Notes under the pieces: generated by a model
Told to the model about the DNA's origin: nothing
The model's database searches: none
What the model saw: only the letters and a program-made list of their open reading frames with translations
Position numbers and translations under genes: made by a program
Part shown: positions 1 through 64,000 of the stretch, in pieces
Layout of the letters: each line of letters opens with the position of its first letter
Position numbering within the stretch: position 1 is the stretch's first letter
Source of the DNA: Mycolicibacterium moriokaense
Lineage (GTDB): Bacteria > Actinomycetota > Actinomycetes > Mycobacteriales > Mycobacteriaceae
Assembly: GCF_010726085.1 (NCBI RefSeq)
Contig: NZ_AP022560.1
Span: forward strand, 372,001-436,000
DNA length: 64,000 bases
Reading direction: 5' to 3'

Positions 1-19
1 GTTCGCCCCCCGCACCTGA

Positions 20-1144
20 TCAGGACAGCGGCTGGTTCTCGCGGATGCCGCGGTAGAAGCCGCGCCGCACGATCCACGCCATCAGGATCCGTTCGAAGGT
101 CCATGCGGGGAAGCGGAACGGCTTTCCGTTCGGTGCGAAGATCTCCAGGCCATCGGGCTGAATGCCGAGCACCGAGCCCCACCGCCGACTCGCGGGGCGG
201 AACGACCGCAACGGCTTCCCCTCGAAGTCGGCCAGGATGTTGCGCGCAAGCAACCCGTCGGCGCGGTTACGTGCCGATGTGCGAAGCGGATCCGTGGCCG
301 CGACGTCGCCGACGGCGAACACGCCGGGCTGGCCGGGCACCTGAAGCTCCGGGTTTACGCGAACAAATCCGTTTTCGTCGAGAAGCTCGGCGGGCAGCCA
401 GTCGGTGTTGGGCTTGACACGGCCGATCGCCCACAGCACGGCGGCCGCGGCCGCGGGCGCCTGGCCGGTGCTGAATTCAACTGGCGCACTGGTGATCTCA
501 TCGCATGCGAACCCGTCGGGGATCACCGCGCGGTGACCGGGGTGCAGCCCAACCCCGTATTCGATCAGGTTGTCCCGCACCCGCTCCCACGCCCGGATGT
601 GGTGGTGTTCCAGCGCGCGCTCACCCGGGAAGTACAGGTCGACGCGTTTACCCGGCCACGTCCGCGCCACGTTGTAGGCGCTGCTCACCGCTGCCGCACC
701 GCCACCGATGACGATCACCGAGTCGGCCGCGGCCAGCCGGTCGTGGGTGGCGCGCAGCCCAGCGGCGATCTCGTCGGCCGTCTGCAGGTCGGGTCGGCGC
801 CAGAAGCCGTTCGTGACGCCGGTCGAGATCACCAGTGCGTCATACGGTTCGACGGCGGTCAGCCCGTCGGGTCGGTCGACGAAGACTTTGCGCGCGGCCA
901 GGTCGACACCGGTCAGCGTCCCCTGCACGGTGCGCACACGGTCCAGGCCGCGGAACTTGTCGAAGGAGATCCAGTTGTGCCGGGCCCACTCCGCCGGCCG
1001 GGACAGACGCCAGCCCAGCTCCTGCCCACTGACGAGGCCCGGTTTGGTCGAGACCCCGACGACGTCGGCATGCTTCGCGAGTTTGATCGCAGTCAGCACG
1101 CCGCTGTCTCCGAGCCCGGCGATGACCACGCGTTTGCGGCTCAC
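20..1144 (-). CDS. FAD-dependent pyridine nucleotide-disulphide oxidoreductase family protein
   Basis: The 374-residue protein has a two-dinucleotide-fold layout. The FAD-binding GLGDSG lies at residues 10-15, a second Rossmann glycine cluster (VIGGGAAA) sits near residue 145, and the late FAD motif GVFAVGDVAA is near residue 278. This order matches NDH-2/AIF-type flavoproteins, which move electrons from NAD(P)H to a quinone or other acceptor. No CxxxxC redox disulphide is visible, so a thioredoxin-reductase or lipoamide dehydrogenase role is unlikely. The start is GTG at 1144. The C-terminal tail (FERILMAWIVRRGFY) is amphipathic and could touch the membrane, as in type II NADH dehydrogenases. 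It lies 36 bases downstream of the PPOX gene on the same strand. The natural substrate cannot be told from sequence. Confidence 0.85.
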   Translation of the reverse strand: MSRKRVVIAGLGDSGVLTAIKLAKHADVVGVSTKPGLVSGQELGWRLSRPAEWARHNWISFDKFRGLDRVRTVQGTLTGVDLAARKVFVDRPDGLTAVEPYDALVISTGVTNGFWRRPDLQTADEIAAGLRATHDRLAAADSVIVIGGGAAAVSSAYNVARTWPGKRVDLYFPGERALEHHHIRAWERVRDNLIEYGVGLHPGHRAVIPDGFACDEITSAPVEFSTGQAPAAAAAVLWAIGRVKPNTDWLPAELLDENGFVRVNPELQVPGQPGVFAVGDVAATDPLRTSARNRADGLLARNILADFEGKPLRSFRPASRRWGSVLGIQPDGLEIFAPNGKPFRFPAWTFERILMAWIVRRGFYRGIRENQPLS

Positions 1145-1180
1145 AGCTGATCATCATGACAGGTCGCTGCCGGCCCGTCG

Positions 1181-1603
1181 TCAACGAATCTTCTCGCCGT
1201 AGACCCGCTGCACCTTCAACGCCATCAGCACCCTGCGGTCGGACACCATCACCGACCGGTACTCGTCCCAGTCGGGGTGTTCACCGGCGGCGCTGCGGTA
1301 GTAGTCGACGAGCGCCTCCACCTCGGGACCGTGCGGATCCGAACCCGGGCCGGTGAGCGTCACGGTGCCTTCCGCGGTCGCCCACGCCCAGCCGTCGGGA
1401 CTGGTGACCTCGATCGCGGCGCGCGGATCCCGACGCAGATTGGCGGTCTTGGCACGCCCCTCGGTCATCGACACGTAGACGATGTCGGCGTCACGGTCGT
1501 AGTACGGCGTCACCGGCGACAGTTGCGGCAAGCCGCTCGACTTGATGGTCGCCAGAACGCCCAGCTTGGCTTCGGAGAGCAGGGTGCGAGGGTCAAAGGT
1601 CAT
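1181..1603 (-). CDS. PPOX-class F420/flavin-dependent oxidoreductase
   Basis: A 140-residue single-domain split-barrel protein of the pyridoxamine-phosphate-oxidase-like superfamily. The opening (LGVLATIKSSGLPQLSPVTP) and the later AKTANLRRDPRAAI segment are the usual cofactor-phosphate-binding signature of the actinobacterial F420-binding branch. Members reduce or bind small substrates using F420 or flavin and act as cytosolic dimers. The start is the ATG at 1603. Length is normal for the group. Whether F420 or FMN is the true cofactor is inferred from the family, not shown here. Confidence 0.8.
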   Translation of the reverse strand: MTFDPRTLLSEAKLGVLATIKSSGLPQLSPVTPYYDRDADIVYVSMTEGRAKTANLRRDPRAAIEVTSPDGWAWATAEGTVTLTGPGSDPHGPEVEALVDYYRSAAGEHPDWDEYRSVMVSDRRVLMALKVQRVYGEKIR

Positions 1604-1642
1604 GTGCTGGGCAACTCCCTACGGCCGGCGCCCTATTCCGGA

Positions 1643-2452
1643 TCAGCCCGACGGTGCGTCGAGGCGCACCCGGTACATCTTCGGCCAGTACTTACCGGTG
1701 ATCAGAAACTCGTCGCCGTCGATGTGGGCGATACCGTTGAGCACCTTTTGACGGTCCGCGCCCGCGTCAGCCGCCAGGTCACTGGCATCGACGACGAGGT
1801 TCACCTCGCCTGTCGAAGGGTCGATCCGCACGATCTCGTTGGTCATCCAGATGTTGGCCCACACCTGGCCGTCCACACATTCGAGTTCGTTGAGCTTGCT
1901 GACCGGCTGGCCGTCGCGCGTGACGGCGACCGAGCCCGTTTCGGCGAACGTGGCCGGATCGTGGAACCTCAACCGGTCGGTGCCGTCGCTGCGGATCAGC
2001 CGGTCCCCTGCGTTGCACAGCCCCCAGCCCTCGCCGCTGATGGGCACCTCCCGCAGCGGGGTCATGGTGGCCTTGTCGAATTCGACTGCGACGCCGTTCT
2101 GCCAGGTGAGTTCCCAGATTCGGTCGCCGACGACGGTGATCCCCTCGCCGTAGAAATTGTTGGGCGAGGAGACGGCGCGCCGGACAGCGCCGGTCTCCGG
2201 ATCGAGTTCACGCAGCTGCGACTGGCCCGCGACGCCGGTGCCCTCGTAGAGGGTGGGGCCGTCGAACTCGAGGCCCTGCGTCCAGGCCGACGCGTCGTGG
2301 GGCATCTCCTCGACGAGCACGGGCTTGATCACCGGGACCGGTTCCTTCGAGGCATCGGTCGCCGGCTCGGCTCCGCCGCAGCCTGCGACAAGGGCGATCA
2401 CCGCCCCAGCCCAGATGACCGAGCGCCGGACCCGCCGGTCACCGTTGCGCAT
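1643..2452 (-). CDS. Secreted lipoprotein glutaminyl-peptide cyclotransferase
   Basis: The 269-residue protein converts N-terminal glutamine of peptides to pyroglutamate, by similarity to the plant/bacterial beta-propeller glutaminyl cyclase family. Family signatures seen are WTQGLEFDG, YEGTG, GEGITVVGDRIWELTW and NELECVDGQVWANIW. The chosen ATG at 2452 gives a clean type II signal peptide: arginine-rich start, hydrophobic stretch and lipobox LVAGC with the lipidated Cys at residue 25. The longer in-frame extension to 2560 has no signal and overlaps hrpA, so it was rejected. It lies 29 bases downstream of hrpA on the same strand. Expected location is the outer face of the cytoplasmic membrane. 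Confidence 0.85.
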   Translation of the reverse strand: MRNGDRRVRRSVIWAGAVIALVAGCGGAEPATDASKEPVPVIKPVLVEEMPHDASAWTQGLEFDGPTLYEGTGVAGQSQLRELDPETGAVRRAVSSPNNFYGEGITVVGDRIWELTWQNGVAVEFDKATMTPLREVPISGEGWGLCNAGDRLIRSDGTDRLRFHDPATFAETGSVAVTRDGQPVSKLNELECVDGQVWANIWMTNEIVRIDPSTGEVNLVVDASDLAADAGADRQKVLNGIAHIDGDEFLITGKYWPKMYRVRLDAPSG

Positions 2453-2481
2453 GAGACCTATTGATACCCGATCTCGCCGTC

Positions 2482-5400
2482 TCACGGCGCAATGCCGTCG
2501 ATCGCGCGGTAGATCCGTTGCTCGCTCACCGGGCGCGGGGTGCCGAGCTGTTGTGCCCACAGGCTGACCCGGAGTTCCTCGATCTGGCGCTCGATGTCGC
2601 GGACGTCATCGGAGGCTGCGCGAGCGGGTGACAGAGCGCCGACGAGATCGTCGAACGCATCCTGGACCGCATGCACGCGGGCCATCCGCTCACGGTCCGC
2701 CCCGACGGAGTGGGGGAGCCGGTCGAGCCGCCTGGCGATGGCGGTCAGATAACGGGTGAGGTCGGTGAGCCGGCCCGCCCCTGTGATGGTGACGAAACCC
2801 TTGGGCAGGAGGCGGCCGAGCTGCTCGCGAATGTCGGCGATCGCGTCGGCCTGCGCGGGTACAGGATCGGCGGGCAACGCGAGCTCCACCTCGTGGGCGA
2901 CGGCGAGCACCTTCTCGACCTGACCGAGGATCGCCTGCGTCGTCGGCACCAGTTGCGCAGCGACCCGCTCTCGCAGGGCGGTGAAATCGGCGCGCGTCCA
3001 TGCCGGTTCCGGCGCGAGCCGGTCGGTCGCCGCGTCGGCGCAATCGTCGAGCAGCGCCGCAAGAGACCCATCCGGGTTGGCGCCCAACGTCAGGCGTGCG
3101 CGTGGATCCAGTGCTCGCTCGAGGGTCTTCGCGGGCGACGGCACCGACAGGCGCAGCAGTCGGCGGGTTCCCGGCCCCATCGCCACCACCTGCTCGGCAG
3201 CCGTCGGGAACACCCGCACGTCGACGGCGCCGCCCGCGTCGACCAGAGCCGGATAGCCGCGCACGGTGTGACCGCCGCTGGTTTGTTCGACGGTGCGGGG
3301 CAACTCGTCGAGGTCCTCGGGCCACGCGCGCAGGCCCGTTCGTTCCAGTTCGCCGGCGACCGCCTCGGCGACGGCCTGACGGATCGGCACGGCGAGCTGT
3401 GCCTGCAATGCCTCGAGATCCTTTCCGCGGGCGACCTCCTTACCGTCGGACTCGACGGCGAACGTGACCCGCAGGTGCGGCGGCAGCTTGTCGAGGTCGA
3501 AGGCGTCGATTGGCACGAGCACCCTGGTCAGCCGGTGCAGTTCGCGTTGCATCGCCTGCAATATAGGTTCGCCGTCCGGTTGAATCGACGCGAGCACGGC
3601 TCGCGCGGTGTCCGGTGCTGGAACGAAGTTGCGGCGCAGGTCTTTTGGCAGCGACTTGATCAACGCGGTGACGAGCTCCTCGCGCAATGCCGGTACCTGC
3701 CAGCTGAATTCGTCACCGCCGAGCCGAGCCAGCACCTCGACGGGCACGTGCACCGTCACCCCGTCGTCCTCGGCGCCCGGCTCGAAGCGGTAGGACAACG
3801 GCAGCGACAGCTCGTCGGTGTGCCAGGTGTCGGGCTGATCGGCGGCCGGGTCGTCCTTGCGCAGCAGATCGTCGCGGGTCATCGTCAGCAGGTCGGGCGT
3901 CTTGTGCCGCTGCTTCTTCCACCACGCGTCGAAGTGCCTCGCCGACACGGCTTCCGCGGGTACACGGGCGTCGTAGAACGCGTAGATCTCGTCGTCGCCG
4001 ACCAGCAGGTCGCGGCGGCGCGCCTTCTCCTCGAGTTCGGTGAGTTGCGCCCGCAGCGCGGCGTTGTCGCGGAAGAAGTGGTGTCGCGTCTGCCAATCAC
4101 CCTCGACCAGCGCGTGCCGGATGAACAGCTCCCTGGCGACCGCGGGCTCGATGTTCGAGTAGCCCACGCGGCGGCGCGGGACGAGCGGCAGCCCGAACAG
4201 CGTGACGCGTTCGTAGGCCATGACCGCGCCGCGCTGGGCGTCCCAGTGCGGCTCGCTGTAGGTTCGCGCGACGAGGTCTCCTGCGATGCGTTCGACGGTG
4301 TCCGGCTGAATCCGCGCGGCGATGCGGCCGTACAGCCTGCTCGTTTCGACCAGGTCGGCGACGACGATCCAGCGCGGCGGGCGTTTGGTCAGCACAGAGC
4401 CCGGCGCGAGCACGAACTTCACGTTGCGTGCACCCTGGAAGTCGCGGGACTCGCCCTCACGCAACCCGATGTGCGATAGCAACCCGGCCAGCAGCGCGGC
4501 GTGCACCCGCGCTGGGTCGGCGGGTTCGCGGTCGTCGGATTCTCTGATGCCGAGATCACGGGCGATGCTGCGGAGCTGCCCCGTGAGGTCCTGCCATTCG
4601 CGGATACGCAGGTAGTGCAGGAACTCCTCGCGGCACATCCGTCGAAACGCGTTGCCCGAAAGCTCCTTTCGCTGCTCGCCCAGGTATCGCCACAGGTTCA
4701 GGTAGGAGATGAAATCCGAGTGCTCGTCGGCGAACCGGGCGTGCTGCTGGCGCGCGGCCTCCTCGCGGTCGGTCGGGCGTTCGCGCGGATCGGGAATCGA
4801 CAGCGCGGCGGCCAGCACGAGAATCTCACGCACACAGCCCTCTTCGTCGGCCTGCAGGATCATCCGGCCCAGGCGCGGATCGACAGGCAGCTGCGCCAGC
4901 CGACGGCCGATGTCGGTGATCGCGCCGGCACCGGTTGATTTGCCGCCTCCGGCAGCGTTGTCGAACGCGCCGAGCTCCTGCAGCAGCAGGATGCCGTCGC
5001 GAATGCTGCGCCGCTCGGGCGGGTCGAGGAACGGAAACGTCTCGATATCGCCTAACCCTAAAGCCGCCATCTGCAGGATGACCGATGCGAGGTTCGTCCG
5101 CAGGATCTCCGGATCGGTGTACCGGGGCCGCGATTCGAAGTCGTCCTCGGAGTACAGCCGGATGCACACACCCGGCGCGGTACGGCCCGATCGGCCGGCT
5201 CGCTGCGCCGCCGACGCCTGTGAGATCGGTTCGATCGGCAACCGTTGCACCTTGGTCCGACGGCTGTACCGCGAGATCCGCGCGGTACCGGGGTCGACGA
5301 CGTAGCGGATGCCCGGCACCGTCAACGACGTCTCGGCGACGTTGGTGGCCAACACGATTCGTCGCACACCCTTGCTGGGCTGGAACACCCGCTGCTGTTC

Positions 5401-6405
5401 GGCCGTCGGCAGCCGCGCGTAGAGCGGCAATATCTCGGTGTTCTTCAGATGCCGAAGAGCTTCCGCGGTGTCACGGATCTCGCGCTCGCCCGACAGGAAC
5501 ACCAGGACGTCGCCGGGTGGTTCGGCCGTCAGTTCGTTCACTGCGTCGACGATGGCTTCGGTCTGGTCCCGCATCTCGGTGCGGACGATCTCGTGGTCGG
5601 GATCCTCGGGGTCGTCGGAGTCGTCGGCCACGACGGGAACCTCGAGGGGCCGGTACCGGATCTCGACCGGATATGTCCGCCCCGACACCTCCACGATGGG
5701 CGCCCCATTGAAGTGCGCCGCGAACCGCTCCGGCTCGATCGTCGCCGACGTGACGATCACTTTGAGGTCGGGCCGTCGCGGCAGCAGCTCGCGCAGATAG
5801 CCGAGCAAAAAGTCGATGTTGAGGCTGCGCTCGTGCGCCTCGTCGAGGATCAGGGTGTCGTAGCGCAGCAGCCGACGGTCGCGCTGGATCTCGGCGAGCA
5901 GGATGCCGTCGGTCATCAGCTTCACCAGGGTGCGGTCGCTCGCCTGATCGGTGAACCGCACGGTGTATCCGACGGCCTCCCCCAGCGGGGTGCCCAACTC
6001 GTCGGCGATGCGCTGCGCCACGGTGCGCGCGGCGAGCCGCCGCGGCTGGGTGTGCCCGATCGTGCCGCGGATACCCCGACCGAGTTCGAGGCAGATCTTC
6101 GGCAGCTGGGTCGTCTTTCCCGAGCCCGTCTCCCCCGCGACGATGACGACCTGATTCTCGGTGATCGCCCTGGCGAGCTCGTCGCGCCGCTCGCTGACCG
6201 GCAGATCGGGATAGGTGATGGTCGGCACGGCGGCCAGGCGGGTGGCGACGAGGCCTTCCGCCGCGGCGATCTGCTCGGCGACCTTTCGAACTTTGTCGGG
6301 CGAGGCGCCGCGCAGGTTCTTGAGACGACGGCCAAGGCGCGACGCGTCGCGGATCGTCAGGCCGTCGAGGCGCTTGCGGAGCTCGGCGACGGACGGCTCG
6401 GACAT
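2482..6405 (-). CDS. hrpA: ATP-dependent RNA helicase HrpA
   Basis: A 1307-residue DEAH-box helicase of full HrpA length. Walker A GETGSGKT is at residues 91-98 and the DEAH box at 188-191, followed by the SAT motif (VTSATIEPERF) and the QRAGRSGRTAPG motif VI. The HA2 and OB-fold regions follow, then the long C-terminal HrpA-specific DUF3418 region. In other bacteria HrpA acts on mRNA and on stalled or collided ribosomes. The ATG at 6405 was chosen because it starts a normal HrpA N-terminus and sits 11 bases after the MTHFR stop; the open frame runs on to 6822 only through that upstream gene. Confidence 0.95.
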   Translation of the reverse strand: MSEPSVAELRKRLDGLTIRDASRLGRRLKNLRGASPDKVRKVAEQIAAAEGLVATRLAAVPTITYPDLPVSERRDELARAITENQVVIVAGETGSGKTTQLPKICLELGRGIRGTIGHTQPRRLAARTVAQRIADELGTPLGEAVGYTVRFTDQASDRTLVKLMTDGILLAEIQRDRRLLRYDTLILDEAHERSLNIDFLLGYLRELLPRRPDLKVIVTSATIEPERFAAHFNGAPIVEVSGRTYPVEIRYRPLEVPVVADDSDDPEDPDHEIVRTEMRDQTEAIVDAVNELTAEPPGDVLVFLSGEREIRDTAEALRHLKNTEILPLYARLPTAEQQRVFQPSKGVRRIVLATNVAETSLTVPGIRYVVDPGTARISRYSRRTKVQRLPIEPISQASAAQRAGRSGRTAPGVCIRLYSEDDFESRPRYTDPEILRTNLASVILQMAALGLGDIETFPFLDPPERRSIRDGILLLQELGAFDNAAGGGKSTGAGAITDIGRRLAQLPVDPRLGRMILQADEEGCVREILVLAAALSIPDPRERPTDREEAARQQHARFADEHSDFISYLNLWRYLGEQRKELSGNAFRRMCREEFLHYLRIREWQDLTGQLRSIARDLGIRESDDREPADPARVHAALLAGLLSHIGLREGESRDFQGARNVKFVLAPGSVLTKRPPRWIVVADLVETSRLYGRIAARIQPDTVERIAGDLVARTYSEPHWDAQRGAVMAYERVTLFGLPLVPRRRVGYSNIEPAVARELFIRHALVEGDWQTRHHFFRDNAALRAQLTELEEKARRRDLLVGDDEIYAFYDARVPAEAVSARHFDAWWKKQRHKTPDLLTMTRDDLLRKDDPAADQPDTWHTDELSLPLSYRFEPGAEDDGVTVHVPVEVLARLGGDEFSWQVPALREELVTALIKSLPKDLRRNFVPAPDTARAVLASIQPDGEPILQAMQRELHRLTRVLVPIDAFDLDKLPPHLRVTFAVESDGKEVARGKDLEALQAQLAVPIRQAVAEAVAGELERTGLRAWPEDLDELPRTVEQTSGGHTVRGYPALVDAGGAVDVRVFPTAAEQVVAMGPGTRRLLRLSVPSPAKTLERALDPRARLTLGANPDGSLAALLDDCADAATDRLAPEPAWTRADFTALRERVAAQLVPTTQAILGQVEKVLAVAHEVELALPADPVPAQADAIADIREQLGRLLPKGFVTITGAGRLTDLTRYLTAIARRLDRLPHSVGADRERMARVHAVQDAFDDLVGALSPARAASDDVRDIERQIEELRVSLWAQQLGTPRPVSEQRIYRAIDGIAP

Positions 6406-6416
6406 CCCGGCTCGGG

Positions 6417-7310
6417 TCAGGCCTGGTCCGGCGACCAGTAGGCGAGCATTTCGGCCAACGTCAGGAACGCCGGGGTGGAGACCCCGTAGGTCACCTCGAA
6501 GTGCACGCTGAGCGGGAAGCCGAGCCCGCCGACGCCGTCGATCACGCGCTTGTACAGATCGACCATCAGCTTGCGCTTCTCCGCAGGCTCGGCGGCGGCG
6601 AGCTGCTTGACGAACTCCTGCTCGGCGGCGACGGCCGCGTTGCCGGGATCCTGGATCAGCCAGTTGATGAGGCCGACGTTGGTCTCCATCTTCGGCACGA
6701 AGCCGAACGACAACAGGATCTCGGGCCGGTGATCGGTTTCCTTGGCGAAGTTGCGGAGGAACCCGACGATCGCGTCGGAGTACAGCAGCTGGGTCATGCC
6801 GTACGTCGCGCCCTGGTCGCATTTGAAGTTGAACCGGCCGTGCTCACCCTCGCGAGTGGGGATCAGGATCACGCCGCGGTTGGGCACCAGGTCCTCGAAG
6901 ATCGACAGGGCGTCGGTGGGCGCGACGCCGGAGCCTTCGCCGTCGTTCATGGTGCGCGGGACGCCGACGAACGCGATGCCGTCGAACCCCGCGGAACTCA
7001 GGGTGGTCAGCCGCTGCCGCAGCGCGGGCTTGTCCAGGAACGCCGTCACCTGGGTGCACAGGCCTCTCATGCCGGGCAGCTCGGGCCCGATGATCTCCCA
7101 GAAGTCCAGGACGTCCATTTTCGGCTTCATCTCGATCGGCCGATCGTCGTCCTCTTCGATCATCCCGGGGATCATCACGTGCCGGATCCGGCCCTCGATC
7201 CCGGTCTCCGCGGAGCACCTCAGCACCTTCCGCGCATCCTCGAGCGCCCGCTCCCGACCGTCCTGGACGTTCGGCGGAACGAGTTCGAGCGCGATGGTGT
7301 TGAGCGTCAC
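6417..7310 (-). CDS. Methylenetetrahydrofolate reductase, mycobacterial type
   Basis: The 297-residue protein resembles the mycobacterial methylenetetrahydrofolate reductases, which are reported to differ from classical MetF in not needing flavin. It would make 5-methyl-tetrahydrofolate for methionine synthesis. Segments such as VTAFLDKPALRQRLTTL, FDGIAFVGVPRTMNDGEG and NFKCDQGATYGMTQLLYSD follow the TIM-barrel folate-enzyme pattern. The start is GTG at 7310. It lies divergent to selO, with a 123-base gap, and upstream of hrpA, probably in one transcript. Assignment to the flavin-free branch rests on overall resemblance. Confidence 0.8.
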   Translation of the reverse strand: MTLNTIALELVPPNVQDGRERALEDARKVLRCSAETGIEGRIRHVMIPGMIEEDDDRPIEMKPKMDVLDFWEIIGPELPGMRGLCTQVTAFLDKPALRQRLTTLSSAGFDGIAFVGVPRTMNDGEGSGVAPTDALSIFEDLVPNRGVILIPTREGEHGRFNFKCDQGATYGMTQLLYSDAIVGFLRNFAKETDHRPEILLSFGFVPKMETNVGLINWLIQDPGNAAVAAEQEFVKQLAAAEPAEKRKLMVDLYKRVIDGVGGLGFPLSVHFEVTYGVSTPAFLTLAEMLAYWSPDQA

Positions 7311-7420
7311 CGGACTGCTCCTAATCGAATGTGAACTTTCCTCGACATGGGCGGGTCGACGATGACTCCGCGTGGATTTGCCGGGAGCCTCACCTTACAG
7401 ACCGGACCTGTTTCCTTCCG

Positions 7421-7433
7421 TAGCCTGGGTGCC
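7421..7433 (+). promoter_or_regulatory. Candidate -10 box for leaderless selO mRNA
   Basis: TAGCCT at 7421-7426 fits the mycobacterial TAnnnT -10 pattern. Seven bases separate it from the GTG at 7434, so transcription would start at the start codon. There is no Shine-Dalgarno sequence in between. No convincing -35 was seen. Confidence 0.4.
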
Positions 7434-8924
7434 GTGACCGTCGCATCCGATACCGGCTCGGCTTCGGGAGTCGCCCTGGCCGACCATTTTGCACGCGAGT
7501 TACCCGAGCTGGCCGTGCGCTGGCAGGCCGAAGCCGCACCCCAACCGCGCCTGCTCGTCCTCAACGAGCCGCTGGCCGCCCGACTCGGCCTCGAGCCCGA
7601 CTGGCTGCGCGGGCCGGACGGCGTGCGTTTCCTCATCGGCAACCTGGTCCCCGACGGTGCGTCGCCGGTGGCCCAGGCGTACTCGGGGCACCAGTTCGGT
7701 GGCTACGTGCCGCGGCTGGGCGACGGCCGGGCGTTGTTGCTGGGCGAACTCACGACGACCGACGGCGGGCTGCGCGACCTCCACCTCAAGGGTTCGGGCG
7801 CGACCCCGTTCGCCCGCGGCGGCGACGGTCTCGCGGCGGTGGGCCCGATGCTTCGCGAATACATCGTCAGCGAGGCGATGCACGCGCTCGGCATTCCGAC
7901 GACCCGCTCGCTGGCCGTGGTCGCGACGGGGCGCTCGGTGCACCGCGAGACGCCGCTACCGGGGGCCGTGCTCGCCCGCGTCGCCAGCAGCCATCTGCGC
8001 GTCGGCAGCTTCCAGTACGTGGCGGCGAGTGGCAATGTCGACGTGCTCCGGCGACTGGCCGACCACGCGATCGCCCGGCACTACCCGGATGCGGCCGACG
8101 CCGACAACCCCTACCTCGCCCTGTTCGACGCCGTGGGTTCGGCGCAGGCGGCGCTGATCGCGCAGTGGATGCTCGTCGGGTTCGTGCACGGCGTGATGAA
8201 CACCGACAACATGACGATCTCGGGCGAGACCATCGACTACGGCCCGTGCGCGTTCATGGACGCCTACGACCCGGAGACGGTGTTCAGTTCGATCGATTCC
8301 TGGGGCCGCTACGCGTACGGCAACCAGCCCTCGATCGCGGGGTGGAACCTGGCCCGGTTCGCCGAGACGCTGCTGCCGCTGATCGACGCCGATCAGGATC
8401 GCGCCGTCGAGCTCGCGCAGGAGCGTCTCACCGGATTCGGCGGGCAGCTGTCGACCGCGCTGGCGACGGGGATGCGGGCCAAGCTCGGTCTGGCCGACGA
8501 CGTCCCCGACGACGTGGCGACGCCGTTGATGAACGACGGGCTGTCGCTGCTGGCGGCCAACCACGTCGACTTCACGTCGTTCTTCCGCCACCTCGGTAAG
8601 GCCGCGCGCGGCGACGCCGAACCGGCGCGCGGGATGTTCGTCGACCTCGCGGGGTTCGACGCCTGGCTGCACCGTTGGCGCGCGCTGAACCCGGACGCCT
8701 CGAAGATGGCCGCCTCGAAGATGGACGCCGTCAACCCGGTGTACATCCCGCGCAACCATCTCGTCGAGGAGGCGCTGGAGGCGGCCACCGGCGGCGACCT
8801 CGCTCCGCTGAATCGGCTCCTGGAGGCCGTCGGCTCGCCCTACGACGAGCGGCCGGGTCTCGAGCGGTATGCCGAACCCGCGCCCGAGGACTTCGGTAAC
8901 TACCGCACCTTCTGCGGGACGTGA
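7434..8924 (+). CDS. selO: Protein adenylyltransferase SelO (YdiU/UPF0061 pseudokinase family)
   Basis: The 496-residue protein is a SelO-type pseudokinase that transfers AMP from ATP to Ser/Thr/Tyr side chains; characterised homologues act in redox homeostasis. Family motifs seen are [19 protein letters not shown], the glycine-rich [26 protein letters not shown] and [13 protein letters not shown]. The C-terminal selenocysteine/cysteine position is represented by the final Cys in YRTFCGT. The GTG at 7434 was preferred to the ATG at 7347 because the upstream 29 codons lack family resemblance and a TAGCCT hexamer lies 7 bases before the GTG, as expected for a leaderless message. Confidence 0.9.
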
Positions 8925-8927
8925 CCC

Positions 8928-9527
8928 CTACGCGATGTCGGCCTCGACATCGCCCCTGCCGCCGGCCAGATGAGCCAGCGCGAACCGCAGCCGCTTGCGG
9001 CCGCGGGCGACGCGGGACATGACCGTTCCGATCGGGATGTCCATCACGACGGCCGTCTCGGAGTACGTGTACTCCAGAACGTCGGCGTAGTAGATCGCTG
9101 TCCTGGCCCCGTCGGGCAGCGTCGCCAAGGCGGCCTTGAGCTCGTTGTCCGGCAACGCATCCAGGAACTCCGCTTCAGCGGACCGCGGCGCTTCGGACAC
9201 GTGCCGGGCACCCCCGTTGGACTCCCAGTCGGTGACCTCGTCGAGGGCGACCTCGGACAGTCGGCGCTGCTTGGCCCGGTGCCCGCTCACCCACCGGTTG
9301 TAGAGGATCCGGAACATCCACGCCTTGAAGTTGGTCCCGTCGGCGAAGGTGCTGAATCCCGCGTAGGCATGCATCAGCGCGTCCTGCAGTAGGTCCTCGG
9401 CGTCCGCCTCGCAGCGGGTCAGCCGCCGGGCGCCTCGGGTCAGGACGTCGAAGTGTGGTTCTGCTGCACAGGCGAAGCGCGCGGCGAGATCTGCGTCGGA
9501 CTCGGGCGTGCTGGTGACGATCTTCAT
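8928..9527 (-). CDS. ECF RNA polymerase sigma factor, SigH-like
   Basis: A 199-residue sigma factor with region 2 (CEADAEDLLQDALMHAYAGFSTF, then TNFKAWMFRILYN) at about residues 25-95 and region 4 (YTYSETAVVMDIPIGTVMSRVARGRKRLR) at about 135-185. Sequence and length resemble mycobacterial SigH, the redox/heat-stress sigma factor, including the linker AEFLDALPDNELKAAL. No zinc anti-sigma gene of the RshA kind is adjacent. It has no SnoaL tail, so it is not an ECF41 or SigJ type. The ATG at 9527 has GGAGGT 5 bases upstream. It is the last gene after an AhpD-like gene, a nitroreductase and a reductase on the same strand. Confidence 0.88.
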   Translation of the reverse strand: MKIVTSTPESDADLAARFACAAEPHFDVLTRGARRLTRCEADAEDLLQDALMHAYAGFSTFADGTNFKAWMFRILYNRWVSGHRAKQRRLSEVALDEVTDWESNGGARHVSEAPRSAEAEFLDALPDNELKAALATLPDGARTAIYYADVLEYTYSETAVVMDIPIGTVMSRVARGRKRLRFALAHLAGGRGDVEADIA

Positions 9528-9605
9528 GAGGACCTCCAGGTGCTCGGCGTTGACTGTCTGTTGTCAATGAGCCTTCTCGCCGGGGACCGGAAGCGAGCCC
9601 TTGCA

Positions 9606-9636
9606 AATCCGTAGTCGGCAATCCGTAGTCCGTAGT
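9606..9636. repeat. Short direct repeats between AhpD-like and sigma genes
   Basis: AATCCGTAGTC occurs at 9606-9616 and 9620-9630, followed by a third partial copy CCGTAGT at 9630-9636. The block lies in the 117-base gap upstream of the sigma gene. Function unknown; it could be a binding site or chance. Confidence 0.4.
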
Positions 9637-9644
9637 GGACGGGC

Positions 9645-10094
9645 CTAACTCGCGGCGGCGGGCACCGAGCGGAAGCTGATCGCCATCCGGTTGTAGGCGT
9701 TCATCAGCCCGATCGCGATCGTCAGATCGACGAGTTCCTTCTCGTCGAAATGCGCCGACACTGCGTCGTATGCGGTGTCGGGCACACCCGTCGTCGCCAC
9801 GTTGGTCACCGTTTCGGCCCATGCCAGCGCGGCCTTCTCGCGGGCGTCGAACAGGTCCCCTGCTTCGCGCCAGACCGGGACCAGGGCGATCTTCTCGTTG
9901 GAGACACCGAGGTGGCGCAGCTCGCGGGAGTGCATGTCGATGCAGTAGGCGCAGCCGTTGATCAGTGACACCCGCAGGTTCACCTCGGCCACGAGCGCAG
10001 GCGCCAGTCCCGATTGACTGACGTAGACGTGCGCGCCCGCAAGCGCTTTCATACCGCGGGGAGCGACCTCGTTGTAGTCGATTCGCTGAGTCAT
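9645..10094 (-). CDS. AhpD-like carboxymuconolactone decarboxylase family protein
   Basis: The 149-residue protein carries the AhpD-type redox core C-A-Y-C-x3-H (INGCAYCIDMHSREL), in which the two cysteines and the histidine form the peroxidase active site. Members reduce peroxides or disulphides or act as small redox carriers. Start ATG at 10094 gives MTQRIDYNEV, the normal family opening; the frame extends to 10133 without family resemblance. Placement directly before a SigH-like sigma gene supports a redox-stress role, but the partner is not known. Confidence 0.85.
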   Translation of the reverse strand: MTQRIDYNEVAPRGMKALAGAHVYVSQSGLAPALVAEVNLRVSLINGCAYCIDMHSRELRHLGVSNEKIALVPVWREAGDLFDAREKAALAWAETVTNVATTGVPDTAYDAVSAHFDEKELVDLTIAIGLMNAYNRMAISFRSVPAAAS

Positions 10095-10185
10095 GTCGAT
10101 GAACCTCCAGTGCTGATGTCGAACGCGTGACATCAGCCTGGCAGGCTCAACGAGCCGGCGGACCCCGGAAAGTCCGTGGTTCCGG

Positions 10186-10851
10186 CTACCCCTCGATGAA
10201 CGTGATGTTCTCGTCGAGTGACGCGCGGGCGTTGCGGACGTAGCTGACCGTCGGGTCTTCGTAGCCGATCGACATGCCGCAGAACAGCATGAGCTCCGGC
10301 GGCGGGCACGTCACCGCGTCCACCGACTTGCGGACCTGCGACCACGCCATCTGCGGACAGCTGTGCAGACCCTCGGCGCGCAGCAGCAGCATCACGGTCT
10401 GCAGATACATCCCGACGTCGGACCACTGGGGCTTGCCCAGGTCGCGGTCGATGTAGCAGAACAGGGCCATGGGCGCGCCGAAGCAGTCCCAGTTCGCGAT
10501 CGCGGCCCGCGTGCGCGCCTCCCAGTCCTCCCGCGCAACGCCGAGGGCGCTGTAGCGGTCCCTGCCGAACGCCGAGCGGCGTTCGGCATAGGGGGATTTC
10601 AGGTCGGGCGGATACATCACGTACTCGCGGTCATCCCACGGGTCTCCGGCGGCCACCCGCTCGGTGGCGACCTTCTTGAGCTGCTCCAGCGGCTCGCCGG
10701 TGACCACGTAGATGTTCCACGGCTGGATGTTCGATCCGGAGGGTGACCAGGCCGCGGCGGTGAGGACGCGCTCGATCACCTCCCTGGATACGGGTTCGTC
10801 GGTGAAGCCGCGCACCGCCCTTCGCGTTGCGACCGCCTCGTAGACGTCCAT
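10186..10851 (-). CDS. Nitroreductase family protein
   Basis: The 221-residue protein is an FMN-dependent nitroreductase-fold enzyme. It begins with the family signature RRAVRGFTDEPVSREVIERVL, followed by AAWSPSGSNIQPWNIYVV, which contributes FMN phosphate contacts, and ends with CPPPELMLFCGMSIGYED. Such enzymes reduce nitro groups, quinones or flavins with NAD(P)H. Starts at 10854 (GTG) and 10851 (ATG) are adjacent; the ATG has AAAGG about 7 bases upstream. It is the second gene of the 11.6-8.9 kb minus-strand set. Confidence 0.88.
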   Translation of the reverse strand: MDVYEAVATRRAVRGFTDEPVSREVIERVLTAAAWSPSGSNIQPWNIYVVTGEPLEQLKKVATERVAAGDPWDDREYVMYPPDLKSPYAERRSAFGRDRYSALGVAREDWEARTRAAIANWDCFGAPMALFCYIDRDLGKPQWSDVGMYLQTVMLLLRAEGLHSCPQMAWSQVRKSVDAVTCPPPELMLFCGMSIGYEDPTVSYVRNARASLDENITFIEG

Positions 10852-10878
10852 CACCGTGCCTTTCTTGTGTTGGTGCGC

Positions 10879-11634
10879 TTAGGTTCTCGCCACAGCTTCG
10901 TCGAGCCAGTCCTCGAGCCGCGTATCGAACAGCGTGGCACCGTCGCCGGGGACCAGGGTGCGTTCCTCGAGTTCGATGCCCCAGTACTTGGCCTCGGGAT
11001 CGGCGACGACCTCTCGCGTGTCGTTGCGGGCGGTCAGCGCGATCCTGATGGCGTCCGGAAGCCGGAATGCCTGTGGTCCACCGATTTCCACGATTCCGTT
11101 GACGGGCGCGTTGACCGCGGCCCGCGCGACGCCCTCGGCGACATCGGTGCCGGCCATCGGCTGGAAGTACGCCGGTGGCATCTTCACGGTGTCACCCTCG
11201 GTCGCGGAGTCCGCGAGGGTGTTGATGAACTCGAAGAACTGTGTCGCGTGCACGATGGTGAACGGAATGGGCCCTTCACTGATGAGCTTCTCCTGCAACA
11301 GCTTTGCCTCGAAGTAGCCACTCTGCAGGGCCAGCTGGTCGGTGCCGACCACGGACAGCGCGACATGGTGCTGTACGCCGGCATCCTTCTCGGCGGCGAG
11401 CAGGTTGGCGGTCGCGGTCCGGAAGAAGTCCACGGCGGCATCGTCGAGCGTCGGGGAATTCGATACGTCGACGACGACGGAGGCGCCCGCCAGTGCGTCC
11501 GCAAGGCCCTCGCCCGTGAACGTGTTCACTCCGGTCGAAGGAGCGGCCGGCACGACGTCGTGCCCACGTTCGCTCAGGTTGCTTACGAGCTTGCTGCCCA
11601 CCATTCCGGTGCCCCCGATGACGACGATTCTCAT
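10879..11634 (-). CDS. NAD(P)H-binding NmrA/atypical short-chain reductase family protein
   Basis: A 251-residue Rossmann protein starting MRIVVIGGTGMVGSKLV with the GGTGMVG dinucleotide motif at residues 7-13. Later segments (VVDVSNSPTLDD, HHVALSVVGTDQL, FTIVHATQFFEF) match NmrA-like/SDR a5 proteins, which lack the classical YxxxK catalytic pair and often act as redox sensors or quinone reductases. It lies 27 bases upstream of the nitroreductase and is the first gene of that set. Substrate unknown. Confidence 0.85.
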   Translation of the reverse strand: MRIVVIGGTGMVGSKLVSNLSERGHDVVPAAPSTGVNTFTGEGLADALAGASVVVDVSNSPTLDDAAVDFFRTATANLLAAEKDAGVQHHVALSVVGTDQLALQSGYFEAKLLQEKLISEGPIPFTIVHATQFFEFINTLADSATEGDTVKMPPAYFQPMAGTDVAEGVARAAVNAPVNGIVEIGGPQAFRLPDAIRIALTARNDTREVVADPEAKYWGIELEERTLVPGDGATLFDTRLEDWLDEAVART

Positions 11635-11702
11635 GATGTGCCTTCCTGTTGGTCGATCCCGTCATCCCTATGACCGGGAAGGCAGCGAATCTGTGACAGG
11701 AA

Positions 11703-12290
11703 TCAGCACACGAGCGGCGCCAGATGGGTCCTGGCATAGGCCGCCACCGCGTCGTCATCGGTGACGTCGAGCACCGGGGAGGTGACCTGGACCAACGATG
11801 CGGCCAGTCGGATGTGCAGGTCGGCCACCGCGAGCAGGTCGTTGTCGGGCATCGTCGCACCGGCCGCGCGCAGCGCCTTGGCCATCGCGGTGGACGCGCT
11901 GGTCAGGAAGACCCTGGCCTCGTCGAACATTCCGGTCGTCGCGGTGAAGTCACCGTCGAGTTGCAAGAACCTGCGCATCACCGGCTCACCGGTGAGCAGC
12001 CGGATCCCTTCGCGAAACGCGGCGACCGCGGCTTCCTGGGGATCGCTGTCGATCGCCACGGTCTGCAGCCGTGCCATCGCGAATTCGAAAGTCTGTCTGC
12101 CCAGTTCGGTGATGAGTGCGTCGCGGCTGGGGAAGCGACGGTACAGGGTGCTTCTGCTGACGCCGGCCTGGCGGGCGACCACCTCCATGCTCAGTCGGCC
12201 GACCCCGACGAGCGCCACCTCTTCGGCGGCGGCCTTGAGGATTGCGGCCTCCTGTTGAGTGGGGCTGGCGTTGGTGCGTGACCGTCGCAT
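11703..12290 (-). CDS. TetR/AcrR family transcriptional repressor
   Basis: The 195-residue protein has an N-terminal helix-turn-helix with VALVGVGRLSMEVVARQAGVSRSTLYRRFPSRDALI, the usual TetR recognition segment, at about residues 25-65, then an all-helical ligand domain. The ATG at 12290 lies 14 bases after the stop of the oxygenase gene, giving a two-gene operon. The longer frame to 12440 runs through that gene and was rejected. Its likely target is the inverted repeat at 13282-13310 at the head of the operon, which would give autoregulation; that is inference. Confidence 0.88.
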   Translation of the reverse strand: MRRSRTNASPTQQEAAILKAAAEEVALVGVGRLSMEVVARQAGVSRSTLYRRFPSRDALITELGRQTFEFAMARLQTVAIDSDPQEAAVAAFREGIRLLTGEPVMRRFLQLDGDFTATTGMFDEARVFLTSASTAMAKALRAAGATMPDNDLLAVADLHIRLAASLVQVTSPVLDVTDDDAVAAYARTHLAPLVC

Positions 12291-12304
12291 CCGGGCGGCC
12301 CAGA

Positions 12305-13261
12305 TCAGCCCGCGGGGCAGCCGGGCGGCGGCGCGAACGAATCGAGCGCAACCGACCGATGCACGTGCACCAGCTTCTCGTACTCGATTCGATTGCGCGC
12401 CAACGGGATCAGCAGCAACCGGTCGGGCAGGACGCGCCACGCCAGCTGCATCATCCGGCAGTACAGCGCGAACTCCAGGTCATGGCGGGGTTCCCACTTG
12501 AAGCCGGTCATGTCCCGAATCTTCGGATGCAGGATGCCGAAGGAGCACACCTTGACGACGTGGCCCGCGACCGGTCGCAGGACCATCCACGGCGGTGTAA
12601 GGGCTCGGCGCAACGGCGCAGGCAGCACCACGGTTGGCAAGGGTAACCGGGTGAGATCGGCGGTAACACGCTGTAGGAAGCTGTTCTCCTGCAGCTCATT
12701 TCGTACCATCGTCTCGTAGTAGTCCACGGCGTCGGCGTACGTGGCGGGCAGCTTTGCGTTCTTGCCAGGTAGCTCCAGTGCGCCGAACGCGTCGAGGAGT
12801 TGCGCGTAGGCGGCCTCGCGCTCGGCGTCGTTGAGCACGATGCCCGTACACGGCGTGAAGGAGTTGAGCACCAGGAAGATCCCGCTGACCGCGATCCAGT
12901 TCCACAGTTTCGGATCGAGTGCGCTGTACCGCACATCCGCGAAGTCCCCGACTCCCTTCCCGTGGACCTCACGGTGCATCAGCTTCAGCCGATCGGCCTC
13001 CGCGACCCGATCCGCGGCGTCACCCCAGATGGCCAGGAAGGCCGAAAACCCGCTGCGCACACCGCGATCAGCGAAGTTCTCCGCGAACCGGCCGGTCTTG
13101 TCCACCGCCGCAGCTACCGGAACCAGGGCGACTTCGTCGAACGCCGCCGCACCGAAGAAACCGCCGAAGACGCTGCCGCTGTGCTTACGGAATTCGATGA
13201 GGACTTTCGGCCGCACCGATTCGGTGTCGTACGTGGAAATTGTCTCGGCCGTTGCGACCAT
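12305..13261 (-). CDS. Oxygenase MpaB family protein (DUF2236)
   Basis: The 318-residue protein belongs to the latex-clearing/MpaB-type DUF2236 family, members of which bind heme b and cleave polymeric or prenyl substrates oxidatively. Visible family features are the FGGFFGAAAFDEVALVPVAAAV start, the MHREVHGKGVGDFADVRYSALDPKLWNWI segment with candidate heme-ligand histidines, and the closing RVLPDRLLLIPLARNRIEYEK. The ATG at 13261 has a strong GGAGGG 5 bases upstream and was preferred to the upstream start at 13288, which lies inside the operator palindrome. The neighbouring TetR gene is the likely regulator. Substrate not known. Confidence 0.82.
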   Translation of the reverse strand: MVATAETISTYDTESVRPKVLIEFRKHSGSVFGGFFGAAAFDEVALVPVAAAVDKTGRFAENFADRGVRSGFSAFLAIWGDAADRVAEADRLKLMHREVHGKGVGDFADVRYSALDPKLWNWIAVSGIFLVLNSFTPCTGIVLNDAEREAAYAQLLDAFGALELPGKNAKLPATYADAVDYYETMVRNELQENSFLQRVTADLTRLPLPTVVLPAPLRRALTPPWMVLRPVAGHVVKVCSFGILHPKIRDMTGFKWEPRHDLEFALYCRMMQLAWRVLPDRLLLIPLARNRIEYEKLVHVHRSVALDSFAPPPGCPAG

Positions 13262-13281
13262 TTCGCCCTCCGATGCGCGCC

Positions 13282-13310
13282 TTGACACAAAGGCTAGCTA
13301 TTTGTGTCAA
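13282..13310. promoter_or_regulatory. Operator-like perfect inverted repeat before the MpaB/TetR operon
   Basis: Arms TTGACACAAA (13282-13291) and TTTGTGTCAA (13301-13310) are perfect 10-base complements around a 9-base spacer containing GCTAGC. Read on the minus strand, the upstream arm starts with TTGACA, a -35-like hexamer, so a repressor here would block transcription of the operon that begins at 13261. A further TTGACA lies just upstream (13313-13318). The TetR protein encoded in the same operon is the natural candidate. Confidence 0.75.
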
Positions 13311-13330
13311 CATGTCAATTCCCTGTACGC

Positions 13331-14503
13331 CTACGGCTGGAGCGTCACCACCGTGATGTCCGGCGGTGCCCCGATCCGCACCGGTGGACCCCACAGCCCA
13401 GCACCCCTGGTGACGTACAGCTGGGTGTCGTCCACTGTCGACAGGCCTGCCAGCGAGGGCTGCACCATCCGGACGACGTAATGGAAGGGCCATATCTGCC
13501 CGCCATGCGTGTGGCCGGACAGCTGCAGATCCACGCCGCGGGCGGCGGACTGCGACACCAGCACGGGTTGGTGCGCCAGCAGGATCGTCGGACGGGACCC
13601 GTCGACCCCGGCCAGCGCTCGGTCGAAGTCGGGCGGGTCGGCTTGCCGCCTGCCTGCGATGTCGGTGACGCCCGCGAGGTCGAACGCCGCACCGCCCCGA
13701 CGGATCACGGTGTTCTCGTTGCGCAGCGGGTGCACTCCCAGCCGCTCCAGCTCGGTCAGCCAGGCGTCGGTGTCGTCGTTGAAGTACTCGTGGTTGCCGG
13801 TGACGAAGAACGCCCCCTCGGACGCGGCCAGGTCCCGTAGCGGTTCGGCTGCGGCGCCGAGTTCGGCGACCGTGCCGTCCACCAGGTCACCGACGATCGC
13901 CACCAGATCCGGCTTCGCCCCGTTGATGATGTCGACGATGCGCTCGGTGTGTGCGCGGCCTGCCAGCGGCCCGAGGTGGATGTCGGACACGAGCGCGAGA
14001 CGAAAGCCCTTGAGCGCGGGGTCTAATCGGCGCAGGCGCACCGGAACCTGAAGCAGGTCAGGCGGTCCCATGCCCGTCGCAGCGCCGACGCCGACCACGC
14101 CGACCGACGCGGCTCCGGCCGCCACCGCGCTGGCGCGGGCGAGGAACATCCGGCGGTTCAACGCTGGTGGCGGCCTGTCGACGACGTGGACGGTCTCCTC
14201 CTTCGGTTGCCGCTTGACCCAGCCGCGCAGTGCGAGCCGAACCGGTTCCAGGGCGAGCAGCGTCAGGAACAGATAGACGAGCAGACCCAGCCACAGCAGA
14301 CCCGGCCATGCATACCAGCCCGACCCGCGTACGCCGGTGACGCGCGGCATCACGACCGCCGCGATGAGCAGCACCGCGAGGCCGACGAGCACGGCGGTGA
14401 GGATCCATCTGGTGCGTCCCGGGCGGGTGGTGTCCTTGATCAGCCGCTTCCACACGTAGGCGTTCATCAGCGCCAGGACGGTGGCCAGCAAGACGAAGAA
14501 CAT
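13331..14503 (-). CDS. Membrane-anchored metallophosphoesterase
   Basis: The 390-residue protein has several N-terminal membrane helices (residues 1-20, about 35-55 and 65-90), a basic loop with a twin-arginine-like RRMFLARAS segment, and a C-terminal calcineurin-like phosphoesterase domain. The metal-binding motifs are in order: LVSDIHLGPL, VGDLVDG, TGNHEYF, LLAHQP and LSGHTHGGQ. Related YaeI-type proteins hydrolyse phosphodiesters at the membrane, including lipid-linked substrates. It is transcribed alone on the minus strand. The substrate is unknown. Confidence 0.87.
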   Translation of the reverse strand: MFFVLLATVLALMNAYVWKRLIKDTTRPGRTRWILTAVLVGLAVLLIAAVVMPRVTGVRGSGWYAWPGLLWLGLLVYLFLTLLALEPVRLALRGWVKRQPKEETVHVVDRPPPALNRRMFLARASAVAAGAASVGVVGVGAATGMGPPDLLQVPVRLRRLDPALKGFRLALVSDIHLGPLAGRAHTERIVDIINGAKPDLVAIVGDLVDGTVAELGAAAEPLRDLAASEGAFFVTGNHEYFNDDTDAWLTELERLGVHPLRNENTVIRRGGAAFDLAGVTDIAGRRQADPPDFDRALAGVDGSRPTILLAHQPVLVSQSAARGVDLQLSGHTHGGQIWPFHYVVRMVQPSLAGLSTVDDTQLYVTRGAGLWGPPVRIGAPPDITVVTLQP

Positions 14504-14571
14504 CGCGCCAGCTTATGCAGCCCACTGAGGTAGGCGTGGGCGTCGGCTACAGACAAGACTACAGACAAGAA

Positions 14572-14608
14572 TGGAAGGGCCCGCTATCCGTACGGCGAAT
14601 CCCTTCCA
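14572..14608. repeat. Inverted repeat upstream of helR promoter
   Basis: TGGAAGGG (14572-14579) and CCCTTCCA (14601-14608) are perfect 8-base complements separated by 21 bases. The element lies between the divergent metallophosphoesterase and helR genes, immediately before the probable -10 box. It could be a regulator site; no factor can be named. Confidence 0.45.
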
Positions 14609-14617
14609 CCTCCAACG

Positions 14618-14650
14618 TATAACGGGTACCGGGGCTTGCGGCAAGGCCCC
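14618..14650 (+). promoter_or_regulatory. helR promoter with rifamycin-associated element (RAE)
   Basis: A TATAAC -10-like hexamer lies at 14618-14623. Right at the expected transcription start is the imperfect inverted repeat GGGGCTTGC (14631-14639) plus GCAAGGCCCC (14641-14650). This sequence agrees with the published rifamycin-associated element found upstream of rifamycin-inactivating enzymes and of helR in actinobacteria. It implies induction by rifamycins. The match is from memory of the motif, not from a search. Confidence 0.75.
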
Positions 14651-14701
14651 GGTGATGCCGCACAATCTGTCGCCTACATCCGAACGGCTATTTGGGGGCG
14701 T

Positions 14702-16900
14702 GTGTCAACTCAGGACTACGACGACGAACTGCGATCAGAGCAGACATATGTGGACGGGCTGTACGCCCGACTCGACGCCGAACGCGCACGGGTGAAGGCC
14801 AAATACAGCGCCGCGCTCGCCGGTCCCATCGACCGCATGGACGGCGGCACCCTCGTGGCGCGCGACAGTGAGGTGCGAGCGCTTGCCAAACAGGCCGCGC
14901 GCCTGGACGTGGCGGACAGCGGACTCTGCTTCGGCCGCCTCGACAGCGTCACCGGCCAGCGGTTGTACATCGGGCGCATCGGCATCCTCGACGAGGACAA
15001 TGAATACGAACCGCTGCTGCTGGACTGGCGTGCACCCGCCGCCCACGCGTTCTACGTCGCGACCGCCGCGCACCCGGAGAACATGCGTCGGCGCCGCCAG
15101 TTCCTCAGCCGCGGACGGCGGATCGTCGACTACACCGACGAGGTCCTCGGCAGGCCCACCGGCGACGAGCGCGGGGACGCCGCGCTGCTGGCCGCGGTCA
15201 ATGCGCCGCGCGGCGACGGCATGCGCGACATCGTCGCGACGATTCAGGCCGAGCAGGACGAGATCATCCGGCTCGACCATCCCGGCGTGCTGGTGATCGA
15301 GGGCGGGCCCGGCACCGGCAAGACCGTCGTGGCGCTGCACCGCGTCGCGTACCTGCTCTACACCCAGCGCAAGCAGATGGAACGCCACGGTGTCCTCGTG
15401 GTCGGGCCCAACGCCGCGTTCCTGAACCACATCGGCCGCGTGCTGCCGTCGCTCGGCGAGTCCGATGTCGTGTTCATGACCGTCGGCGACCTCGTGCCGG
15501 GACTGCAGGTCAGCGCCGAGGACACCGACGAGGTGGCCCGGGTCAAGGGCTCGTTGAAGATGCTCGACGTGCTGGCGGCCGCGATCGCCGATCGGCAACG
15601 GCTGCCGAAGGATCCGGTGCCGATCGAGCTGTCGGACGTCACGGTGCGCATCGACGCCGAAACCGCCGAGTGGGCGCGCGAGGAGGCGCGTGCGAGCGGA
15701 CGGCCCCACAACGAGGCGCGTGAGGTGTTCACCGAGATCATTACGTACGTCCTCACCGAGCGGGCGATCGCGCGGATCGGCAAGGGGTGGCTGACCCGCG
15801 ACGACCGCGACGCGTGGGAGCAGCTGCGCACGAGCCTGATCGACGAGCTCGCCGATCACGTCGCGTTCAACAACGCCCTCGACGAGCTGTGGCCCATCCT
15901 CACTCCGCAGGCCCTGCTCGCCGACCTCTACTCGTCGCACGACCGGCTCCGTGCCGCCCAAGCCGATCCGATGCTGTACCGCGCCGACGGCGACGCCTGG
16001 ACCGTCTCCGACGTGCCGCTGCTCGACGAACTGGTCGACCTGCTGGGTCGCGACAACCTGGCCGACGATGCGGCCGCGCGTGACCGCAACGCAGAGGCCG
16101 CATACGCCGCTGGGGTTCTCGACCTGCTGGTGAGCCGAGAGGATCTGATGGACGACGAGGACCACCTGCTCGCGCAGGACCTCCTCTACGCCGAGGATCT
16201 CGCCGAGCGCTTCCTCGAACGCGATACCCGTGAACTCGTCGAACGTGCTGCCGCAGATCGGGATTGGATGTACCGGCACGTCGTTGTCGACGAGGCCCAG
16301 GAGCTCTCCGAGATGGACTGGCGGGTGCTGATGCGTCGCTGCCCGAGCAAGTCCTTCACCGTCGTCGGCGATCTCGCGCAACGCCGGTCGGCGGCGGGCG
16401 CGAGGTCATGGGCCACGATGCTCGAGCCGTATGTCCCCGGCCGGTGGGTCTACCGCTCGCTATCGGTGAACTACCGCACGCCCGCGGAGATCATGGCGGT
16501 GGCCGCCGGGGTGCTCGCAGAGTTCGCCCCCGACATCCAACCCCCGGAGTCGGTCCGCGCCTCTGGTGTGCCGCCGTGGTCGCGTCGGGTCACCGATGAC
16601 GAATTGCCCTCAGCCATCCAGGAATTCGTCGACGACGAGGCGCAGCGCGAAGGCACCAGCGTGGTGATCGGGCCAGCGGATGTGCCGGGTGCGGTGCCGC
16701 CGTCGCAGACCAAGGGCCTGGAATTCGACGCCGTGCTCGTGGTCGATCCGGACCGGATCCTCGCCGCCGGACCGCGCGGCGCGGCCGAGCTGTACGTCGC
16801 GCTGACGCGCGCCACCCAGCGACTCGGCATTCTGCACCGCGCTCCCCTGCCGAGCGCGCTGAGTGGCCTCGATCGAATTCGTGAAGTGGTCGTGAAATAG
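14702..16900 (+). CDS. helR: RNA polymerase-recycling motor ATPase HelR (UvrD-like family)
   Basis: The 732-residue protein is a superfamily-1 ATPase of the HelD/HelR group, which wedges into RNA polymerase, clears nucleic acid and, for HelR, displaces bound rifampicin. The N-terminal coiled-coil arm (EQTYVDGLYARLDAERARVKAKYSAAL) is followed by Walker A GGPGTGKT at about residues 201-208, Walker B VVDEAQEL at about 529 and a motif VI YVALTRATQRLG near 697. The GTG at 14702 was chosen: upstream codons lack the family start and the leader carries the RAE. Actinobacterial HelD and HelR are close relatives; the RAE is the main reason to call this HelR. Confidence 0.85.
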   Translation: MSTQDYDDELRSEQTYVDGLYARLDAERARVKAKYSAALAGPIDRMDGGTLVARDSEVRALAKQAARLDVADSGLCFGRLDSVTGQRLYIGRIGILDEDNEYEPLLLDWRAPAAHAFYVATAAHPENMRRRRQFLSRGRRIVDYTDEVLGRPTGDERGDAALLAAVNAPRGDGMRDIVATIQAEQDEIIRLDHPGVLVIEGGPGTGKTVVALHRVAYLLYTQRKQMERHGVLVVGPNAAFLNHIGRVLPSLGESDVVFMTVGDLVPGLQVSAEDTDEVARVKGSLKMLDVLAAAIADRQRLPKDPVPIELSDVTVRIDAETAEWAREEARASGRPHNEAREVFTEIITYVLTERAIARIGKGWLTRDDRDAWEQLRTSLIDELADHVAFNNALDELWPILTPQALLADLYSSHDRLRAAQADPMLYRADGDAWTVSDVPLLDELVDLLGRDNLADDAAARDRNAEAAYAAGVLDLLVSREDLMDDEDHLLAQDLLYAEDLAERFLERDTRELVERAAADRDWMYRHVVVDEAQELSEMDWRVLMRRCPSKSFTVVGDLAQRRSAAGARSWATMLEPYVPGRWVYRSLSVNYRTPAEIMAVAAGVLAEFAPDIQPPESVRASGVPPWSRRVTDDELPSAIQEFVDDEAQREGTSVVIGPADVPGAVPPSQTKGLEFDAVLVVDPDRILAAGPRGAAELYVALTRATQRLGILHRAPLPSALSGLDRIREVVVK

Positions 16901-16929
16901 GTACAGCACCATCCTGGTTGTGCTCGAAC

Positions 16930-17286
16930 ATGAGCGACCTCAAAGGTGACCGTTCGCAGTTCGGACCCAACGCCGCCGGATACGCATGGACACTGGCCGA
17001 CGACGTCGCCCCGATCCAGGTGTTTCCCGGCATCACCGTCAAACCGCTGTGGGAGGGCGACAACGGCGCCAAGGCCTTCGTCACCGAGCTCGAACCGGGT
17101 GCGGTGTGGGGCGGCGAAGACCACCACGGTCCGGGTCCCGAGGAGGTCTTCGTGGTGTCAGGCGTGCTGAACGACGGGGTGCAGGACTACCCGGCCGGTA
17201 CCTTCCTGCACGCGCCCGCCGGTTCCTGGCACGTCCCGCAGTCGGTCACCGGGTGCGTGCTGTTCGTCTTCTACCCCGAGGGCTGA
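16930..17286 (+). CDS. Cupin domain-containing protein
   Basis: The 118-residue protein has a single beta-barrel cupin. The metal-binding motif 1 is represented by EDHHGPGPEEVFVVSG (HH...E) and motif 2 by GTFLHAPAGSWHVPQS. Such small cupins bind a divalent metal and act as isomerases, dioxygenases or sensors. Start ATG at 16930 (MSDLKGDRS), 29 bases downstream of helR; co-transcription with helR is possible. Function not predictable. Confidence 0.75.
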   Translation: MSDLKGDRSQFGPNAAGYAWTLADDVAPIQVFPGITVKPLWEGDNGAKAFVTELEPGAVWGGEDHHGPGPEEVFVVSGVLNDGVQDYPAGTFLHAPAGSWHVPQSVTGCVLFVFYPEG

Positions 17287-17290
17287 ACCG

Positions 17291-18007
17291 CTACTTCCAG
17301 GCGAAGACGGGCTGCTCGAGCTCGTCGACCGGATCGTGGCGGCCTTCCAGGCCCAGCCATCGCAGCTGAAGCAGCACCGCACCCGTGGGTGCGTGGATGA
17401 GGTCGTTGCCCAGCGGAATCTGCACGACGGGGCGCGGGCTCTCCGGGATGGAGATGAACCGCGGCGAATCCTCGCGCTGCAGTTGATGCAGTCCGACCCG
17501 GTAGACGGCCACCACCTCGTCGGGTGCGGGGCGCAGCTCGAGGCGTCCGCCGCCCCAGATGACCACCGGGGTGATCACATATCCGGATCGCGTCGGGTAA
17601 TCGTCGAGGAGGCCCAGCACGGTCGAGTGGGGCAACGTGACGCCCACCTCCTCGTCCAGTTCGCGCAGGGCCGCGTCGACGGCATCCTCGCCGGGGTCGA
17701 GCCTGCCGCCGGGCAGCGCCCACTGCGCGGCGTGCGACGAGAGTCGTGATGCCCTGCGGCACAACAGAAATGCGGCGCCGCCCGAAACATCGACCATGCG
17801 GCCGTCGAGATTCCCTGGCATCGGCCGGCCGTCGATCCAGTCGTCGACGAGCGCGGGGTCGACGCGATCCTCCCCCAGCTCCGAGTCGACGAGCACCACG
17901 GCGACGGCGGCGTGCCGTTTGGTCGGGTCGGTCACGATACGGCGATCGTGCCGCGCGAGGTGGGCGCGGATCCGGTCCCGGAGCGCCTCGTCGTAGCTGA
18001 CAGTCAC
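17291..18007 (-). CDS. NUDIX hydrolase
   Basis: The 238-residue protein contains the Nudix box GGRLDPGEDAVDAALRELDEEVG, matching G-x5-E-x7-REL-x-EE-x-G, at about residues 116-138. The family hydrolyses nucleoside diphosphates linked to another group; the N-terminal 80 residues and the long C-terminal region resemble CoA-pyrophosphatase-like members, but no CoA motif is clear. Start GTG at 18007, divergent from a MarR gene with a 61-base gap. Its stop is 4 bases from the cupin stop (convergent). Confidence 0.85.
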   Translation of the reverse strand: MTVSYDEALRDRIRAHLARHDRRIVTDPTKRHAAVAVVLVDSELGEDRVDPALVDDWIDGRPMPGNLDGRMVDVSGGAAFLLCRRASRLSSHAAQWALPGGRLDPGEDAVDAALRELDEEVGVTLPHSTVLGLLDDYPTRSGYVITPVVIWGGGRLELRPAPDEVVAVYRVGLHQLQREDSPRFISIPESPRPVVQIPLGNDLIHAPTGAVLLQLRWLGLEGRHDPVDELEQPVFAWK

Positions 18008-18056
18008 CGCCTGACCATAAGCAGGCGGAGGCGGCCCCCGCCGCCTGGGCGGGAAA

Positions 18057-18079
18057 CATGTATGTGCTATGCATATATG
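18057..18079. promoter_or_regulatory. Candidate MarR operator overlapping the marR start
   Basis: CATGTATG (18057-18064) and CATATATG (18072-18079) form an inverted repeat with 7 of 8 pairs matched and a 7-base spacer. It lies in the AT-rich patch between the divergent NUDIX and MarR genes and covers the proposed ATG at 18069. If translation begins at GTG 18081 the site would sit just upstream of it. Confidence 0.45.
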
Positions 18080-18545
18080 CGTGCCGCACTCGCGCTACGA
18101 CCAACTCGACGAACTGCTGACGCGCCTTCATGTCGCGCGCCAGCGGCCGAGTTGGCGGCGCCGGCTTCTCGACGGCGCCGACCCCGTCACCAGCGTCTCC
18201 ACGCTGCGGGTGCTGCGAGCGGTCGAACACTGCCAGCAGACCGGCGACGGGGCGTCCATCAGCGACGTCGCCGACTACATGGCCGTCGAGCACTCGACCG
18301 CCAGTCGCACGGTCGCCGGTGTCGTCGCCGCGGGCCTGCTGACGAAGGCGTTCGCCGCCGACGACCAGCGCCGCTGCGTGTTGGTGCTGACCGACGTGGG
18401 CCGCAAGACCCTCGCGACGGTGACCGACCGTCGACGTGAGCTCGTCGCCGAGACCATCGCCGACTGGCCCGACGCTGACGTCGACGCGCTGGTGGCCCTG
18501 TTGGAGCGGCTGACCGAACGATTCGAATCCGCGACGGCCCAATGA
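18069..18545 (+). CDS. MarR family transcriptional regulator
   Basis: The 158-residue protein has a winged helix-turn-helix: SISDVADYMAVEHSTASRTVAGVVAAGLLTKAFAADDQRRCVLVLTDVGRKTL contains the recognition helix and the DxRR wing typical of MarR. It begins a three-gene plus-strand operon with an MFS transporter (4-base ATGA overlap) and a methyltransferase. It probably represses this operon in the absence of a ligand. The start could instead be GTG at 18081, which would remove four residues and free the operator. Confidence 0.85.
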   Translation: MHICVPHSRYDQLDELLTRLHVARQRPSWRRRLLDGADPVTSVSTLRVLRAVEHCQQTGDGASISDVADYMAVEHSTASRTVAGVVAAGLLTKAFAADDQRRCVLVLTDVGRKTLATVTDRRRELVAETIADWPDADVDALVALLERLTERFESATAQ

Positions 18546-19804
18546 CCGCAGAGGCCACCGTAAAAACCACTGCTCCACCGAAGCCGCGCGGTGCGCTCGG
18601 GTTGATGTTCGACCCGGTCTTCGGCGCGCTGTTCTGGGGCAAGATGATCTCCGTCGTCGCGGTGTGGACGCACGGCATCGTGGCGGCGATCGTCATGTAC
18701 GACGCGACGCGATCGGCGCTCATGGTCGGACTCGTCGGCGTCGTCCAGTTTGCCCCTCAACTGATCCTCAGTCCCATCAGCGGCAAGTGGGCCGACACGG
18801 GTAATCCCGCCCGCCAGATTCTGCTCGGCCGGGTGTTGTGTGTCGCGGGCTCCGGCTTCACCGCGGTGTGGTTGTTCATCGAACCGGCGCAACAAGGGTT
18901 GTCCGGCGCGCTGCCCGTGCTGCTGGGCACCCTGCTGGTGGGCTTCGGCTTTGTCGTCGGCGGCCCCGCGATGCAGTCGATCGTCCCAGACCTGATCCGC
19001 GATGGTGAGCTCTCGACGGCCATGGCGCTCAACAGCATTCCCATGACGATCGGGCGCATCCTCGGCCCGGCATCCGGCGCCTATCTCGCCGCACACTTCG
19101 GGGCGGCGACGGGGTTCGGCATCAGCGCCGCCCTGCACCTGTTGTTCGCGATGCTCGTGCTGATCGTGCGCTTCCCGGCGCCACCCGTACGGCTGGGCGA
19201 CACGGACTACCGCGTTCGTGTGGCCCTCAAGTACGTGTGGCAGGACAAACCGCTGTTGTTGGCGCTCGTCGCGGTGGGCGCGGTCGGGTTCGCTTCGGAC
19301 TCCTCGATCACGTTGGCGCCCTCCATGGCCGACGAACTCGACGGTGACGCCCGGCTCGTCGGAATGCTCTCTGCGAGCTTCGGCGTCGGCGCAGCGGTCG
19401 GGATGGCGGTGCTGGCGTTCATGGGCGGCCGGATGGTGTCGACGCGAGTGTCGGCCATCGGTTTGGCGGGCCTCGGTGCGGGCTGTGCCGTATTGGTGAC
19501 CGCGGCGAATCCGACGCTGGCATTGGCCGGATTTGCGTTGACGGGCCTGGGCTTCGGCTGGGCGATGACCGGGCTCAGCACCGTGGTGCAGGAGCGTGCG
19601 CCCGAGGAGCTGCGCGGCCGGATCATGGCGCTGTGGCTGGTCGGCTTCCTCGGTTCGCGCCCGATCGCGGCGGCGCTGCTCGGCGGGGCGGCCGACGTCT
19701 TCTCCGTCTATACGGCCTTCGCCATCGCGGCGGCCCTATGCGTGATCGTGGCGTTGTGGTGCCGACCGTCGAAGATCGCAGGCCCGCTGCCTGCGCGGAT
19801 CTGA
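18542..19804 (+). CDS. MFS transporter
   Basis: The 420-residue protein has about 12 hydrophobic helices and the layout of enterobactin-exporter/EntS-like major facilitator proteins, with the loop SGKWADTGNPARQ after helix 2 in place of the MFS A motif. It overlaps the MarR gene by 4 bases and the methyltransferase start by 1 base, so all three are co-transcribed. A drug or metabolite efflux role under MarR control is likely; substrate unknown. Confidence 0.85.
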   Translation: MTAEATVKTTAPPKPRGALGLMFDPVFGALFWGKMISVVAVWTHGIVAAIVMYDATRSALMVGLVGVVQFAPQLILSPISGKWADTGNPARQILLGRVLCVAGSGFTAVWLFIEPAQQGLSGALPVLLGTLLVGFGFVVGGPAMQSIVPDLIRDGELSTAMALNSIPMTIGRILGPASGAYLAAHFGAATGFGISAALHLLFAMLVLIVRFPAPPVRLGDTDYRVRVALKYVWQDKPLLLALVAVGAVGFASDSSITLAPSMADELDGDARLVGMLSASFGVGAAVGMAVLAFMGGRMVSTRVSAIGLAGLGAGCAVLVTAANPTLALAGFALTGLGFGWAMTGLSTVVQERAPEELRGRIMALWLVGFLGSRPIAAALLGGAADVFSVYTAFAIAAALCVIVALWCRPSKIAGPLPARI

Positions 19805-20643
19805 TGAGCGCAGACAAACCAGACCGAGTCGACGCCAGCATGCTCAGCGGCGTCTCGGAGACGGCGCTGCTGACACTGAACGGCAGGGCGCATCAAGCCC
19901 GCCATCCCCAACCCATCATCGATGACCCGATGGCGATCCGGCTGGTCGATTCCATCGACTTCGACTTCGACAAGTTCGGCCGCCGCAAGGGCCAGGAGAT
20001 GGCGCTGCGATCGCTGGCGTTCGACCGGGCCGCCGTGCAGTACCTGTCCGAACATCCCGCCGCCACGGTCGTCGCGCTCGCCGAGGGGCTGCAGACCAGC
20101 TTCTGGCGCCTGGACGGCGCGCTGTCGGAGGCGAAATTCCGTTGGTTGACAATCGATTTCGAGCCCATCATCGCGTTGCGCGAACGACTGCTGCCGTCGT
20201 CGCCGCGCATCACCACACTCGCGCAGTCGGCGCTCGACTATTCGTGGATGGACGCCGTCGACACCGCGAACGGTGTCTTCATCACCGCGGAGGGGCTGCT
20301 GATGTACCTGCAGCCCGACGAGGCGATGGGGCTGATCACCCAGTGCGCCAAGCGATTTCCCGACGGTCAGATGATCTTCGACCTGCCGCCGGTGCTGGTG
20401 AAGATGTTCGCCAAGAAGGGCTTGAAGTCGTCCAAGGAGTATCGCGTCCCACCGATGCCGTTCAGTCTCACACCCAACCAACTGGCTGCACTCGCCGACA
20501 CGGTGCCCGGCATCCGCGCTGTGCACGACCTGCCGATGCCGAAGGGCCGTGGCTTCCTGTTCGAGAAGGTCTACCCGGCGTTCTGGCAGTGGCGGCCGAC
20601 CAAGCAGATTCGCGGTGCGTACACGCTGCTGGAATTCGGCTGA
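19804..20643 (+). CDS. Class I SAM-dependent methyltransferase, leucine carboxyl methyltransferase-like
   Basis: The 279-residue protein resembles the LCMT/TcmP-like methyltransferases: ARHPQPIIDDPMAIRLVD at the start, VVALAEGLQTSFWRLDG as the SAM-binding glycine region variant, WLTIDFEPIIALRERLLP as the acidic ribose loop, and NGVFITAEGLLMYLQPDEA. These methylate carboxyl or hydroxyl groups of small molecules. Start ATG at 19804 overlaps the MFS stop by one base; the frame extending upstream runs inside the MFS gene. Pairing with an exporter suggests modification then export of a metabolite, which is inference. Confidence 0.82.
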   Translation: MSADKPDRVDASMLSGVSETALLTLNGRAHQARHPQPIIDDPMAIRLVDSIDFDFDKFGRRKGQEMALRSLAFDRAAVQYLSEHPAATVVALAEGLQTSFWRLDGALSEAKFRWLTIDFEPIIALRERLLPSSPRITTLAQSALDYSWMDAVDTANGVFITAEGLLMYLQPDEAMGLITQCAKRFPDGQMIFDLPPVLVKMFAKKGLKSSKEYRVPPMPFSLTPNQLAALADTVPGIRAVHDLPMPKGRGFLFEKVYPAFWQWRPTKQIRGAYTLLEFG

Positions 20644-20684
20644 GCGACACCGAGTCTAGGCCTACCTGTTCACGGCCTACCTGG

Positions 20685-21941
20685 TCACCGGGCGCTGAGC
20701 GCGGGCTCCCGAACCGCGGGCGACGACTCGTCCAACTCCACACGATCGCGGGTCAGGATGAACAGCGATGCCGCCGCCAGGACCGCGGAGACGAACATCA
20801 CCACGCCCATCGGCACCGCCGTGGCCTCGCCGGCCAGACCGACCAGAGGTGCGGTGACCGCGCCCGCACCGTACTGCAGGAACCCGAGCACCGCGGAGCC
20901 CGTGCCCGCGGCATGACGCACCTCGGTGGTGGCCAGCGCGGCCGCGTTGGCGTAGATGAGGCCAATATTGGCCATGAAGCACGCCATCAATGCGATTGTG
21001 GCCCAGGCGATAACCCCGCCGATCGTCACGTCGAGCAGCATCAGGGTGGTCACGATCAAGATGCCCGTGACGCCTGCGATCAACACCTGCCGTGGGGCGA
21101 ACCTGCGGACCAGTCGCGCGGAAACCAGGCTGCCCAAACCGATCGCGAGGGCACACGACCCGAAGGTCACCGAGTACGCGACGGGCGAGAACCCGAGGAC
21201 ATTCTGCAGCACGAATGGCGATGCCGAGATGTAGGCGAACATCGCCGCGGCGGCGAACGCCATGCACAGCGTGAAGCCGACGTAGCGCCGGTTACCCAGC
21301 ACGCTTCGGGTGCTCTCCGCCAAGGCTTTCAGGCCACCCGGCCTGCGCCGCTCCGCGGGAAGCGACTCGCCGACGGCGAAGATCACCCCGAGCAGCATCA
21401 CCAGGTTCAGCGCGGCCAATGCGATGAACACGGCGCGCCAACCCCATTCGGTCACGACGAAGCCACCGAGCATCGGCGCCGTGATCGGAGCCAGCACACC
21501 GATCAGCATCATGACCGCGAACAACTGCGCGGCAGCGGATCCCTTGGCCCGGTCGGCGATGACCGCACGGGCGATGACCACCCCCGCGGCGCCCGCGAAG
21601 CCCTGGGCGAACCGCAGCGCGACCAGGATCTCGATCGACGGGGCCAGCGCGCAGCCCAGGCTGGTGAGCAGGCAGATCGTCGTACCGATGATCAGCGGCC
21701 CTCGGCGTCCGTAGCGATCGGAGAGCGATCCGATGATGAGTTGTCCGACAGCCAGGCCGATGAGGAAGGTCGTCAGCGTCAACTGGATGTTGTGCGCCGC
21801 CGTGCCGAACTCCCCGGCCATCTCCGGGAACGCCGACAGATACATGTCGATGGAGAACGGTGCCACGCCGTTGAGCAGCGCCAACACCATGATCAGCCAG
21901 ATCGATGGGGCGCCGGCGGTGGCCGGGGTCTTCGCGTTCAT
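20685..21941 (-). CDS. Multidrug efflux MFS transporter, Bcr/CflA family
   Basis: The 418-residue protein has 12 predicted helices, the Bcr/CflA opening SIDMYLSAFPEMAGEFGT and the MFS signature GQLIIGSLSDRYGRRGPLIIG between helices 2 and 3. It exports drugs or small metabolites by proton antiport. ATG at 21941 has GAAGGA 5 bases upstream; an earlier start at 21971 would fall in the AT-rich operator. It is divergent to a MarR gene, with a palindrome between them, so MarR control is likely. Confidence 0.9.
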   Translation of the reverse strand: MNAKTPATAGAPSIWLIMVLALLNGVAPFSIDMYLSAFPEMAGEFGTAAHNIQLTLTTFLIGLAVGQLIIGSLSDRYGRRGPLIIGTTICLLTSLGCALAPSIEILVALRFAQGFAGAAGVVIARAVIADRAKGSAAAQLFAVMMLIGVLAPITAPMLGGFVVTEWGWRAVFIALAALNLVMLLGVIFAVGESLPAERRRPGGLKALAESTRSVLGNRRYVGFTLCMAFAAAAMFAYISASPFVLQNVLGFSPVAYSVTFGSCALAIGLGSLVSARLVRRFAPRQVLIAGVTGILIVTTLMLLDVTIGGVIAWATIALMACFMANIGLIYANAAALATTEVRHAAGTGSAVLGFLQYGAGAVTAPLVGLAGEATAVPMGVVMFVSAVLAAASLFILTRDRVELDESSPAVREPALSAR

Positions 21942-21974
21942 GACGTCCTTCGGGTGGAAAAGAATGACCAAACG

Positions 21975-21996
21975 ATAGTTATATCGAGATAATTAT
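21975..21996. promoter_or_regulatory. MarR-type operator between divergent efflux and marR genes
   Basis: A 22-base AT-rich palindrome centred on TCGA: the core TTATaTCGAgATAA (21979-21992) is extended by ATA on the left and TAT on the right, with two mismatched pairs in 11. It ends 13 bases before the MarR start and lies 34 bases upstream of the efflux pump start, placed to control both. Confidence 0.72.
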
Positions 21997-22009
21997 GTCA
22001 AAATAAGTT

Positions 22010-22501
22010 ATGCCACTCACAGTGCCCTCGGTTGTGCCGCCTCACATTCGTGAGCTCGCGCTCGTGCTCCACGACCTGTCGCGGGGGATCGCGCGGCTCG
22101 GCCCCGCTCAGGTCGGGCTCGTGCCGCTGCCTGCGACCGAAGTGGCGGTGCTGCGCGCCGTCATCGCGGAACCCGATCGCAGCGTGTCGGAGGTGGCCGC
22201 CGCGCTGTCGATGCAGACGAGCAACGTCAGCGCCGCGGTGCGGTCGCTATCCAAGCGGAGCCTGGTGGACAAGCGCCCGAGTGCTCACGACGGCAGGGTC
22301 ACGCTGCTGCGTCCGACGGCTAAGGCGCTCAAGGAACACAGCGCTATCGAAAGGGCCATCGCCGGAACGATTTACGCCGCACTCAAGGGCGTCTCGGATG
22401 GCTCGGTGGAGGCTCTCCTGCGCGCGGGGCCCGCGATGAAGGAGCTGACGAACGCGATGTCGGCGCAGGCCGCGGGACGTGTTCCCGTCAGCGCGCCTTG
22501 A
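22010..22501 (+). CDS. MarR family transcriptional regulator
   Basis: The 163-residue protein has a winged helix region RSVSEVAAALSMQTSNVSAAVRSLSKRSLVDKRPSAHDGRVTLLRPTAKAL, in which TSNVSAAVRSL is the recognition helix. It is divergent to the Bcr/CflA pump gene at 21941. No Shine-Dalgarno precedes the ATG at 22010. It most likely represses the pump and itself through the palindrome at 21975-21996. Confidence 0.85.
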   Translation: MPLTVPSVVPPHIRELALVLHDLSRGIARLGPAQVGLVPLPATEVAVLRAVIAEPDRSVSEVAAALSMQTSNVSAAVRSLSKRSLVDKRPSAHDGRVTLLRPTAKALKEHSAIERAIAGTIYAALKGVSDGSVEALLRAGPAMKELTNAMSAQAAGRVPVSAP

Positions 22502-22571
22502 ACCAGTGGACGACGGTCACCGCCACCGGAATGTAGAGCGGCGAGAGGACCCGCGCGAAGGTTCCCAGCAT
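22488..22571 (-). other. Possible small hydrophobic ORF after fadD
   Basis: An ATG at 22571 opens a 27-codon frame (MLGTFARVLSPLYIPVAVTV...) with a mostly hydrophobic sequence ending at 22488 inside the convergent marR 3' end. The frame is the same as that of the upstream acyl-CoA ligase and is open from that gene's TAA, giving 44 sense codons. It may be a small membrane peptide, a decayed C-terminus or chance. Confidence 0.2.
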
Positions 22572-22622
22572 GGGTGCATAGACGAACGTGGGTGTGGCAC
22601 TCCGATTTGAGATGGGGATCTG

Positions 22623-24164
22623 TTACCGCGCGGCGGAGGTCGTATAGCGCTCGCGCAGTTTGCCTTTGACGAGCTTGCCGGTCGGTGTTCGCGGCAACCG
22701 GTCCACGAAGTCCACCGAACGCGGCGCCTTGTAGTGCGCAATGCGCTCGCGGGTGTATTTGATGAGATCGGCGGCGAGCTCGTCGGAAGCTGGCAGACCG
22801 GGATTGAGTTGGACGATGGCCTTCACCTGCTCGCCCATCTCGGGGTCGGGCACCCCGATGACCGCGACGTCGTACACCGCGGGGTGCATCGCCAACGCAT
22901 TCTCGATTTCCTGCGGGTAGATGTTCACGCCGCCCGAGATGATCATGAACGACTTGCGGTCGGTTAGATAGAGATAGCCCTCGTCATCGACGTAGCCGAG
23001 GTCGCCGACGGTAGTCCATAGCGGATGCGCCGGGTGTTGAGCCTCGGCCGTCTTCTCGGGCGCGTTGTGGTAGATGAACGGAACGGTATCCCGTTCGAAG
23101 TACACGGTGCCGATCGACCCGACGGGAAGCTCGTGTCCGTCGTCGTCACAGATGTGCAATGTTCCCAAGACACTTTGGCCCACCGAACCGCGGTGAGTCA
23201 GCCACTGTTCGGTGTCGATCACGGTCATGCCGTGCACTTCGGTGGCGCTGTAGTACTCGTAGATCACCGGGCCCAGCCACGCGATCATCGCCAGCTTGAC
23301 GTCCACCGGGCACGGGGCGGCGGCGTGGATCACCACGCGCAGGCTTGACATGTCGTGGCTGGTGCGAATCTCCTCATCCAGCTTTAGCATTCGCACGAAC
23401 ATGGTCGGCACCATCTGGGTCGCGGTAATCCGATAGCGCTCGACGTGATCCAACGTCTCGACCGCATCGAACTTCTTGGCCAGCACGACCGTTCCGCCCA
23501 GCGCGTGCACCACCCCGCACCACCTCAACGGCGCGGCGTGATAGATCGGGGCCGACGACAGGTAGACATCGCTGGAGGTGATACCGAACAGCCCTCGCGC
23601 GATCGCGACCACCGGATCGCCGGGTTCGTCGACATTGCGTGACGGCAGATCGGGGCGAATGCCTTTGGGAAAACCCGTCGTCCCGGACGAGTACAGCATC
23701 ACCGCGCCACACGGTTGCGCGCTCAGACGCGGGCCCGCCCCGGCGATCGCGGACTCGTAGGACAGGAAGCCGTCGATCTCCCCACCGAACGCCATCAGCA
23801 GGTCCGGGCCGCCGCCTTCGGCGACGACGGCGGTGGCGAGGTCGGCGAGTGCCGCCGACGCGATCAGCACGCGGGCGCCGGAGTCCCCGACGATGTACGC
23901 GGCTTCCGGTGCGGTCAGGTGGTGGTTGATCGCGGTGACGTACAACCCCGACCGCTGGGTGGCCCACAGCACCACGAGTGCCTCGGGGGCGTTGTCGGAG
24001 AGCAGCGCGACGACGTCTCCCGGTCGCAGGCCGGCGTCGTGCAGCACCCTGGCCAGCGCAGCCGAGTCGTCGTCGAGCCGGCGGTAGCTCATCGTCTCCC
24101 CGGTTTCGGCGACGATGATCGCCGCCCGCTCGGGGTCGTGTTTGGCGTGGGTACCAGGAAACAT
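22623..24164 (-). CDS. Acyl-CoA/fatty-acid-CoA ligase (FadD-like)
   Basis: The 513-residue adenylate-forming enzyme activates a carboxylic acid to its CoA thioester through an acyl-AMP. Visible motifs are the P-loop YSSGTTGFPKG, the YYSATEVHG region, TVGDLGYVDDEGYLYLTDRKSFMIISGGVNIYP with the hinge Asp, and the catalytic lysine region TPTGKLVKGKLRERY at the C-terminus. ATG at 24164 lies 22 bases after the aldehyde dehydrogenase stop. It is the last gene of the P450 operon and would take the acid made by the dehydrogenases into beta-oxidation. Confidence 0.9.
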   Translation of the reverse strand: MFPGTHAKHDPERAAIIVAETGETMSYRRLDDDSAALARVLHDAGLRPGDVVALLSDNAPEALVVLWATQRSGLYVTAINHHLTAPEAAYIVGDSGARVLIASAALADLATAVVAEGGGPDLLMAFGGEIDGFLSYESAIAGAGPRLSAQPCGAVMLYSSGTTGFPKGIRPDLPSRNVDEPGDPVVAIARGLFGITSSDVYLSSAPIYHAAPLRWCGVVHALGGTVVLAKKFDAVETLDHVERYRITATQMVPTMFVRMLKLDEEIRTSHDMSSLRVVIHAAAPCPVDVKLAMIAWLGPVIYEYYSATEVHGMTVIDTEQWLTHRGSVGQSVLGTLHICDDDGHELPVGSIGTVYFERDTVPFIYHNAPEKTAEAQHPAHPLWTTVGDLGYVDDEGYLYLTDRKSFMIISGGVNIYPQEIENALAMHPAVYDVAVIGVPDPEMGEQVKAIVQLNPGLPASDELAADLIKYTRERIAHYKAPRSVDFVDRLPRTPTGKLVKGKLRERYTTSAAR

Positions 24165-24186
24165 GCTCTCCCCTGAGGTTTACTGC

Positions 24187-25704
24187 CTACGCGTCGGCTG
24201 CCGCGGAGACGACGACCGCGTAGGCCCGCTTGCGGCGGTCATTGGTCAGGTCGATGTGGATGAACTTCGGCTCGGTGTACTCGTCGAGCGCGTCGGGCCC
24301 CAGTTCGCGTCCGAGTCCGCTCTGCTTGACACCGCCGAACGGGTACATCGCGTTGACCATGTGCCAGTCGTTGATCCACACGGTGCCCGACTCCAGGCGT
24401 CGTGCGATCGCGAGGGCACGGCCGTTGTCGGCGCTCCACACCCCCGCGGACAGCCCGTACTCGCTGTCGTTGGCGATCGCGACGGCTTCGTCGTCGTCAC
24501 GGAACGGAATCACCACCAGCACCGGGCCGAAGATCTCCTCACGGGCGATGCGCATCTGGTTGTTGGCGCCGGTGAGGATGGTCGGCGGCACCCAATGCCC
24601 TTCGGCCAGGGCCGGATCCGACGGGACCGTGCCCTGGAAGGCGATCTTGCAGCCCTCCTCCTGGCCGAGCGCGATGTACTTCTCGACGCGCGCCTTCTGC
24701 TTGGCCGACACCAACGGGCCCAGGTCGGTGGCCGGACTCATCGGGTCGCCCATCACCAGCGTCTCGGCGCGCGCCACCAGGCGGGCCACGAACTCGTCGT
24801 GAATGGACTCGTGCACCAGCAGCCGGGTGCCCGACTCGCAGGCCTGACCGCTCATCAGCAGGAACGCGAACAGCGAACCGTCCACGGCGAGATCGAAGTC
24901 CGCATCGGGCAGAACGATGTTGGCGCCCTTGCCGCCCAGCTCCAGCGTGACCTTCTTGACGTTGTCGGCGGCTGCGCGCATGACGAACTTGCCGACCTCG
25001 GTCGAGCCGGTGAAGGCGATCTTGCGGACGTCGGGATGCTCGGCGAGTCGGGCACCGACCTCCGGTCCCGGTCCCGTCACGACGTTCAGCACGCCCGGGG
25101 GCAATCCGACTTCGTCTGCGGCACGAGCGAGTTCGAGCAGCGTCAGCGGGGTCTGGTCGTCGGGCTTGAGCACGACGGTGTTGCCCGCGGCCAGCGCCGG
25201 GCCGAGCTTCCACACCGCCAGCAGCAGCGGGAAGTTCCACGGGATGATGCCCGCGCACACCCCGACTGGTTCCCGGACGATCATGCCTGCCGCCACGGTG
25301 GGCGCCTCGATCAGCGGTCGGCTCGTCTGGAACTCATAGCTACGCGCAAGCGACGCAAAGTATTTCAGGTTCGCGATCGCGTAGCCGATCAGGAACGCCC
25401 CGGCGCCCCGGACGGTCGCGCCGTTCTCGAGTACCTGCAGCGCGGTGAGTTCGTCCGAGCGTGCGGCCAGGTGGTCGGCGATGGCGTCGAGGAAGTCCGC
25501 CCGCTGGTCCTGCGTCAACGACCGCCACACCCCGGACTCATGGGCGGCCTTGGCGGCGGCCACCGCGTCGTCCGCGGTCGTGCGGTCGCCGTAGGCCACG
25601 GTGGCGACGAGTTCACCGGTCGCAGGGCTGTGCACCTCGATCGCCTCCGGGGCGTCGCGCCAGACGCCGTCGACGTACATCCGGTAATGCGGGCGCTCGG
25701 TCAT
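24187..25704 (-). CDS. NAD(P)-dependent aldehyde dehydrogenase
   Basis: The 505-residue protein is a full-length ALDH. It shows GIIPWNFPLLLAVWKLGPALAAGNTVVLKP, FTGSTEVGK, the general-base glutamate in VTLELGGKGAN and the catalytic Cys289 in GQACESGTRL, followed by EEIFGPVLVV. It oxidises an aldehyde to a carboxylic acid. It overlaps the 83-residue gene by 4 bases (ATGA). In this operon it would act on the aldehyde made by the NDMA-type alcohol dehydrogenase. Confidence 0.92.
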   Translation of the reverse strand: MTERPHYRMYVDGVWRDAPEAIEVHSPATGELVATVAYGDRTTADDAVAAAKAAHESGVWRSLTQDQRADFLDAIADHLAARSDELTALQVLENGATVRGAGAFLIGYAIANLKYFASLARSYEFQTSRPLIEAPTVAAGMIVREPVGVCAGIIPWNFPLLLAVWKLGPALAAGNTVVLKPDDQTPLTLLELARAADEVGLPPGVLNVVTGPGPEVGARLAEHPDVRKIAFTGSTEVGKFVMRAAADNVKKVTLELGGKGANIVLPDADFDLAVDGSLFAFLLMSGQACESGTRLLVHESIHDEFVARLVARAETLVMGDPMSPATDLGPLVSAKQKARVEKYIALGQEEGCKIAFQGTVPSDPALAEGHWVPPTILTGANNQMRIAREEIFGPVLVVIPFRDDDEAVAIANDSEYGLSAGVWSADNGRALAIARRLESGTVWINDWHMVNAMYPFGGVKQSGLGRELGPDALDEYTEPKFIHIDLTNDRRKRAYAVVVSAAADA

Positions 25705-25952
25705 GGATTACCTGCTCTCATCAGTGTCAGCTGGGTTTGAAAGCGGCCGATCGCCGGCGGTCCTGGCAGATAGCCGACGAACCACCGGTTCCAGCCGTCG
25801 GCGAATTCCTCGTGATGGTCGATCCGGAAGCCCCTGACGAAGTCGCCCCTGTCCCCGGCGGCCGTCAGGATGCGTTGCCGCAGTTCGATCGCCACCTCAG
25901 CCCGGGACATGCCGGTGGGCAGGTAGAAGTCGAACGACTGCCAGGCGTCCAT
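25701..25952 (-). CDS. Small conserved-looking protein in the P450 operon
   Basis: An 83-residue soluble-looking protein with no membrane segment, cysteine cluster or recognised motif. Sequence features are MDAWQSFDFYLPTGMSRAEVAIELRQRIL and the aromatic WNRWFVGYLPG. It starts one base after the alcohol dehydrogenase stop and overlaps aldehyde dehydrogenase by 4 bases, so it is certainly translated within the operon if real. It may be a small partner or specificity subunit of one of the flanking enzymes. I do not recognise the family. Confidence 0.75.
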   Translation of the reverse strand: MDAWQSFDFYLPTGMSRAEVAIELRQRILTAAGDRGDFVRGFRIDHHEEFADGWNRWFVGYLPGPPAIGRFQTQLTLMRAGNP

Positions 25953-25953
25953 G

Positions 25954-27060
25954 TCAGAACCTGATCAGGCCGCGCAGGTTGACCCCGTTGTGCATGTCCT
26001 CGTAGCCCTGGTTGATGTCTTCGAGGTCGTACTCGCGGGTGATCAGCTCGTCGAGCTTGAGCCGGCCCGCGCCGTACAGCTCGAGCAGGCGGGGGATGTC
26101 CAGGCGCGGGTTCGAGGACCCGAAAAGGCAACCGCGGACCTGCTTTTCGTACAGGGTCAAGTCGAACAGCGACATGTCCACCACGGTGTCGGTGGGATGC
26201 GGGATCGCCGTCATCACGACCCGGCCGCGCTTGCCGACCAGGCTCAGCGCCTGTGCCACGTAGGCGCCCTCGGCGCTGTCGGTGGTGACGACGCAGACGT
26301 CGGCCATGGTGCCCCGGGTGAGGTCGGTGATCAGCGCCTGGGCCTCCGCGACGTCGGCGGCGGCGTGGGTGGCGCCGAACTCGAAGGACCGTTCCCGCTT
26401 GTAGTCGACGGGATCGAGGGCGATGACGTGCTTGGCGCCGACGAGGCTCGCGCCCTGAATCGCGTTGATGCCGAGGCCGCCGACACCCATCACGACGACC
26501 GTGTCGCCGTCCGCGGCCTCGCCGGTGCGGACTGCGGCACCGTATCCGGTCGTGACCCCACATCCGACGAGGGCGGCCTTGTCCAGCGGAATGCCCTTGT
26601 CGACCTTCACCACCGAAGAAATCGGCACGACGGTGTACTCGGAAAACGTTCCGAGCACACACATCTGGCCGATGTCCTGGCCTCGACCGTGGAACCGGAA
26701 GGTTCCGTCGAGCTGGGGTCCGGCGACAATGGCGGCGCCGTACACGCACAGATTGCTGCGTCCGCGCGCACATTCGGTGCAGCGGCCGCAGGCGGGGATG
26801 AAGCTCAGCACGATGTGGTCGCCGGCCTCGACCTCGGTCACGCCGGGGCCCACGTCCACGACCACACCGGCGCCCTCATGCCCGCCGACCACCGGCAGGT
26901 TCATCGGCATGTCGCCGGTGACCAGATGATCGTCGGAGTGGCAGAGCCCGCTGGCGGTCAGCTGGACCAGGACCTCCTGGGCCTTGGGCCCGTCGAGCTC
27001 GATCTCCTCGACCTCCCACTTCTGGTGCAGTCCCCACAGGACGGCGGCTTTGGTCTTCAT
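25954..27060 (-). CDS. NDMA-dependent-type zinc alcohol dehydrogenase
   Basis: The 368-residue protein is a medium-chain zinc alcohol dehydrogenase. Catalytic zinc ligands Cys40 and the GHE motif (His61-Glu62) are present, and the structural zinc site is Cys91, Cys94, Cys97, Cys105. The NAD motif GVGGLGINAIQGA follows. Overall it resembles the mycofactocin-associated NDMA-dependent alcohol dehydrogenases, in which NAD stays bound and electrons leave through a redox cofactor. It overlaps the P450 gene by 4 bases. It would oxidise the P450 product alcohol to an aldehyde. No mycofactocin genes are in the window. Confidence 0.85.
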   Translation of the reverse strand: MKTKAAVLWGLHQKWEVEEIELDGPKAQEVLVQLTASGLCHSDDHLVTGDMPMNLPVVGGHEGAGVVVDVGPGVTEVEAGDHIVLSFIPACGRCTECARGRSNLCVYGAAIVAGPQLDGTFRFHGRGQDIGQMCVLGTFSEYTVVPISSVVKVDKGIPLDKAALVGCGVTTGYGAAVRTGEAADGDTVVVMGVGGLGINAIQGASLVGAKHVIALDPVDYKRERSFEFGATHAAADVAEAQALITDLTRGTMADVCVVTTDSAEGAYVAQALSLVGKRGRVVMTAIPHPTDTVVDMSLFDLTLYEKQVRGCLFGSSNPRLDIPRLLELYGAGRLKLDELITREYDLEDINQGYEDMHNGVNLRGLIRF

Positions 27061-28352
27061 GCGTTCTTCCTTTCCGGGGTCCAGCTGGCGGGCAGGCTGT
27101 TGATGCCGTTGATGAAGTTGGCGACCTGGAATTTGGGCTCGGGGGCGTGGATGTCGGGGATGCGGGTGTACACCTCGGTCAGCAGCGACCGCAGCATGGT
27201 GCGGGCCAGCGCCGCGCCCAGGCAGAAGTGCGGACCGCCGCCACCGAAGGCCAGGTGCGGGTTGGATTTACGGGTGATGTCGAAGGTGAACGGGTCGTCG
27301 AACACCTCTTCGTCGCGGTTGGCCGAGCTGTACCACAGCACGACCTTGTCGCCGGCCTTGATCTCCTTGCCCCGCAGCGTGACGTCCTGAACCGCGGTGC
27401 GGCGCATGTGGATCAGCGGTGAGGCCCAGCGCAACGCCTCCTCGACGGCCGCGTCGATGCGACCCTCGACGTCTTCGACCAGCAGGTCGCGCTGGTCGGG
27501 GTGCGTGGAGAACGCGTAGATCGCCTGCGCCGAGGCGTGCCTGGTGGTGTCGTTGGCGGCCACTGCCAGCAGCGTGAAGAACGCCTTGAGTTCGTCGTCG
27601 GTCATCTTCACGCCGTCGAACTCGGCCTGCACCATCCAGGACAGCAGGTCGTCGCCGGGGTTGGCGCGCCGTTCGGGCGCCAGCTCGGCCACCGTCTGGT
27701 GCAGGTCCATGACCGCGCCGGCGAACAGTTCGAGCGCGGTCTTGTCGCCCCGCACCTCGGGGTCGGTCCAGCCCAGCGTGCGCTGTGCGGCGCTGATGGT
27801 CCGCTCGTAGGTCTCGCCGGGCGGCAGTCCGAAGAAGCTGCCGAAGATGCGGCCGGGCAGCTGCACCGACACCAGCTCGACGAAGTCGCCCTCACCCAGA
27901 TGCGCCATCTCGGTGACGAGGTCGCGGGCGTGCTCTTGGATCCAGCCCTGCAGGCGGCGCATGTTGCGCGGCTTGAACGCGTCCAGGGTGATGCCGCGCA
28001 GCTGGGTGTGCCGCGGTGGGTCCATCGCGATGAACGACTGCGACATCAGCAGGATCTCCTGCGGAAAGTCCTCCATCGTGATGCCCTGCCCCGAGGAGAA
28101 GATCTCGGGATGGCGGCTGGCGTAGCGGATGTCCTCGTGCTTGGTCAGCGACCAGAAGCCCTTGAGGTTCTGCTCCGGCGGCAGCAGGTCGGAGTCGGCG
28201 GGCCGGCTCCACGCCACCGGGTTCTCCTTGCGCAGCACCGCGAACGCCTTGTCGCGCTCCTCCGGCGGCTTGGCCCAGAAGTTGCGGTCGGCGAGGTCGA
28301 TGTCGCCGTGGGTGGTCGCCGGGAAGTCGGCGGTCGTCGTCGACGACGTCAT
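27057..28352 (-). CDS. Cytochrome P450
   Basis: The 431-residue P450 has the heme-binding motif FGGGGPHFCLGAALAR with the axial Cys at residue 377, the ExxR motif in EEALRWASP and an I-helix LLAVAANDTTRH in which the usual glycine position of A/GGxDTT is Asn. Bacterial class I P450s hydroxylate hydrophobic substrates with electrons from ferredoxin. ATG at 28352 has GAAAGGA about 8 bases upstream. It heads an operon of five genes. The ferredoxin at 30640-30834 could supply electrons. The CYP family was not assigned. Confidence 0.92.
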   Translation of the reverse strand: MTSSTTTADFPATTHGDIDLADRNFWAKPPEERDKAFAVLRKENPVAWSRPADSDLLPPEQNLKGFWSLTKHEDIRYASRHPEIFSSGQGITMEDFPQEILLMSQSFIAMDPPRHTQLRGITLDAFKPRNMRRLQGWIQEHARDLVTEMAHLGEGDFVELVSVQLPGRIFGSFFGLPPGETYERTISAAQRTLGWTDPEVRGDKTALELFAGAVMDLHQTVAELAPERRANPGDDLLSWMVQAEFDGVKMTDDELKAFFTLLAVAANDTTRHASAQAIYAFSTHPDQRDLLVEDVEGRIDAAVEEALRWASPLIHMRRTAVQDVTLRGKEIKAGDKVVLWYSSANRDEEVFDDPFTFDITRKSNPHLAFGGGGPHFCLGAALARTMLRSLLTEVYTRIPDIHAPEPKFQVANFINGINSLPASWTPERKNA

Positions 28353-28498
28353 TTCGGTGCGTCCTTTCGGGCCGTGACCGCGGTGTGGTGCAAGTCACTT
28401 GGGTACGGCCAGTGTTGGGTAACGAACGCCGGATTGGTCCCGCCGTGCGGGCCAACTCACGGCCCGATCGGGCCAGTTCTGAGGGGCGAGCGGGCCGT

Positions 28499-29791
28499 CT
28501 AGTTGACGGGAATGGTGAACGAGGCGGTCAGCCCGCCTTCGTCACGCGTGGCGAACCGCAATGTCCCGCCGAGGGCGTCGACGATCTCCGAAACGATCCA
28601 TAAGCCCAGGCCAGCGGTGCCGCGGCGGTCGGACAGGCTGACGAACTTCGACGTGATGTCGCCGATCTTGTCCTGCGGCACACCCGGCCCGCGGTCGGCG
28701 ACGGCGATGCTGAGCCGATGTTCGGTGCGCTCACACACCACGTCGATGGGCAGCCCGCGACCGTGCCGGGCCGCGTTCTCCAGCAGATTGGTGAGCACGC
28801 GTCGTAGCCCCTGCGCGTCGACCTGGATCGAGGAGACGTCCGGGTCCACCGAGACCCGCAGGCGCGGCGGTCGTACACCCGCGGCGTCCCCGGCTTCGGC
28901 GATCAACTCGGCCAGGTCGACGCGGCGGACACGGCCCGAGGAGAAGGAGGGTTGCCGGCTCAGGTTGACGTCGGCCAGCGCGTCGAGCATGTCCGACAGG
29001 TGGCGCGCGTGGCGGCCGGCGAGCTTGATCGCCGCGTCGCGGTCGGTGGGCGTCATCGTCTCCGACTCGATCGCCTCGGACAGGGCGTCGATGGACGCGA
29101 CCGGCGTGCGGAACTCGTGGAGCAGAACCTGCAAGCCTTCCTGCTGGGCTTCGTACGAGCGCAGCAACCGTGCCCGCAGATCGCGCTCTTCCTCGGCGGC
29201 GGCACGCTCGGCCTCGGCCTCGACCAGTGCTTGGAGTCGAGACTCGTTCTCGCGTTCGAGCAGGACGGACAGCCCGCCGGACATCAGCGCGATGAACACC
29301 AGGTACAGCGCCCACCACAGCGCCTGAGCGCGCCCCGCCAGGTCGACGCTCGGCTCACCGGACGCCTCGACCACGGCCACGTAACCGGCACCCGCCACAA
29401 GAGCCAGGACGACGCATTCGGCCAATGTCAGCCGCGCCGCAGAGGCGATCACGACCAGGGGCAGCACCACCACCACAGGACTCTCCGCGCCGCCGGTCAG
29501 CGATACCAACCCCAGCGTGAAGGACAGATCGATCGCCGCGACCAGCCAGGCGTACCGCGTGCGGCGCAGCTCCAGAGCCGGATACCGCATGAGCACAGCC
29601 GAATAGGTCAACGCGCCGGCGAGCACGATCCCGAGGATCACGGGGTGTCGGCGCATCCACTCCGGGCCGATCGCCGCGAACACGATGATGGAGACCACGA
29701 CCGAAATGCGGATGGCGATGATGACGCGGGCCAATCCGAATCGGTCTGCGGACGGCACCACGAGCGCCCGTAGCCGGCCTCCGCTCTCCAC
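28499..29791 (-). CDS. Membrane sensor histidine kinase, HisKA type
   Basis: The 430-residue kinase has about five to six hydrophobic segments in residues 20-175, a coiled-coil rich in Glu/Arg at 180-215, the H-box LLHEFRTP with phospho-acceptor His225, the N-box LLENAARHG and the G-boxes DRGPGVPQD and GTAGLGLWIVSE. The stimulus is unknown. It is divergent to a NarL-type response regulator, 82 bases away. GTG at 29791 was chosen because TAGGGT (29799-29804, minus strand) lies 7 bases upstream, the leaderless pattern; GTGs at 29800 and 29809 are alternatives. Confidence 0.85.
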   Translation of the reverse strand: MESGGRLRALVVPSADRFGLARVIIAIRISVVVSIIVFAAIGPEWMRRHPVILGIVLAGALTYSAVLMRYPALELRRTRYAWLVAAIDLSFTLGLVSLTGGAESPVVVVLPLVVIASAARLTLAECVVLALVAGAGYVAVVEASGEPSVDLAGRAQALWWALYLVFIALMSGGLSVLLERENESRLQALVEAEAERAAAEEERDLRARLLRSYEAQQEGLQVLLHEFRTPVASIDALSEAIESETMTPTDRDAAIKLAGRHARHLSDMLDALADVNLSRQPSFSSGRVRRVDLAELIAEAGDAAGVRPPRLRVSVDPDVSSIQVDAQGLRRVLTNLLENAARHGRGLPIDVVCERTEHRLSIAVADRGPGVPQDKIGDITSKFVSLSDRRGTAGLGLWIVSEIVDALGGTLRFATRDEGGLTASFTIPVN

Positions 29792-29798
29792 GAGAGTC

Positions 29799-29804
29799 AC
29801 CCTA
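29799..29804 (-). promoter_or_regulatory. Candidate -10 box for leaderless sensor-kinase mRNA
   Basis: TAGGGT on the minus strand fits TAnnnT and ends 7 bases before the GTG at 29791. No ribosome-binding sequence is present between them. Confidence 0.4.
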
Positions 29805-29861
29805 GACACGTGCGATCGCCCCAGTCGGAGCAATCTGCGGCGGCTGCCCAATCGTTTTCGC

Positions 29862-29867
29862 TACGTT
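29862..29867 (+). promoter_or_regulatory. Candidate -10 box for leaderless response-regulator mRNA
   Basis: TACGTT fits the TAnnnT -10 pattern and is followed by 6 bases and then the GTG start at 29874. With the divergent kinase promoter it fills the 82-base intergenic region. Confidence 0.4.
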
Positions 29868-29873
29868 CGGCGC

Positions 29874-30536
29874 GTGCAGAAGCGGCCGTTCGTCATCGTC
29901 ATCGTCGATGACCATGAGCTCTTCGCCGAGGGATTGGAGCTGTTGCTCACCCGCGATTGGCGTGAGCAGTTCGTCATCGGCGGGCGCACGACGTTCGTCG
30001 AAGAGGCCGCGGATCTGGTCGGCTCCTGCGATGCGGATCTGGCGATCGTCGATCTGACCATGCCGCCGCTGGGCGGGGTCGCCGCAATTCGCCACATCAA
30101 GACCCGGCACCCGAACACCCGCATCCTGGCGCTGTCCGGCACCGGCGATCTGGAACTGGCCGAGGACGCGCTGCGCGCGGGGGCCGACGGCTTTCTGTCG
30201 AAGTCGGTGCGCCCGGAGGCGCTCGTCGGTCCCCTGCAGGCCATCGCCGCGGGGCTGCGCGTGTTGGACCCCGGCCTGCTCGAGAAGCTGCTGACCAGCA
30301 CACGTAAACCCGATGCCAGCCTGCTGGAGTCGTTGACGCCGGCGGACATCAAACTCTGGACGCTGCTGTCGTCGGGGATGGAGACAGCCGAGATCGCCGA
30401 ACGGATCGTGGTCTCGGAGCGCACCGCCAAACGCATGGTGGCATCGCTGCTGAACAAGCTGGGTGTGGGCAACCGGGTCGCGGCCGCCGCGCTCGCCGGC
30501 CGCAGCGGACTGCTCGACGACCTGCCCGAACACTGA
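29874..30536 (+). CDS. NarL/LuxR-type response regulator
   Basis: The 220-residue protein has a receiver domain with acidic pair Asp12-Asp13, phospho-acceptor Asp60 (LAIVDLTMPP), the Thr/Ser switch (ILALSGTGD) and Lys in FLSKSVRPEAL. A C-terminal LuxR/GerE helix-turn-helix is at about residues 150-215 (METAEIAERIVVSERTAKRMVASLLNKLGV). GTG at 29874 opens the receiver without extra residues. It is divergent to, and presumably phosphorylated by, the kinase at 28499-29791. Targets are unknown; the P450 operon and the ferredoxin next door are candidates. Confidence 0.88.
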   Translation: MQKRPFVIVIVDDHELFAEGLELLLTRDWREQFVIGGRTTFVEEAADLVGSCDADLAIVDLTMPPLGGVAAIRHIKTRHPNTRILALSGTGDLELAEDALRAGADGFLSKSVRPEALVGPLQAIAAGLRVLDPGLLEKLLTSTRKPDASLLESLTPADIKLWTLLSSGMETAEIAERIVVSERTAKRMVASLLNKLGVGNRVAAAALAGRSGLLDDLPEH

Positions 30537-30639
30537 CCCTGCGGATTTGGCACCTGCAGGCCAAACGTTGGCGCGCTCGGCCCGCGACCTCCATGGAGGC
30601 GGCCGTCACCATCGGGGTACGGCAATGAGTGGAGGAGCC

Positions 30640-30834
30640 ATGCACATCACCGTCGACTACACGCTGTGTGAAGGCCATGGCCAGTGTCTGATGGCCGCAC
30701 CCGATGTGTTCGATCTGCCCGACGGATCCGAGCAGGTTCAGGTGACCGTTCCGTCTTCCTGGGAATCGGAGTACGACGCGGTCCTGCGCGCCGTCGCGAT
30801 GTGCCCGGCGCAGGCCCTGCGGGTGTGCGAATAG
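30640..30834 (+). CDS. 3Fe-4S-type ferredoxin (P450 redox partner class)
   Basis: The 64-residue ferredoxin has the motif C-x2-H-x2-C (CEGHGQC) early and CPAQAL at the C-terminus, the arrangement of mycobacterial P450-associated ferredoxins in which one cluster cysteine is replaced by His, leaving a 3Fe-4S cluster. The ATG at 30640 has GGAGGA 3 bases upstream; ATG at 30625 would add five residues. It lies 103 bases after the response regulator and could feed electrons to the P450 at 27057-28352, the only P450 in the window. Confidence 0.85.
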   Translation: MHITVDYTLCEGHGQCLMAAPDVFDLPDGSEQVQVTVPSSWESEYDAVLRAVAMCPAQALRVCE

Positions 30835-30919
30835 CGTTGGCTCACAGCACAGCTGGCACATAACCTGCGCTGATGCGGCGGTGCTGACGCCGCGTTGGCC
30901 TTGCAGCTAGCCTCCATAG

Positions 30920-30990
30920 CGTTCTCCGGTCAGCGCGCACTGCCGTTGGTGGCCAGCGTGGGAGACAGTCGGCTCAGTCCTGGGAGAACG
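30920..30990 (+). promoter_or_regulatory. Candidate structured 5' leader of the GlcD-like gene
   Basis: CGTTCTCC (30920-30927) and GGAGAACG (30983-30990) are perfect 8-base complements enclosing 55 bases that contain a further GGTCA/TGGCC pairing. A small hairpin GGTG-CACC follows at 30994-31006, and the ribosome-binding sequence GAAGGAGG is at 31025-31032. The layout suggests an RNA-level control element in the 206-base gap before the flavoprotein gene. No riboswitch class can be assigned with confidence. Confidence 0.4.
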
Positions 30991-31040
30991 TAGGTGCGAT
31001 TCACCCGCTACCAGGGATTGCGCCGAAGGAGGCCCACCAA

Positions 31041-32909
31041 ATGTCCACTCCCACTAGGCAAGCCACCAACCTCGACAGCGCCGCGACCGAGCGGTTCACC
31101 GCAGCGGTCGCCGGCCACGCCGAGATCGTCACCGACGAGACGGTGCTGACCGATCGCGGTCACGACTTCTGGGGTGTGGGCGGCACGGCGGATCTTCTAT
31201 TGCGCCCGCACAACCGCGACGAGATCGCCGCGATCATGCGGATCGCCTCCGAGTACGGCGTCGCCATCGTTCCGCGGGGCGGGGCGTCGAACTGCTCCGG
31301 CGGAATGATGCCCGAGCGCGGACGGGTGCTGCTGGACCTCTCGGGTTTGAATCAGATCATCGACGTCGACGTGGCGGGCCGGCGCGCACGGGTGGAGGCC
31401 GGGGTCATCAACTCCGACCTGCAGGACGTGCTGGCCCCGCACGGGTTGTGCTTCTCCCCCGATCCGGTGTCGGCGCATCTGGCCACCGTGGGCGGCAACC
31501 TCATCGAAAACGCCGGTGGCCCACACGCATTGAAGTACGGCGTCACCTACAACCACATCCTGGCCGCGGAGGTCGTGCTGCCCGACGGATCCACCGTCAC
31601 CTTCAGCGTCGACGACGACGGCCCGGATCTGCTGGGGGTCATCATCGGCTCGGAGGGCACACTCGGCATCGTCACCGAAGTGACGGTGGCGCTGCGTCCG
31701 ATCGCGCCGGTGACCCACAGCCTGATGGGTGCGTTCGCCTCCGCGCGCGAGGCCGCCGACACCATCTCCGCGATCATCGCCACCGGCGTGGTGCCCTCGG
31801 CGGTGGAATGGCTGGACCGCGACGGCATCGCCGGGCTGCAACAGTTCTACGACACCGGCTACCCGCTGGATGCCGATTCCATCGTGCTCATCGATGTCGA
31901 CGGCACCGCCGCCGAGGTCGCTCGCGATCAGGCGATCGTCGAACGCGTGCTGCGCGAGCACGCCACCGAGGTCCGCGTCGCCGAGGCCGACAAGGACCGC
32001 GCCGCGCTGTGGTACGGCCGGTTGCATGCTCCCGACTCGGTGGTGGCCAGCGGCAAGGGCTTCTTCATCGGCGATGTCACCGTGCCGCGGGACCGCATCC
32101 CCGAGATGCAGCAAGCCATCCAGGCCACCGCCGAACGGCACAAGGACGGGCTGCTGTTCATCGCGGTGTGCGGACACGCCGGCGATGGGGATCTGCATCC
32201 CACCACGTTCTACGACAAGGACAACCCCAAGGCCGCGGCGGCGTTGAAAGCCGCCAACGACGAGATCATCGCCGCGGCTTTGAAATTGGGCGGCACCATC
32301 ACCGGCGAGCACGGGGTGGGTACGGAAAAGGTCGCGTTCATGACCCAGCGGTTCACCCCGGTCGAGATCGCCGCGCAGCGCGCCATCAAGGCGGTGTTCG
32401 ATCCCGCCGGTCTGCTCAACCCCGGCGTCATGCTGCCCGAGGTCTCACCGGCCGAACCCGACGTGCACCGGTTCGGCGCCGCCGTGCGCGACGCGCTGAC
32501 CGGGAAGCTGACAACCGATACCGGCGCACCGCTGACTTCCGGCGGGAACACCGACATCGCGGTCAACCTCGGCAACCTCAGCCTGGTGGTCGGTGCGGAG
32601 GCGACGCTCGACGAGATTCGGAGTCATCTCGACGAGCAGGGCGTCGTCTGTGTCGCTGTCCCGGCGACCGGCGGCGAGCGGACCATCGGCGAGCTCGTGG
32701 CCACCGCCACCGGTGACGAACGCATCGAGGTGCGTCATGCCCTGCTGGGAGCCGACGTCACCCTGATCGACGGCGACACCCCCGCCCGCTTCGGCGCCGA
32801 AACCATGAAGGACGTCGCGGGTTACGACACCAAACGCCTCTACATCGGCGGCCATGGCGCCTTCGGTGCACTCACCAACCTGATCTTCAAGATCAAGGTC
32901 AAGGCCTGA
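31041..32909 (+). CDS. FAD-linked oxidase, GlcD-like with GlcE-like C-terminal segment
   Basis: The 622-residue protein starts with a PCMH FAD-binding domain (VPRGGASNCSGGMMP; VGGNLIENAGGPHALKYG; GSEGTLGIVTEV), followed by the FAD-oxidase C domain (CGHAGDGDLHPTTF; ITGEHGVGTEK), together about 470 residues and typical of D-lactate/glycolate oxidase subunit GlcD. A further 150 residues end with MKDVAGYDTKRLYIGGHGAFGALTNLIFKIK, which resembles the FAD-binding part of GlcE. A GlcD-GlcE fusion would oxidise a 2-hydroxy acid. GAAGGAGG lies 8 bases before the ATG. The iron-sulphur subunit GlcF is not in the window. Confidence 0.85.
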   Translation: MSTPTRQATNLDSAATERFTAAVAGHAEIVTDETVLTDRGHDFWGVGGTADLLLRPHNRDEIAAIMRIASEYGVAIVPRGGASNCSGGMMPERGRVLLDLSGLNQIIDVDVAGRRARVEAGVINSDLQDVLAPHGLCFSPDPVSAHLATVGGNLIENAGGPHALKYGVTYNHILAAEVVLPDGSTVTFSVDDDGPDLLGVIIGSEGTLGIVTEVTVALRPIAPVTHSLMGAFASAREAADTISAIIATGVVPSAVEWLDRDGIAGLQQFYDTGYPLDADSIVLIDVDGTAAEVARDQAIVERVLREHATEVRVAEADKDRAALWYGRLHAPDSVVASGKGFFIGDVTVPRDRIPEMQQAIQATAERHKDGLLFIAVCGHAGDGDLHPTTFYDKDNPKAAAALKAANDEIIAAALKLGGTITGEHGVGTEKVAFMTQRFTPVEIAAQRAIKAVFDPAGLLNPGVMLPEVSPAEPDVHRFGAAVRDALTGKLTTDTGAPLTSGGNTDIAVNLGNLSLVVGAEATLDEIRSHLDEQGVVCVAVPATGGERTIGELVATATGDERIEVRHALLGADVTLIDGDTPARFGAETMKDVAGYDTKRLYIGGHGAFGALTNLIFKIKVKA

Positions 32910-32916
32910 CTCGCCG

Positions 32917-32980
32917 CGCCGACTGCACGCTTCTTTGCCGAGCCTGTCGGCCGATACGTACAACAAGCGTGCAGTCGGCG
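32917..32980. terminator. Long inverted repeat after the GlcD-like gene
   Basis: Perfect 16-base arms CGCCGACTGCACGCTT (32917-32932) and AAGCGTGCAGTCGGCG (32965-32980) enclose 32 bases with a nested GCCGA/TCGGC hairpin. It begins 7 bases after the stop codon. No U-tract follows, so it would be a mycobacterial stem-loop terminator or 3'-end stabiliser; it could also be a dispersed repeat. Confidence 0.6.
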
Positions 32981-33017
32981 AGAGAAAGTACTGCAGAGGG
33001 TGTCACCGGGCAGCCTC

Positions 33018-33023
33018 GATAAT
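33018..33023 (+). promoter_or_regulatory. Candidate -10 box for leaderless 33030 gene
   Basis: GATAAT at 33018-33023 is close to the consensus TATAAT and is followed by 6 bases (GGACAA) and the GTG at 33030, so the mRNA would begin at its start codon. Confidence 0.5.
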
Positions 33024-33029
33024 GGACAA

Positions 33030-35285
33030 GTGGCCACCTCCCTGTCAGCCGTCGAGGCGTCGCAGCCGGAACGGCTGGTTTCGGCGGCGGCCGAAGTCGG
33101 CGCGCGGACGGCCCAGCTCGACAGCCTGATCACAGCGCAGCGCGCATCCGTCGACAAGCTGCGAGAGGGGTGGTCGGGGACAGCGGCGAACGCGGCATTG
33201 GCCCGCGGGGAGCGCAATCTCGCCACCCAGGAAGCACTGCGCGACAAGCTGCGGACACTGCAAGGCGTACTCGCCACCGGAGGCGGGCAACTCGGCGCGA
33301 CGCGCACTGCCCTGCTGGACATGGTTTCTCAGCTGAAAGGCCAGGGCTGGCGAATTTCCGACAACGGAGTCGCGACGCCTCCGCCCAACCTGCCCGAGGT
33401 GTTCCGCAGCTATCCGCAGGCGTACACGCGGATGCTCCAGCGCCTGCTCAAGACCTACGACGGTATCGACGGTGAAACCGCGCGTAAGTTCCCGACGTTC
33501 GACGAGGACGGCGCCGCCAAACCCGACGTGTCATTCGCCGTCGGGGACGACCCTCGCAAGGAGGAGATCGAGGACCTCGTTCGCCGCTCGCTGGCCGGCG
33601 ACAAGGACGCCGCTCGGCAGGTCGACGACATTCTCGACGGCATCGAGCCGAATCAACTCCAGCCGCATTCCGATCCGAACAATCCCGGCGTGACCATGCC
33701 GCCGGTGCCGTTGACCCCCGACCAAGCCGAAGTGGTCAGTCAGATGCAGTCGCAGATGAGCGGCAAGTCGCTCGACGAGCTGGTCGCGCTGAAGAACGAC
33801 CTCGGTGAGCATGGCGATATCATCGGCGACTCCATGCAAGTCATGAGCGATCCCGATGTGAAATTCCCCCTGGTGGTGGACGAGCCGTTCAAGAATCAGA
33901 TTCCGCCCGGAATCGACACCGACGCGATGACCGGCGGCAAGGGCATGCTGCCGCAGAGCGTGAAGGATGCGCTCGACGCACCCGCCGTCAGCCGCGCCAT
34001 CGCTGGTCCCGACCAGACAATTCCCGTCACCACCTATCCGTCCGGCGACGATCTGCAGAAGGTCTCCGAACTGATCCGGGCCGGCGATGCGCAGTTCCAA
34101 CAGGGTTCCGAACTCGACCGCACGATGATGGACCGCGCGGTCGACGTCCTGCATGGCGCCGAGAAGGAGAACCGCGATTACTTCAAGAGCTCGAACCCGC
34201 AAGGCGATTCAATCGTTCAGGACATCTTCAACTCCGCCGGCCGCGACCAGATCGTCAGCCACGACATGATCACCGAGCCGAATTCGACGTTCCTCGACGA
34301 CATCGCGCGACACGAGTGGACCGACAACGGCGCCGCCATTAGGACTCTCACCGATTGGGTGCACGACGGGGCGACGTCCACCGATCCCGACGTCGCTCTG
34401 CGCGCCGGAGAAACCGCGAACGCCCTCTCGACATACCTCGGCGACAGCGGCGACGACCTGCTGAACCTGCAACACCCCGGCGGTTGGGGCCTCGACGAGG
34501 ACACCACCGTCGGCCAAATGAATCCCGATCTCGTGCAAAGCTGGGGTGATGCACTCGACCCCTACCAGAAGGCGATGCTCGGCGACGGGCAGATGCCCGG
34601 TTTCGAACCCGTTCCAGGGACGGCGGATTCGGACTTCACACAGATGCGAAACATCTTCGCCGTGATGGACTCGGACCCGACTGCGGCGAAGGCGTGGAAC
34701 GAGGCGGCGTACGAGCACATCCTCGACTACCAACGCAATCCGGACTACAACAACCTGGCGAACGCGGGCGCCATGCTCGGGGTCGTCGACTCTGCCGCAG
34801 TGCAGGAGATGGAGTCCCGCGGCGCCAACAATCTGGACAACCAGAAGGCCGTCTACGACATGAAGAAGGCCGCCCTCGGCGCTGCCCTCGGCTGGCCGGC
34901 GAGTCAGATACCCGCCGTCGGCGGCACAATCGCGGAGCTGACGATCAAGGGGATGCTCGGCTCGGAACCCACCCTCGAATCGGTGACGTCGAATGCACCC
35001 ACCACCAACGTTGCCGACGCGATGAACCAAACGAACTTCTACATCGCCGAAGGCCTGGTGCGCGACGACCCCAACCTCGGCGAGATGTCTCAGTACGTCA
35101 ACCCCGAGGACGGGTCGCTGAAGCGGCCCGAGGACATCCCGGCGAGCCAACGGCGTGACTACTTCCTCGATATGCAGGAGTATGTGGAAAATCGCGGATT
35201 CGCCAACGCGATGGACACCTTCTACAAGCAGTATCAGGAGGCCGGCGGAATCAACGTGCCGAAAGGATTCGTCCTACGCGGATGA
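33030..35285 (+). CDS. WXG100-like N-terminal domain protein with large helical repeat region, ESX-associated
   Basis: The 751-residue protein opens with a helical hairpin of WXG100 size carrying a W-S-G turn near residue 51 (LREGWSGTAANAAL). A long, mostly helical, Asp-rich region follows, resembling the mycobacterial TPR-repeat-region proteins (Rv3899c-like). A YDGID segment near residue 150 fits the YxxxD/E type VII secretion motif. No signal peptide or membrane helix is clear. The GTG at 33030 is preferred to 33000 because of the -10 box just before it. It overlaps the downstream lipoprotein gene by 4 bases and converges on the ESX-1 locus. Its C-terminal 70 residues are similar to those of that lipoprotein. 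Probably secreted or cell-envelope associated; function unknown. Confidence 0.75.
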   Translation: MATSLSAVEASQPERLVSAAAEVGARTAQLDSLITAQRASVDKLREGWSGTAANAALARGERNLATQEALRDKLRTLQGVLATGGGQLGATRTALLDMVSQLKGQGWRISDNGVATPPPNLPEVFRSYPQAYTRMLQRLLKTYDGIDGETARKFPTFDEDGAAKPDVSFAVGDDPRKEEIEDLVRRSLAGDKDAARQVDDILDGIEPNQLQPHSDPNNPGVTMPPVPLTPDQAEVVSQMQSQMSGKSLDELVALKNDLGEHGDIIGDSMQVMSDPDVKFPLVVDEPFKNQIPPGIDTDAMTGGKGMLPQSVKDALDAPAVSRAIAGPDQTIPVTTYPSGDDLQKVSELIRAGDAQFQQGSELDRTMMDRAVDVLHGAEKENRDYFKSSNPQGDSIVQDIFNSAGRDQIVSHDMITEPNSTFLDDIARHEWTDNGAAIRTLTDWVHDGATSTDPDVALRAGETANALSTYLGDSGDDLLNLQHPGGWGLDEDTTVGQMNPDLVQSWGDALDPYQKAMLGDGQMPGFEPVPGTADSDFTQMRNIFAVMDSDPTAAKAWNEAAYEHILDYQRNPDYNNLANAGAMLGVVDSAAVQEMESRGANNLDNQKAVYDMKKAALGAALGWPASQIPAVGGTIAELTIKGMLGSEPTLESVTSNAPTTNVADAMNQTNFYIAEGLVRDDPNLGEMSQYVNPEDGSLKRPEDIPASQRRDYFLDMQEYVENRGFANAMDTFYKQYQEAGGINVPKGFVLRG

Positions 35286-36226
35286 CGAGAACAATCAGCA
35301 TCCTTGCGACGGTGCTCATTGCGGTGTCCGCGTGCGATAGTTCACCCCCCGAACTTCCCCCGGACTCTCCGTCGGCGATGGTCGAGGTGCTCACCGGCGA
35401 CGCGGGCAACGCCGACCTCAAAAAGCTGACGACGTACGAATGGGACGACGACGGCGCGGCAGCCGGCGCTCAGTTCGCCTGGATCGGCCAGGATGCGGGC
35501 GGTGACCCCGACGCACAGGCTACAGAGGCGGCCGCCGCGCTCGCCGAGTTCCTCATCGCCGACCACGCCGCCCTGATGGCCGTGGGTTCTGGCTTCCTCG
35601 GACTTTCGAAAGTTCCGGCCGCACAACTCAATCCCATGCTGATCAGAAGCTATGCGGCCGCGCTGGCGCCGTTCTTCGGCGACCTGGTCGGCGGGCAACA
35701 GCAGGCCTTCGACACCGTCCGCACCCAGGTGCTGGCGGACCCGTCGGCGTTGCGGAACCTGTTGTCGGTTCTGGTCGCAGACCCTGAAGCGGGGAGAACG
35801 GCCGTCGAAGCGGTGCGCGTTGCCGCCCAACGGTACGAGGACGCCGCCGCTGCGGCGCCGCCGGAAAGTGACGAGTCAGTCGCCGATCTCACCGCGGCGG
35901 GGTCGCTATTAGGCGCGGCGTTCGGCGCGGTCAAGCAGGCCGAGAGTGACATTCCGACCCGGACGAGCGGTGAGGCGCTCAACGACATGGCGGTCCGCAT
36001 CGCTTCGATTCTGGTGCGGTCGGATCCGAATCCCGCGAAGGTCAGCACATACGTGCAGAACGGCGTACTCATGACCCCGGATCAGGTCGAGCGCGCCTTC
36101 TCCAACGCCGCTATGCGGACGTACTTCCTCGACTTGCAGGACTACATCTCGACCAAGGGGTTCGGTGAGGGCCTGACTGCGTTCCAGGACGCTTTCAAGG
36201 CCACGTCCAACGAAGCCGCTCGGTAA
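35282..36226 (+). CDS. Lipoprotein sharing the C-terminal domain of the upstream WXG protein
   Basis: The 314-residue protein has a short signal peptide with lipobox VSAC, the lipidated Cys at residue 18, then an acidic Ser/Pro linker and an alanine-rich helical domain. Its end (LVRSDPNPAKVSTYV ... MRTYFLDLQDYISTKGF) aligns with the end of the preceding protein (LVRDDPNLGEMSQYV ... RRDYFLDMQEYVENRGF), so the pair arose by partial duplication. It overlaps the upstream gene by 4 bases and converges tail to tail with an EspC-like gene. A membrane-anchored partner for the upstream protein is a reasonable inference. Confidence 0.78.
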   Translation: MTRTISILATVLIAVSACDSSPPELPPDSPSAMVEVLTGDAGNADLKKLTTYEWDDDGAAAGAQFAWIGQDAGGDPDAQATEAAAALAEFLIADHAALMAVGSGFLGLSKVPAAQLNPMLIRSYAAALAPFFGDLVGGQQQAFDTVRTQVLADPSALRNLLSVLVADPEAGRTAVEAVRVAAQRYEDAAAAAPPESDESVADLTAAGSLLGAAFGAVKQAESDIPTRTSGEALNDMAVRIASILVRSDPNPAKVSTYVQNGVLMTPDQVERAFSNAAMRTYFLDLQDYISTKGFGEGLTAFQDAFKATSNEAAR

Positions 36227-36228
36227 CG

Positions 36229-36537
36229 TCAGGTCGGGATGTCGACGTCGCCGATGGCGTCGGCACCCGACGCATCCTCACCGAGATACGCGCGCGCCGC
36301 GGCGCCCAGGTTGTCGCCGTACGTGCGGACAGTCTCGATGGCGGCGGTGACCGCGGCCGCTACGCCCTGCTGTGCCTTTCGGCATGACTCCGCGGTTAGG
36401 AACTGCCCCGCCGCTGCGGCTGCCTCACCGATGGGGGTATCGGCCTGAAGGTGGTGCAACGCGTCCACGACGTCGCCGAAAGCCGTTGTCGCACTTTGTA
36501 GCACCTGGGTATTCACCCTCAATGTCTCGGCGTTCAC
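36229..36537 (-). CDS. EspC-family ESX-1 secretion-associated protein (position of espJ)
   Basis: The 102-residue, all-helical, alanine-rich protein belongs to the type VII target family represented by EspC and EspF (LRVNTQVLQSATTAFGDVVDALHHL start, helix-turn-helix, AAARAYLGEDASGADAI tail). GTG at 36537 has AGGAG 7 bases upstream. It is the last gene of the ESX-1 transcript, 18 bases after eccD1, where M. tuberculosis has espJ; it is much shorter than EspJ. Likely an ESX-1 substrate. Its stop is 2 bases from the convergent lipoprotein stop. Confidence 0.7.
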   Translation of the reverse strand: MNAETLRVNTQVLQSATTAFGDVVDALHHLQADTPIGEAAAAAGQFLTAESCRKAQQGVAAAVTAAIETVRTYGDNLGAAARAYLGEDASGADAIGDVDIPT

Positions 36538-36555
36538 GTGTCGCTCCTCTCGCGA

Positions 36556-38082
36556 TCAGAACCGCAGGTTTCTCAGTAGGTCGTAGACGCTCGCGATCCA
36601 CAGCAGCATCGGAATCACCGCCGCTATCGCCGCACCGTCGAGCAGTTCGAGGATCCGCTTGGTCACCGGCGAGACCCGCCGTACGCTGCGCGTCGCTCCG
36701 ACGACGATCAGCGCCACGACCCCCAGCGCCACGTAGACGCTGAGCACCAGCCACGCACGTTCGGGTGACCACAGGGCCAGCTTGACCATCAATCCCGTCG
36801 GGATGACCACGACCGCCGCCAGCAGCGCCCATGCGCACCACCGCTCGGTATACAGGCGGGACCGGAAAGCGCAGATCGACATCACCAGTCCGGCGACGAC
36901 CATGCTGTGCAGGAAGAAATGTCCTTCGACCACAACGCTTATCGCTCCGATCGACAGGATCAGCGCACCCGCCGTCACGAAACCGATGAGCAACCGCCTC
37001 GCCAACTGGCTGCGGGCGTGCAGCCGCGCAGCGGAATCCGGCACCGACTCGACGATCGCCTGCCACGTCGGCGATTCATGACCGTCGGGTGTGACGACGG
37101 GGTCCAGAAGTTCCTCGCTGCCCACCGTTTCGCCTGGCGCGGGAATCGGCGGCAGGGCGATCCGCGCGACCGCGACCGTCAGCTTGGCGGCGTTCGTGAC
37201 GACGATCAGGCCGAATGCGATCGCACCGGCGGGCACCCAGAACTGCCAGCCGTACCCGAAAGCGACTGCCGCTGCGGTCGCGGCGATCGATGCGACGGCC
37301 AAGAAGGCTGCCAGCTCGGCTCTCTTACGCGGTCCGCCCCGCGTGGCCAGTGTCGACAGCAGGACCACCGCCGCCGCACCCGCCGTCTGTGGTGCACCCA
37401 GCGAGTCGTAACCCTGTGGCAGCGGAATCGTCAACGCCGCCGCACCTGCGAGGGTGGGCAGCGTCGCAACCAGCAGGCTCTCCCCCATGTCGACGTTCTG
37501 GTACCGGCTGGCAGCCAACGCACTGCCACTAGCCAGTGCAACGCCGAGCACGCCAAGCGCCGCCCCCCACCACCAATCGTGGCCGCTCTGCATCCACGCG
37601 ATCATCGACATGACGGTCACGGTCACCACCGCGAACGGAATCGCCAAGGTGACAAAGCGGTTGAGGGCCCTGCGGTCGAACTCCGGCGACTCGTCGAGTA
37701 CCGCGATCGCGTCGATCACATCCTCGACCAGGGGCCGATAGCGCTCGGTTCGGCTGACCGAGACCAGTGTCAGGAGCGATCCGTCCACAACGCCGGCGTC
37801 GTCCAACGATTCGTTGAACTTCATCGGCGGCGCGCCCGGGCGCGCGAACGCCCACACCCCCTGCGCTGCGAAGTCGAACCCCGCGAGAACGTCTTTGGGT
37901 GTGTCCTCGTGTAACTCGGCCAGCACCGACACCGTCTCGTCGATGTACGTCTCGATCGGAGCCGCCGCCGGCAGCACCAGATCGGTCATCCGCCGGCCGG
38001 TCAGGATCGTCACCCGCGTGGTCGACGGCCGGCCGGGTGTCACGCCCGGTGCTACCGGTGCGGGAGCAGCGATTGCGGTCAA
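36556..38082 (-). CDS. eccD1: ESX-1 integral membrane channel component EccD1
   Basis: The 508-residue protein has an N-terminal ubiquitin-like cytosolic domain (TRVTILTGRRMTDLVLP to VDGSLLTLVSVSRTERYRPLVEDV, residues about 20-125) and about eleven membrane helices. The sequence follows M. tuberculosis EccD1 closely, including the FGYGWQFWVPAG and TNAAKLTVAVARIALPPIP loops. EccD forms the dimeric core of the inner-membrane type VII complex. The start appears to be TTG at 38082, overlapping the espI stop as TTGA. This is a rarer start that supports translational coupling. Confidence 0.95.
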   Translation of the reverse strand: MTAIAAPAPVAPGVTPGRPSTTRVTILTGRRMTDLVLPAAAPIETYIDETVSVLAELHEDTPKDVLAGFDFAAQGVWAFARPGAPPMKFNESLDDAGVVDGSLLTLVSVSRTERYRPLVEDVIDAIAVLDESPEFDRRALNRFVTLAIPFAVVTVTVMSMIAWMQSGHDWWWGAALGVLGVALASGSALAASRYQNVDMGESLLVATLPTLAGAAALTIPLPQGYDSLGAPQTAGAAAVVLLSTLATRGGPRKRAELAAFLAVASIAATAAAVAFGYGWQFWVPAGAIAFGLIVVTNAAKLTVAVARIALPPIPAPGETVGSEELLDPVVTPDGHESPTWQAIVESVPDSAARLHARSQLARRLLIGFVTAGALILSIGAISVVVEGHFFLHSMVVAGLVMSICAFRSRLYTERWCAWALLAAVVVIPTGLMVKLALWSPERAWLVLSVYVALGVVALIVVGATRSVRRVSPVTKRILELLDGAAIAAVIPMLLWIASVYDLLRNLRF

Positions 38083-39464
38083 CGGCGCTCGAGCCTGTCG
38101 AAGTCGTCGGACAGCGCCGCCGCCAACTCGACGATGCGACGCCGGAAGGCCTTGCCCAACAGGTCGAGCTGGATCTCGGTGCCGGCGGCGATGTGCTTGT
38201 CATACGGCAGCACGATGACACGGCCGGGTGGGACGTGACGCTCGAACTGCTGCACCAGATCATCGATGTCGATGTTCGGCTTACCCGGCACCACATGATT
38301 GATCACCACACATGAGCGGCCCAGCAGATCCTGATATCCGTTCTGCCGCAACCAGTCCATCGTGATCGCCGCCTGCCGCGCACCGTCGATGGACGCGCTG
38401 GCGACGATCACCAGACCCGAGACCGTCGACAACACACCGCGCGCCGCCGGCTGGAACAACCCGGCCCCGCAATCGGCGAGCACGAGGTTGTAGTAGCGCG
38501 ACACGATACCGGTGGCGCCGTTCCAATCGTCGTCGTTGAACTCGCGGCGTGCACCGCTGTAGTCCTCGGCGGACAGCACCTCGAGGTTCGAGCCGTTCAT
38601 GCTCGTATACGCACGAATGTCGTTGTACCGCGACAGTTCGTTGTCCGCGAGCAGGTCGCCGATCGTCGCCGCCGACTGCCTGCCTGCGCGATCGGCCAGA
38701 TTTCCGCCGTCCGGGTCCGCGTCGATGGCCAGGATCCGGTCGCCGCGCACCTTGCTCAACGCTGACCCCAGGGCGACGGTGATGGCGGTTTTTCCGACGC
38801 CACCCTTCAGCCCGAACACACCGATCTGGTACGAATCCCTGGCATTTCGTCGGATCCGGGTATGCAGATCCAATTCGTAGAGCTCGTCGGGCGACAGTCC
38901 CAGATTGATACGCGTCAGCACGTACAGCAGATGACGCCAGCCGCGCGCCGACGGCATCCTGACCGCCGACTTCACACCGACATGCGACAGCGCATCGATG
39001 GCGCGATGGTTGCCGATCGTCGCCGCCGACGTCGGTGCGGGCTGAATCATCCGCCCCGCGGGGTCGATCTCGGTTTGCGCGTCCGCGAAATGCTGTGAGG
39101 GTGCGGGCGCGGGTGCCGGCCTCGGCGGCGGGGTCGGCGCCGAGCGAGGCTGTTCATAACGAGCCCCGACTCCTCCGGCGGACATCGGTGTCCGCATCAT
39201 CCCGTTGGGCTGTTGCCGCGGCACCGGCCGTGCAGTGGGCATCTGCGTCGTCACCTCGCTTTGGCGCGGTGGCGGTGCGGACGTGGTTTGAGTCTGGTTC
39301 GCCGCAACCGGAATCACGGGCGATGTCAATTCACTGCGACCCGGTTCGCTGTTGGCGATCGCGGCCTGGATTGCGATGTCGCGATCGACATCGTCGTCGG
39401 CTGTGGTCAGAGCGTCCACCGACGATCCTGAAGAATGGAAAAGCCGGTCATAGTCAGCCGACAT
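38079..39464 (-). CDS. espI: ESX-1 secretion-associated ATPase-like protein EspI
   Basis: The 461-residue protein starts MSADYDRLFHS like EspI, has a Pro/Ala/Gln-rich linker (residues about 50-150) and a C-terminal ParA/MinD-like domain with Walker A GLKGGVGKT, the DADPDGGN switch and VLADCGAGLF. The region RGWRHLLYVLTRINLGLSPDELYELDLH matches EspI well. The linker is much shorter than in M. tuberculosis EspI. Known EspI limits ESX-1 secretion at low ATP. It lies 88 bases downstream of esxA and overlaps eccD1. Confidence 0.93.
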   Translation of the reverse strand: MSADYDRLFHSSGSSVDALTTADDDVDRDIAIQAAIANSEPGRSELTSPVIPVAANQTQTTSAPPPRQSEVTTQMPTARPVPRQQPNGMMRTPMSAGGVGARYEQPRSAPTPPPRPAPAPAPSQHFADAQTEIDPAGRMIQPAPTSAATIGNHRAIDALSHVGVKSAVRMPSARGWRHLLYVLTRINLGLSPDELYELDLHTRIRRNARDSYQIGVFGLKGGVGKTAITVALGSALSKVRGDRILAIDADPDGGNLADRAGRQSAATIGDLLADNELSRYNDIRAYTSMNGSNLEVLSAEDYSGARREFNDDDWNGATGIVSRYYNLVLADCGAGLFQPAARGVLSTVSGLVIVASASIDGARQAAITMDWLRQNGYQDLLGRSCVVINHVVPGKPNIDIDDLVQQFERHVPPGRVIVLPYDKHIAAGTEIQLDLLGKAFRRRIVELAAALSDDFDRLERR

Positions 39465-39552
39465 GAGTACCTCTCATAGTTGGAAGTCGAGACGCACGTG
39501 GTGGGCAGGGTTCGCCTGAGCCTGCCGCCCACCCACGCGCACCGTCGAACGG

Positions 39553-39837
39553 TCAGAACATTCCGGTGACGCCGGCCTCAGTCTGCGCCATGGACTGGCC
39601 GGCGTTGCCGATGGTGTGCGCCAGGTTGAGCAGGGCCGCGTTCAGCTCAGCAGATGTTGCATCCCAACGCATCTGGACGGCCTGGTAAGCGTCCGAACCC
39701 GTGCCTCCCCACACCGCGGCCAGGGCCGCCAGCGAGGCCTTGCCTTCGTCGAGCAGCGCATCGGTCCGCTGGACAGCCGCGCCGATCTCACCGGCACCGC
39801 CTTCGATACCCGCGAAGTTCCATACCTGTTCAGTCAT
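39553..39837 (-). CDS. esxA: ESX-1 secreted protein EsxA (ESAT-6)
   Basis: The 94-residue WXG100 protein starts [12 protein letters not shown] and keeps the WGG turn at Trp43. The end ([12 protein letters not shown]) matches ESAT-6 except for the last alanine. It pairs with EsxB as a helical heterodimer secreted by ESX-1, acting in membrane lysis in pathogens and in DNA transfer control in M. smegmatis. AGGAG lies 7 bases before the ATG. It follows esxB by 31 bases. Confidence 0.97.
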
Positions 39838-39868
39838 TGAATTCTCCTGATCTTCAGTCGATTACGGG

Positions 39869-40174
39869 CTAGTGGTTGATGTTCATCGCCGACGAGAGCG
39901 CGCTGGCCTGGTCGTCGTCGGTGGTCTGGTACTGGACGCCGCCGGTGTTGATGTTGGCGGCGATGTCGTCCAACTGCTTCGTCTGCTGCGCAGCCGCCTC
40001 GTGGAACCGGATCAGCGCCTGCTGCGCCGCGGTGCCCGCCTGCCCGACCATCTGGCTGGCGAGTGCGCCGGCGGTGCCCTCGACCTGCGCGATGACGCCT
40101 GTCAGCTCACCGGAGATTCGGCCGAAGTTCGCTGCCTCCTTGGCGAGGACAGCAACGTCTGTATTCATTGCCAT
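39869..40174 (-). CDS. esxB: ESX-1 secreted protein EsxB (CFP-10) with altered WXG motif
   Basis: The 101-residue WXG100 protein aligns with CFP-10 throughout: AKEAANFGRISGELTG, AGTAAQQALIRFHEAA, and a tail with the YxxxD secretion signal (YQTTDDD). At the position of CFP-10 Trp43 the codon is ATG, so the turn reads M42-V43-G44 instead of W-x-G. The ATG at 40174 gives the family N-terminus; the frame upstream to 40210 is not needed. It is the partner of EsxA and carries the export signal recognised by EccCb1. Confidence 0.95.
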   Translation of the reverse strand: MAMNTDVAVLAKEAANFGRISGELTGVIAQVEGTAGALASQMVGQAGTAAQQALIRFHEAAAQQTKQLDDIAANINTGGVQYQTTDDDQASALSSAMNINH

Positions 40175-40270
40175 GCTGGATACTCTTTCCTCTTCCTGTG
40201 TCCCCACCATGTGATGGCGAGTCTTTCCGGCCGGTCGGCCGGGAAGTCCGTTGTGCGACGGCTATTTCCG

Positions 40271-41554
40271 TCACCAGTCGTCGCCGTCTTCTTCGGCCAG
40301 GTCCTGCGGCAGCACGCCCGGCGCCGTTAAGCCTGTCTTCGAGTCTCCGCTTTTGGCGCGCTGGCCCATGCCTCCCATCGGCCCCATGCCGCCACCCCCC
40401 GCCCCGACGGGCGCCAGGCCCATCGCGCCTGCCCCTGCGGCTGCCCCGGCTGTGGCCGCGACCGCGTTCGTTCCCCCGATCAGGTTGGCCAGCAACGGTG
40501 TTCGTGGTGCGGTGCCGCCTGCGCCCGGCAGCGACGCTGCGCGCACCAGCCCGGCGCCGGAACCGGCGCCGGTTCCTCCAGCCAGCGGGTGGTTCGAGAG
40601 CGGGCTGGTCCCGATCAACCCCAGCTGGGCCTTGTCGGTTCCCAAGCTGCCGAACTGGCTGAACATCGAGGTCACCTGCTGCAGCGGCTGTGTGAGCTGC
40701 TGCATCGGCTGCATGACCATTTGGCCGGCCTGCTGCGGAATCTGACCAAGCGTCGATCCCAGTTGGGAAGCCATCTGCATTCCCATTTGCGCGCCCGGCT
40801 GGAGTGGCTGCCCCTGGTGAGACGCGTCGTCGGCCTTTCCCGCCTGACCTTCGGCGCGCTGGGCGGCCATGTTGCCCTGCGCGGGAGCGTTGCCCGCATT
40901 CAGCAAGGTCGACTCCATCTTCGACTGAGTGCTGACAGTGGCGATCGCTGCATTGCGTACGGCTGCCGCGGGCGCCATGGCCATCGCCTGTCCGAGTGCG
41001 GCGCTGACGACGCCCTCGCTTACACCGGGGACGACGATCGGCTTCGGCGCCGCGATCATCTCGAACATCAGGTTCAACAACGTCTCCGCCTGGTAGACAT
41101 CCATCGCCCCAGCGGCCTGGTTCCACATCCGGACGAAGTAGTCGGCTTCGTTCAAAGCGATCGGAATTGTGTTGACCCAGAAGAAGTTCGTCGCCTCGAG
41201 CACCGCGTGGGTGACGTGGTTCTGCTCGATCTCCGCCAGCGGCGGGGTGGTCGCCATCGCGAGGCTGTACGAGTTGGCCTGCGCCGTCGCCTGCAGTGCC
41301 CGCTTCATCGCCTGTGCGGACACGGTTCGCAGCCAGATGACCATGGGTATGGTGGAAGCGACGGCCCGTTCGCATGCCGATCCGCTCCACACCGATGCCA
41401 GGGCAGCAAGACTCGCCGCCAGTTCGTCGGCCTGAACCTCGAGGGAGATCGCCAGGGCTTCCCACCCCGCGGCAGCCTGCAGCATGGGGGCCGGACCCGC
41501 CCCCATCATCAGCCGCGCAGTGTTCAACTCCGGCGGCATCCCATGCCAGAACAT
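40271..41554 (-). CDS. PPE68: PPE family protein PPE68
   Basis: The 427-residue protein starts MFWHGMPPELNTARLM with the PPE triplet at residues 7-9 and a 170-residue helical PPE domain including ATNFFWVNTIPIALNEADYFVRMWNQAAGAMDVYQAET. A Gln/Gly/Met-rich region follows, with LGTDKAQLGLIGTSPLSNHPLAGG and the acidic tail ending EEDGDDW. These features match PPE68 of the ESX-1 locus. It pairs with PE35 and is escorted by EspG1. It lies 37 bases after PE35 and 96 bases before esxB. Confidence 0.95.
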   Translation of the reverse strand: MFWHGMPPELNTARLMMGAGPAPMLQAAAGWEALAISLEVQADELAASLAALASVWSGSACERAVASTIPMVIWLRTVSAQAMKRALQATAQANSYSLAMATTPPLAEIEQNHVTHAVLEATNFFWVNTIPIALNEADYFVRMWNQAAGAMDVYQAETLLNLMFEMIAAPKPIVVPGVSEGVVSAALGQAMAMAPAAAVRNAAIATVSTQSKMESTLLNAGNAPAQGNMAAQRAEGQAGKADDASHQGQPLQPGAQMGMQMASQLGSTLGQIPQQAGQMVMQPMQQLTQPLQQVTSMFSQFGSLGTDKAQLGLIGTSPLSNHPLAGGTGAGSGAGLVRAASLPGAGGTAPRTPLLANLIGGTNAVAATAGAAAGAGAMGLAPVGAGGGGMGPMGGMGQRAKSGDSKTGLTAPGVLPQDLAEEDGDDW

Positions 41555-41591
41555 CGATTACGGGTTCCTCGCGTTAGCGATCAGCGAGACG

Positions 41592-41885
41592 TCAGAAGTT
41601 GGCTGCGTTGGCGCCGTCGACCGCGGCATAGATACCGGCGATCTCCATGTACGCCGCACCCGCGCGGGACAACTCCTCCTGCGCGAACGTGTTCAGCGCC
41701 AACGCCTCGACGCCCTCCTTGGCGAACACCGCTGCCGCCTGAGCGGAAACCTCGTCGGCGCCCGCAGGTACGAGCGCGGACACCGCTGCGGAGGCGGTGG
41801 TACCGGCGGCGAGTCCCCTGACGCCGTTTGCGACTACCTGTGCGCCGATTCCGACGGCACCCGGATTGTGCTCCATGGGTTGCAT
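41592..41885 (-). CDS. PE35: PE family protein PE35
   Basis: The 97-residue protein is a short PE domain of two helices with no C-terminal extension. It starts MQPMEHNPGAVGIGAQV, comparable to MEKMSHDP of M. tuberculosis PE35, and keeps LVPAGADEVSAQAAAVFAKEG, the conserved centre. A YxxxD/E-like signal near the end (YMEIAG) is imperfect. ATG at 41885 has GGGGGA about 9 bases upstream. It forms a heterodimer with PPE68. A 151-base gap to eccCb1 may hold a promoter for the PE35-esxA part. Confidence 0.93.
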   Translation of the reverse strand: MQPMEHNPGAVGIGAQVVANGVRGLAAGTTASAAVSALVPAGADEVSAQAAAVFAKEGVEALALNTFAQEELSRAGAAYMEIAGIYAAVDGANAANF

Positions 41886-42036
41886 TGCGTTGTCCCCCAA
41901 ATTCAGTGATGTGCTTGGATATCCATTTGCGCAGCGGCCGGCGCTACCGCATCAGGAAACTTCCCCCGACCCCGACCGCCAGCGCTCTCCCCTGTTTGCT
42001 AGCGTCTCGTCAATCCTAAGTGGGCTCGAGGAGTGC

Positions 42037-43797
42037 TCAGAACACTTCTTCCTCCGGCGAATCCACATACGCCGCCTGGATGACCTCCTTCGCGTCCGGT
42101 GATACGAGAAATGCCTGGCCCGGTGGCCGGCGTTGCACCTTGATCTCGCGCGACGGGAAGTCCTGCTTCTCGCCGGAGAGGAACAGTGTGGGCGTTCCAG
42201 CGCCGTACGCACCGCCCACGAACTTGTCCATCGTCGCGCGATGCGCCTGGCTCATCTGGCAGGTCACGATGATGTGCAGACCGATATCTGCCGCAGCGGG
42301 CAGCAGCGGGAAGAGCGGCGCCATCGGGGGGACCACTCCACTGGCCGCGACGATCATGTGCCAGTCGTCGACCAACAGCACGACGTCGGGACCTCGCCAC
42401 CACGACCTTGCCCGTAATTGGGCGGTGGTGAGGTCGGGCGGTGGCAGTCGCTGTTGCAGATTGATCGCGAGCGCCTTGATGGCCTCTTCCAGCGTCGCGC
42501 TGTTGCGGTTGACCGCTCCGGCATCCAGCAGGTGGCTCTCCGGTACCGCATCGAGCAGACCGGAACGGAAGTCAGCCAACATGAACCGCACCTGGGTCGG
42601 GCTGTTGCGCGCGCAGATGGCTTGCGCCACCGCGTGCGCGATGCGTGTCTTGCCCGACTTCGGAGCTCCGAAGATCAGCAGGTGTGGAGTCATGTGCATG
42701 GGGTTGTAGGCAACCGACAAGTCGGATTCACGCACACCCAACGGCACCGTCCACCGCGTGCGGTAGTCGCTGTCCGGCCCGGGCGGGTTCGGGTCCAGTT
42801 CGTGGAGGTGTATCCGTTCCGGCAGCACCCGCACCTTCGGCGCGTGCTCCGTCGTTCGTCCGTTGATGATCCGCACCGCCTCGGACATCGCGGCCACGAG
42901 GTCGTCGACGCTGTGGACACCGTCGAGCCGCGGGACACCGATCATCAAGTGGTGCTTCTCCATCGAGACCGCGCGGCCCGGCCGGTTCTGCGGGAGCTCC
43001 CGGGTGATGCGGTCGATCTGGGTCTCGTTCACGTCGCCGAGGCGGAATTCGACCTTGGTTCCGAGATAATCGCGAATGCGTGACTTCAGCTCCGTCCATC
43101 GGGGTGTGGAAATCACGGTGTGTACGCCGAACTGCAGACCCTGCCCAGCGAGATCCTGGACCATCGGTTCGAGATCCGGGAACTCCGCAACGAACGCGGG
43201 CCAGCCGTCGATGATCATGAACACATCGCCGAACGGATCAGCGGCGGCGGGATGCTTCGGGTCCTCACGCATCTGCCTGTATGCGGCCATCGAGCCCACG
43301 CGCAGCTGCTTGAACAAGGCTTCTCGTTGCCGCAGAACGGCTTTCATCTCAGCGATGACACGATTGACCTTGTCCGGCTCCGACCGCGTCGCGACGCCAC
43401 CGACATGCGGGAGATCCTCCAGGTACAACAGGCTGCCACCGCCGAGGTCGACGCAGTAGAACTGGACCTGACGTGGCGTATGCGTCGCCGCCGCGGACAG
43501 CACGAGAGTCTGTAGGAACGTGGACTTGCCCGTCTGTGGCGCGCCGCCCACGGCGATGTTCCCGCCCGCCGAAGCGGCGTCGATACCCCAGACCTCCTGG
43601 CGGTGCCGCCGCGGCTCATCCATGATTCCGAGTCCGAAGCGCAGTGCCTGCCGTGCGCTGTCGCGCTCAACGAGTTCGTTCACCGGGGTCGGGTCGGCCA
43701 ACGGCGGTAACCACATCCGATATGCCCGGGTCTCCCCCGTTGCCAACTGGTCGAGGACGACCTCGCGCAGCACACGCTGCTCGGCTTCGGCCGTCAT
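42037..43797 (-). CDS. eccCb1: ESX-1 FtsK/SpoIIIE-type ATPase EccCb1
   Basis: The 586-residue cytosolic half of the ESX-1 motor contains two FtsK-type nucleotide-binding domains with Walker A sequences [10 protein letters not shown] (first) and [11 protein letters not shown] (second). It binds the EsxB C-terminal tail and drives secretion with EccCa1. The split of EccC into Ca and Cb halves is specific to ESX-1, which helps identify this locus. The ATG at 43797 overlaps the eccCa1 stop by 4 bases. Confidence 0.96.
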
Positions 43798-46025
43798 CGG
43801 CTCACCGCCGAGTCGAAAATGGGGGCGGCGGTGAACTGGTGGATTCGGATCCGATCCGGTCCCTGGACCCGGGCCTTCGCTTCGCCGTTGTCCTGCACCG
43901 GTGCCGTTGGCACGTAGTTGACGCCGGTGTACACGCTGTGGAACTTGACGGGGTCTTCCATGCCGACGCGGAGAAAGCCGACGCCGCTCTCCTTGTTCGT
44001 GATGTACTGCGCCTCAGGCGTTCCGATCACGGCCTTGGATTCAGCCGAACTCGTGGTCCGCAGTGCGATCCGGTAGGTGAGGTTGGGCTCGAGCTTGTCG
44101 ATACGGACGCCTCCGGTGTTGAGCGACTGCGTCGCGAGCAGCAGGTGCACCCGCAACGATCGGCCGACCCGGCAGATGCGATCGAACAGCGCGATGAAGT
44201 CGGGGTGGTTCTGCAGAAGTTCGGCGAACTCGTCAACGACGACGAAAAGCGTTGGCAACGGCGGAAGATCTGCACCGCGTTCGCGGTGCTTCTCGTACTC
44301 AGCGACTCCGGACAGCGCACCTGCGGCGCCCACCTGCATACCGGCTTGACGCAGGATGGACTGGCGACGGTCCAACTCTCCCGTCAGCACCTCGCCCATC
44401 CGGCTGACGAGTTCTGCCTCTTCCTCCATGTTGGTTACAACCGCGGCGGTGTGCGGCAACTTCTCCATGCCCAGGAACGTCGACCCACCCTTGAAGTCGG
44501 TGAGAAGCAGGTTGATCTGATCCGGGTGGTGGGTGGCGGCCAGCGACAAGATCAGCGTGCGCAGGAACTCAGACTTTCCGGAACCCGTTGTACCAATCAG
44601 CATCCCGTGTGGGCCAGCGCCGAACTCCGCCCCCTCTTTGATGTCTAGATACATGATGTCGCCGGTCTTGAGTTCGTGTCCGAACGGGATGCGCAGCCTG
44701 TCCCGGTCGGTGTCGGTGAACATCCGCCACCGGTTGGGCGTCACCTCTTCGAGGGTCTGCGCTCCGACCAACTGGTGCCATTCGGTGGCCACCTTCTTCT
44801 GCACCCGCACGCTCTTGTCGATGATCGTGCCGGTGATGGACCAGCCGGCCAGCTTGCGGGCGATACGGGCTGCCTGGTCCGGTGTCATGCGGTCCGAAAC
44901 CGAAGTGACGAGGCGGAACGTCTGATTGGGCAACCGGTCGTCGGCGGTGCCGTCCGCGTCCACACGGATGCGGTACGCCGATCCGCGATGGTTGCCGAGC
45001 GTGATGACGGTAACGCCCGCACGGCCGTCGACCGGAAATCCCGCCCTGCCACCGGACAGATCGATGACGACGACGTACGGTCCGCTCGGGGTGGCGTCGG
45101 GGGTGTGCGGGCCACGGGCGGTCAGGTCGCTCAACCCGTCGGGTCGGGTGAACACCATCCGCGTCGGGCCGGCGACGTCGGTATCCGTCTGGTGTGCCAC
45201 GTGGGGCAGCCATTTGAGCCAGGCCCAGTTCGGATCCTCCGGATTGTCCGTGAGCACCCGAATTTGCAACAGGTCCGGCGGGTGGAACACCGCGAGGTGG
45301 CAGATCATGGCGGTAAGGAGGCTTGCGGCGCCGTCGGGATCGCCGCCGACCGCGATGGTTGGAAATGTGCGCAGCTGCACCAACTTCGGACAGTCGTGGA
45401 TCAATCCGTGGGTACGCAGGAACTTGGTGACCCACATGTGGCTGACCGGCTCGAGATGCGGCTGCGGAGCCCCTTGCGGCCCGGCCAGCTCGCCGCCGAC
45501 CGCGGGCTTCAGCAGGCGGTCGACGGCGGGCTCGCTACCGAGGCCGATCCGCACGGCGGAGAAGAAGTCGGCGTTGGTGGGTCGCGACCACTGCCGGTTG
45601 GTCCCGATGATGGACAGCAGATCGTCGGGATGCGGTGCGTGGTAGTTGAAGAACGTCACCTGCGCGGATGCCGACGACGTCACCCTGGTCCGAAGTCCCG
45701 CGAGGTAGCGCAGGTACTCCTTGCGGTCGGCGTTGATCTCGGGTACCCGCTTGCCGCCGGGCCCACCGCCCGCCATGAACCCGACGGTCGCCATCACCAT
45801 CATCAGCGGCATCATCAGCATGTACGGCGACAGCTGCCGGATGCCGGTGAAGATCATGATCGCGATCATCCCGAGCATGCCGCCGCCCATGACCCACGGC
45901 AGCGCCTTCTGCAGACCCGACGGTGGGATCTCGACCCCGAGGTCGTCGGGTGGCGTCACGTTGATCTCGCCGGGTGTCAGGCGCGGGCCCCGCTTGATGA
46001 TCGGGGTGAACTTCTTGGTGGTCAT
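43794..46025 (-). CDS. eccCa1: ESX-1 membrane ATPase component EccCa1
   Basis: The 743-residue protein starts [16 protein letters not shown], then has two membrane helices (about residues 40-85, [18 protein letters not shown] and [15 protein letters not shown]), a DUF-like ATPase domain and an FtsK domain with Walker A GTTGSGKS and the following [11 protein letters not shown]. It is the membrane half of the split EccC motor. ATG at 46025 overlaps the eccB1 stop by 4 bases; the frame further upstream runs inside eccB1. Confidence 0.96.
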
Positions 46026-47491
46026 CCGCCACCGCCGGTACTGACCGTCACGGAGTGGGAGCCGTCGGCGACCTTGCGCGGGTTCGGGTTTGGCGGCAGT
46101 GTGTCGTGCTCGATCAGCGCTGCCTGCTTGGACAGCACCGGGCCGTCGACCAGCAGTCCGACCACCTGCCATGGCGCGGTCATCGGGGCGCTCAGGCCGA
46201 TGGTGCCGCCCGTCTGCTCGTCGGGCAGGCCGTAGCGAACACCCTGCGGATCGATGTAGTACAGGCTTTCGCCGTACCGCGGGTCAGGCGCTTGCAGCCG
46301 GATGTACTTGCCGCCGTCGAGGTAAACCGTTGCGTCGCCGCCGATCTGATCGATTCCCGAGCTCATCGACGACGCTGCGATCGGCAGGTGGCGGCCGGTG
46401 ATGATCGTCGTCTTCGGGGCCTGATCGCCTGGCTCGCGCTGCCACGTCCAGCACAGGGTCGGGGCATCCTCCCGCGCGAGGATCGTCAACGGTTGATCCG
46501 GCAGCGGTGAGACGAACACCTGCTCGGTGATCCTGGCGACGGTGCTGGCCTCGACAGGGGGCGGGGTGACGAGCCCGAAAGAATTGGTGGAACGCAGCGC
46601 CGCCGCGGTGGTGTCGTTGATCCGCGCCACGCCGTCGGCCAGAACGACGAAGTGTTGGTCACCACCCTCCGTCAGGGCCTTGAACACCGCGCCGATGACC
46701 AGATTCGGCGGCAGGCCAACGGTATTCGGATCGCCGTATCGGGGGATCGCGGGAAGCCGCCACGGGCCAGCGTTTGGCAGGGCGTTGAACAGGCCCTCCG
46801 AGATCGGGGTCGCCTTCGAGGTCACGGGTATGCCCACGGCTGAGGTCAGCGCGCGGTCGGCGAGGTCGACGTCATGTCGCCCTGTCTCGGTCACCAGCCA
46901 GGTGTCGTTCTCGAAGCTCACCAGCACGCCCTGGTCCGGCTGCATCGGACCCACGGAGGCGTCGGGCAGGATCGGCTGCGCGAGCACTGCTGTGTTGACT
47001 GTCGGGGCGACACTCTCCGGCTTGGTCACGGTGTCACACAGCGTCCACATCGAGTTGGCGCCGCCGACGGGAGTGGCATAGGGCGCACCTGGAATGCCGA
47101 TCGGCTGCCCCTTGGCCAGCCGGTTCAGCTCGTCGGACTTCACGGCGACCGGAGTACCCGCGTTACCGAGGATCAGGCGGGCGGACGTCAGGTTGTATAC
47201 GGGTCGTAGTTGATCGGCGCCGGGGATCACGACATAGAGCTGGTTGGTGGTGCGGTCGACGAGAAGTGTGTCACTGCCACGCTTTCCGAGCGGCTTGAAG
47301 TAGGCCAGCAGCGCCGCACCCAGGCAGGCCAGCACGGCGATGACGACGCCGGCCGACACCGCGCGGCTGTAGAACTGCAGCGGATCGTCGAACATCCGGG
47401 TATCGCGCCGGACAATCGCGTGCTCGACCCTGCGCAGCAGAAACCGCCAACCACTGACCTGCACCTTGGTGGTGAGCCGGAAGTTCGACAT
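46022..47491 (-). CDS. eccB1: ESX-1 core complex protein EccB1
   Basis: The 489-residue protein starts [33 protein letters not shown], typical of EccB, with one membrane helix ([21 protein letters not shown], about residues 47-67) and a large periplasmic repeat domain containing [15 protein letters not shown] and the single disulphide pair expected from Cys in TLCDTV and PTLCWTW. EccB is a core part of the ESX membrane complex. It follows eccA1's start region by gene order and has its stop overlapping eccCa1. Confidence 0.96.
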
Positions 47492-47494
47492 CGC

Positions 47495-49216
47495 CTACTC
47501 GCCGATGCTCAGCCGGTTGTGTACGGCGGTGATGGCCTTGGCCATGTCATCGCCGTTGATCTCGCTCAGCTGCTCGACGTCGAGGCTGTCAAAATCCGCC
47601 GACCTGGCCAGCCGCATGTCCCGGTTCTGCTCGCCGGCCTCCACCAGTTGGCGGGCGTACCGGCCATTGCCCGCGATGTCCAAAGCGGGCTTGCCGTTCA
47701 GCGCCCGCTCGCTCAACAGGGTCGCCGCCTCGAGCACTCGCTTGACGGCATCGTCATCGAGGGCCGAATCATTGCTCTGTGCAATCACTTTCGCGATATC
47801 AACGATCTCATCGGGCAGATACGAATCGAATTCGATCCTGGTAGCGAAGCGCGAGCGCAGGCCGTCGTTGGATTCGAGCAGCCGGTCGATGTCGGAGCTG
47901 TAGCCGGCGATGATCACGACGAGGCGGTCGCGATCGTTCTCCATGCGGGCGAGCAGCGTGTCCAGCGCCTCGGTGCCGAACGGGTCCGCACGGCCGTCAC
48001 GCTCCTGCACCAGGGTGTACGCCTCGTCGATGAACAGCACGCCGCCGACGGCACGGTCGATGGTCCGACTGGTCTTCACAGCCGACTGACCTTCGTACTC
48101 GGCGACGAAATCCTTACGTGACGACTCGATCAACCTGGGCTCGCTGATCACACCGAGCCCAGTGAGGATGTTGGCCACTATGCGCGCGATCGTCGTCTTA
48201 CCGGTACCGGGCGGACCGGCGAAGATCATGTGTTTGGACGTCTGCGCGACCTTCATGCCACGCGCCGCGCGGACCTTCGCAATCTGCGTGGCCGCTCGGT
48301 AGGCCTCGATCTGCTCCTTGACCCGGGTCAGGCCGATCTGGCGGTCCAGTTCCGCCTGCGCCGCGGCAAGCAACCGCTCGCGGCCCGAATTGTCGGCCTC
48401 CACACTGGTGACATCCCATGGATCTCTGCGGGAGGCGATCTTCTCGGCGGTGGTGGTCGCAATCCGATAGGTGGGATCTTTAAGTGCCGCGGCGACTTTG
48501 GGCGCTGGGTGGGTGGCCTGTAACCATTCCAGGAGCGCCACGGCCGCTTCCTCGTTGCCCTGTCCGCGACGTGTCATCGCGAGGTGCCACGCGATGGCGG
48601 GCGCGCATGCCTCACCGGCAGGCGACGAGTTCGACTCGGTCAACCGGCGTTCGGCCTCCGTGAACAGCCCCAGGTTGGCGGCCGCCACACCATGCGCGAC
48701 GCCCGCCGCTGCGGCCAAGAAGTTGTCGGGCCACCCGGCGGCACCCTTGACCTCATCCATGACGTCGGTCCAGCGCTCTGCCGCCCCGTAGATGACCGCC
48801 TTAACCCATGCCACCAAATGCTCTGCGCCGGTGGCAGACACATCGTCGAGTGCCTCCATGGCGTCGGTGAAGTTGCCGACCGCGGCCTCGTGCACGGCGA
48901 AGCCCATCGTGATAGCCAGCGGTGAGTTGATGGGGTAGGTGATGTCGCCGAACTGGCCGCCGATCGGAACCCTGGCGCTGATGCTGTTCATCGAGATCTC
49001 TGCAGCGCTGGCGAGCTGCCCGAAATTCGACCGCGAATACCACGCGCGAAACAGCGTGACCCGGTCGGTGTCACCACAGCGGATTCGTCCCACCCATGCG
49101 TCACAGGCGGTTTCGTCCATGGACGTGATCTCGGAGAAGATCTCGTACGACCGCGCGGCGGAGCTGGGCAGCATCCCGACCGCACTTCCAAAAAGGCTGG
49201 TGAGGTGATCAGACAT
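47495..49216 (-). CDS. eccA1: ESX-1 AAA+ ATPase EccA1
   Basis: The 573-residue protein has the same length as M. tuberculosis EccA1. An N-terminal TPR-like half (MSDHLTSLFGSAVGMLPSSAARS, CDAWVGRIRCGDTDRVTLFRAWY) is followed by a CbxX-type AAA+ domain with Walker A GPPGTGKTT near residue 335 and Walker B VLFIDEAYTLVQ. EccA is a cytosolic ATPase proposed to release PE/PPE or Esp substrates from EspG. ATG at 49216 overlaps the espH end by 8 bases; a longer frame upstream was rejected. Confidence 0.96.
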   Translation of the reverse strand: MSDHLTSLFGSAVGMLPSSAARSYEIFSEITSMDETACDAWVGRIRCGDTDRVTLFRAWYSRSNFGQLASAAEISMNSISARVPIGGQFGDITYPINSPLAITMGFAVHEAAVGNFTDAMEALDDVSATGAEHLVAWVKAVIYGAAERWTDVMDEVKGAAGWPDNFLAAAAGVAHGVAAANLGLFTEAERRLTESNSSPAGEACAPAIAWHLAMTRRGQGNEEAAVALLEWLQATHPAPKVAAALKDPTYRIATTTAEKIASRRDPWDVTSVEADNSGRERLLAAAQAELDRQIGLTRVKEQIEAYRAATQIAKVRAARGMKVAQTSKHMIFAGPPGTGKTTIARIVANILTGLGVISEPRLIESSRKDFVAEYEGQSAVKTSRTIDRAVGGVLFIDEAYTLVQERDGRADPFGTEALDTLLARMENDRDRLVVIIAGYSSDIDRLLESNDGLRSRFATRIEFDSYLPDEIVDIAKVIAQSNDSALDDDAVKRVLEAATLLSERALNGKPALDIAGNGRYARQLVEAGEQNRDMRLARSADFDSLDVEQLSEINGDDMAKAITAVHNRLSIGE

Positions 49217-49625
49217 GATCGCCCGAATACCGTGTCGCGAAGACGTGTGCGCGCGCTGTTCGGACCTGTTCCGGTGTCGGCAGGTCCAGGTCACGAGTGA
49301 GGAAGTCGCGGGTGGCCGCGTCGTCGTGACCCTGCTCCCGCATGCCGTCGAGCATGAACGTATATTGCGCCGACTTCGCCTCTTGAGTGGCAAGGCCTGC
49401 GATGACGACGATCTCGTCGGCGAGTTCCTGCTCCGTCAAGTCGGTGACTCCAGACCCCAACTCGATCCGTTTGACCCGGCCGTCCAGGAGGACCGTAACC
49501 GCCACGGTGCCAGGAGGATTGGTCACGGTGAATACAGGCACAGGCGCTTCGTCATCCGTGTTCGCACCGGGAGGGGAGAAGTCGAGAGCAGTCAGGTCAT
49601 CAGTCGCTGTGTCGTATTTCCTCAC
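49209..49625 (-). CDS. espH: ESX-1 secretion-associated protein EspH
   Basis: The 138-residue YbaB/EbfC-fold-like protein resembles EspH: LTALDFSPPG near the start, VFTVTNPPGTVAVTVLLDGRVKRIEL, LADEIVVIAGLATQEAKSAQYTFM and an end LDLPTPEQVRTARAHVFATRY. It is shorter at the N-terminus than M. tuberculosis EspH. GTG at 49625 overlaps the espG1 stop as GTGA; ATG at 49652 is the alternative. EspH is thought to be a chaperone for the EspE/EspF pair; here EspF-like is present but EspE is not in the window. Confidence 0.88.
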   Translation of the reverse strand: MRKYDTATDDLTALDFSPPGANTDDEAPVPVFTVTNPPGTVAVTVLLDGRVKRIELGSGVTDLTEQELADEIVVIAGLATQEAKSAQYTFMLDGMREQGHDDAATRDFLTRDLDLPTPEQVRTARAHVFATRYSGDHV

Positions 49626-50464
49626 TGAGACGCGACTTTCTCGTCGAACCACGAGCCCGAGGGGAGGAAGCCGATCAAGCCGTCGAGCGCGCGCTTCAGG
49701 TTCTCTGGACTGCCAGGCAGAAAGCTGCCGTACAGCTCGCCGTTCACGCGGCGTGGTATCGACACGATGCGGCCGTGCCGGGAGTCGAGCACCCCGGCCG
49801 CGACATCGGCTTGCGTGAACGTGCCACCGGAATGCCGTTCGACAGCGGTGATCTCGACCCAGCTCGCTGGGTCGGCGATGATGTCAGCGTAGGCACGCGC
49901 GGAGGTCGGTGCGATGCCGTACTTCAGCAGCCGCTCTGCGTCGCGACATTCCCCTAACTCGTTGGCGACTCCTGTCAGTGGTTCGACATCGGCAGGGGTG
50001 TTGGTGCCCAGAACGGTGTACACCATGCCTGCCAGCCCGACCTGCGGGGCGACTCGTTGCAGCACCAGCATGTCGCCGTCGCGCGCGGCGACCACATGCC
50101 GGTTCGCCTTGCGGCATACGACGAAGCGGATCATCTTGCCGCCCACATCGCGACGCCACCAGCGGCCCTCAAGAGTCCGGTCGGGGCGGCTGAGGGTGTC
50201 GACCATCGCGGCAACCTCAGGATGGGGCTGACCGAACACATCCAAAACGCCCTGCGCTGTCAGATCCCGCGCCACCTGCTCCCAGACGAGGTCGCGCAAC
50301 TCCGGCTGGGGAATGTTGAGGCGAATGCCGAGTGTGGTCGGAAACTCCGACTGGCCCAGGCGATCTGCGATGACGAGCATCCCGTCGATCGTGACCTCGA
50401 CGCCGACGACGTCATCGATATGCGTTTCGTCGGGTCGCACTGTATGCGTCGTGCTGATGGTCAT
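49622..50464 (-). CDS. espG1: ESX-1 PE/PPE chaperone EspG1
   Basis: The 280-residue EspG family protein contains VVGVEVTIDGMLVIADRLGQSEFPTTLGIRLN, the GRWWRRDVGGKMIRFVV strand region and FTQADVAAGVLDSRHGRIVSIPR. EspG1 binds the PPE68-PE35 pair in the cytosol and keeps it soluble for ESX-1. ATG at 50464 overlaps the upstream EspC/EspF-like gene by 4 bases (ATGA), and its own stop overlaps espH. Confidence 0.92.
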   Translation of the reverse strand: MTISTTHTVRPDETHIDDVVGVEVTIDGMLVIADRLGQSEFPTTLGIRLNIPQPELRDLVWEQVARDLTAQGVLDVFGQPHPEVAAMVDTLSRPDRTLEGRWWRRDVGGKMIRFVVCRKANRHVVAARDGDMLVLQRVAPQVGLAGMVYTVLGTNTPADVEPLTGVANELGECRDAERLLKYGIAPTSARAYADIIADPASWVEITAVERHSGGTFTQADVAAGVLDSRHGRIVSIPRRVNGELYGSFLPGSPENLKRALDGLIGFLPSGSWFDEKVASQ

Positions 50465-50790
50465 GCCAGCCGCACCTGTCCATCCAGCGTGTGGCCCATT
50501 GCGTCATCCGTGTCGTCGTAGAGGTCGGCCGCGTGCGCCAATCCGCGGCCCAGTTCGTCTGAGGCCACGGCCATCGCGGTTGCGGCGCTTCGTCGCGCGG
50601 CCATCGCGTCGCTGAGGGCATCGGCGGTCGCCGACGCGATGCCCCCGTGGGTGTTACGCACCGCGGTGTCGACGCCTTCGACCGCAAGAGTCGCGGACCT
50701 GAGTTCGTCGGCGGCACTTGCCTGCCGAGAGCTCAGCTCGTTCAGATGCGTCGTCGTGACGCGCAAGTCACCGGACTCTCGCAAGCTCAC
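50461..50790 (-). CDS. EspC/EspF-family ESX-1 secretion-associated protein (espF position)
   Basis: The 109-residue helical hairpin protein matches the EspC/EspF family: LRVTTTHLNELSSRQASAADELRSA, a turn NTHGGIASAT (compare THGPYC/THGSFT in EspC/EspF) and an acidic tail ADLYDDTDDAMG. It is the first gene of the ESX-1 transcript and overlaps espG1 by 4 bases, as espF precedes espG1 in M. tuberculosis. It is likely an ESX-1 substrate. The start is GTG at 50790; GTG at 50760 is possible. The usual partner gene espE is missing upstream. Confidence 0.82.
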   Translation of the reverse strand: MSLRESGDLRVTTTHLNELSSRQASAADELRSATLAVEGVDTAVRNTHGGIASATADALSDAMAARRSAATAMAVASDELGRGLAHAADLYDDTDDAMGHTLDGQVRLA

Positions 50791-51226
50791 GTCGACGAAC
50801 TCGCCGACGATTGTCGTTGCTCACCGACCTGCCGTTCTTTGCCAGAACGCATGCGCATGCTGGTGGTCCCCCCTCTGCCTTCCCCTCGGCTCGGTCGACC
50901 CTATCAGCGTCTCGACACCACCGGCGTCACCAATTTTTCCGCTGGCCGGACCAGGTCATTCGCCTGTCCCAGCTATTGACGCATGCGTCGATAGCTGCTT
51001 GTCCAGCAGCTTGTCCAGCTGCTCAGCTAAGCGCGCATTCGAATTGGCGCGGGTACGGCCGGTGCGGCTTCACACCCGCCCCATGGGCAACATCCGCGAG
51101 CCTCGGCCACCGTCACGTGACGTTGTCGATATGCCTTGTCACCGGTGTCTATGCGCATCGCGGTGTTTGCCATCCCGGCGATTTGTGTGCAATCGCGAGC
51201 GCTCAGCGCTCCTAAACGCACACAAA
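50791..51226. other. 436-base intergenic region upstream of the ESX-1 operon
   Basis: No convincing gene was found. It holds a 28-base near-perfect palindrome (50970-50997), a 12-base tandem direct repeat beside it, a gene-end palindrome (51180-51226) and presumably the promoter for espF through eccCb1. Codon-level and RBS evidence for the small frames here is lacking. Confidence 0.7.
50970..51020. repeat. 28-base palindrome and tandem 12-mers upstream of ESX-1
   Basis: CAGCTATtGACGCA (50970-50983) pairs with TGCGTCgATAGCTG (50984-50997), 13 of 14 positions complementary, with no spacer. Directly next are GCTTGTCCAGCA (50997-51008) and GCTTGTCCAGCT (51009-51020). The block lies 180-230 bases upstream of the espF-like start and could be an operator for ESX-1 control. 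Confidence 0.6.
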
Positions 51227-51228
51227 TC
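51180..51228. terminator. Gene-end palindromic element, copy 1
   Basis: GATTTGTGTGC (51180-51190) pairs with GCACACAAATC (51218-51228), enclosing a second perfect hairpin GAGCGCT-C-AGCGCTC (51197-51211). It overlaps the last bases of the glycosyltransferase gene. A related copy lies at 58556-58608 after ino1. Likely a terminator or a mobile palindromic repeat that serves as one. Confidence 0.65.
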
Positions 51229-52885
51229 ACTGGGACTGGCTCACCAACTCGCGCTCTTCCGGCGGGGCGCTGATACGGGTCCGGTCCTTGTCCGGGCGCA
51301 GCCAGTCGGGCAGCCACCGCGGCGGGGCGTCGGGCGCACCGTCGAAGACTCCGCCCGCCGGGTCGTCGACCTCACCCCGGCACCGGACCAGATCCTTCTC
51401 GGGGCGGTAGATCTGGTGAATCACCAACGCACACAAGCCGACCACCGCGATGTCGCGCAGCAGCACCATGACGGTGAAGGGCTGCTCGGGCAGTCCCTTG
51501 TTCTGCTCGCCGTAGAGGTACAGCATGCGCGGGATCCACACCAGCGCGTCGATGGTCATCCACGCCAGCAGGATCCGCCGGTGCGGAAGCGCAAGCACCG
51601 CCAGCGGCACCAGCCACAGCGAGAACTGCGGACTCCACACCTTGTTCGTCAGCAGGAACGCCGCGACGACAAGGAACGCGATCTGCGCCACCCGCGGCCG
51701 CTGCTTGGCCGTCAACGCGATGTAAGCGATTGCGATACAACATGATACGAACAGCACCGCGGTCACGCTGTTGAGTACCGTCGGCGGCTCCCAGAATCCC
51801 AGATCGGGATCGAAGCCCCGCCAGCCGGTGAACGACTTGATCACGTTGTAGATCGAGTCCATGTCGTCACCGCGACGGGTGTTGAGCCGGAAGAACTCCG
51901 ACCACCCACGCGGGAACAACACCATGATCGGCAGGTTCACCAGCAGCCACGCCACGACCGCGGCGAGCGCCGTCTTGCCCACTTCGCGCACCTTGCCGGT
52001 GCGCACCGCCAACACCAGCAGCGGGGCCAGCAGCAGCAGCGGATACAGCTTGGCCGCCACCCCGATACCGATGAGCACACCCGCCAGCACCGGTTTCCGT
52101 CGGGCCCATGCCAACAGCGCGCCGGTCGCGAAAGCCGTTGCGAGCGCGTCGAAGTTGGTGAAGATCTGGAAGATCACGATCGGCGACGCCGCCACCAGGG
52201 CGGCATCCCAGACCCGGCGCTGGCCGGCCAGCAAGGAGGTGGCCCACACCGTCGCCAACCATGCCAGCGCCAGACCGAACGCGGCGATGTTGAAGAACAT
52301 CACCACCTCGGCGATGATCGGCAACGACACCAGCTTCTGTAATGCGGTGTACGACTTGGCCAGGGCCATCGACGAGTACTGGTAGAGCCCCGTCAGCACC
52401 GGATACTCCATGTACCGCACCGCGATGTTGCCGTCGAACTGAATGCGCGGCTTGCCCTCGGAGTCCTTCTCGATCCAGCTCGACTTGTACGGGAACTTCC
52501 CGAGATTCAGCAGTTCGGCGGTGAACAGCGGAACCGTGTCGGAGTAGCAGAACTCGTAGTAGGCCCGCTGGTTCTCCCAGTTGGCGACCCGCTGATCCGG
52601 CGGCCCCGTGCCGACGGTCTGCAGACACGCCGCCTTGGTCGAGTACCCGAGCGCGAGGAACACCAGCGCGATCAGCAGCATCGCCCGCAGCGGGGTGAAG
52701 AACCGCTGTCTACCGATCAGCGCGTGCTTCCCGACCGGCCCGCCGATGACACCCGACAGCGCGGCGCCGATGGTGTCGGTGCGGCTGGGGAAGTCGCGGT
52801 TGTCGAGGCTCCGGGTGTCGCGCGCAAGCGTCGTCGGCGAGACCGTGTCAGGCTCGCCTGCTTCGCGCTCCTCGGCGTCGCTCAC
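51227..52885 (-). CDS. Integral membrane glycosyltransferase, GT87-like (Rv0051 type)
   Basis: The 552-residue protein has about ten membrane helices and the look of mycobacterial DUF2029/GT87 polyprenyl-phosphate-mannose-dependent transferases, with conserved periplasmic segments TVGTGPPDQRVANWENQRAYYEFCYSDTVPLFTAELLNLGKFPYKSSW and RLNTRRGDDMDSIYNV. It would add a sugar to a cell-envelope glycan or protein. GTG at 52885 overlaps the ponA1 stop as GTGA, so the two are coupled; the frame to 53230 runs inside ponA1. This gene pair matches Rv0050-Rv0051. Confidence 0.87.
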   Translation of the reverse strand: MSDAEEREAGEPDTVSPTTLARDTRSLDNRDFPSRTDTIGAALSGVIGGPVGKHALIGRQRFFTPLRAMLLIALVFLALGYSTKAACLQTVGTGPPDQRVANWENQRAYYEFCYSDTVPLFTAELLNLGKFPYKSSWIEKDSEGKPRIQFDGNIAVRYMEYPVLTGLYQYSSMALAKSYTALQKLVSLPIIAEVVMFFNIAAFGLALAWLATVWATSLLAGQRRVWDAALVAASPIVIFQIFTNFDALATAFATGALLAWARRKPVLAGVLIGIGVAAKLYPLLLLAPLLVLAVRTGKVREVGKTALAAVVAWLLVNLPIMVLFPRGWSEFFRLNTRRGDDMDSIYNVIKSFTGWRGFDPDLGFWEPPTVLNSVTAVLFVSCCIAIAYIALTAKQRPRVAQIAFLVVAAFLLTNKVWSPQFSLWLVPLAVLALPHRRILLAWMTIDALVWIPRMLYLYGEQNKGLPEQPFTVMVLLRDIAVVGLCALVIHQIYRPEKDLVRCRGEVDDPAGGVFDGAPDAPPRWLPDWLRPDKDRTRISAPPEERELVSQSQ

Positions 52886-55383
52886 GGAGGCGGCGGTGGA
52901 GCACCGGGCGCGACGGGCTCGGGCGGCGGACCCGGCGCGGGTGCACCAGGCACCGGCGGCGGGGCGACGGGCACCGTCGTCGGCGGGCCCCACGGGATCG
53001 TGACTCCGGGCGCCAGCTCGATGGTCGGCTGGATCACGGTGGTCGACGGCGGTGGCGGCACGTCCGTCGTGGTCGACGGGGGTGGCGGCGGGGCTTGGGG
53101 CACACCCGCATACCCGCCGACCTCCTCGGGCTTGGGGAACGACTCGATCTCGGTGTCCTCGAGCGCGCCGTCCATCGTCGCTTTCCAGATGTCCGACGGC
53201 AGGCCCGAGCCGTAGACCGGCGAACCCCACTTGTTCTCAAGTGGTTTCGTGCCGTCGGTGGTGCCGACCCAGACCGCGGTCGACAACGACGGCGTGAAGC
53301 CGACCATCCACGCGTCACGGTTGGCGCCGGTGTCGCCGAGCTGATTGGTCCCCGTCTTCGCCCCGGACGGCCGCCCGCCGGCCAGCGCGTGCCCGTTGGA
53401 GTACGCGGCGATGGGCTGCATGGCGGCGATGACGTTGTCGGCGACCTTCTTGTCGATGCGCTGCTCGCCCTGGTCGTCCTGCTGCGACGCGTCGAACAGC
53501 ACCTCGCCCTGCGAGTTGACGACCTTCTGCACGAAGTGCGGCTTGTGGTAGACGCCCGACGCCGCGATGGTCGCGTACGCCGACGCCATGTCGATGACGC
53601 GGGTCTGATACTGGCCCAACACGATTCCGTTGTTAGGCGGCCCGCCCTCACCATCCTCGGACAGTGTGTGTTCCACGCCGGGGAAGCTCTCGGCGATGCC
53701 CGCCCCATGCGCGGCCTTGGCCACGTCCTCGGGTCCGTTCTTCAGCTTGAGCATCAGCCGGTAATAGCTGGTGTTGAGCGAGCGCTTCAGCGCCTCGGCA
53801 ATGTTGCAGGTACCGCAGCCGGCGCCCTCGACGTTATTGATGGTGATGCCGTTCAGCTGCACCGGTGAACTGTCCACCTGCGTGCCCAGGCCCATGCCCT
53901 GCTCCAGCGCCGCGATCAACGCGAACACCTTGAACGACGATCCGGTCGGCAGCCCGGCCTGAGCGAAGTCGAATCCGTTGGCGTCCGTGCCGCCGTAATA
54001 CGCCTCGACCCCGCCGGTCTTTGGGTTGATCGACACAATCGCGGTGCGCATGTCGGGATCTTGGCCCTCGAGGTACTCGGCCGCGGCTTCTTCGGCGGCC
54101 TTCTGCGCCTTGGGGTTGATCGTCGTGGTGATCTGCAGCCCCTCGGTGTTCAGCGTCTGCTCGTCGATGTCGAAGAGCTCGAGCAGTTCCTTCTGCACCT
54201 GCCGCTCGATCAGGCCGTTGGGGCCCGTCGTCTGGTTTTGTGAGCTGGCCAGTTCGGGCGGCACCGTCTGCGGGAAAACCTGCTCCGCACGTTCGCTCGG
54301 CGACAGCGCGCCGATCTCCACCATGCCGTCGAGCACCCAGTTCCAGCGCCGCTCCGCACCCTCGGGGTTGACGGCCGGGTCCAGCCCCGACGGCTGCTGG
54401 ATGAGCGCGGCCAGCAGCGCGCCCTCGGCGACGTTGAGCTGTTCGACGGGCTTGTCGAAATACGCCTTCGACGCAGCAGCGATGCCATAGGAGCCGCGCC
54501 CGAAGTAGATGATGTTCAGATACGACTGCAGCACTTGGTCTTTGGACCACTGGCCGGCCATCTTCGTCGAGATGACCAGCTCCTTGGCCTTTCGGATCAG
54601 TCCGCCGACGCCCGAGCGCTCGGAGCCCACCAACGCGTTCTTCACGTACTGCTGAGTGATCGTCGACCCGCCCTGCAGATCACCGCCGAACAGGTTGTTC
54701 TTGATGGCCCGGATGAAGCCAGTGAACGAGAAACCCGGATTGCTGTAGAAGTCCCGGTCCTCGGCCGCCATCACCGCGTTGCGCACCTGCACCGGTATCT
54801 GGTCGATGTTGACGTCGACCCGGTTGCCTTCCGGCGGAACGATTTTCGCCAGCTCGCTGCCGTCGCTGGCCAGGATCGTCGACACCTGGTTGGTGCGGAT
54901 GTCGCCCGGCTTCGGCACGTCGACGATCATGTACGCCATCGCGAAGGTGATGATCGGCAGCACGATCATCGCGACCACCGCCGCGACGAGCCCGCGCCGG
55001 ACCCACTTCCAATTGATCTGCGGGCCCTGCCCCGGCGGCCTGCCCGGGCGTTCCGGTGGTCCGCCACCGCCCGGCGGGCGACGCGGCGGCGGGGGAGGGG
55101 GAGGCGCCTGCTTCGGCGCCGGAGTGCCGTCGAGTGCCGCCTTCACCGCGTCGATGGGATCGCGATACTGCGGCGGCGCGGCACCACGCACCGGCGGCAG
55201 GATGGTCGTGTGCCTGTCGTCGGGCGGCAGGCTGCGGGTACGCGGCGCCGCGGGCACGCCCATCTGCTGGCGGGCGCGTCCGGCGTCCTGGGAGTGTCTG
55301 GGTTCGGGATCGCTCACACCATCAGCCATCTGCCCGACGCGGGCATCATTGGCTGACCGGTCGTGGCGCCCTTCGCTATTCAC
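52882..55383 (-). CDS. ponA1: Bifunctional penicillin-binding protein PonA1
   Basis: The 833-residue class A PBP polymerises and crosslinks peptidoglycan. The cytosolic N-terminus starts VNSEGRH and is Pro-rich with SLPPDDRHTTILPPV. One membrane helix follows at about residues 145-170, then GT51 motifs (EDRDFYSNPG, GGSTITQQYVKN) and the transpeptidase motifs SxxK (TGSSFKVFA), SLN and KTG (AKTGTNQLG). The tail is a polyproline stretch. GTG at 55383 overlaps the DUF5318 gene by 8 bases and gives the M. tuberculosis PonA1 N-terminus; the frame to 55461 was rejected. Confidence 0.96.
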   Translation of the reverse strand: MNSEGRHDRSANDARVGQMADGVSDPEPRHSQDAGRARQQMGVPAAPRTRSLPPDDRHTTILPPVRGAAPPQYRDPIDAVKAALDGTPAPKQAPPPPPPPRRPPGGGGPPERPGRPPGQGPQINWKWVRRGLVAAVVAMIVLPIITFAMAYMIVDVPKPGDIRTNQVSTILASDGSELAKIVPPEGNRVDVNIDQIPVQVRNAVMAAEDRDFYSNPGFSFTGFIRAIKNNLFGGDLQGGSTITQQYVKNALVGSERSGVGGLIRKAKELVISTKMAGQWSKDQVLQSYLNIIYFGRGSYGIAAASKAYFDKPVEQLNVAEGALLAALIQQPSGLDPAVNPEGAERRWNWVLDGMVEIGALSPSERAEQVFPQTVPPELASSQNQTTGPNGLIERQVQKELLELFDIDEQTLNTEGLQITTTINPKAQKAAEEAAAEYLEGQDPDMRTAIVSINPKTGGVEAYYGGTDANGFDFAQAGLPTGSSFKVFALIAALEQGMGLGTQVDSSPVQLNGITINNVEGAGCGTCNIAEALKRSLNTSYYRLMLKLKNGPEDVAKAAHGAGIAESFPGVEHTLSEDGEGGPPNNGIVLGQYQTRVIDMASAYATIAASGVYHKPHFVQKVVNSQGEVLFDASQQDDQGEQRIDKKVADNVIAAMQPIAAYSNGHALAGGRPSGAKTGTNQLGDTGANRDAWMVGFTPSLSTAVWVGTTDGTKPLENKWGSPVYGSGLPSDIWKATMDGALEDTEIESFPKPEEVGGYAGVPQAPPPPPSTTTDVPPPPSTTVIQPTIELAPGVTIPWGPPTTVPVAPPPVPGAPAPGPPPEPVAPGAPPPPP

Positions 55384-55810
55384 TGGCCGTGCGCGCACGA
55401 CTGCGCGCGGTCTGAGTACGCCTCGGCGTCCGCGACCCCTTCGGTGGCGGCACGGCCCCAAGCACGTACGACTTGACCAGGTGATTCCAGCTGCAGGTTC
55501 GGCATACCTCCACCACGTGTACCGAAAACTCGTCGTAGCGGGTTGCCAGCAGGACCAACTCCTCGGCGGTGCGCGCCGATCCGGATACGGCGCCCAGGTG
55601 GTCGCCGAACACCCACGACACCAGGGTGAGCTGCTCCTTGCGGCAGATCGGGCACGTCACCGAACTGGGCTTCCCGTGGAACTTCGCGGCGCGCAGCAGG
55701 TAGGGGTTGGCATCGCAGACCTCCGAGACGCCCGTGCGTCCCGAGTAGACCTCCGCCAGCAGGGACCGTCGCCGAAGCGCGTAGTCCACCACCTGTCGCT
55801 GCAACCGCAC
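55376..55810 (-). CDS. DUF5318-type zinc-ribbon-like protein (Rv0049 type)
   Basis: The 144-residue protein has two CxxC pairs, TCPIC and CRTC, about 50 residues apart, forming a probable zinc site, and a basic C-terminal tail (KGSRTPRRTQTARSRAR). It begins MRLQRQVVDYALRRRSLLAEVYSGR with a GTG at 55810. It is first in the operon with ponA1 and the glycosyltransferase, as Rv0049 is with Rv0050. A regulatory or nucleic-acid-binding role in envelope synthesis is possible but unproven. Confidence 0.82.
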   Translation of the reverse strand: MRLQRQVVDYALRRRSLLAEVYSGRTGVSEVCDANPYLLRAAKFHGKPSSVTCPICRKEQLTLVSWVFGDHLGAVSGSARTAEELVLLATRYDEFSVHVVEVCRTCSWNHLVKSYVLGAVPPPKGSRTPRRTQTARSRARTASE

Positions 55811-55913
55811 GGAGACCAGAGTACGTCGGCCTCCGGACAGTGGAGGCGCGACGCCACCGACGTCGTCTCCCTAGACACGGTGACCAGCGCGGCAGACATT
55901 TACGATCATCGTC

Positions 55914-56771
55914 GTGGCGAACCGGCAGACGGCAGGAACGCGGGCGAGAGACACCGACCGCAACGACACGTGCCAGATTCTCGACAGTGCGCTGGCCGAC
56001 GGGCAGCTGTCGATGGAGGAGCACCGCACCCGAGTAGCCCTGGCCACCCAAGCCGAAACCCTGGGCGATCTGCAATCGCTGATCTCGGACCTGCAGACCT
56101 CCAATGCGCCGGTACAACTGCCCGACCTCAAGCGACGGCCCACGCTGTCCGGAGCCGGCGGTGGATGGGGCATCCGCCTCGCCGTGGCCGGCGTGCTGGT
56201 GGTGCTCGGCATCGCGATCGGCTGGGGCCTGTACGGCAACACGACCTCCCCGGTGGACTTCACCTCCGATCCGGGCGCCAAGAGCGACGGGATTCCGGCG
56301 AGGGTGCTCACCGCACCCAAACAGCTGCAGTCGCTCGGTGGGTTGAACGGTCTCATCGAGCAGATGAAGCAGAAGTTCGGCGACACCGAGGGCTACCGGC
56401 TGGTGGTGTATCCGGAGTACGCGTCGCTGGATCGGCCCGACCCCAACGACGAGCGGCGCAAGCTCAGCTACACCTACCGCGGCGGCTGGGGTGACCCGTC
56501 GTCGTCGGCCAAGAGTGACGGCGACCGCATGGTCGACCTGAGCAAGTTCGATGCCAAAGAGATCGTCGCCGTGTTCCGCGGCGCTCCCGAGACGCTTGGC
56601 GCCAAGCCGGCCGACGTCACGAGCACCTACCTCATCTTCGAGCCGAGCAGCGATGAGACCGCGCCACCCGGCGCGCTCGACGTCACCATCTATGTCTCCA
56701 CCGACTTCGGCAGCGGCTACATCGAGCTCAACGGCGACGGCACCACCAAGCAGATCAACTACGTCGACTGA
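55914..56771 (+). CDS. DUF1707 membrane protein (Rv0048c type)
   Basis: The 285-residue protein has an N-terminal DUF1707 domain (RDTDRNDTCQILDSALADGQLSMEEHRTRVALATQAETLGDLQSLISDLQ), one membrane helix (LAVAGVLVVLGIAIGWGLYG, about residues 85-105) and an outer domain of about 170 residues. DUF1707 resembles a short SHOCT-like helical module found on membrane proteins. GTG at 55914. It is divergent to the DUF5318-ponA1 operon by 103 bases and precedes PadR-ino1, as in M. tuberculosis. Confidence 0.85.
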   Translation: MANRQTAGTRARDTDRNDTCQILDSALADGQLSMEEHRTRVALATQAETLGDLQSLISDLQTSNAPVQLPDLKRRPTLSGAGGGWGIRLAVAGVLVVLGIAIGWGLYGNTTSPVDFTSDPGAKSDGIPARVLTAPKQLQSLGGLNGLIEQMKQKFGDTEGYRLVVYPEYASLDRPDPNDERRKLSYTYRGGWGDPSSSAKSDGDRMVDLSKFDAKEIVAVFRGAPETLGAKPADVTSTYLIFEPSSDETAPPGALDVTIYVSTDFGSGYIELNGDGTTKQINYVD

Positions 56772-56818
56772 CGTCCTCCCCGGCGTGGGGTTGCGCGGCC
56801 CTTTGGTAGCGGCGAATA

Positions 56819-56831
56819 TATCGGCGCGATA
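56819..56831. promoter_or_regulatory. Candidate PadR operator upstream of padR-ino1
   Basis: TATCG (56819-56823) and CGATA (56827-56831) form a short inverted repeat with a 3-base spacer in an AT-rich patch, 54 bases before the padR start. The TACTAT at 56830-56835 is -10 like. PadR autoregulators often bind such ATATC/GATAT dyads. Confidence 0.4.
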
Positions 56832-56884
56832 CTATTGCCAGAGGTGTTGGACCGCAGCACCAGCCAAGCAAAGGAGGTGGCTCG

Positions 56885-57430
56885 ATGTTGGAGCTCGCCA
56901 TCCTGGGCCTTCTACTCGAATCGCCCATGCATGGCTACGAGCTGCGCAAACGTCTGACCGGCCTGCTGGGCGCCTTTCGAGCGTTCTCCTACGGCTCGCT
57001 GTACCCGGCACTGCGGCGCATGCAGGCCGACGGCCTGATCGTCGAGGACGCCGCACCGGAGGGGGTGCCGAAGATGCGCCGTGCGCGACGCGTCTACCGG
57101 CTCACCGACGCGGGCATCCAGCGCTTCACCGAACTGGTCGCCGACACCGGGCCGCAGAACTTCTCCGACGACGGATTCGGCGTTCACCTCGCCTTCTTCA
57201 ATCGCACACCGGCCGAGGCGCGGATGCGGATCTTGGAGGGGCGCCGTCGTCAGGTGGAGGAGCGCCGCGAGGGCCTACGCGAAGCGATCGCACGGGCCAG
57301 CAGCTCGATCGATCGCTATACCCGGCAGCTTCATCAGCTCGGGTTGGAGTCCAGCGAGCGCGAAGTGAAATGGCTCAACGAATTGATAGCGGCGGAACGG
57401 TCCGCGCAACAACGGGCTGAACAGCCGTAA
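56885..57430 (+). CDS. PadR family transcriptional regulator (Rv0047c type)
   Basis: The 181-residue protein has the PadR winged helix (LELAILGLLLESPMHGYELRKRLTGLLGAFRAFSYGSLYPALRRMQADGLIVED) and a C-terminal helical dimerisation domain, PadR subfamily with the long C-terminus. AAAGGAGGT (56870-56878) lies 6 bases before the ATG. It sits 39 bases upstream of ino1 and is probably co-transcribed, giving feedback control of inositol synthesis; the operator candidate is at 56819-56831. Confidence 0.9.
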   Translation: MLELAILGLLLESPMHGYELRKRLTGLLGAFRAFSYGSLYPALRRMQADGLIVEDAAPEGVPKMRRARRVYRLTDAGIQRFTELVADTGPQNFSDDGFGVHLAFFNRTPAEARMRILEGRRRQVEERREGLREAIARASSSIDRYTRQLHQLGLESSEREVKWLNELIAAERSAQQRAEQP

Positions 57431-57469
57431 GCACTACCGGGTTAGTCAGGAGAGGGAGATAGACGTCAA

Positions 57470-58546
57470 ATGAGTGCAAACAATGACGTGCGCGTCGCAA
57501 TCGTCGGCGTGGGGAACTGCGCGTCCTCACTCGTGCAGGGTGTGCAGTACTACAAGGACGCCGACGAGAATGCGACAGTCCCCGGCCTGATGCATGTGCG
57601 GCTCGGCCCGTACCACGTGCGCGACGTCAAGTTCGTCGCCGCCTTCGACGTCGACGCCAAGAAGGTCGGCTTCGACCTCTCCGAGGCGATCTTCGCGTCG
57701 GAGAACAACACCATCAAAATTGCCGACGTGCCGCCGACCAACGTCGTCGTGCAGCGCGGCCCGACGCTCGACGGCATCGGCAAGTACTACGCCGACACCA
57801 TCGAGGTATCGGACTCCGATCCGGTCGACGTGGTCAAGGTGCTCAAGGACAACGAGGTCGACGTGCTGGTGTCCTACCTGCCCGTCGGCTCGGAAGAGGC
57901 CGACAAGTTCTACGCGCAGTGCGCGATCGACGCGAACGTGGCATTCGTCAACGCGCTGCCCGTCTTCATCGCCTCCGACCCGGTGTGGGCGAAGAAGTTC
58001 GAGGACGCCGGCGTGCCGATCGTGGGCGACGACATCAAGAGCCAGGTCGGCGCGACGATCACGCACCGCGTGATGGCCAAGCTGTTCGAGGACCGCGGCG
58101 TGCAGCTCGACCGCACGATGCAGCTGAACGTCGGCGGCAACATGGACTTCCTCAACATGCTCGAGCGCGAGCGCCTCGAGTCGAAGAAGATCTCCAAGAC
58201 GCAGGCGGTCACGTCGAATCTGCAGCGCGAATTCAAGACCAAGGACGTGCACATCGGCCCGTCCGATCACGTCGGCTGGCTCGACGACCGCAAGTGGGCC
58301 TACGTGCGGCTGGAGGGCCGGGCGTTCGGTGACGTGCCGTTGAATCTGGAGTACAAGCTCGAGGTGTGGGACTCGCCGAACTCGGCTGGCGTGATCATCG
58401 ACGCGGTGCGCGCGGCGAAGATCGCCAAGGACCGCGGCATCGGCGGCCCCGTCGAGGCGGCGTCGGCCTACCTGATGAAGAGCCCCCCGAAGCAGCTGCC
58501 GGACGATATCGCGCGCGCCCGGCTCGAGGATTTCATCGAGGGCTGA
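57470..58546 (+). CDS. ino1: Inositol-3-phosphate synthase
   Basis: The 358-residue enzyme converts glucose 6-phosphate to inositol 3-phosphate with bound NAD. The NAD motif is [16 protein letters not shown] at residues about 8-23; active-site segments include [26 protein letters not shown] and [29 protein letters not shown]. Product feeds phosphatidylinositol, mannosides and mycothiol. The RBS region GGAGAGGGAG is 10 bases upstream. A gene-end palindrome follows at 58556-58608. Confidence 0.96.
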
Positions 58547-58555
58547 TTCTTACCT

Positions 58556-58608
58556 GCGGTTTGTGTGCGTTCGGGAGCGGTGAGCGTACCTAAACGCACA
58601 CAAACCGC
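58556..58608. terminator. Gene-end palindromic element, copy 2
   Basis: Perfect 16-base arms GCGGTTTGTGTGCGTT (58556-58571) and AACGCACACAAACCGC (58593-58608) enclose 21 bases with TGAGCG-like sequence. It starts 10 bases after the ino1 stop. The arms and the CCTAAACGCACACAAA block are shared with the copy at 51180-51228. Probable bidirectional terminator or dispersed repeat. Confidence 0.65.
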
Positions 58609-58627
58609 CGTCAGTTAGGGTCGCCTC

Positions 58628-59530
58628 ATGACCGACATCAGCGCTGATGACGAACTGGCCTCGCTTTCCGAATTCACCTTCCTCAAGGAGAACGCGCTTC
58701 AGGCGGGTGCGACGGGTCCGCTACCGGCCGTCGAGCGGATCGACACCGCGGCGATCAGCGCGCTGAAGTTCGGCGACGCGACACCGCGGGTGGTGTTCCT
58801 GCACGGTGGCGGACAGAACGCGCACACCTGGGACACCGTGATCGTCGGCCTCGGTGAACCGGCGCTGGCGATTGACCTGCCCGGGCACGGCCGGTCGGCG
58901 TGGCGCGAGGACGGGGACTACGGGCCCAAGCTCAACGCCGTCGCGATCGAACCCGTCGTGCGCACATTCGCCCCGGACGCCGAACTGGTTGTCGGGATGT
59001 CGCTGGGTGGGCTCACGGCGCTGAGGTTGGCGGTGACGGCGCCGGAGCTGGTCCGCAAGTTGGTGCTCGTCGACGTGACCCCGTCGGCGCCCGAACGTCA
59101 CACCGAGATGACCAAGGCGCAGATGGGCACGGTGGCGCTGGTGCAGGGTGAACGGACGTTCCCGAGCTTCGACGCGATGCTCGAGGTCACCGTCGCGGCC
59201 GCGCCGCATCGTGATCGAGAGTCGTTGCGGCGCGGTGTCTTTCACAACGCCAAGCGTCTCGAGGACGGCACCTGGACATGGCGGTACGACTCGTTCCGGA
59301 AGGGCGACGGCTTCGAGGGTCTGTGGGACGACGTCCCCAACCTCACCACGCCGACGACGTTGGTGCGCGGCGCGAAGTCGTTCTTCGTCAACGACGACGA
59401 CGCCGCCGAATTCGCCCGCAACGCACCAGGATTCCAGACCGTGCACATCGTCGAGGACTCCGGGCACTCCGTGCAGAGCGATCAGCCGGTCAAACTCATC
59501 GAGATCCTGCGCGGGGTGCTGGCCGGGTAA
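58628..59530 (+). CDS. Alpha/beta hydrolase (Rv0045c type esterase)
   Basis: The 300-residue hydrolase has the oxyanion region FLHGGGQNAHTWD, nucleophile elbow GMSLGG (Ser), and a histidine in EDSGHSVQSDQP. The order after ino1 matches Rv0045c, a characterised esterase. ATG at 58628. No signal peptide, so cytosolic. Substrate unknown. Confidence 0.88.
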   Translation: MTDISADDELASLSEFTFLKENALQAGATGPLPAVERIDTAAISALKFGDATPRVVFLHGGGQNAHTWDTVIVGLGEPALAIDLPGHGRSAWREDGDYGPKLNAVAIEPVVRTFAPDAELVVGMSLGGLTALRLAVTAPELVRKLVLVDVTPSAPERHTEMTKAQMGTVALVQGERTFPSFDAMLEVTVAAAPHRDRESLRRGVFHNAKRLEDGTWTWRYDSFRKGDGFEGLWDDVPNLTTPTTLVRGAKSFFVNDDDAAEFARNAPGFQTVHIVEDSGHSVQSDQPVKLIEILRGVLAG

Positions 59531-59642
59531 TCCCACCGCATGTAACCGGGTGGCGGGAATTCTCCCGATTCCGCGCCACACCGTTACAACCGATTGAGGG
59601 CCCAAGGGAATATCGGGACGTGATCCGGGTTACATATAGACC

Positions 59643-60440
59643 GTGAGCGTCCCAATTCGCATCGGCGTACAACTGCAGCCCCAGCACTCCCCGCAATACA
59701 GCCACATCCGCGACGCGGTGCGTCGCGCTGAAGACATCGGCGTCGACGTCGCCTTCAACTGGGATCACTTCTTCCCGCTCTACGGCGACCCCGACGGCGC
59801 GCACTACGAATGCTGGACGATGCTCGGCGCCTGGGCCGAGCAGACGACCCGACTGGAGATCGGCGCGTTGGTCACGTGCAACTCGTACCGCAACCCCGAA
59901 CTGCTCGCGGATATGGCCCGCACCGTCGACCACATCAGCGACGGCCGGCTGATCCTCGGCATCGGGTCCGGCTGGAAGCAGAAGGACTACGACGAATACG
60001 GCTACGAGTTCGGCACGGTCGGCAGCCGGCTCGACGACCTCGCGGAGGCGCTGCCCCGCATCAACTCGCGGCTGGCCAAGCTCAATCCCGCGCCGACACG
60101 CGACATCCCGATTCTGATCGGCGGCGGAGGCGAGAAGAAGACGCTGCGCTTGGTCGCCCAATACGGCGACATCTGGCACAGCTTCACCGACAGCGCCGCA
60201 TACCCGCGCAAGGCCGAGATCCTCGACAGCCACTGCGCCGAGGTCGGGCGCGATCCCGCCGAGATCGAGCGCTCTGCCGGTGTCGCGGGGGCCGACGAGG
60301 AAGCGCTTCTCAAGGAGGCCGACGCGCTCGCCGGGCTGGGCGTCACCCTGCTCACCGTGGGCGTCAACGGGCCGGATTACGATCTCACCCAGGCCCAGGC
60401 GTTGGTCCGGTGGCGTGACCGCCATACCGGCAAGTACTGA
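59643..60440 (+). CDS. LLM-class F420-dependent oxidoreductase (Rv0044c type)
   Basis: The 265-residue TIM-barrel protein starts VPIRIGVQLQPQHS and carries FNWDHFFPLYG, TTRLEIGALVTCNSYRNPELLADMARTVDHISDGRLILGIGSGWKQKDYDEYGYEFG, the conserved F420-binding part of luciferase-like monooxygenases, with the family RIxxGxGxGW pattern. GTG at 59643. Same order as M. tuberculosis Rv0044c. It probably transfers hydride between F420H2 and a small molecule. Confidence 0.88.
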   Translation: MSVPIRIGVQLQPQHSPQYSHIRDAVRRAEDIGVDVAFNWDHFFPLYGDPDGAHYECWTMLGAWAEQTTRLEIGALVTCNSYRNPELLADMARTVDHISDGRLILGIGSGWKQKDYDEYGYEFGTVGSRLDDLAEALPRINSRLAKLNPAPTRDIPILIGGGGEKKTLRLVAQYGDIWHSFTDSAAYPRKAEILDSHCAEVGRDPAEIERSAGVAGADEEALLKEADALAGLGVTLLTVGVNGPDYDLTQAQALVRWRDRHTGKY

Positions 60441-60494
60441 AAGCTCGCATAACAGGTCCGGCGCAGGCCGGTGGCGTGAGAAGCTGAGCCTCGC

Positions 60495-61175
60495 ATGCCC
60501 AAAAAGTACGGAATCAAAGAAAAAGACCTCGTGGTTTCGCACGTGGTCAATCTCGTGCTGACCGGCAAGCTCCGCTCCGGAGATCGGGTGGACCGCAATG
60601 AGATCGCCCAGGAACTCGGTGTCTCTCGGGTCCCGATCCAGGAGGCCGTCGTCCAGTTGGAACATGACGGGATCCTGTCGACGCGGTACCACCGCGGCGC
60701 GTACGTCGAGACGTTCGACGAGGCCGTCGTGCGTGAACACCTCGAGATATACGGAATGCTCATGGGCATCGCGTCCGCGCGCGCCGCGACCGACCCGGAG
60801 GCGCGGGTCCTCAGCGAGCTCGAGTCGATACTCGCCTTCATGCAAAGCAATCGCGAGGCACGCGCTTTCCAGGACGCCGCATGGGATTTCCGCGCCCTCA
60901 TCAACGACACGTATTGCGGACCGCGGCTGAAAGCGGTGATCGCGTCCTCACACGCCTTCAACCCGCGTGACTTCTGGGTCACCTACCTCCACAGCTACGA
61001 GGAGATGCTGTCCCACTACGAACTCGAGCTCGACGCCATTCGTCGCCGCGACCCCGACGGCGCCAGGAACGCCTGCGCCATGCGCGCCGCATTTATGTCC
61101 CGCATCCTGCTGGGCGAACTGGTGCGGCGCGGCGTGCTTCCGCCCCAGGACTCACCGCCGCTGCATTCTGATTGA
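60495..61175 (+). CDS. GntR family (FCD/FadR-like) transcriptional regulator (Rv0043c type)
   Basis: The 226-residue regulator has an N-terminal GntR winged helix (LRSGDRVDRNEIAQELGVSRVPIQEAVVQLEHDGILSTRYHRGAYVETF) and a C-terminal FCD helical ligand domain with FMQSNREARAFQDAAWDFRALIND. FCD domains bind a metal and a carboxylate. It may control the adjacent F420 gene or the ABC transporter 44 bases downstream. Confidence 0.88.
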   Translation: MPKKYGIKEKDLVVSHVVNLVLTGKLRSGDRVDRNEIAQELGVSRVPIQEAVVQLEHDGILSTRYHRGAYVETFDEAVVREHLEIYGMLMGIASARAATDPEARVLSELESILAFMQSNREARAFQDAAWDFRALINDTYCGPRLKAVIASSHAFNPRDFWVTYLHSYEEMLSHYELELDAIRRRDPDGARNACAMRAAFMSRILLGELVRRGVLPPQDSPPLHSD

Positions 61176-61219
61176 GGCTAAATCGGTGGGAGAACGCCGT
61201 CGGTGGTTACCTTGCTTGA

Positions 61220-63001
61220 ATGATCTCGCTCCCCCGCCTCTGTAGAGCGTTCGTCGTCGCGCTGATCGTCGCCGTGATCGGCGGAATGGGACTGGCGTCG
61301 CCCGCGGCCGCCCAGGTCGACCAGTGCGCGCCACCCGGCATCGGGAGCGCCAGCGCCCTGCCGACCAACCTGGCCAAGGCGGCGACCGGGCCCGGCGCCG
61401 ACAAGTACACGACGGCGACGGTCAAACCGCTCGACAGCATCGACATCAATGCGCTCGGGCTCATCACACCGGGGACGCTGACCGTCGGCACGCTGTCCGA
61501 CGCTCCGCCGAGCATCTGCATCAACACCGCGGGACAGTTCACCGGTTTCGACAACGAACTGCTGCGCGCGATTGCCGAGCGGCTCGGGCTGCGGATCAAC
61601 TTCGTCGGCACCGAGTTCTCGGGTCTGCTGGCGCAGGTGGCGTCGCGGCGCTTCGACGTCGGGTCGTCGTCGATCACCACCACCGACGCCCGTCGCAAAA
61701 CGGTCGGGTTCACCAACGGCTACGACTTCGGCTACTTCTCGCTCGTGGTCCCGACGGGATCCCCCATCAAAGGTTTCGGCGACCTCGCGCCCGGCCAGCG
61801 CATCGGCGTCGTCCAGGGCACCGTGCAGGAGTCGTATGTGATCGACACGCTGCATTTGCAACCGGTGAAGTTCCCCGACTACAACACCGTCTACGCCAGC
61901 CTCAAGACCCGCCAGATCGACGCATGGGTGGCGCCGTCGCAGCAGGCGTCGGGCACCGTACAGCCCGGCGATCCCGCGCAGATCATCGAAAACACCTTCA
62001 GCTTGGACAATTTCGTGGCGTGGGCGGTCGCGAAGGAGAACCAGCCGCTGATCGACGCGCTGAACTCCGGCCTCGACGCGATCATCGCCGACGGCACCTG
62101 GGCGCGGCTGTACACCGAGTGGGTGCCCCGCGCGTTGCCGCCGGGATGGAAACCGGGGTCGAAGGCCGCGCCGCTGCCGCAGCTGCCCGACTTCGACGCG
62201 ATCGCCGCCGAGCACCAGGGCGAGACGCCTGCCGCGGCCGCGCCCAAGTCGACGCTGTCGTATCTCAAGGACGCGTTCCTCAACTGGGATCTCTACAAGC
62301 AGGCGATCCCCGATCTACTCAAGACCGGCCTGCCAAACACGCTGCTGCTCACCGCCAGCGCGGCGGTGATCGGGTTGGTTCTCGGGATGGCGCTGGCGGT
62401 CGCGGGCATCTCGCGGCACCGGTGGCTGCGCTGGCCTGCGCGCGTCTACACCGACATCTTCCGCGGCCTTCCCGAAGTCGTGATCATCCTGCTGATCGGG
62501 CTCGGCATCGGTCCAGTCGTCGGCGGGCTGACAGGCAACAACCCCTACCCGCTCGGCATCGCGGCACTCGGGCTGATGGCGGCCGCCTACGTGGGCGAGA
62601 TCTTCCGGTCGGGCATCCAGAGCGTCGATCCAGGACAGCTGGAAGCCTCACGCGCACTCGGCTTTTCGTACACGACATCGATGCAGCTGGTGGTGGTACC
62701 GCAGGGTGTGCGGCGTGTGTTGCCCGCGTTGATGAACCAGTTCATCTCGCTGTTGAAGGCCTCGTCGCTGGTGTACTTCCTCGGGTTGGTGGCCAACCAA
62801 CGTGAGCTGTTCCAGGTCGGCCGTGACCTCAACGCACAGACCGGCAACCTGTCGCCGCTCGTCGCGGCGGGCTTGCTCTACCTCGTACTGACCGTGCCGC
62901 TGACGCATCTGGTCAACTACATCGACAACCGGCTGCGCCGCGGACGCCCACCGGGCCAGGAGGATCCGCTCGAGCTGTCGACTTCTCAGGAGATGATCTG
63001 A
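61220..63001 (+). CDS. Fused substrate-binding protein/permease of a polar amino acid ABC transporter
   Basis: The 593-residue protein begins with a signal peptide (cut after SPAAA near residue 33), followed by a type 3 solute-binding domain (residues about 80-300: TVGTLSDAPPSICI, GFDNELLRAIAERLGLRINFV, RRFDVGSSSITTTDARRKTVGFTNGYDF). It ends with a permease domain of the His/Glu/Gln/Arg family from about residue 360, including the EAA-like AYVGEIFRSGIQSVDPGQLEASRALGFS. Its TGA overlaps the ATPase start by one base. Function: uptake of an amino acid such as glutamine or glutamate. Confidence 0.9.
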   Translation: MISLPRLCRAFVVALIVAVIGGMGLASPAAAQVDQCAPPGIGSASALPTNLAKAATGPGADKYTTATVKPLDSIDINALGLITPGTLTVGTLSDAPPSICINTAGQFTGFDNELLRAIAERLGLRINFVGTEFSGLLAQVASRRFDVGSSSITTTDARRKTVGFTNGYDFGYFSLVVPTGSPIKGFGDLAPGQRIGVVQGTVQESYVIDTLHLQPVKFPDYNTVYASLKTRQIDAWVAPSQQASGTVQPGDPAQIIENTFSLDNFVAWAVAKENQPLIDALNSGLDAIIADGTWARLYTEWVPRALPPGWKPGSKAAPLPQLPDFDAIAAEHQGETPAAAAPKSTLSYLKDAFLNWDLYKQAIPDLLKTGLPNTLLLTASAAVIGLVLGMALAVAGISRHRWLRWPARVYTDIFRGLPEVVIILLIGLGIGPVVGGLTGNNPYPLGIAALGLMAAAYVGEIFRSGIQSVDPGQLEASRALGFSYTTSMQLVVVPQGVRRVLPALMNQFISLLKASSLVYFLGLVANQRELFQVGRDLNAQTGNLSPLVAAGLLYLVLTVPLTHLVNYIDNRLRRGRPPGQEDPLELSTSQEMI

Positions 63002-63741
63002 TGACCACCGCAGTCGAACCGGTCTCGTTGAGCGCCACGGGTATTCACCTGTCGTTCGGACCCAACTCGGTGTTGAACGGGGTGGATCTGGACGTGCCCG
63101 CGGGCACCACAGCGGCGGTGATCGGGCCGTCGGGGTCGGGGAAGTCGACGTTGTTGCGGACGCTGAACCGGTTGTACGAGCCCGACAGCGGCGACATTCT
63201 GCTCGACGGGCGCTCGGTGCTTGCCGACAATCCGGACAAGTTGCGGCAGCGCATCGGGATGGTGTTCCAACACTTCAACCTCTTCCCGCACCGCAGCGTG
63301 CTGGACAACGTGACGCTGGCGCCACGACGGCTCCGGCGGTTGGGTGCCGACGAGGCGCGCGAGCTCGGGTTGGCACAACTGGACCGGGTCGGGCTCCGGC
63401 ATAAGGCCGACGTGCGCCCGACGACGTTATCGGGTGGTCAGCAGCAGCGGGTGGCGATCGCGCGGGCCCTGGCGATGGCGCCGCAGGTGATGTTCTTCGA
63501 CGAGGCCACCTCCGCGCTGGACCCCGAACTCGTGAAAGGCATCCTCGCGCTGATCGCCGACCTCGGTGCCGACGGGATGACGATGGTCGTCGTCACCCAC
63601 GAAATGGGCTTCGCCCGGGAGACCGCCGACGCGGTCGTCTTCATGGATCACGGCAAGGTCGTCGAAACCGGAGCACCCGAGCAGATCTTCGAGGCGGCCG
63701 AGACCGACCGCTTGAAGCGTTTCCTTTCGCAAGTACTCTGA
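63001..63741 (+). CDS. Polar amino acid ABC transporter ATP-binding protein (GlnQ-like)
   Basis: The 246-residue ATPase has Walker A GPSGSGKST at residues about 41-49, the Q-loop VFQHFNLFPHRSVLDN, signature LSGGQQQRVAIARA, Walker B VMFFDEATSALDPE and the switch VVVTHEMGF. It powers the fused binding protein/permease encoded directly upstream, with a one-base overlap. The sequence pattern is that of glutamine/glutamate transporters. Confidence 0.93.
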   Translation: MTTAVEPVSLSATGIHLSFGPNSVLNGVDLDVPAGTTAAVIGPSGSGKSTLLRTLNRLYEPDSGDILLDGRSVLADNPDKLRQRIGMVFQHFNLFPHRSVLDNVTLAPRRLRRLGADEARELGLAQLDRVGLRHKADVRPTTLSGGQQQRVAIARALAMAPQVMFFDEATSALDPELVKGILALIADLGADGMTMVVVTHEMGFARETADAVVFMDHGKVVETGAPEQIFEAAETDRLKRFLSQVL

Positions 63742-63799
63742 AGGTTTACGAGCTCGTCACACAACTTGGCATGCTCAGACAGGTTAGACTGCCGAAATT

Positions 63800-64000
63800 A
63801 TGGTGGAGACCGAACCGCAGGTCGCTGAGCTGGCCGGAGAGCTGCAGCGTGTGCTCTCCCGGGTGTTCTCTGTGCTCCGCCGCAGCGACCCGAGCCGGGA
63901 CGCCGCCGCCGGCGATCTCACGCTCGCTCAGCTGTCGATTCTGCTGACCCTGCTGGAGCAGGGTCCGATCCGGATGACCGAACTGGCCGCCCACGAACGT
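63800..64000 (+). CDS. MarR family transcriptional regulator, N-terminal part (cut by window edge; Rv0042c position)
   Basis: From the ATG at 63800, 67 codons remain open to the window end (MVETEPQVAELAGELQRVL ... LTLAQLSILLTLLEQGPIRM). The segment is the dimerisation helix plus the start of the winged helix of a MarR protein. In M. tuberculosis Rv0042c, a MarR gene, follows the Rv0043c-Rv0045c block, so this is probably its counterpart. No strong RBS is seen; TAGACT lies 9 bases upstream. Confidence 0.75.
   Translation, partial: MVETEPQVAELAGELQRVLSRVFSVLRRSDPSRDAAAGDLTLAQLSILLTLLEQGPIRMTELAAHER

Follow-up and report, generated by a model that had tools for sequence, protein, structure and literature searches.

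An ESX-1 secretion locus of Mycolicibacterium moriokaense lying in three chromosomal pieces, very probably separated by inversions across the replication origin

In Mycobacterium tuberculosis, the ESX-1 locus reads espF-espG1-espH-eccA1-eccB1-eccCa1-eccCb1-PE35-PPE68-esxB-esxA-espI-eccD1, followed by espJ/espK-type cargo and by a convergent espL-espB-eccE1-mycP1 unit. Such contiguity is usual, but not needed for function. The locus analysed here matches this order in its components, their relative order and their orientation; it differs in being distributed over three chromosomal pieces spanning 354 kb, in carrying an EspE-like gene within the cargo instead of beside espF, and in possessing extra genes for an EspC-like protein, a lipoprotein and a WXG-TPR protein. 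That ESX-1 substrates can have their genes far away from the main locus is already known from the espACD-type distal operons (PMC8217490, PMC6343904). Those are extra substrate operons, whereas here the membrane-machine genes eccE1 and mycP1 themselves are remote. No description of a split ESX-1 was found in passages of these two papers or in the titles and abstract beginnings of the open-access literature searched.

The window, i.e. the whole stretch of 64,000 nt that was analysed, is part of a 6.2-Mb contig (C1). It contains the first ESX-1 piece (33000-50790), comprising the core from espF to eccD1 together with the EspC-like protein, the lipoprotein and the WXG100/TPR protein. Two flanking genes, which we take to be orthologues of Rv0051 and ponA1, are listed under these names.

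31041..32909, plus strand: FAD-linked oxidase (Pfam PF02913/PF01565)
32910..32999, no strand: junction FAD-oxidase/WXG100-TPR, breakpoint of inversion 2, shared with G080
33000..35285, plus strand: WXG100 + TPR_23 protein, 761 aa (PF23275, 7e-47; PF06013, 7e-5, below cut-off)
35282..36226, plus strand: predicted lipoprotein, 314 aa (called from its N-terminus; PF23275, 6e-5, below cut-off)
36229..36537, minus strand: EspC-like small protein, 102 aa (41% to a 104-aa seam protein of the intact relative G081)
36556..38082, minus strand: eccD1 (TIGR03920, 421 bits)
38079..39464, minus strand: espI, P-loop ATPase (NF047907, 29.0 bits, just missing the cut-off of 30; CbiA domain)
39553..39837, minus strand: esxA, WXG100 (TIGR03930, PF06013; named by position)
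39869..40210, minus strand: esxB, WXG100 (TIGR03930, PF06013; named by position)
40271..41554, minus strand: PPE68 (PF00823; named by position)
41592..41900, minus strand: PE35 (PF00934; named by position)
42037..43797, minus strand: eccCb1 (TIGR03925, 670 bits)
43794..46172, minus strand: eccCa1 (TIGR03924, 771 bits, from residue 73; open reading frame, true start probably more downstream)
46022..47491, minus strand: eccB1 (TIGR03919, 512 bits)
47495..49393, minus strand: eccA1 (TIGR03922, 721 bits, from residue 86; open reading frame, true start probably about 49138)
49209..49652, minus strand: espH-position protein, 147 aa (sole match a weak YbaB, below cut-off)
49622..50464, minus strand: espG1 (PF14011, 1e-51)
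50461..50790, minus strand: espF-like, EspC family (PF10824, 8e-21)
50791..51226, no strand: junction espF/Rv0051, breakpoint of inversion 3; also present in G080
51227..53230, minus strand: presumed Rv0051 orthologue, GT87 family (PF09594; 5' end of the open reading frame overlong)
52882..55461, minus strand: presumed ponA1 orthologue, transglycosylase and transpeptidase domains (open reading frame overlong)

All ESX-1 genes at 36229-50790 are on the minus strand, and the gene list given for this block by an earlier, sequence-only reading, from the EspC-like gene through EccD, EspI, two WXG100 proteins, PPE, PE, EccCb, EccCa, EccB, EccA, the EspH position and EspG to the EspF-like gene, was confirmed. 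The EccB, EccCa, EccCb and EccD profiles (TIGR03919, 03924, 03925, 03920) all scored above cut-off. A homologue of the espH-position protein sits between espG1 and eccA1 in 10/10 loci; the EspC-like protein had no match in the Pfam search, and its gene adjoins eccD1 in all five clade members. That reading was also right in that the block abuts Rv0051 and ponA1, espF being followed by their orthologues, and in that eccE1, mycP1, espB, espK, espL and espE were not found within the ESX-1 block of the window.

The genes at the opposite end, dismissed in the same reading as a convergent unrelated module, appear to belong to the locus. The product of 33000..35285, with its WXG100 and TPR_23 domains, is a putative EspA/EspE-like ESX-1 substrate and part of the cargo: some of its homologues bear the name EspA/EspE family T7SS effector, and in relatives the homologue is located in the eccD1-side ESX-1 cargo. 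The adjacent lipoprotein is homologous to the C-terminal part of this protein (blastp, 25% over 321 positions, E 4e-18).

Nor is the locus as a whole missing parts; counterparts of all six locally absent genes, for four of which (eccE1, mycP1, espB, espE) the sequence-only reading had pointed to the rest of the genome, are elsewhere on C1. The second piece, mycP1-eccE1-espB-espL (C1:329498-334105), lies 71 kb from the core, each gene being an open frame. The third, with genes for an EspE-like protein, EspK, a membrane protein and an EspJ-like protein (C1:678092-683345), is 255 kb off and adjoins treS-mak. The distant mycosin matches the solved MycP1 chain with 766 bits, as compared to 341 bits for mycosin-5; on this sequence comparison it is MycP1 itself, the best match among solved mycosins. 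EccE, encoded together with MycP1 at C1:329498-332238 outside the window, scores above the cut-off of its family. Since no solved relative of EccE was found by sequence, it was assigned to the ESX-1 type by the linkage of its gene to mycP1 and espB. EspB matches PF18625/PF21856, and EspK was recognised by its C-terminal 268 residues, for which some homologues are named EspK/EccK.

Comparison with relatives makes it very probable that the other two pieces were carried off in three inversions, all of which span the replication origin. Both reciprocal junctions were found for each inversion, and dnaA lies inside the inverted segments, being located between Rv0051 and the core in 7/7 relatives checked, which bears out the earlier suggestion of a rearrangement near the origin. 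The ancestral order, as seen in relatives, would have been Y-[espF..eccD1, cargo EspC-like/lipoprotein/WXG-TPR/EspE-like/EspK/TM/EspJ]-[espL espB eccE1 mycP1]-ptsH-ptsI-pirin. Inversion 1, presumably the oldest, would have cut between EspJ and espL on one arm and between treS and PNPOx on the other. Its ancestral side is preserved in 4/5 outgroup stretches, where treS adjoins PNPOx (no treS was found between maltokinase and PNPOx in G081); of its derived junctions, EspJ-like/treS occurs in 3/3 clade members examined and in G000, and espL/PNPOx in 5/5 clade members. The inversion is common to all five clade members examined; a split order shared by close relatives, which the sequence-only reading had named as grounds for refuting its own proposal, is therefore seen for this first split. 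Inversion 2 would have cut the cargo between the WXG-TPR and EspE-like genes; its cut on the opposite arm would lie between FAD-oxidase and acyl-CoA-dehydrogenase genes, which are consecutive in 2/2 outgroups. FAD-oxidase adjoins WXG-TPR in G000 and G080, the dehydrogenase side carries the EspE-like gene in G000, and the cargo is intact in G169. Inversion 3, with probable cuts at Rv0051/rpsF and espF/Y, would have brought espF next to Rv0051, with which the inverted origin segment begins; the labels 2 and 3 imply no order between the two. Rv0051 and rpsF are adjacent in 16/20 relatives' stretches, Y adjoins espF/espG1 in 11/12, and the reciprocal junction, Y/rpsF-ssb-rpsR-rplI-dnaB, is at C1:509286|509441. 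In G145 and G124, rpsF does not adjoin Rv0051 either, so further changes took place in those genomes. The four breakpoints tested showed no long repeats; repeat-mediated inversion was rejected, matches between different breakpoint regions extending over at most 33 positions.

Three inversions are the simplest reading; transpositions could in principle yield identical junctions. The local absence of eccE1 and mycP1 had suggested a second, partial ESX-1 paralogue in the window, with EccE and MycP supplied by another system. This is highly improbable, because the whole genome contains three EccB loci, three genuine mycosins and two genuine EccE, without a second ESX-1 being found, because the distant mycosin, whose gene precedes eccE1 and espB, is MycP1, and because the two halves are neighbours, with eccD1 and eccE1 1.7-18.1 kb apart, in 65 of the 80 genomes that carry both genes on one contig. 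Additional EccE/MycP matches at 6.2236-6.2255 Mb stem from a duplicate of the contig start that was left untrimmed; a mycP1 pseudogene, proposed from broken matches at the contig end, was dropped as part of this terminal duplication. The region C1:13-28 kb had been considered as ESX-2, which was also dropped; its gene order and single-chain EccC fit ESX-3.

The untrimmed contig ends differ by many gaps, indicating that the assembly is not fully polished, but we give an assembly error hardly any credence, since the separately assembled genome G080 shares the espL/PNPOx, WXG-TPR/FAD-oxidase and espF/Rv0051 junctions, and G169, G145 and G124 each carry both junctions of inversion 1. Insertion of a 71-kb mobile island between espL and the WXG-TPR gene would account for the single block (C1:334179-404909, with the FAD-linked oxidase at its inner end) that now separates the halves, and for the unaltered orientation of the flanking genes. 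It is nevertheless very unlikely. In the two block parts compared (C1:335.2-343.0 and 385.0-404.9 kb), several pieces have homologues across the origin, in the same order but with other genes interleaved, in G132, G101, G011 and G064; PNPOx and FAD-oxidase, the block ends, are likewise across the origin in those of the four examined, the oxidase near acyl-CoA dehydrogenase genes (G132:5209120, G011:1097333). Besides, both reciprocal junctions were found, and the arrangement in G124 fits one simple inversion. Some parts of the block have their best outgroup match elsewhere, so this left-arm block also gained genes.

Splitting of the locus is not confined to this genome: in a sister clade the same seam is split differently, and two more genomes show other splits. 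In 15 of the 80 genomes mentioned above, eccD1 and eccE1 are 50-243 kb apart. EccE1 is kept in all 106 genomes with EccD1, and the block from espG1/eccB1 to eccD1 appears unbroken in the 15 split genomes seen, its integrity having been checked in individually retrieved loci. The intact loci of G081, G013, G152, G191 and G076 likewise consist of two halves with a seam between eccD1 and espL; unlike here, the halves are 2-10 kb apart, with a ptsH-like gene beside mycP1. The seam of G081 and G013 contains EspC-like, TM and EspK genes, plus an EspJ-like (G081) or EspE-like (G013) gene. The core and the mycP1-to-espL unit are convergent, so that each half retains its own upstream region when the seam is broken.

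In five comparisons, dN/dS values of 0.09-0.12 for eccE1 and 0.09-0.10 for mycP1, versus 0.11-0.16 for eccD1, show both remote genes to be under purifying selection, as judged by codon substitutions. EspB is fast-diverging (0.28-0.45), which could reflect relaxed constraint or adaptation. In this set, the WXG-TPR comparisons with G169 and G124 span only 172 and 162 codons, and Rv0051 (reading frame wrong) is left out. We infer that the split ESX-1 is still functional; its proteins, expressed from genes that are transcribed at different locations, would come together in the membrane.

On balance, we lean towards the view that ESX-1 is modular and tolerates breakage at a single place, namely the convergent seam where eccD1 with the substrate cargo meets espL-espB-eccE1-mycP1, broken at least three, probably four times independently in rapidly growing mycobacteria, with a cargo cassette able to come loose and evolve apart; as both halves are kept, the machine would be maintained in trans. 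Locus-based annotation would label ESX-1 in this clade as broken or partial, a point of some consequence, as arguments about virulence and conjugation in non-tuberculous mycobacteria draw on ESX-1 completeness. The split illustrates how origin-spanning inversions can cut a near-origin secretion locus without its loss, and it offers a natural system in which to ask which components of ESX-1 need co-transcription.

All 14 genes named for the ESX-1 block in the sequence-only reading are present, on the minus strand at window 36229-50790. The lack of six genes (eccE1, mycP1, espB, espK, espL and espE) noted there holds locally, but not at genome level. Profile searches of the genome, whose contig C1 is a single contig of 6,225,779 bases (window, C1:372001-436000), placed EccE (330.9 kb and 13.6 kb) and mycosins (5.410 Mb, 329.7 kb and 14.4 kb) above their family cut-offs, and EccB loci at 24.7 kb, 418 kb (window) and 5.411 Mb. 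C1 is an untrimmed circular chromosome: its first 15.8 kb recur at the contig end (C1:1-15783 and C1:6209910-6225779; 98.8% identity, 183 gap positions), and these ends would give rise to spurious gene duplicates and frameshifts, among them a mycP that wrongly looks broken. Because of this repeat, EccE/MycP matches at 6.2236-6.2255 Mb duplicate those at C1:13-16 kb, assigned by gene order to what we take to be ESX-3. Counterparts of all six were found on the same contig:

within C1:329498-334105, plus strand: mycP1, 448 aa
within C1:329498-334105, plus strand: eccE1, 465 aa
within C1:329498-334105, plus strand: EspB, 488 aa, PF18625 and PF21856
within C1:329498-334105, plus strand: EspL-like YbaB protein, 110 aa
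around C1:678932-679174: EspE-like protein, 398 aa
near C1:678932-679174: EspK-like protein, 737 aa; a search with its residues 470-737 gave some homologues that carry the name EspK/EccK
near C1:678932-679174: membrane protein, 375 aa; labelled from similarity to seam genes of outgroup G081 and by reading
near C1:678932-679174: EspJ-like protein, 260 aa; labelled on the same grounds

The mycosin scored 766 bits against solved MycP1 and 341 against mycosin-5, and the EspB matched solved EspB. The only EspA/EspE-family domain found in the genome lies at C1:678932-679174, and its gene group directly adjoins an alpha-amylase-family gene (treS) and a maltokinase gene. By these locations one ESX-1 was found, in three pieces over 354 kb, which excludes a second, partial copy as a paralogue.

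The other explanation offered, rearrangement near the origin (dnaA, C1:465613), proved right. In G124, G169 and G145, clade members sharing the first split, treS is next to the outer cargo end (EspJ-like), and PNPOx is next to espL; treS adjoins PNPOx in 4/5 outgroup stretches (G132, G064, G191, G011), the fifth (G081) having PNPOx and maltokinase with no treS match. The two junctions are the reciprocal products of one inversion. In 7/7 relatives checked, dnaA is flanked by Rv0051 and the ESX-1 core (by position in G124, G064, G011 and G191; with dnaA at base 1 of a single contig in G101, G132 and G081), so the inverted segment spans the origin. The G124 map (eccE1 module 4461 kb, ABC 4451-4458, block 4404-4411, Rv0051 4318, dnaA 4273, eccD1 4216, treS 4208) fits that single inversion. 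G169 retains the cargo whole: eccD1, EspC-like, lipoprotein, WXG-TPR (match covering the N-terminal part only), EspE-like, EspK, membrane protein, EspJ, treS, maltokinase.

Two further inversions, which may have occurred in either order, concern M. moriokaense itself. Its cargo is cut between WXG-TPR and EspE-like; WXG-TPR adjoins FAD-oxidase, as in close relative G080, and EspE-like adjoins, with one 254-aa gene between, genes that come after FAD-oxidase in G132 and G011. Rv0051-rpsF adjacency occurs in 16/20 stretches and Y-espF/espG1 (Y, the ancestral neighbour of espF) in 11/12; M. moriokaense instead has espF-Rv0051, also seen in G080, and Y-rpsF-ssb-rpsR-rplI-dnaB, which is why ESX-1 abuts ponA1-Rv0051, as had been noted. 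At C1:511586-514666, dnaB carries an intein with a LAGLIDADG domain.

Window 21383-30515 (~9.1 kb; acyl-CoA synthetase, aldehyde and alcohol dehydrogenase, cytochrome P450-like and histidine kinase genes, named mostly by reading) is absent from the corresponding place in G080, and G152 carries most of it elsewhere at ~80% identity; it was probably gained in this strain. Window 33000-36226 encodes the WXG100-TPR protein, then a predicted lipoprotein homologous to its C-terminal part. Beside eccD1, G182 has a gene for a WXG100 protein that bears an alpha/beta-hydrolase domain, followed by a small gene; either pair could be an effector with a surface or immunity partner. Between its ESX-1 halves (G182:C1:75-123 kb) lie two ORF pairs with alike N-termini, resembling transposases, and this interval looks like a different route to widening the same seam.

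Among 198 evenly drawn genus genomes, our own included, close EccE1 (E <= 1e-60) occurred in 108 and close EccD1 (E <= 1e-80) in 106, all 106 having both; the two with EccE1 only had assembly completeness of 70% and 91%. EccD1 matched piecewise in 3/106 (G044, G086, G144), possibly pseudogenes or assembly errors, and EccE1 only partially in G126. With the genes on separate contigs in 26 genomes, distance was measurable in 80: 1.7-18.1 kb in 65 and 50-243 kb in 15, none falling between 18.1 and 50.3 kb. In the 15, the core is unbroken to eccD1, from espG1 in 11 and from eccA1/eccB1, where the locus as seen begins, in 4. In L040 (Mycobacterium sp. GA-1285) the core is reduced to espF-espG1-espI-eccD1, espG1 abutting espI; none of the genes from eccA1 to esxA was found in between.

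In M. moriokaense, eccE1 and mycP1 each keep a complete reading frame, and purifying selection constrains them about as strongly as eccD1 (dN/dS over five comparisons: eccE1 0.09-0.12, mycP1 0.09-0.10, eccD1 0.11-0.16, EspB 0.28-0.45), and we infer that the split ESX-1 still works. The core and mycP1-eccE1-espB-espL are transcribed convergently, so that a seam break leaves each unit its own upstream region. The building blocks of ESX membrane complexes are proteins, and separate gene addresses are therefore no obstacle to assembly. The point of interest is the repeated breakage of this one seam, with both halves retained.
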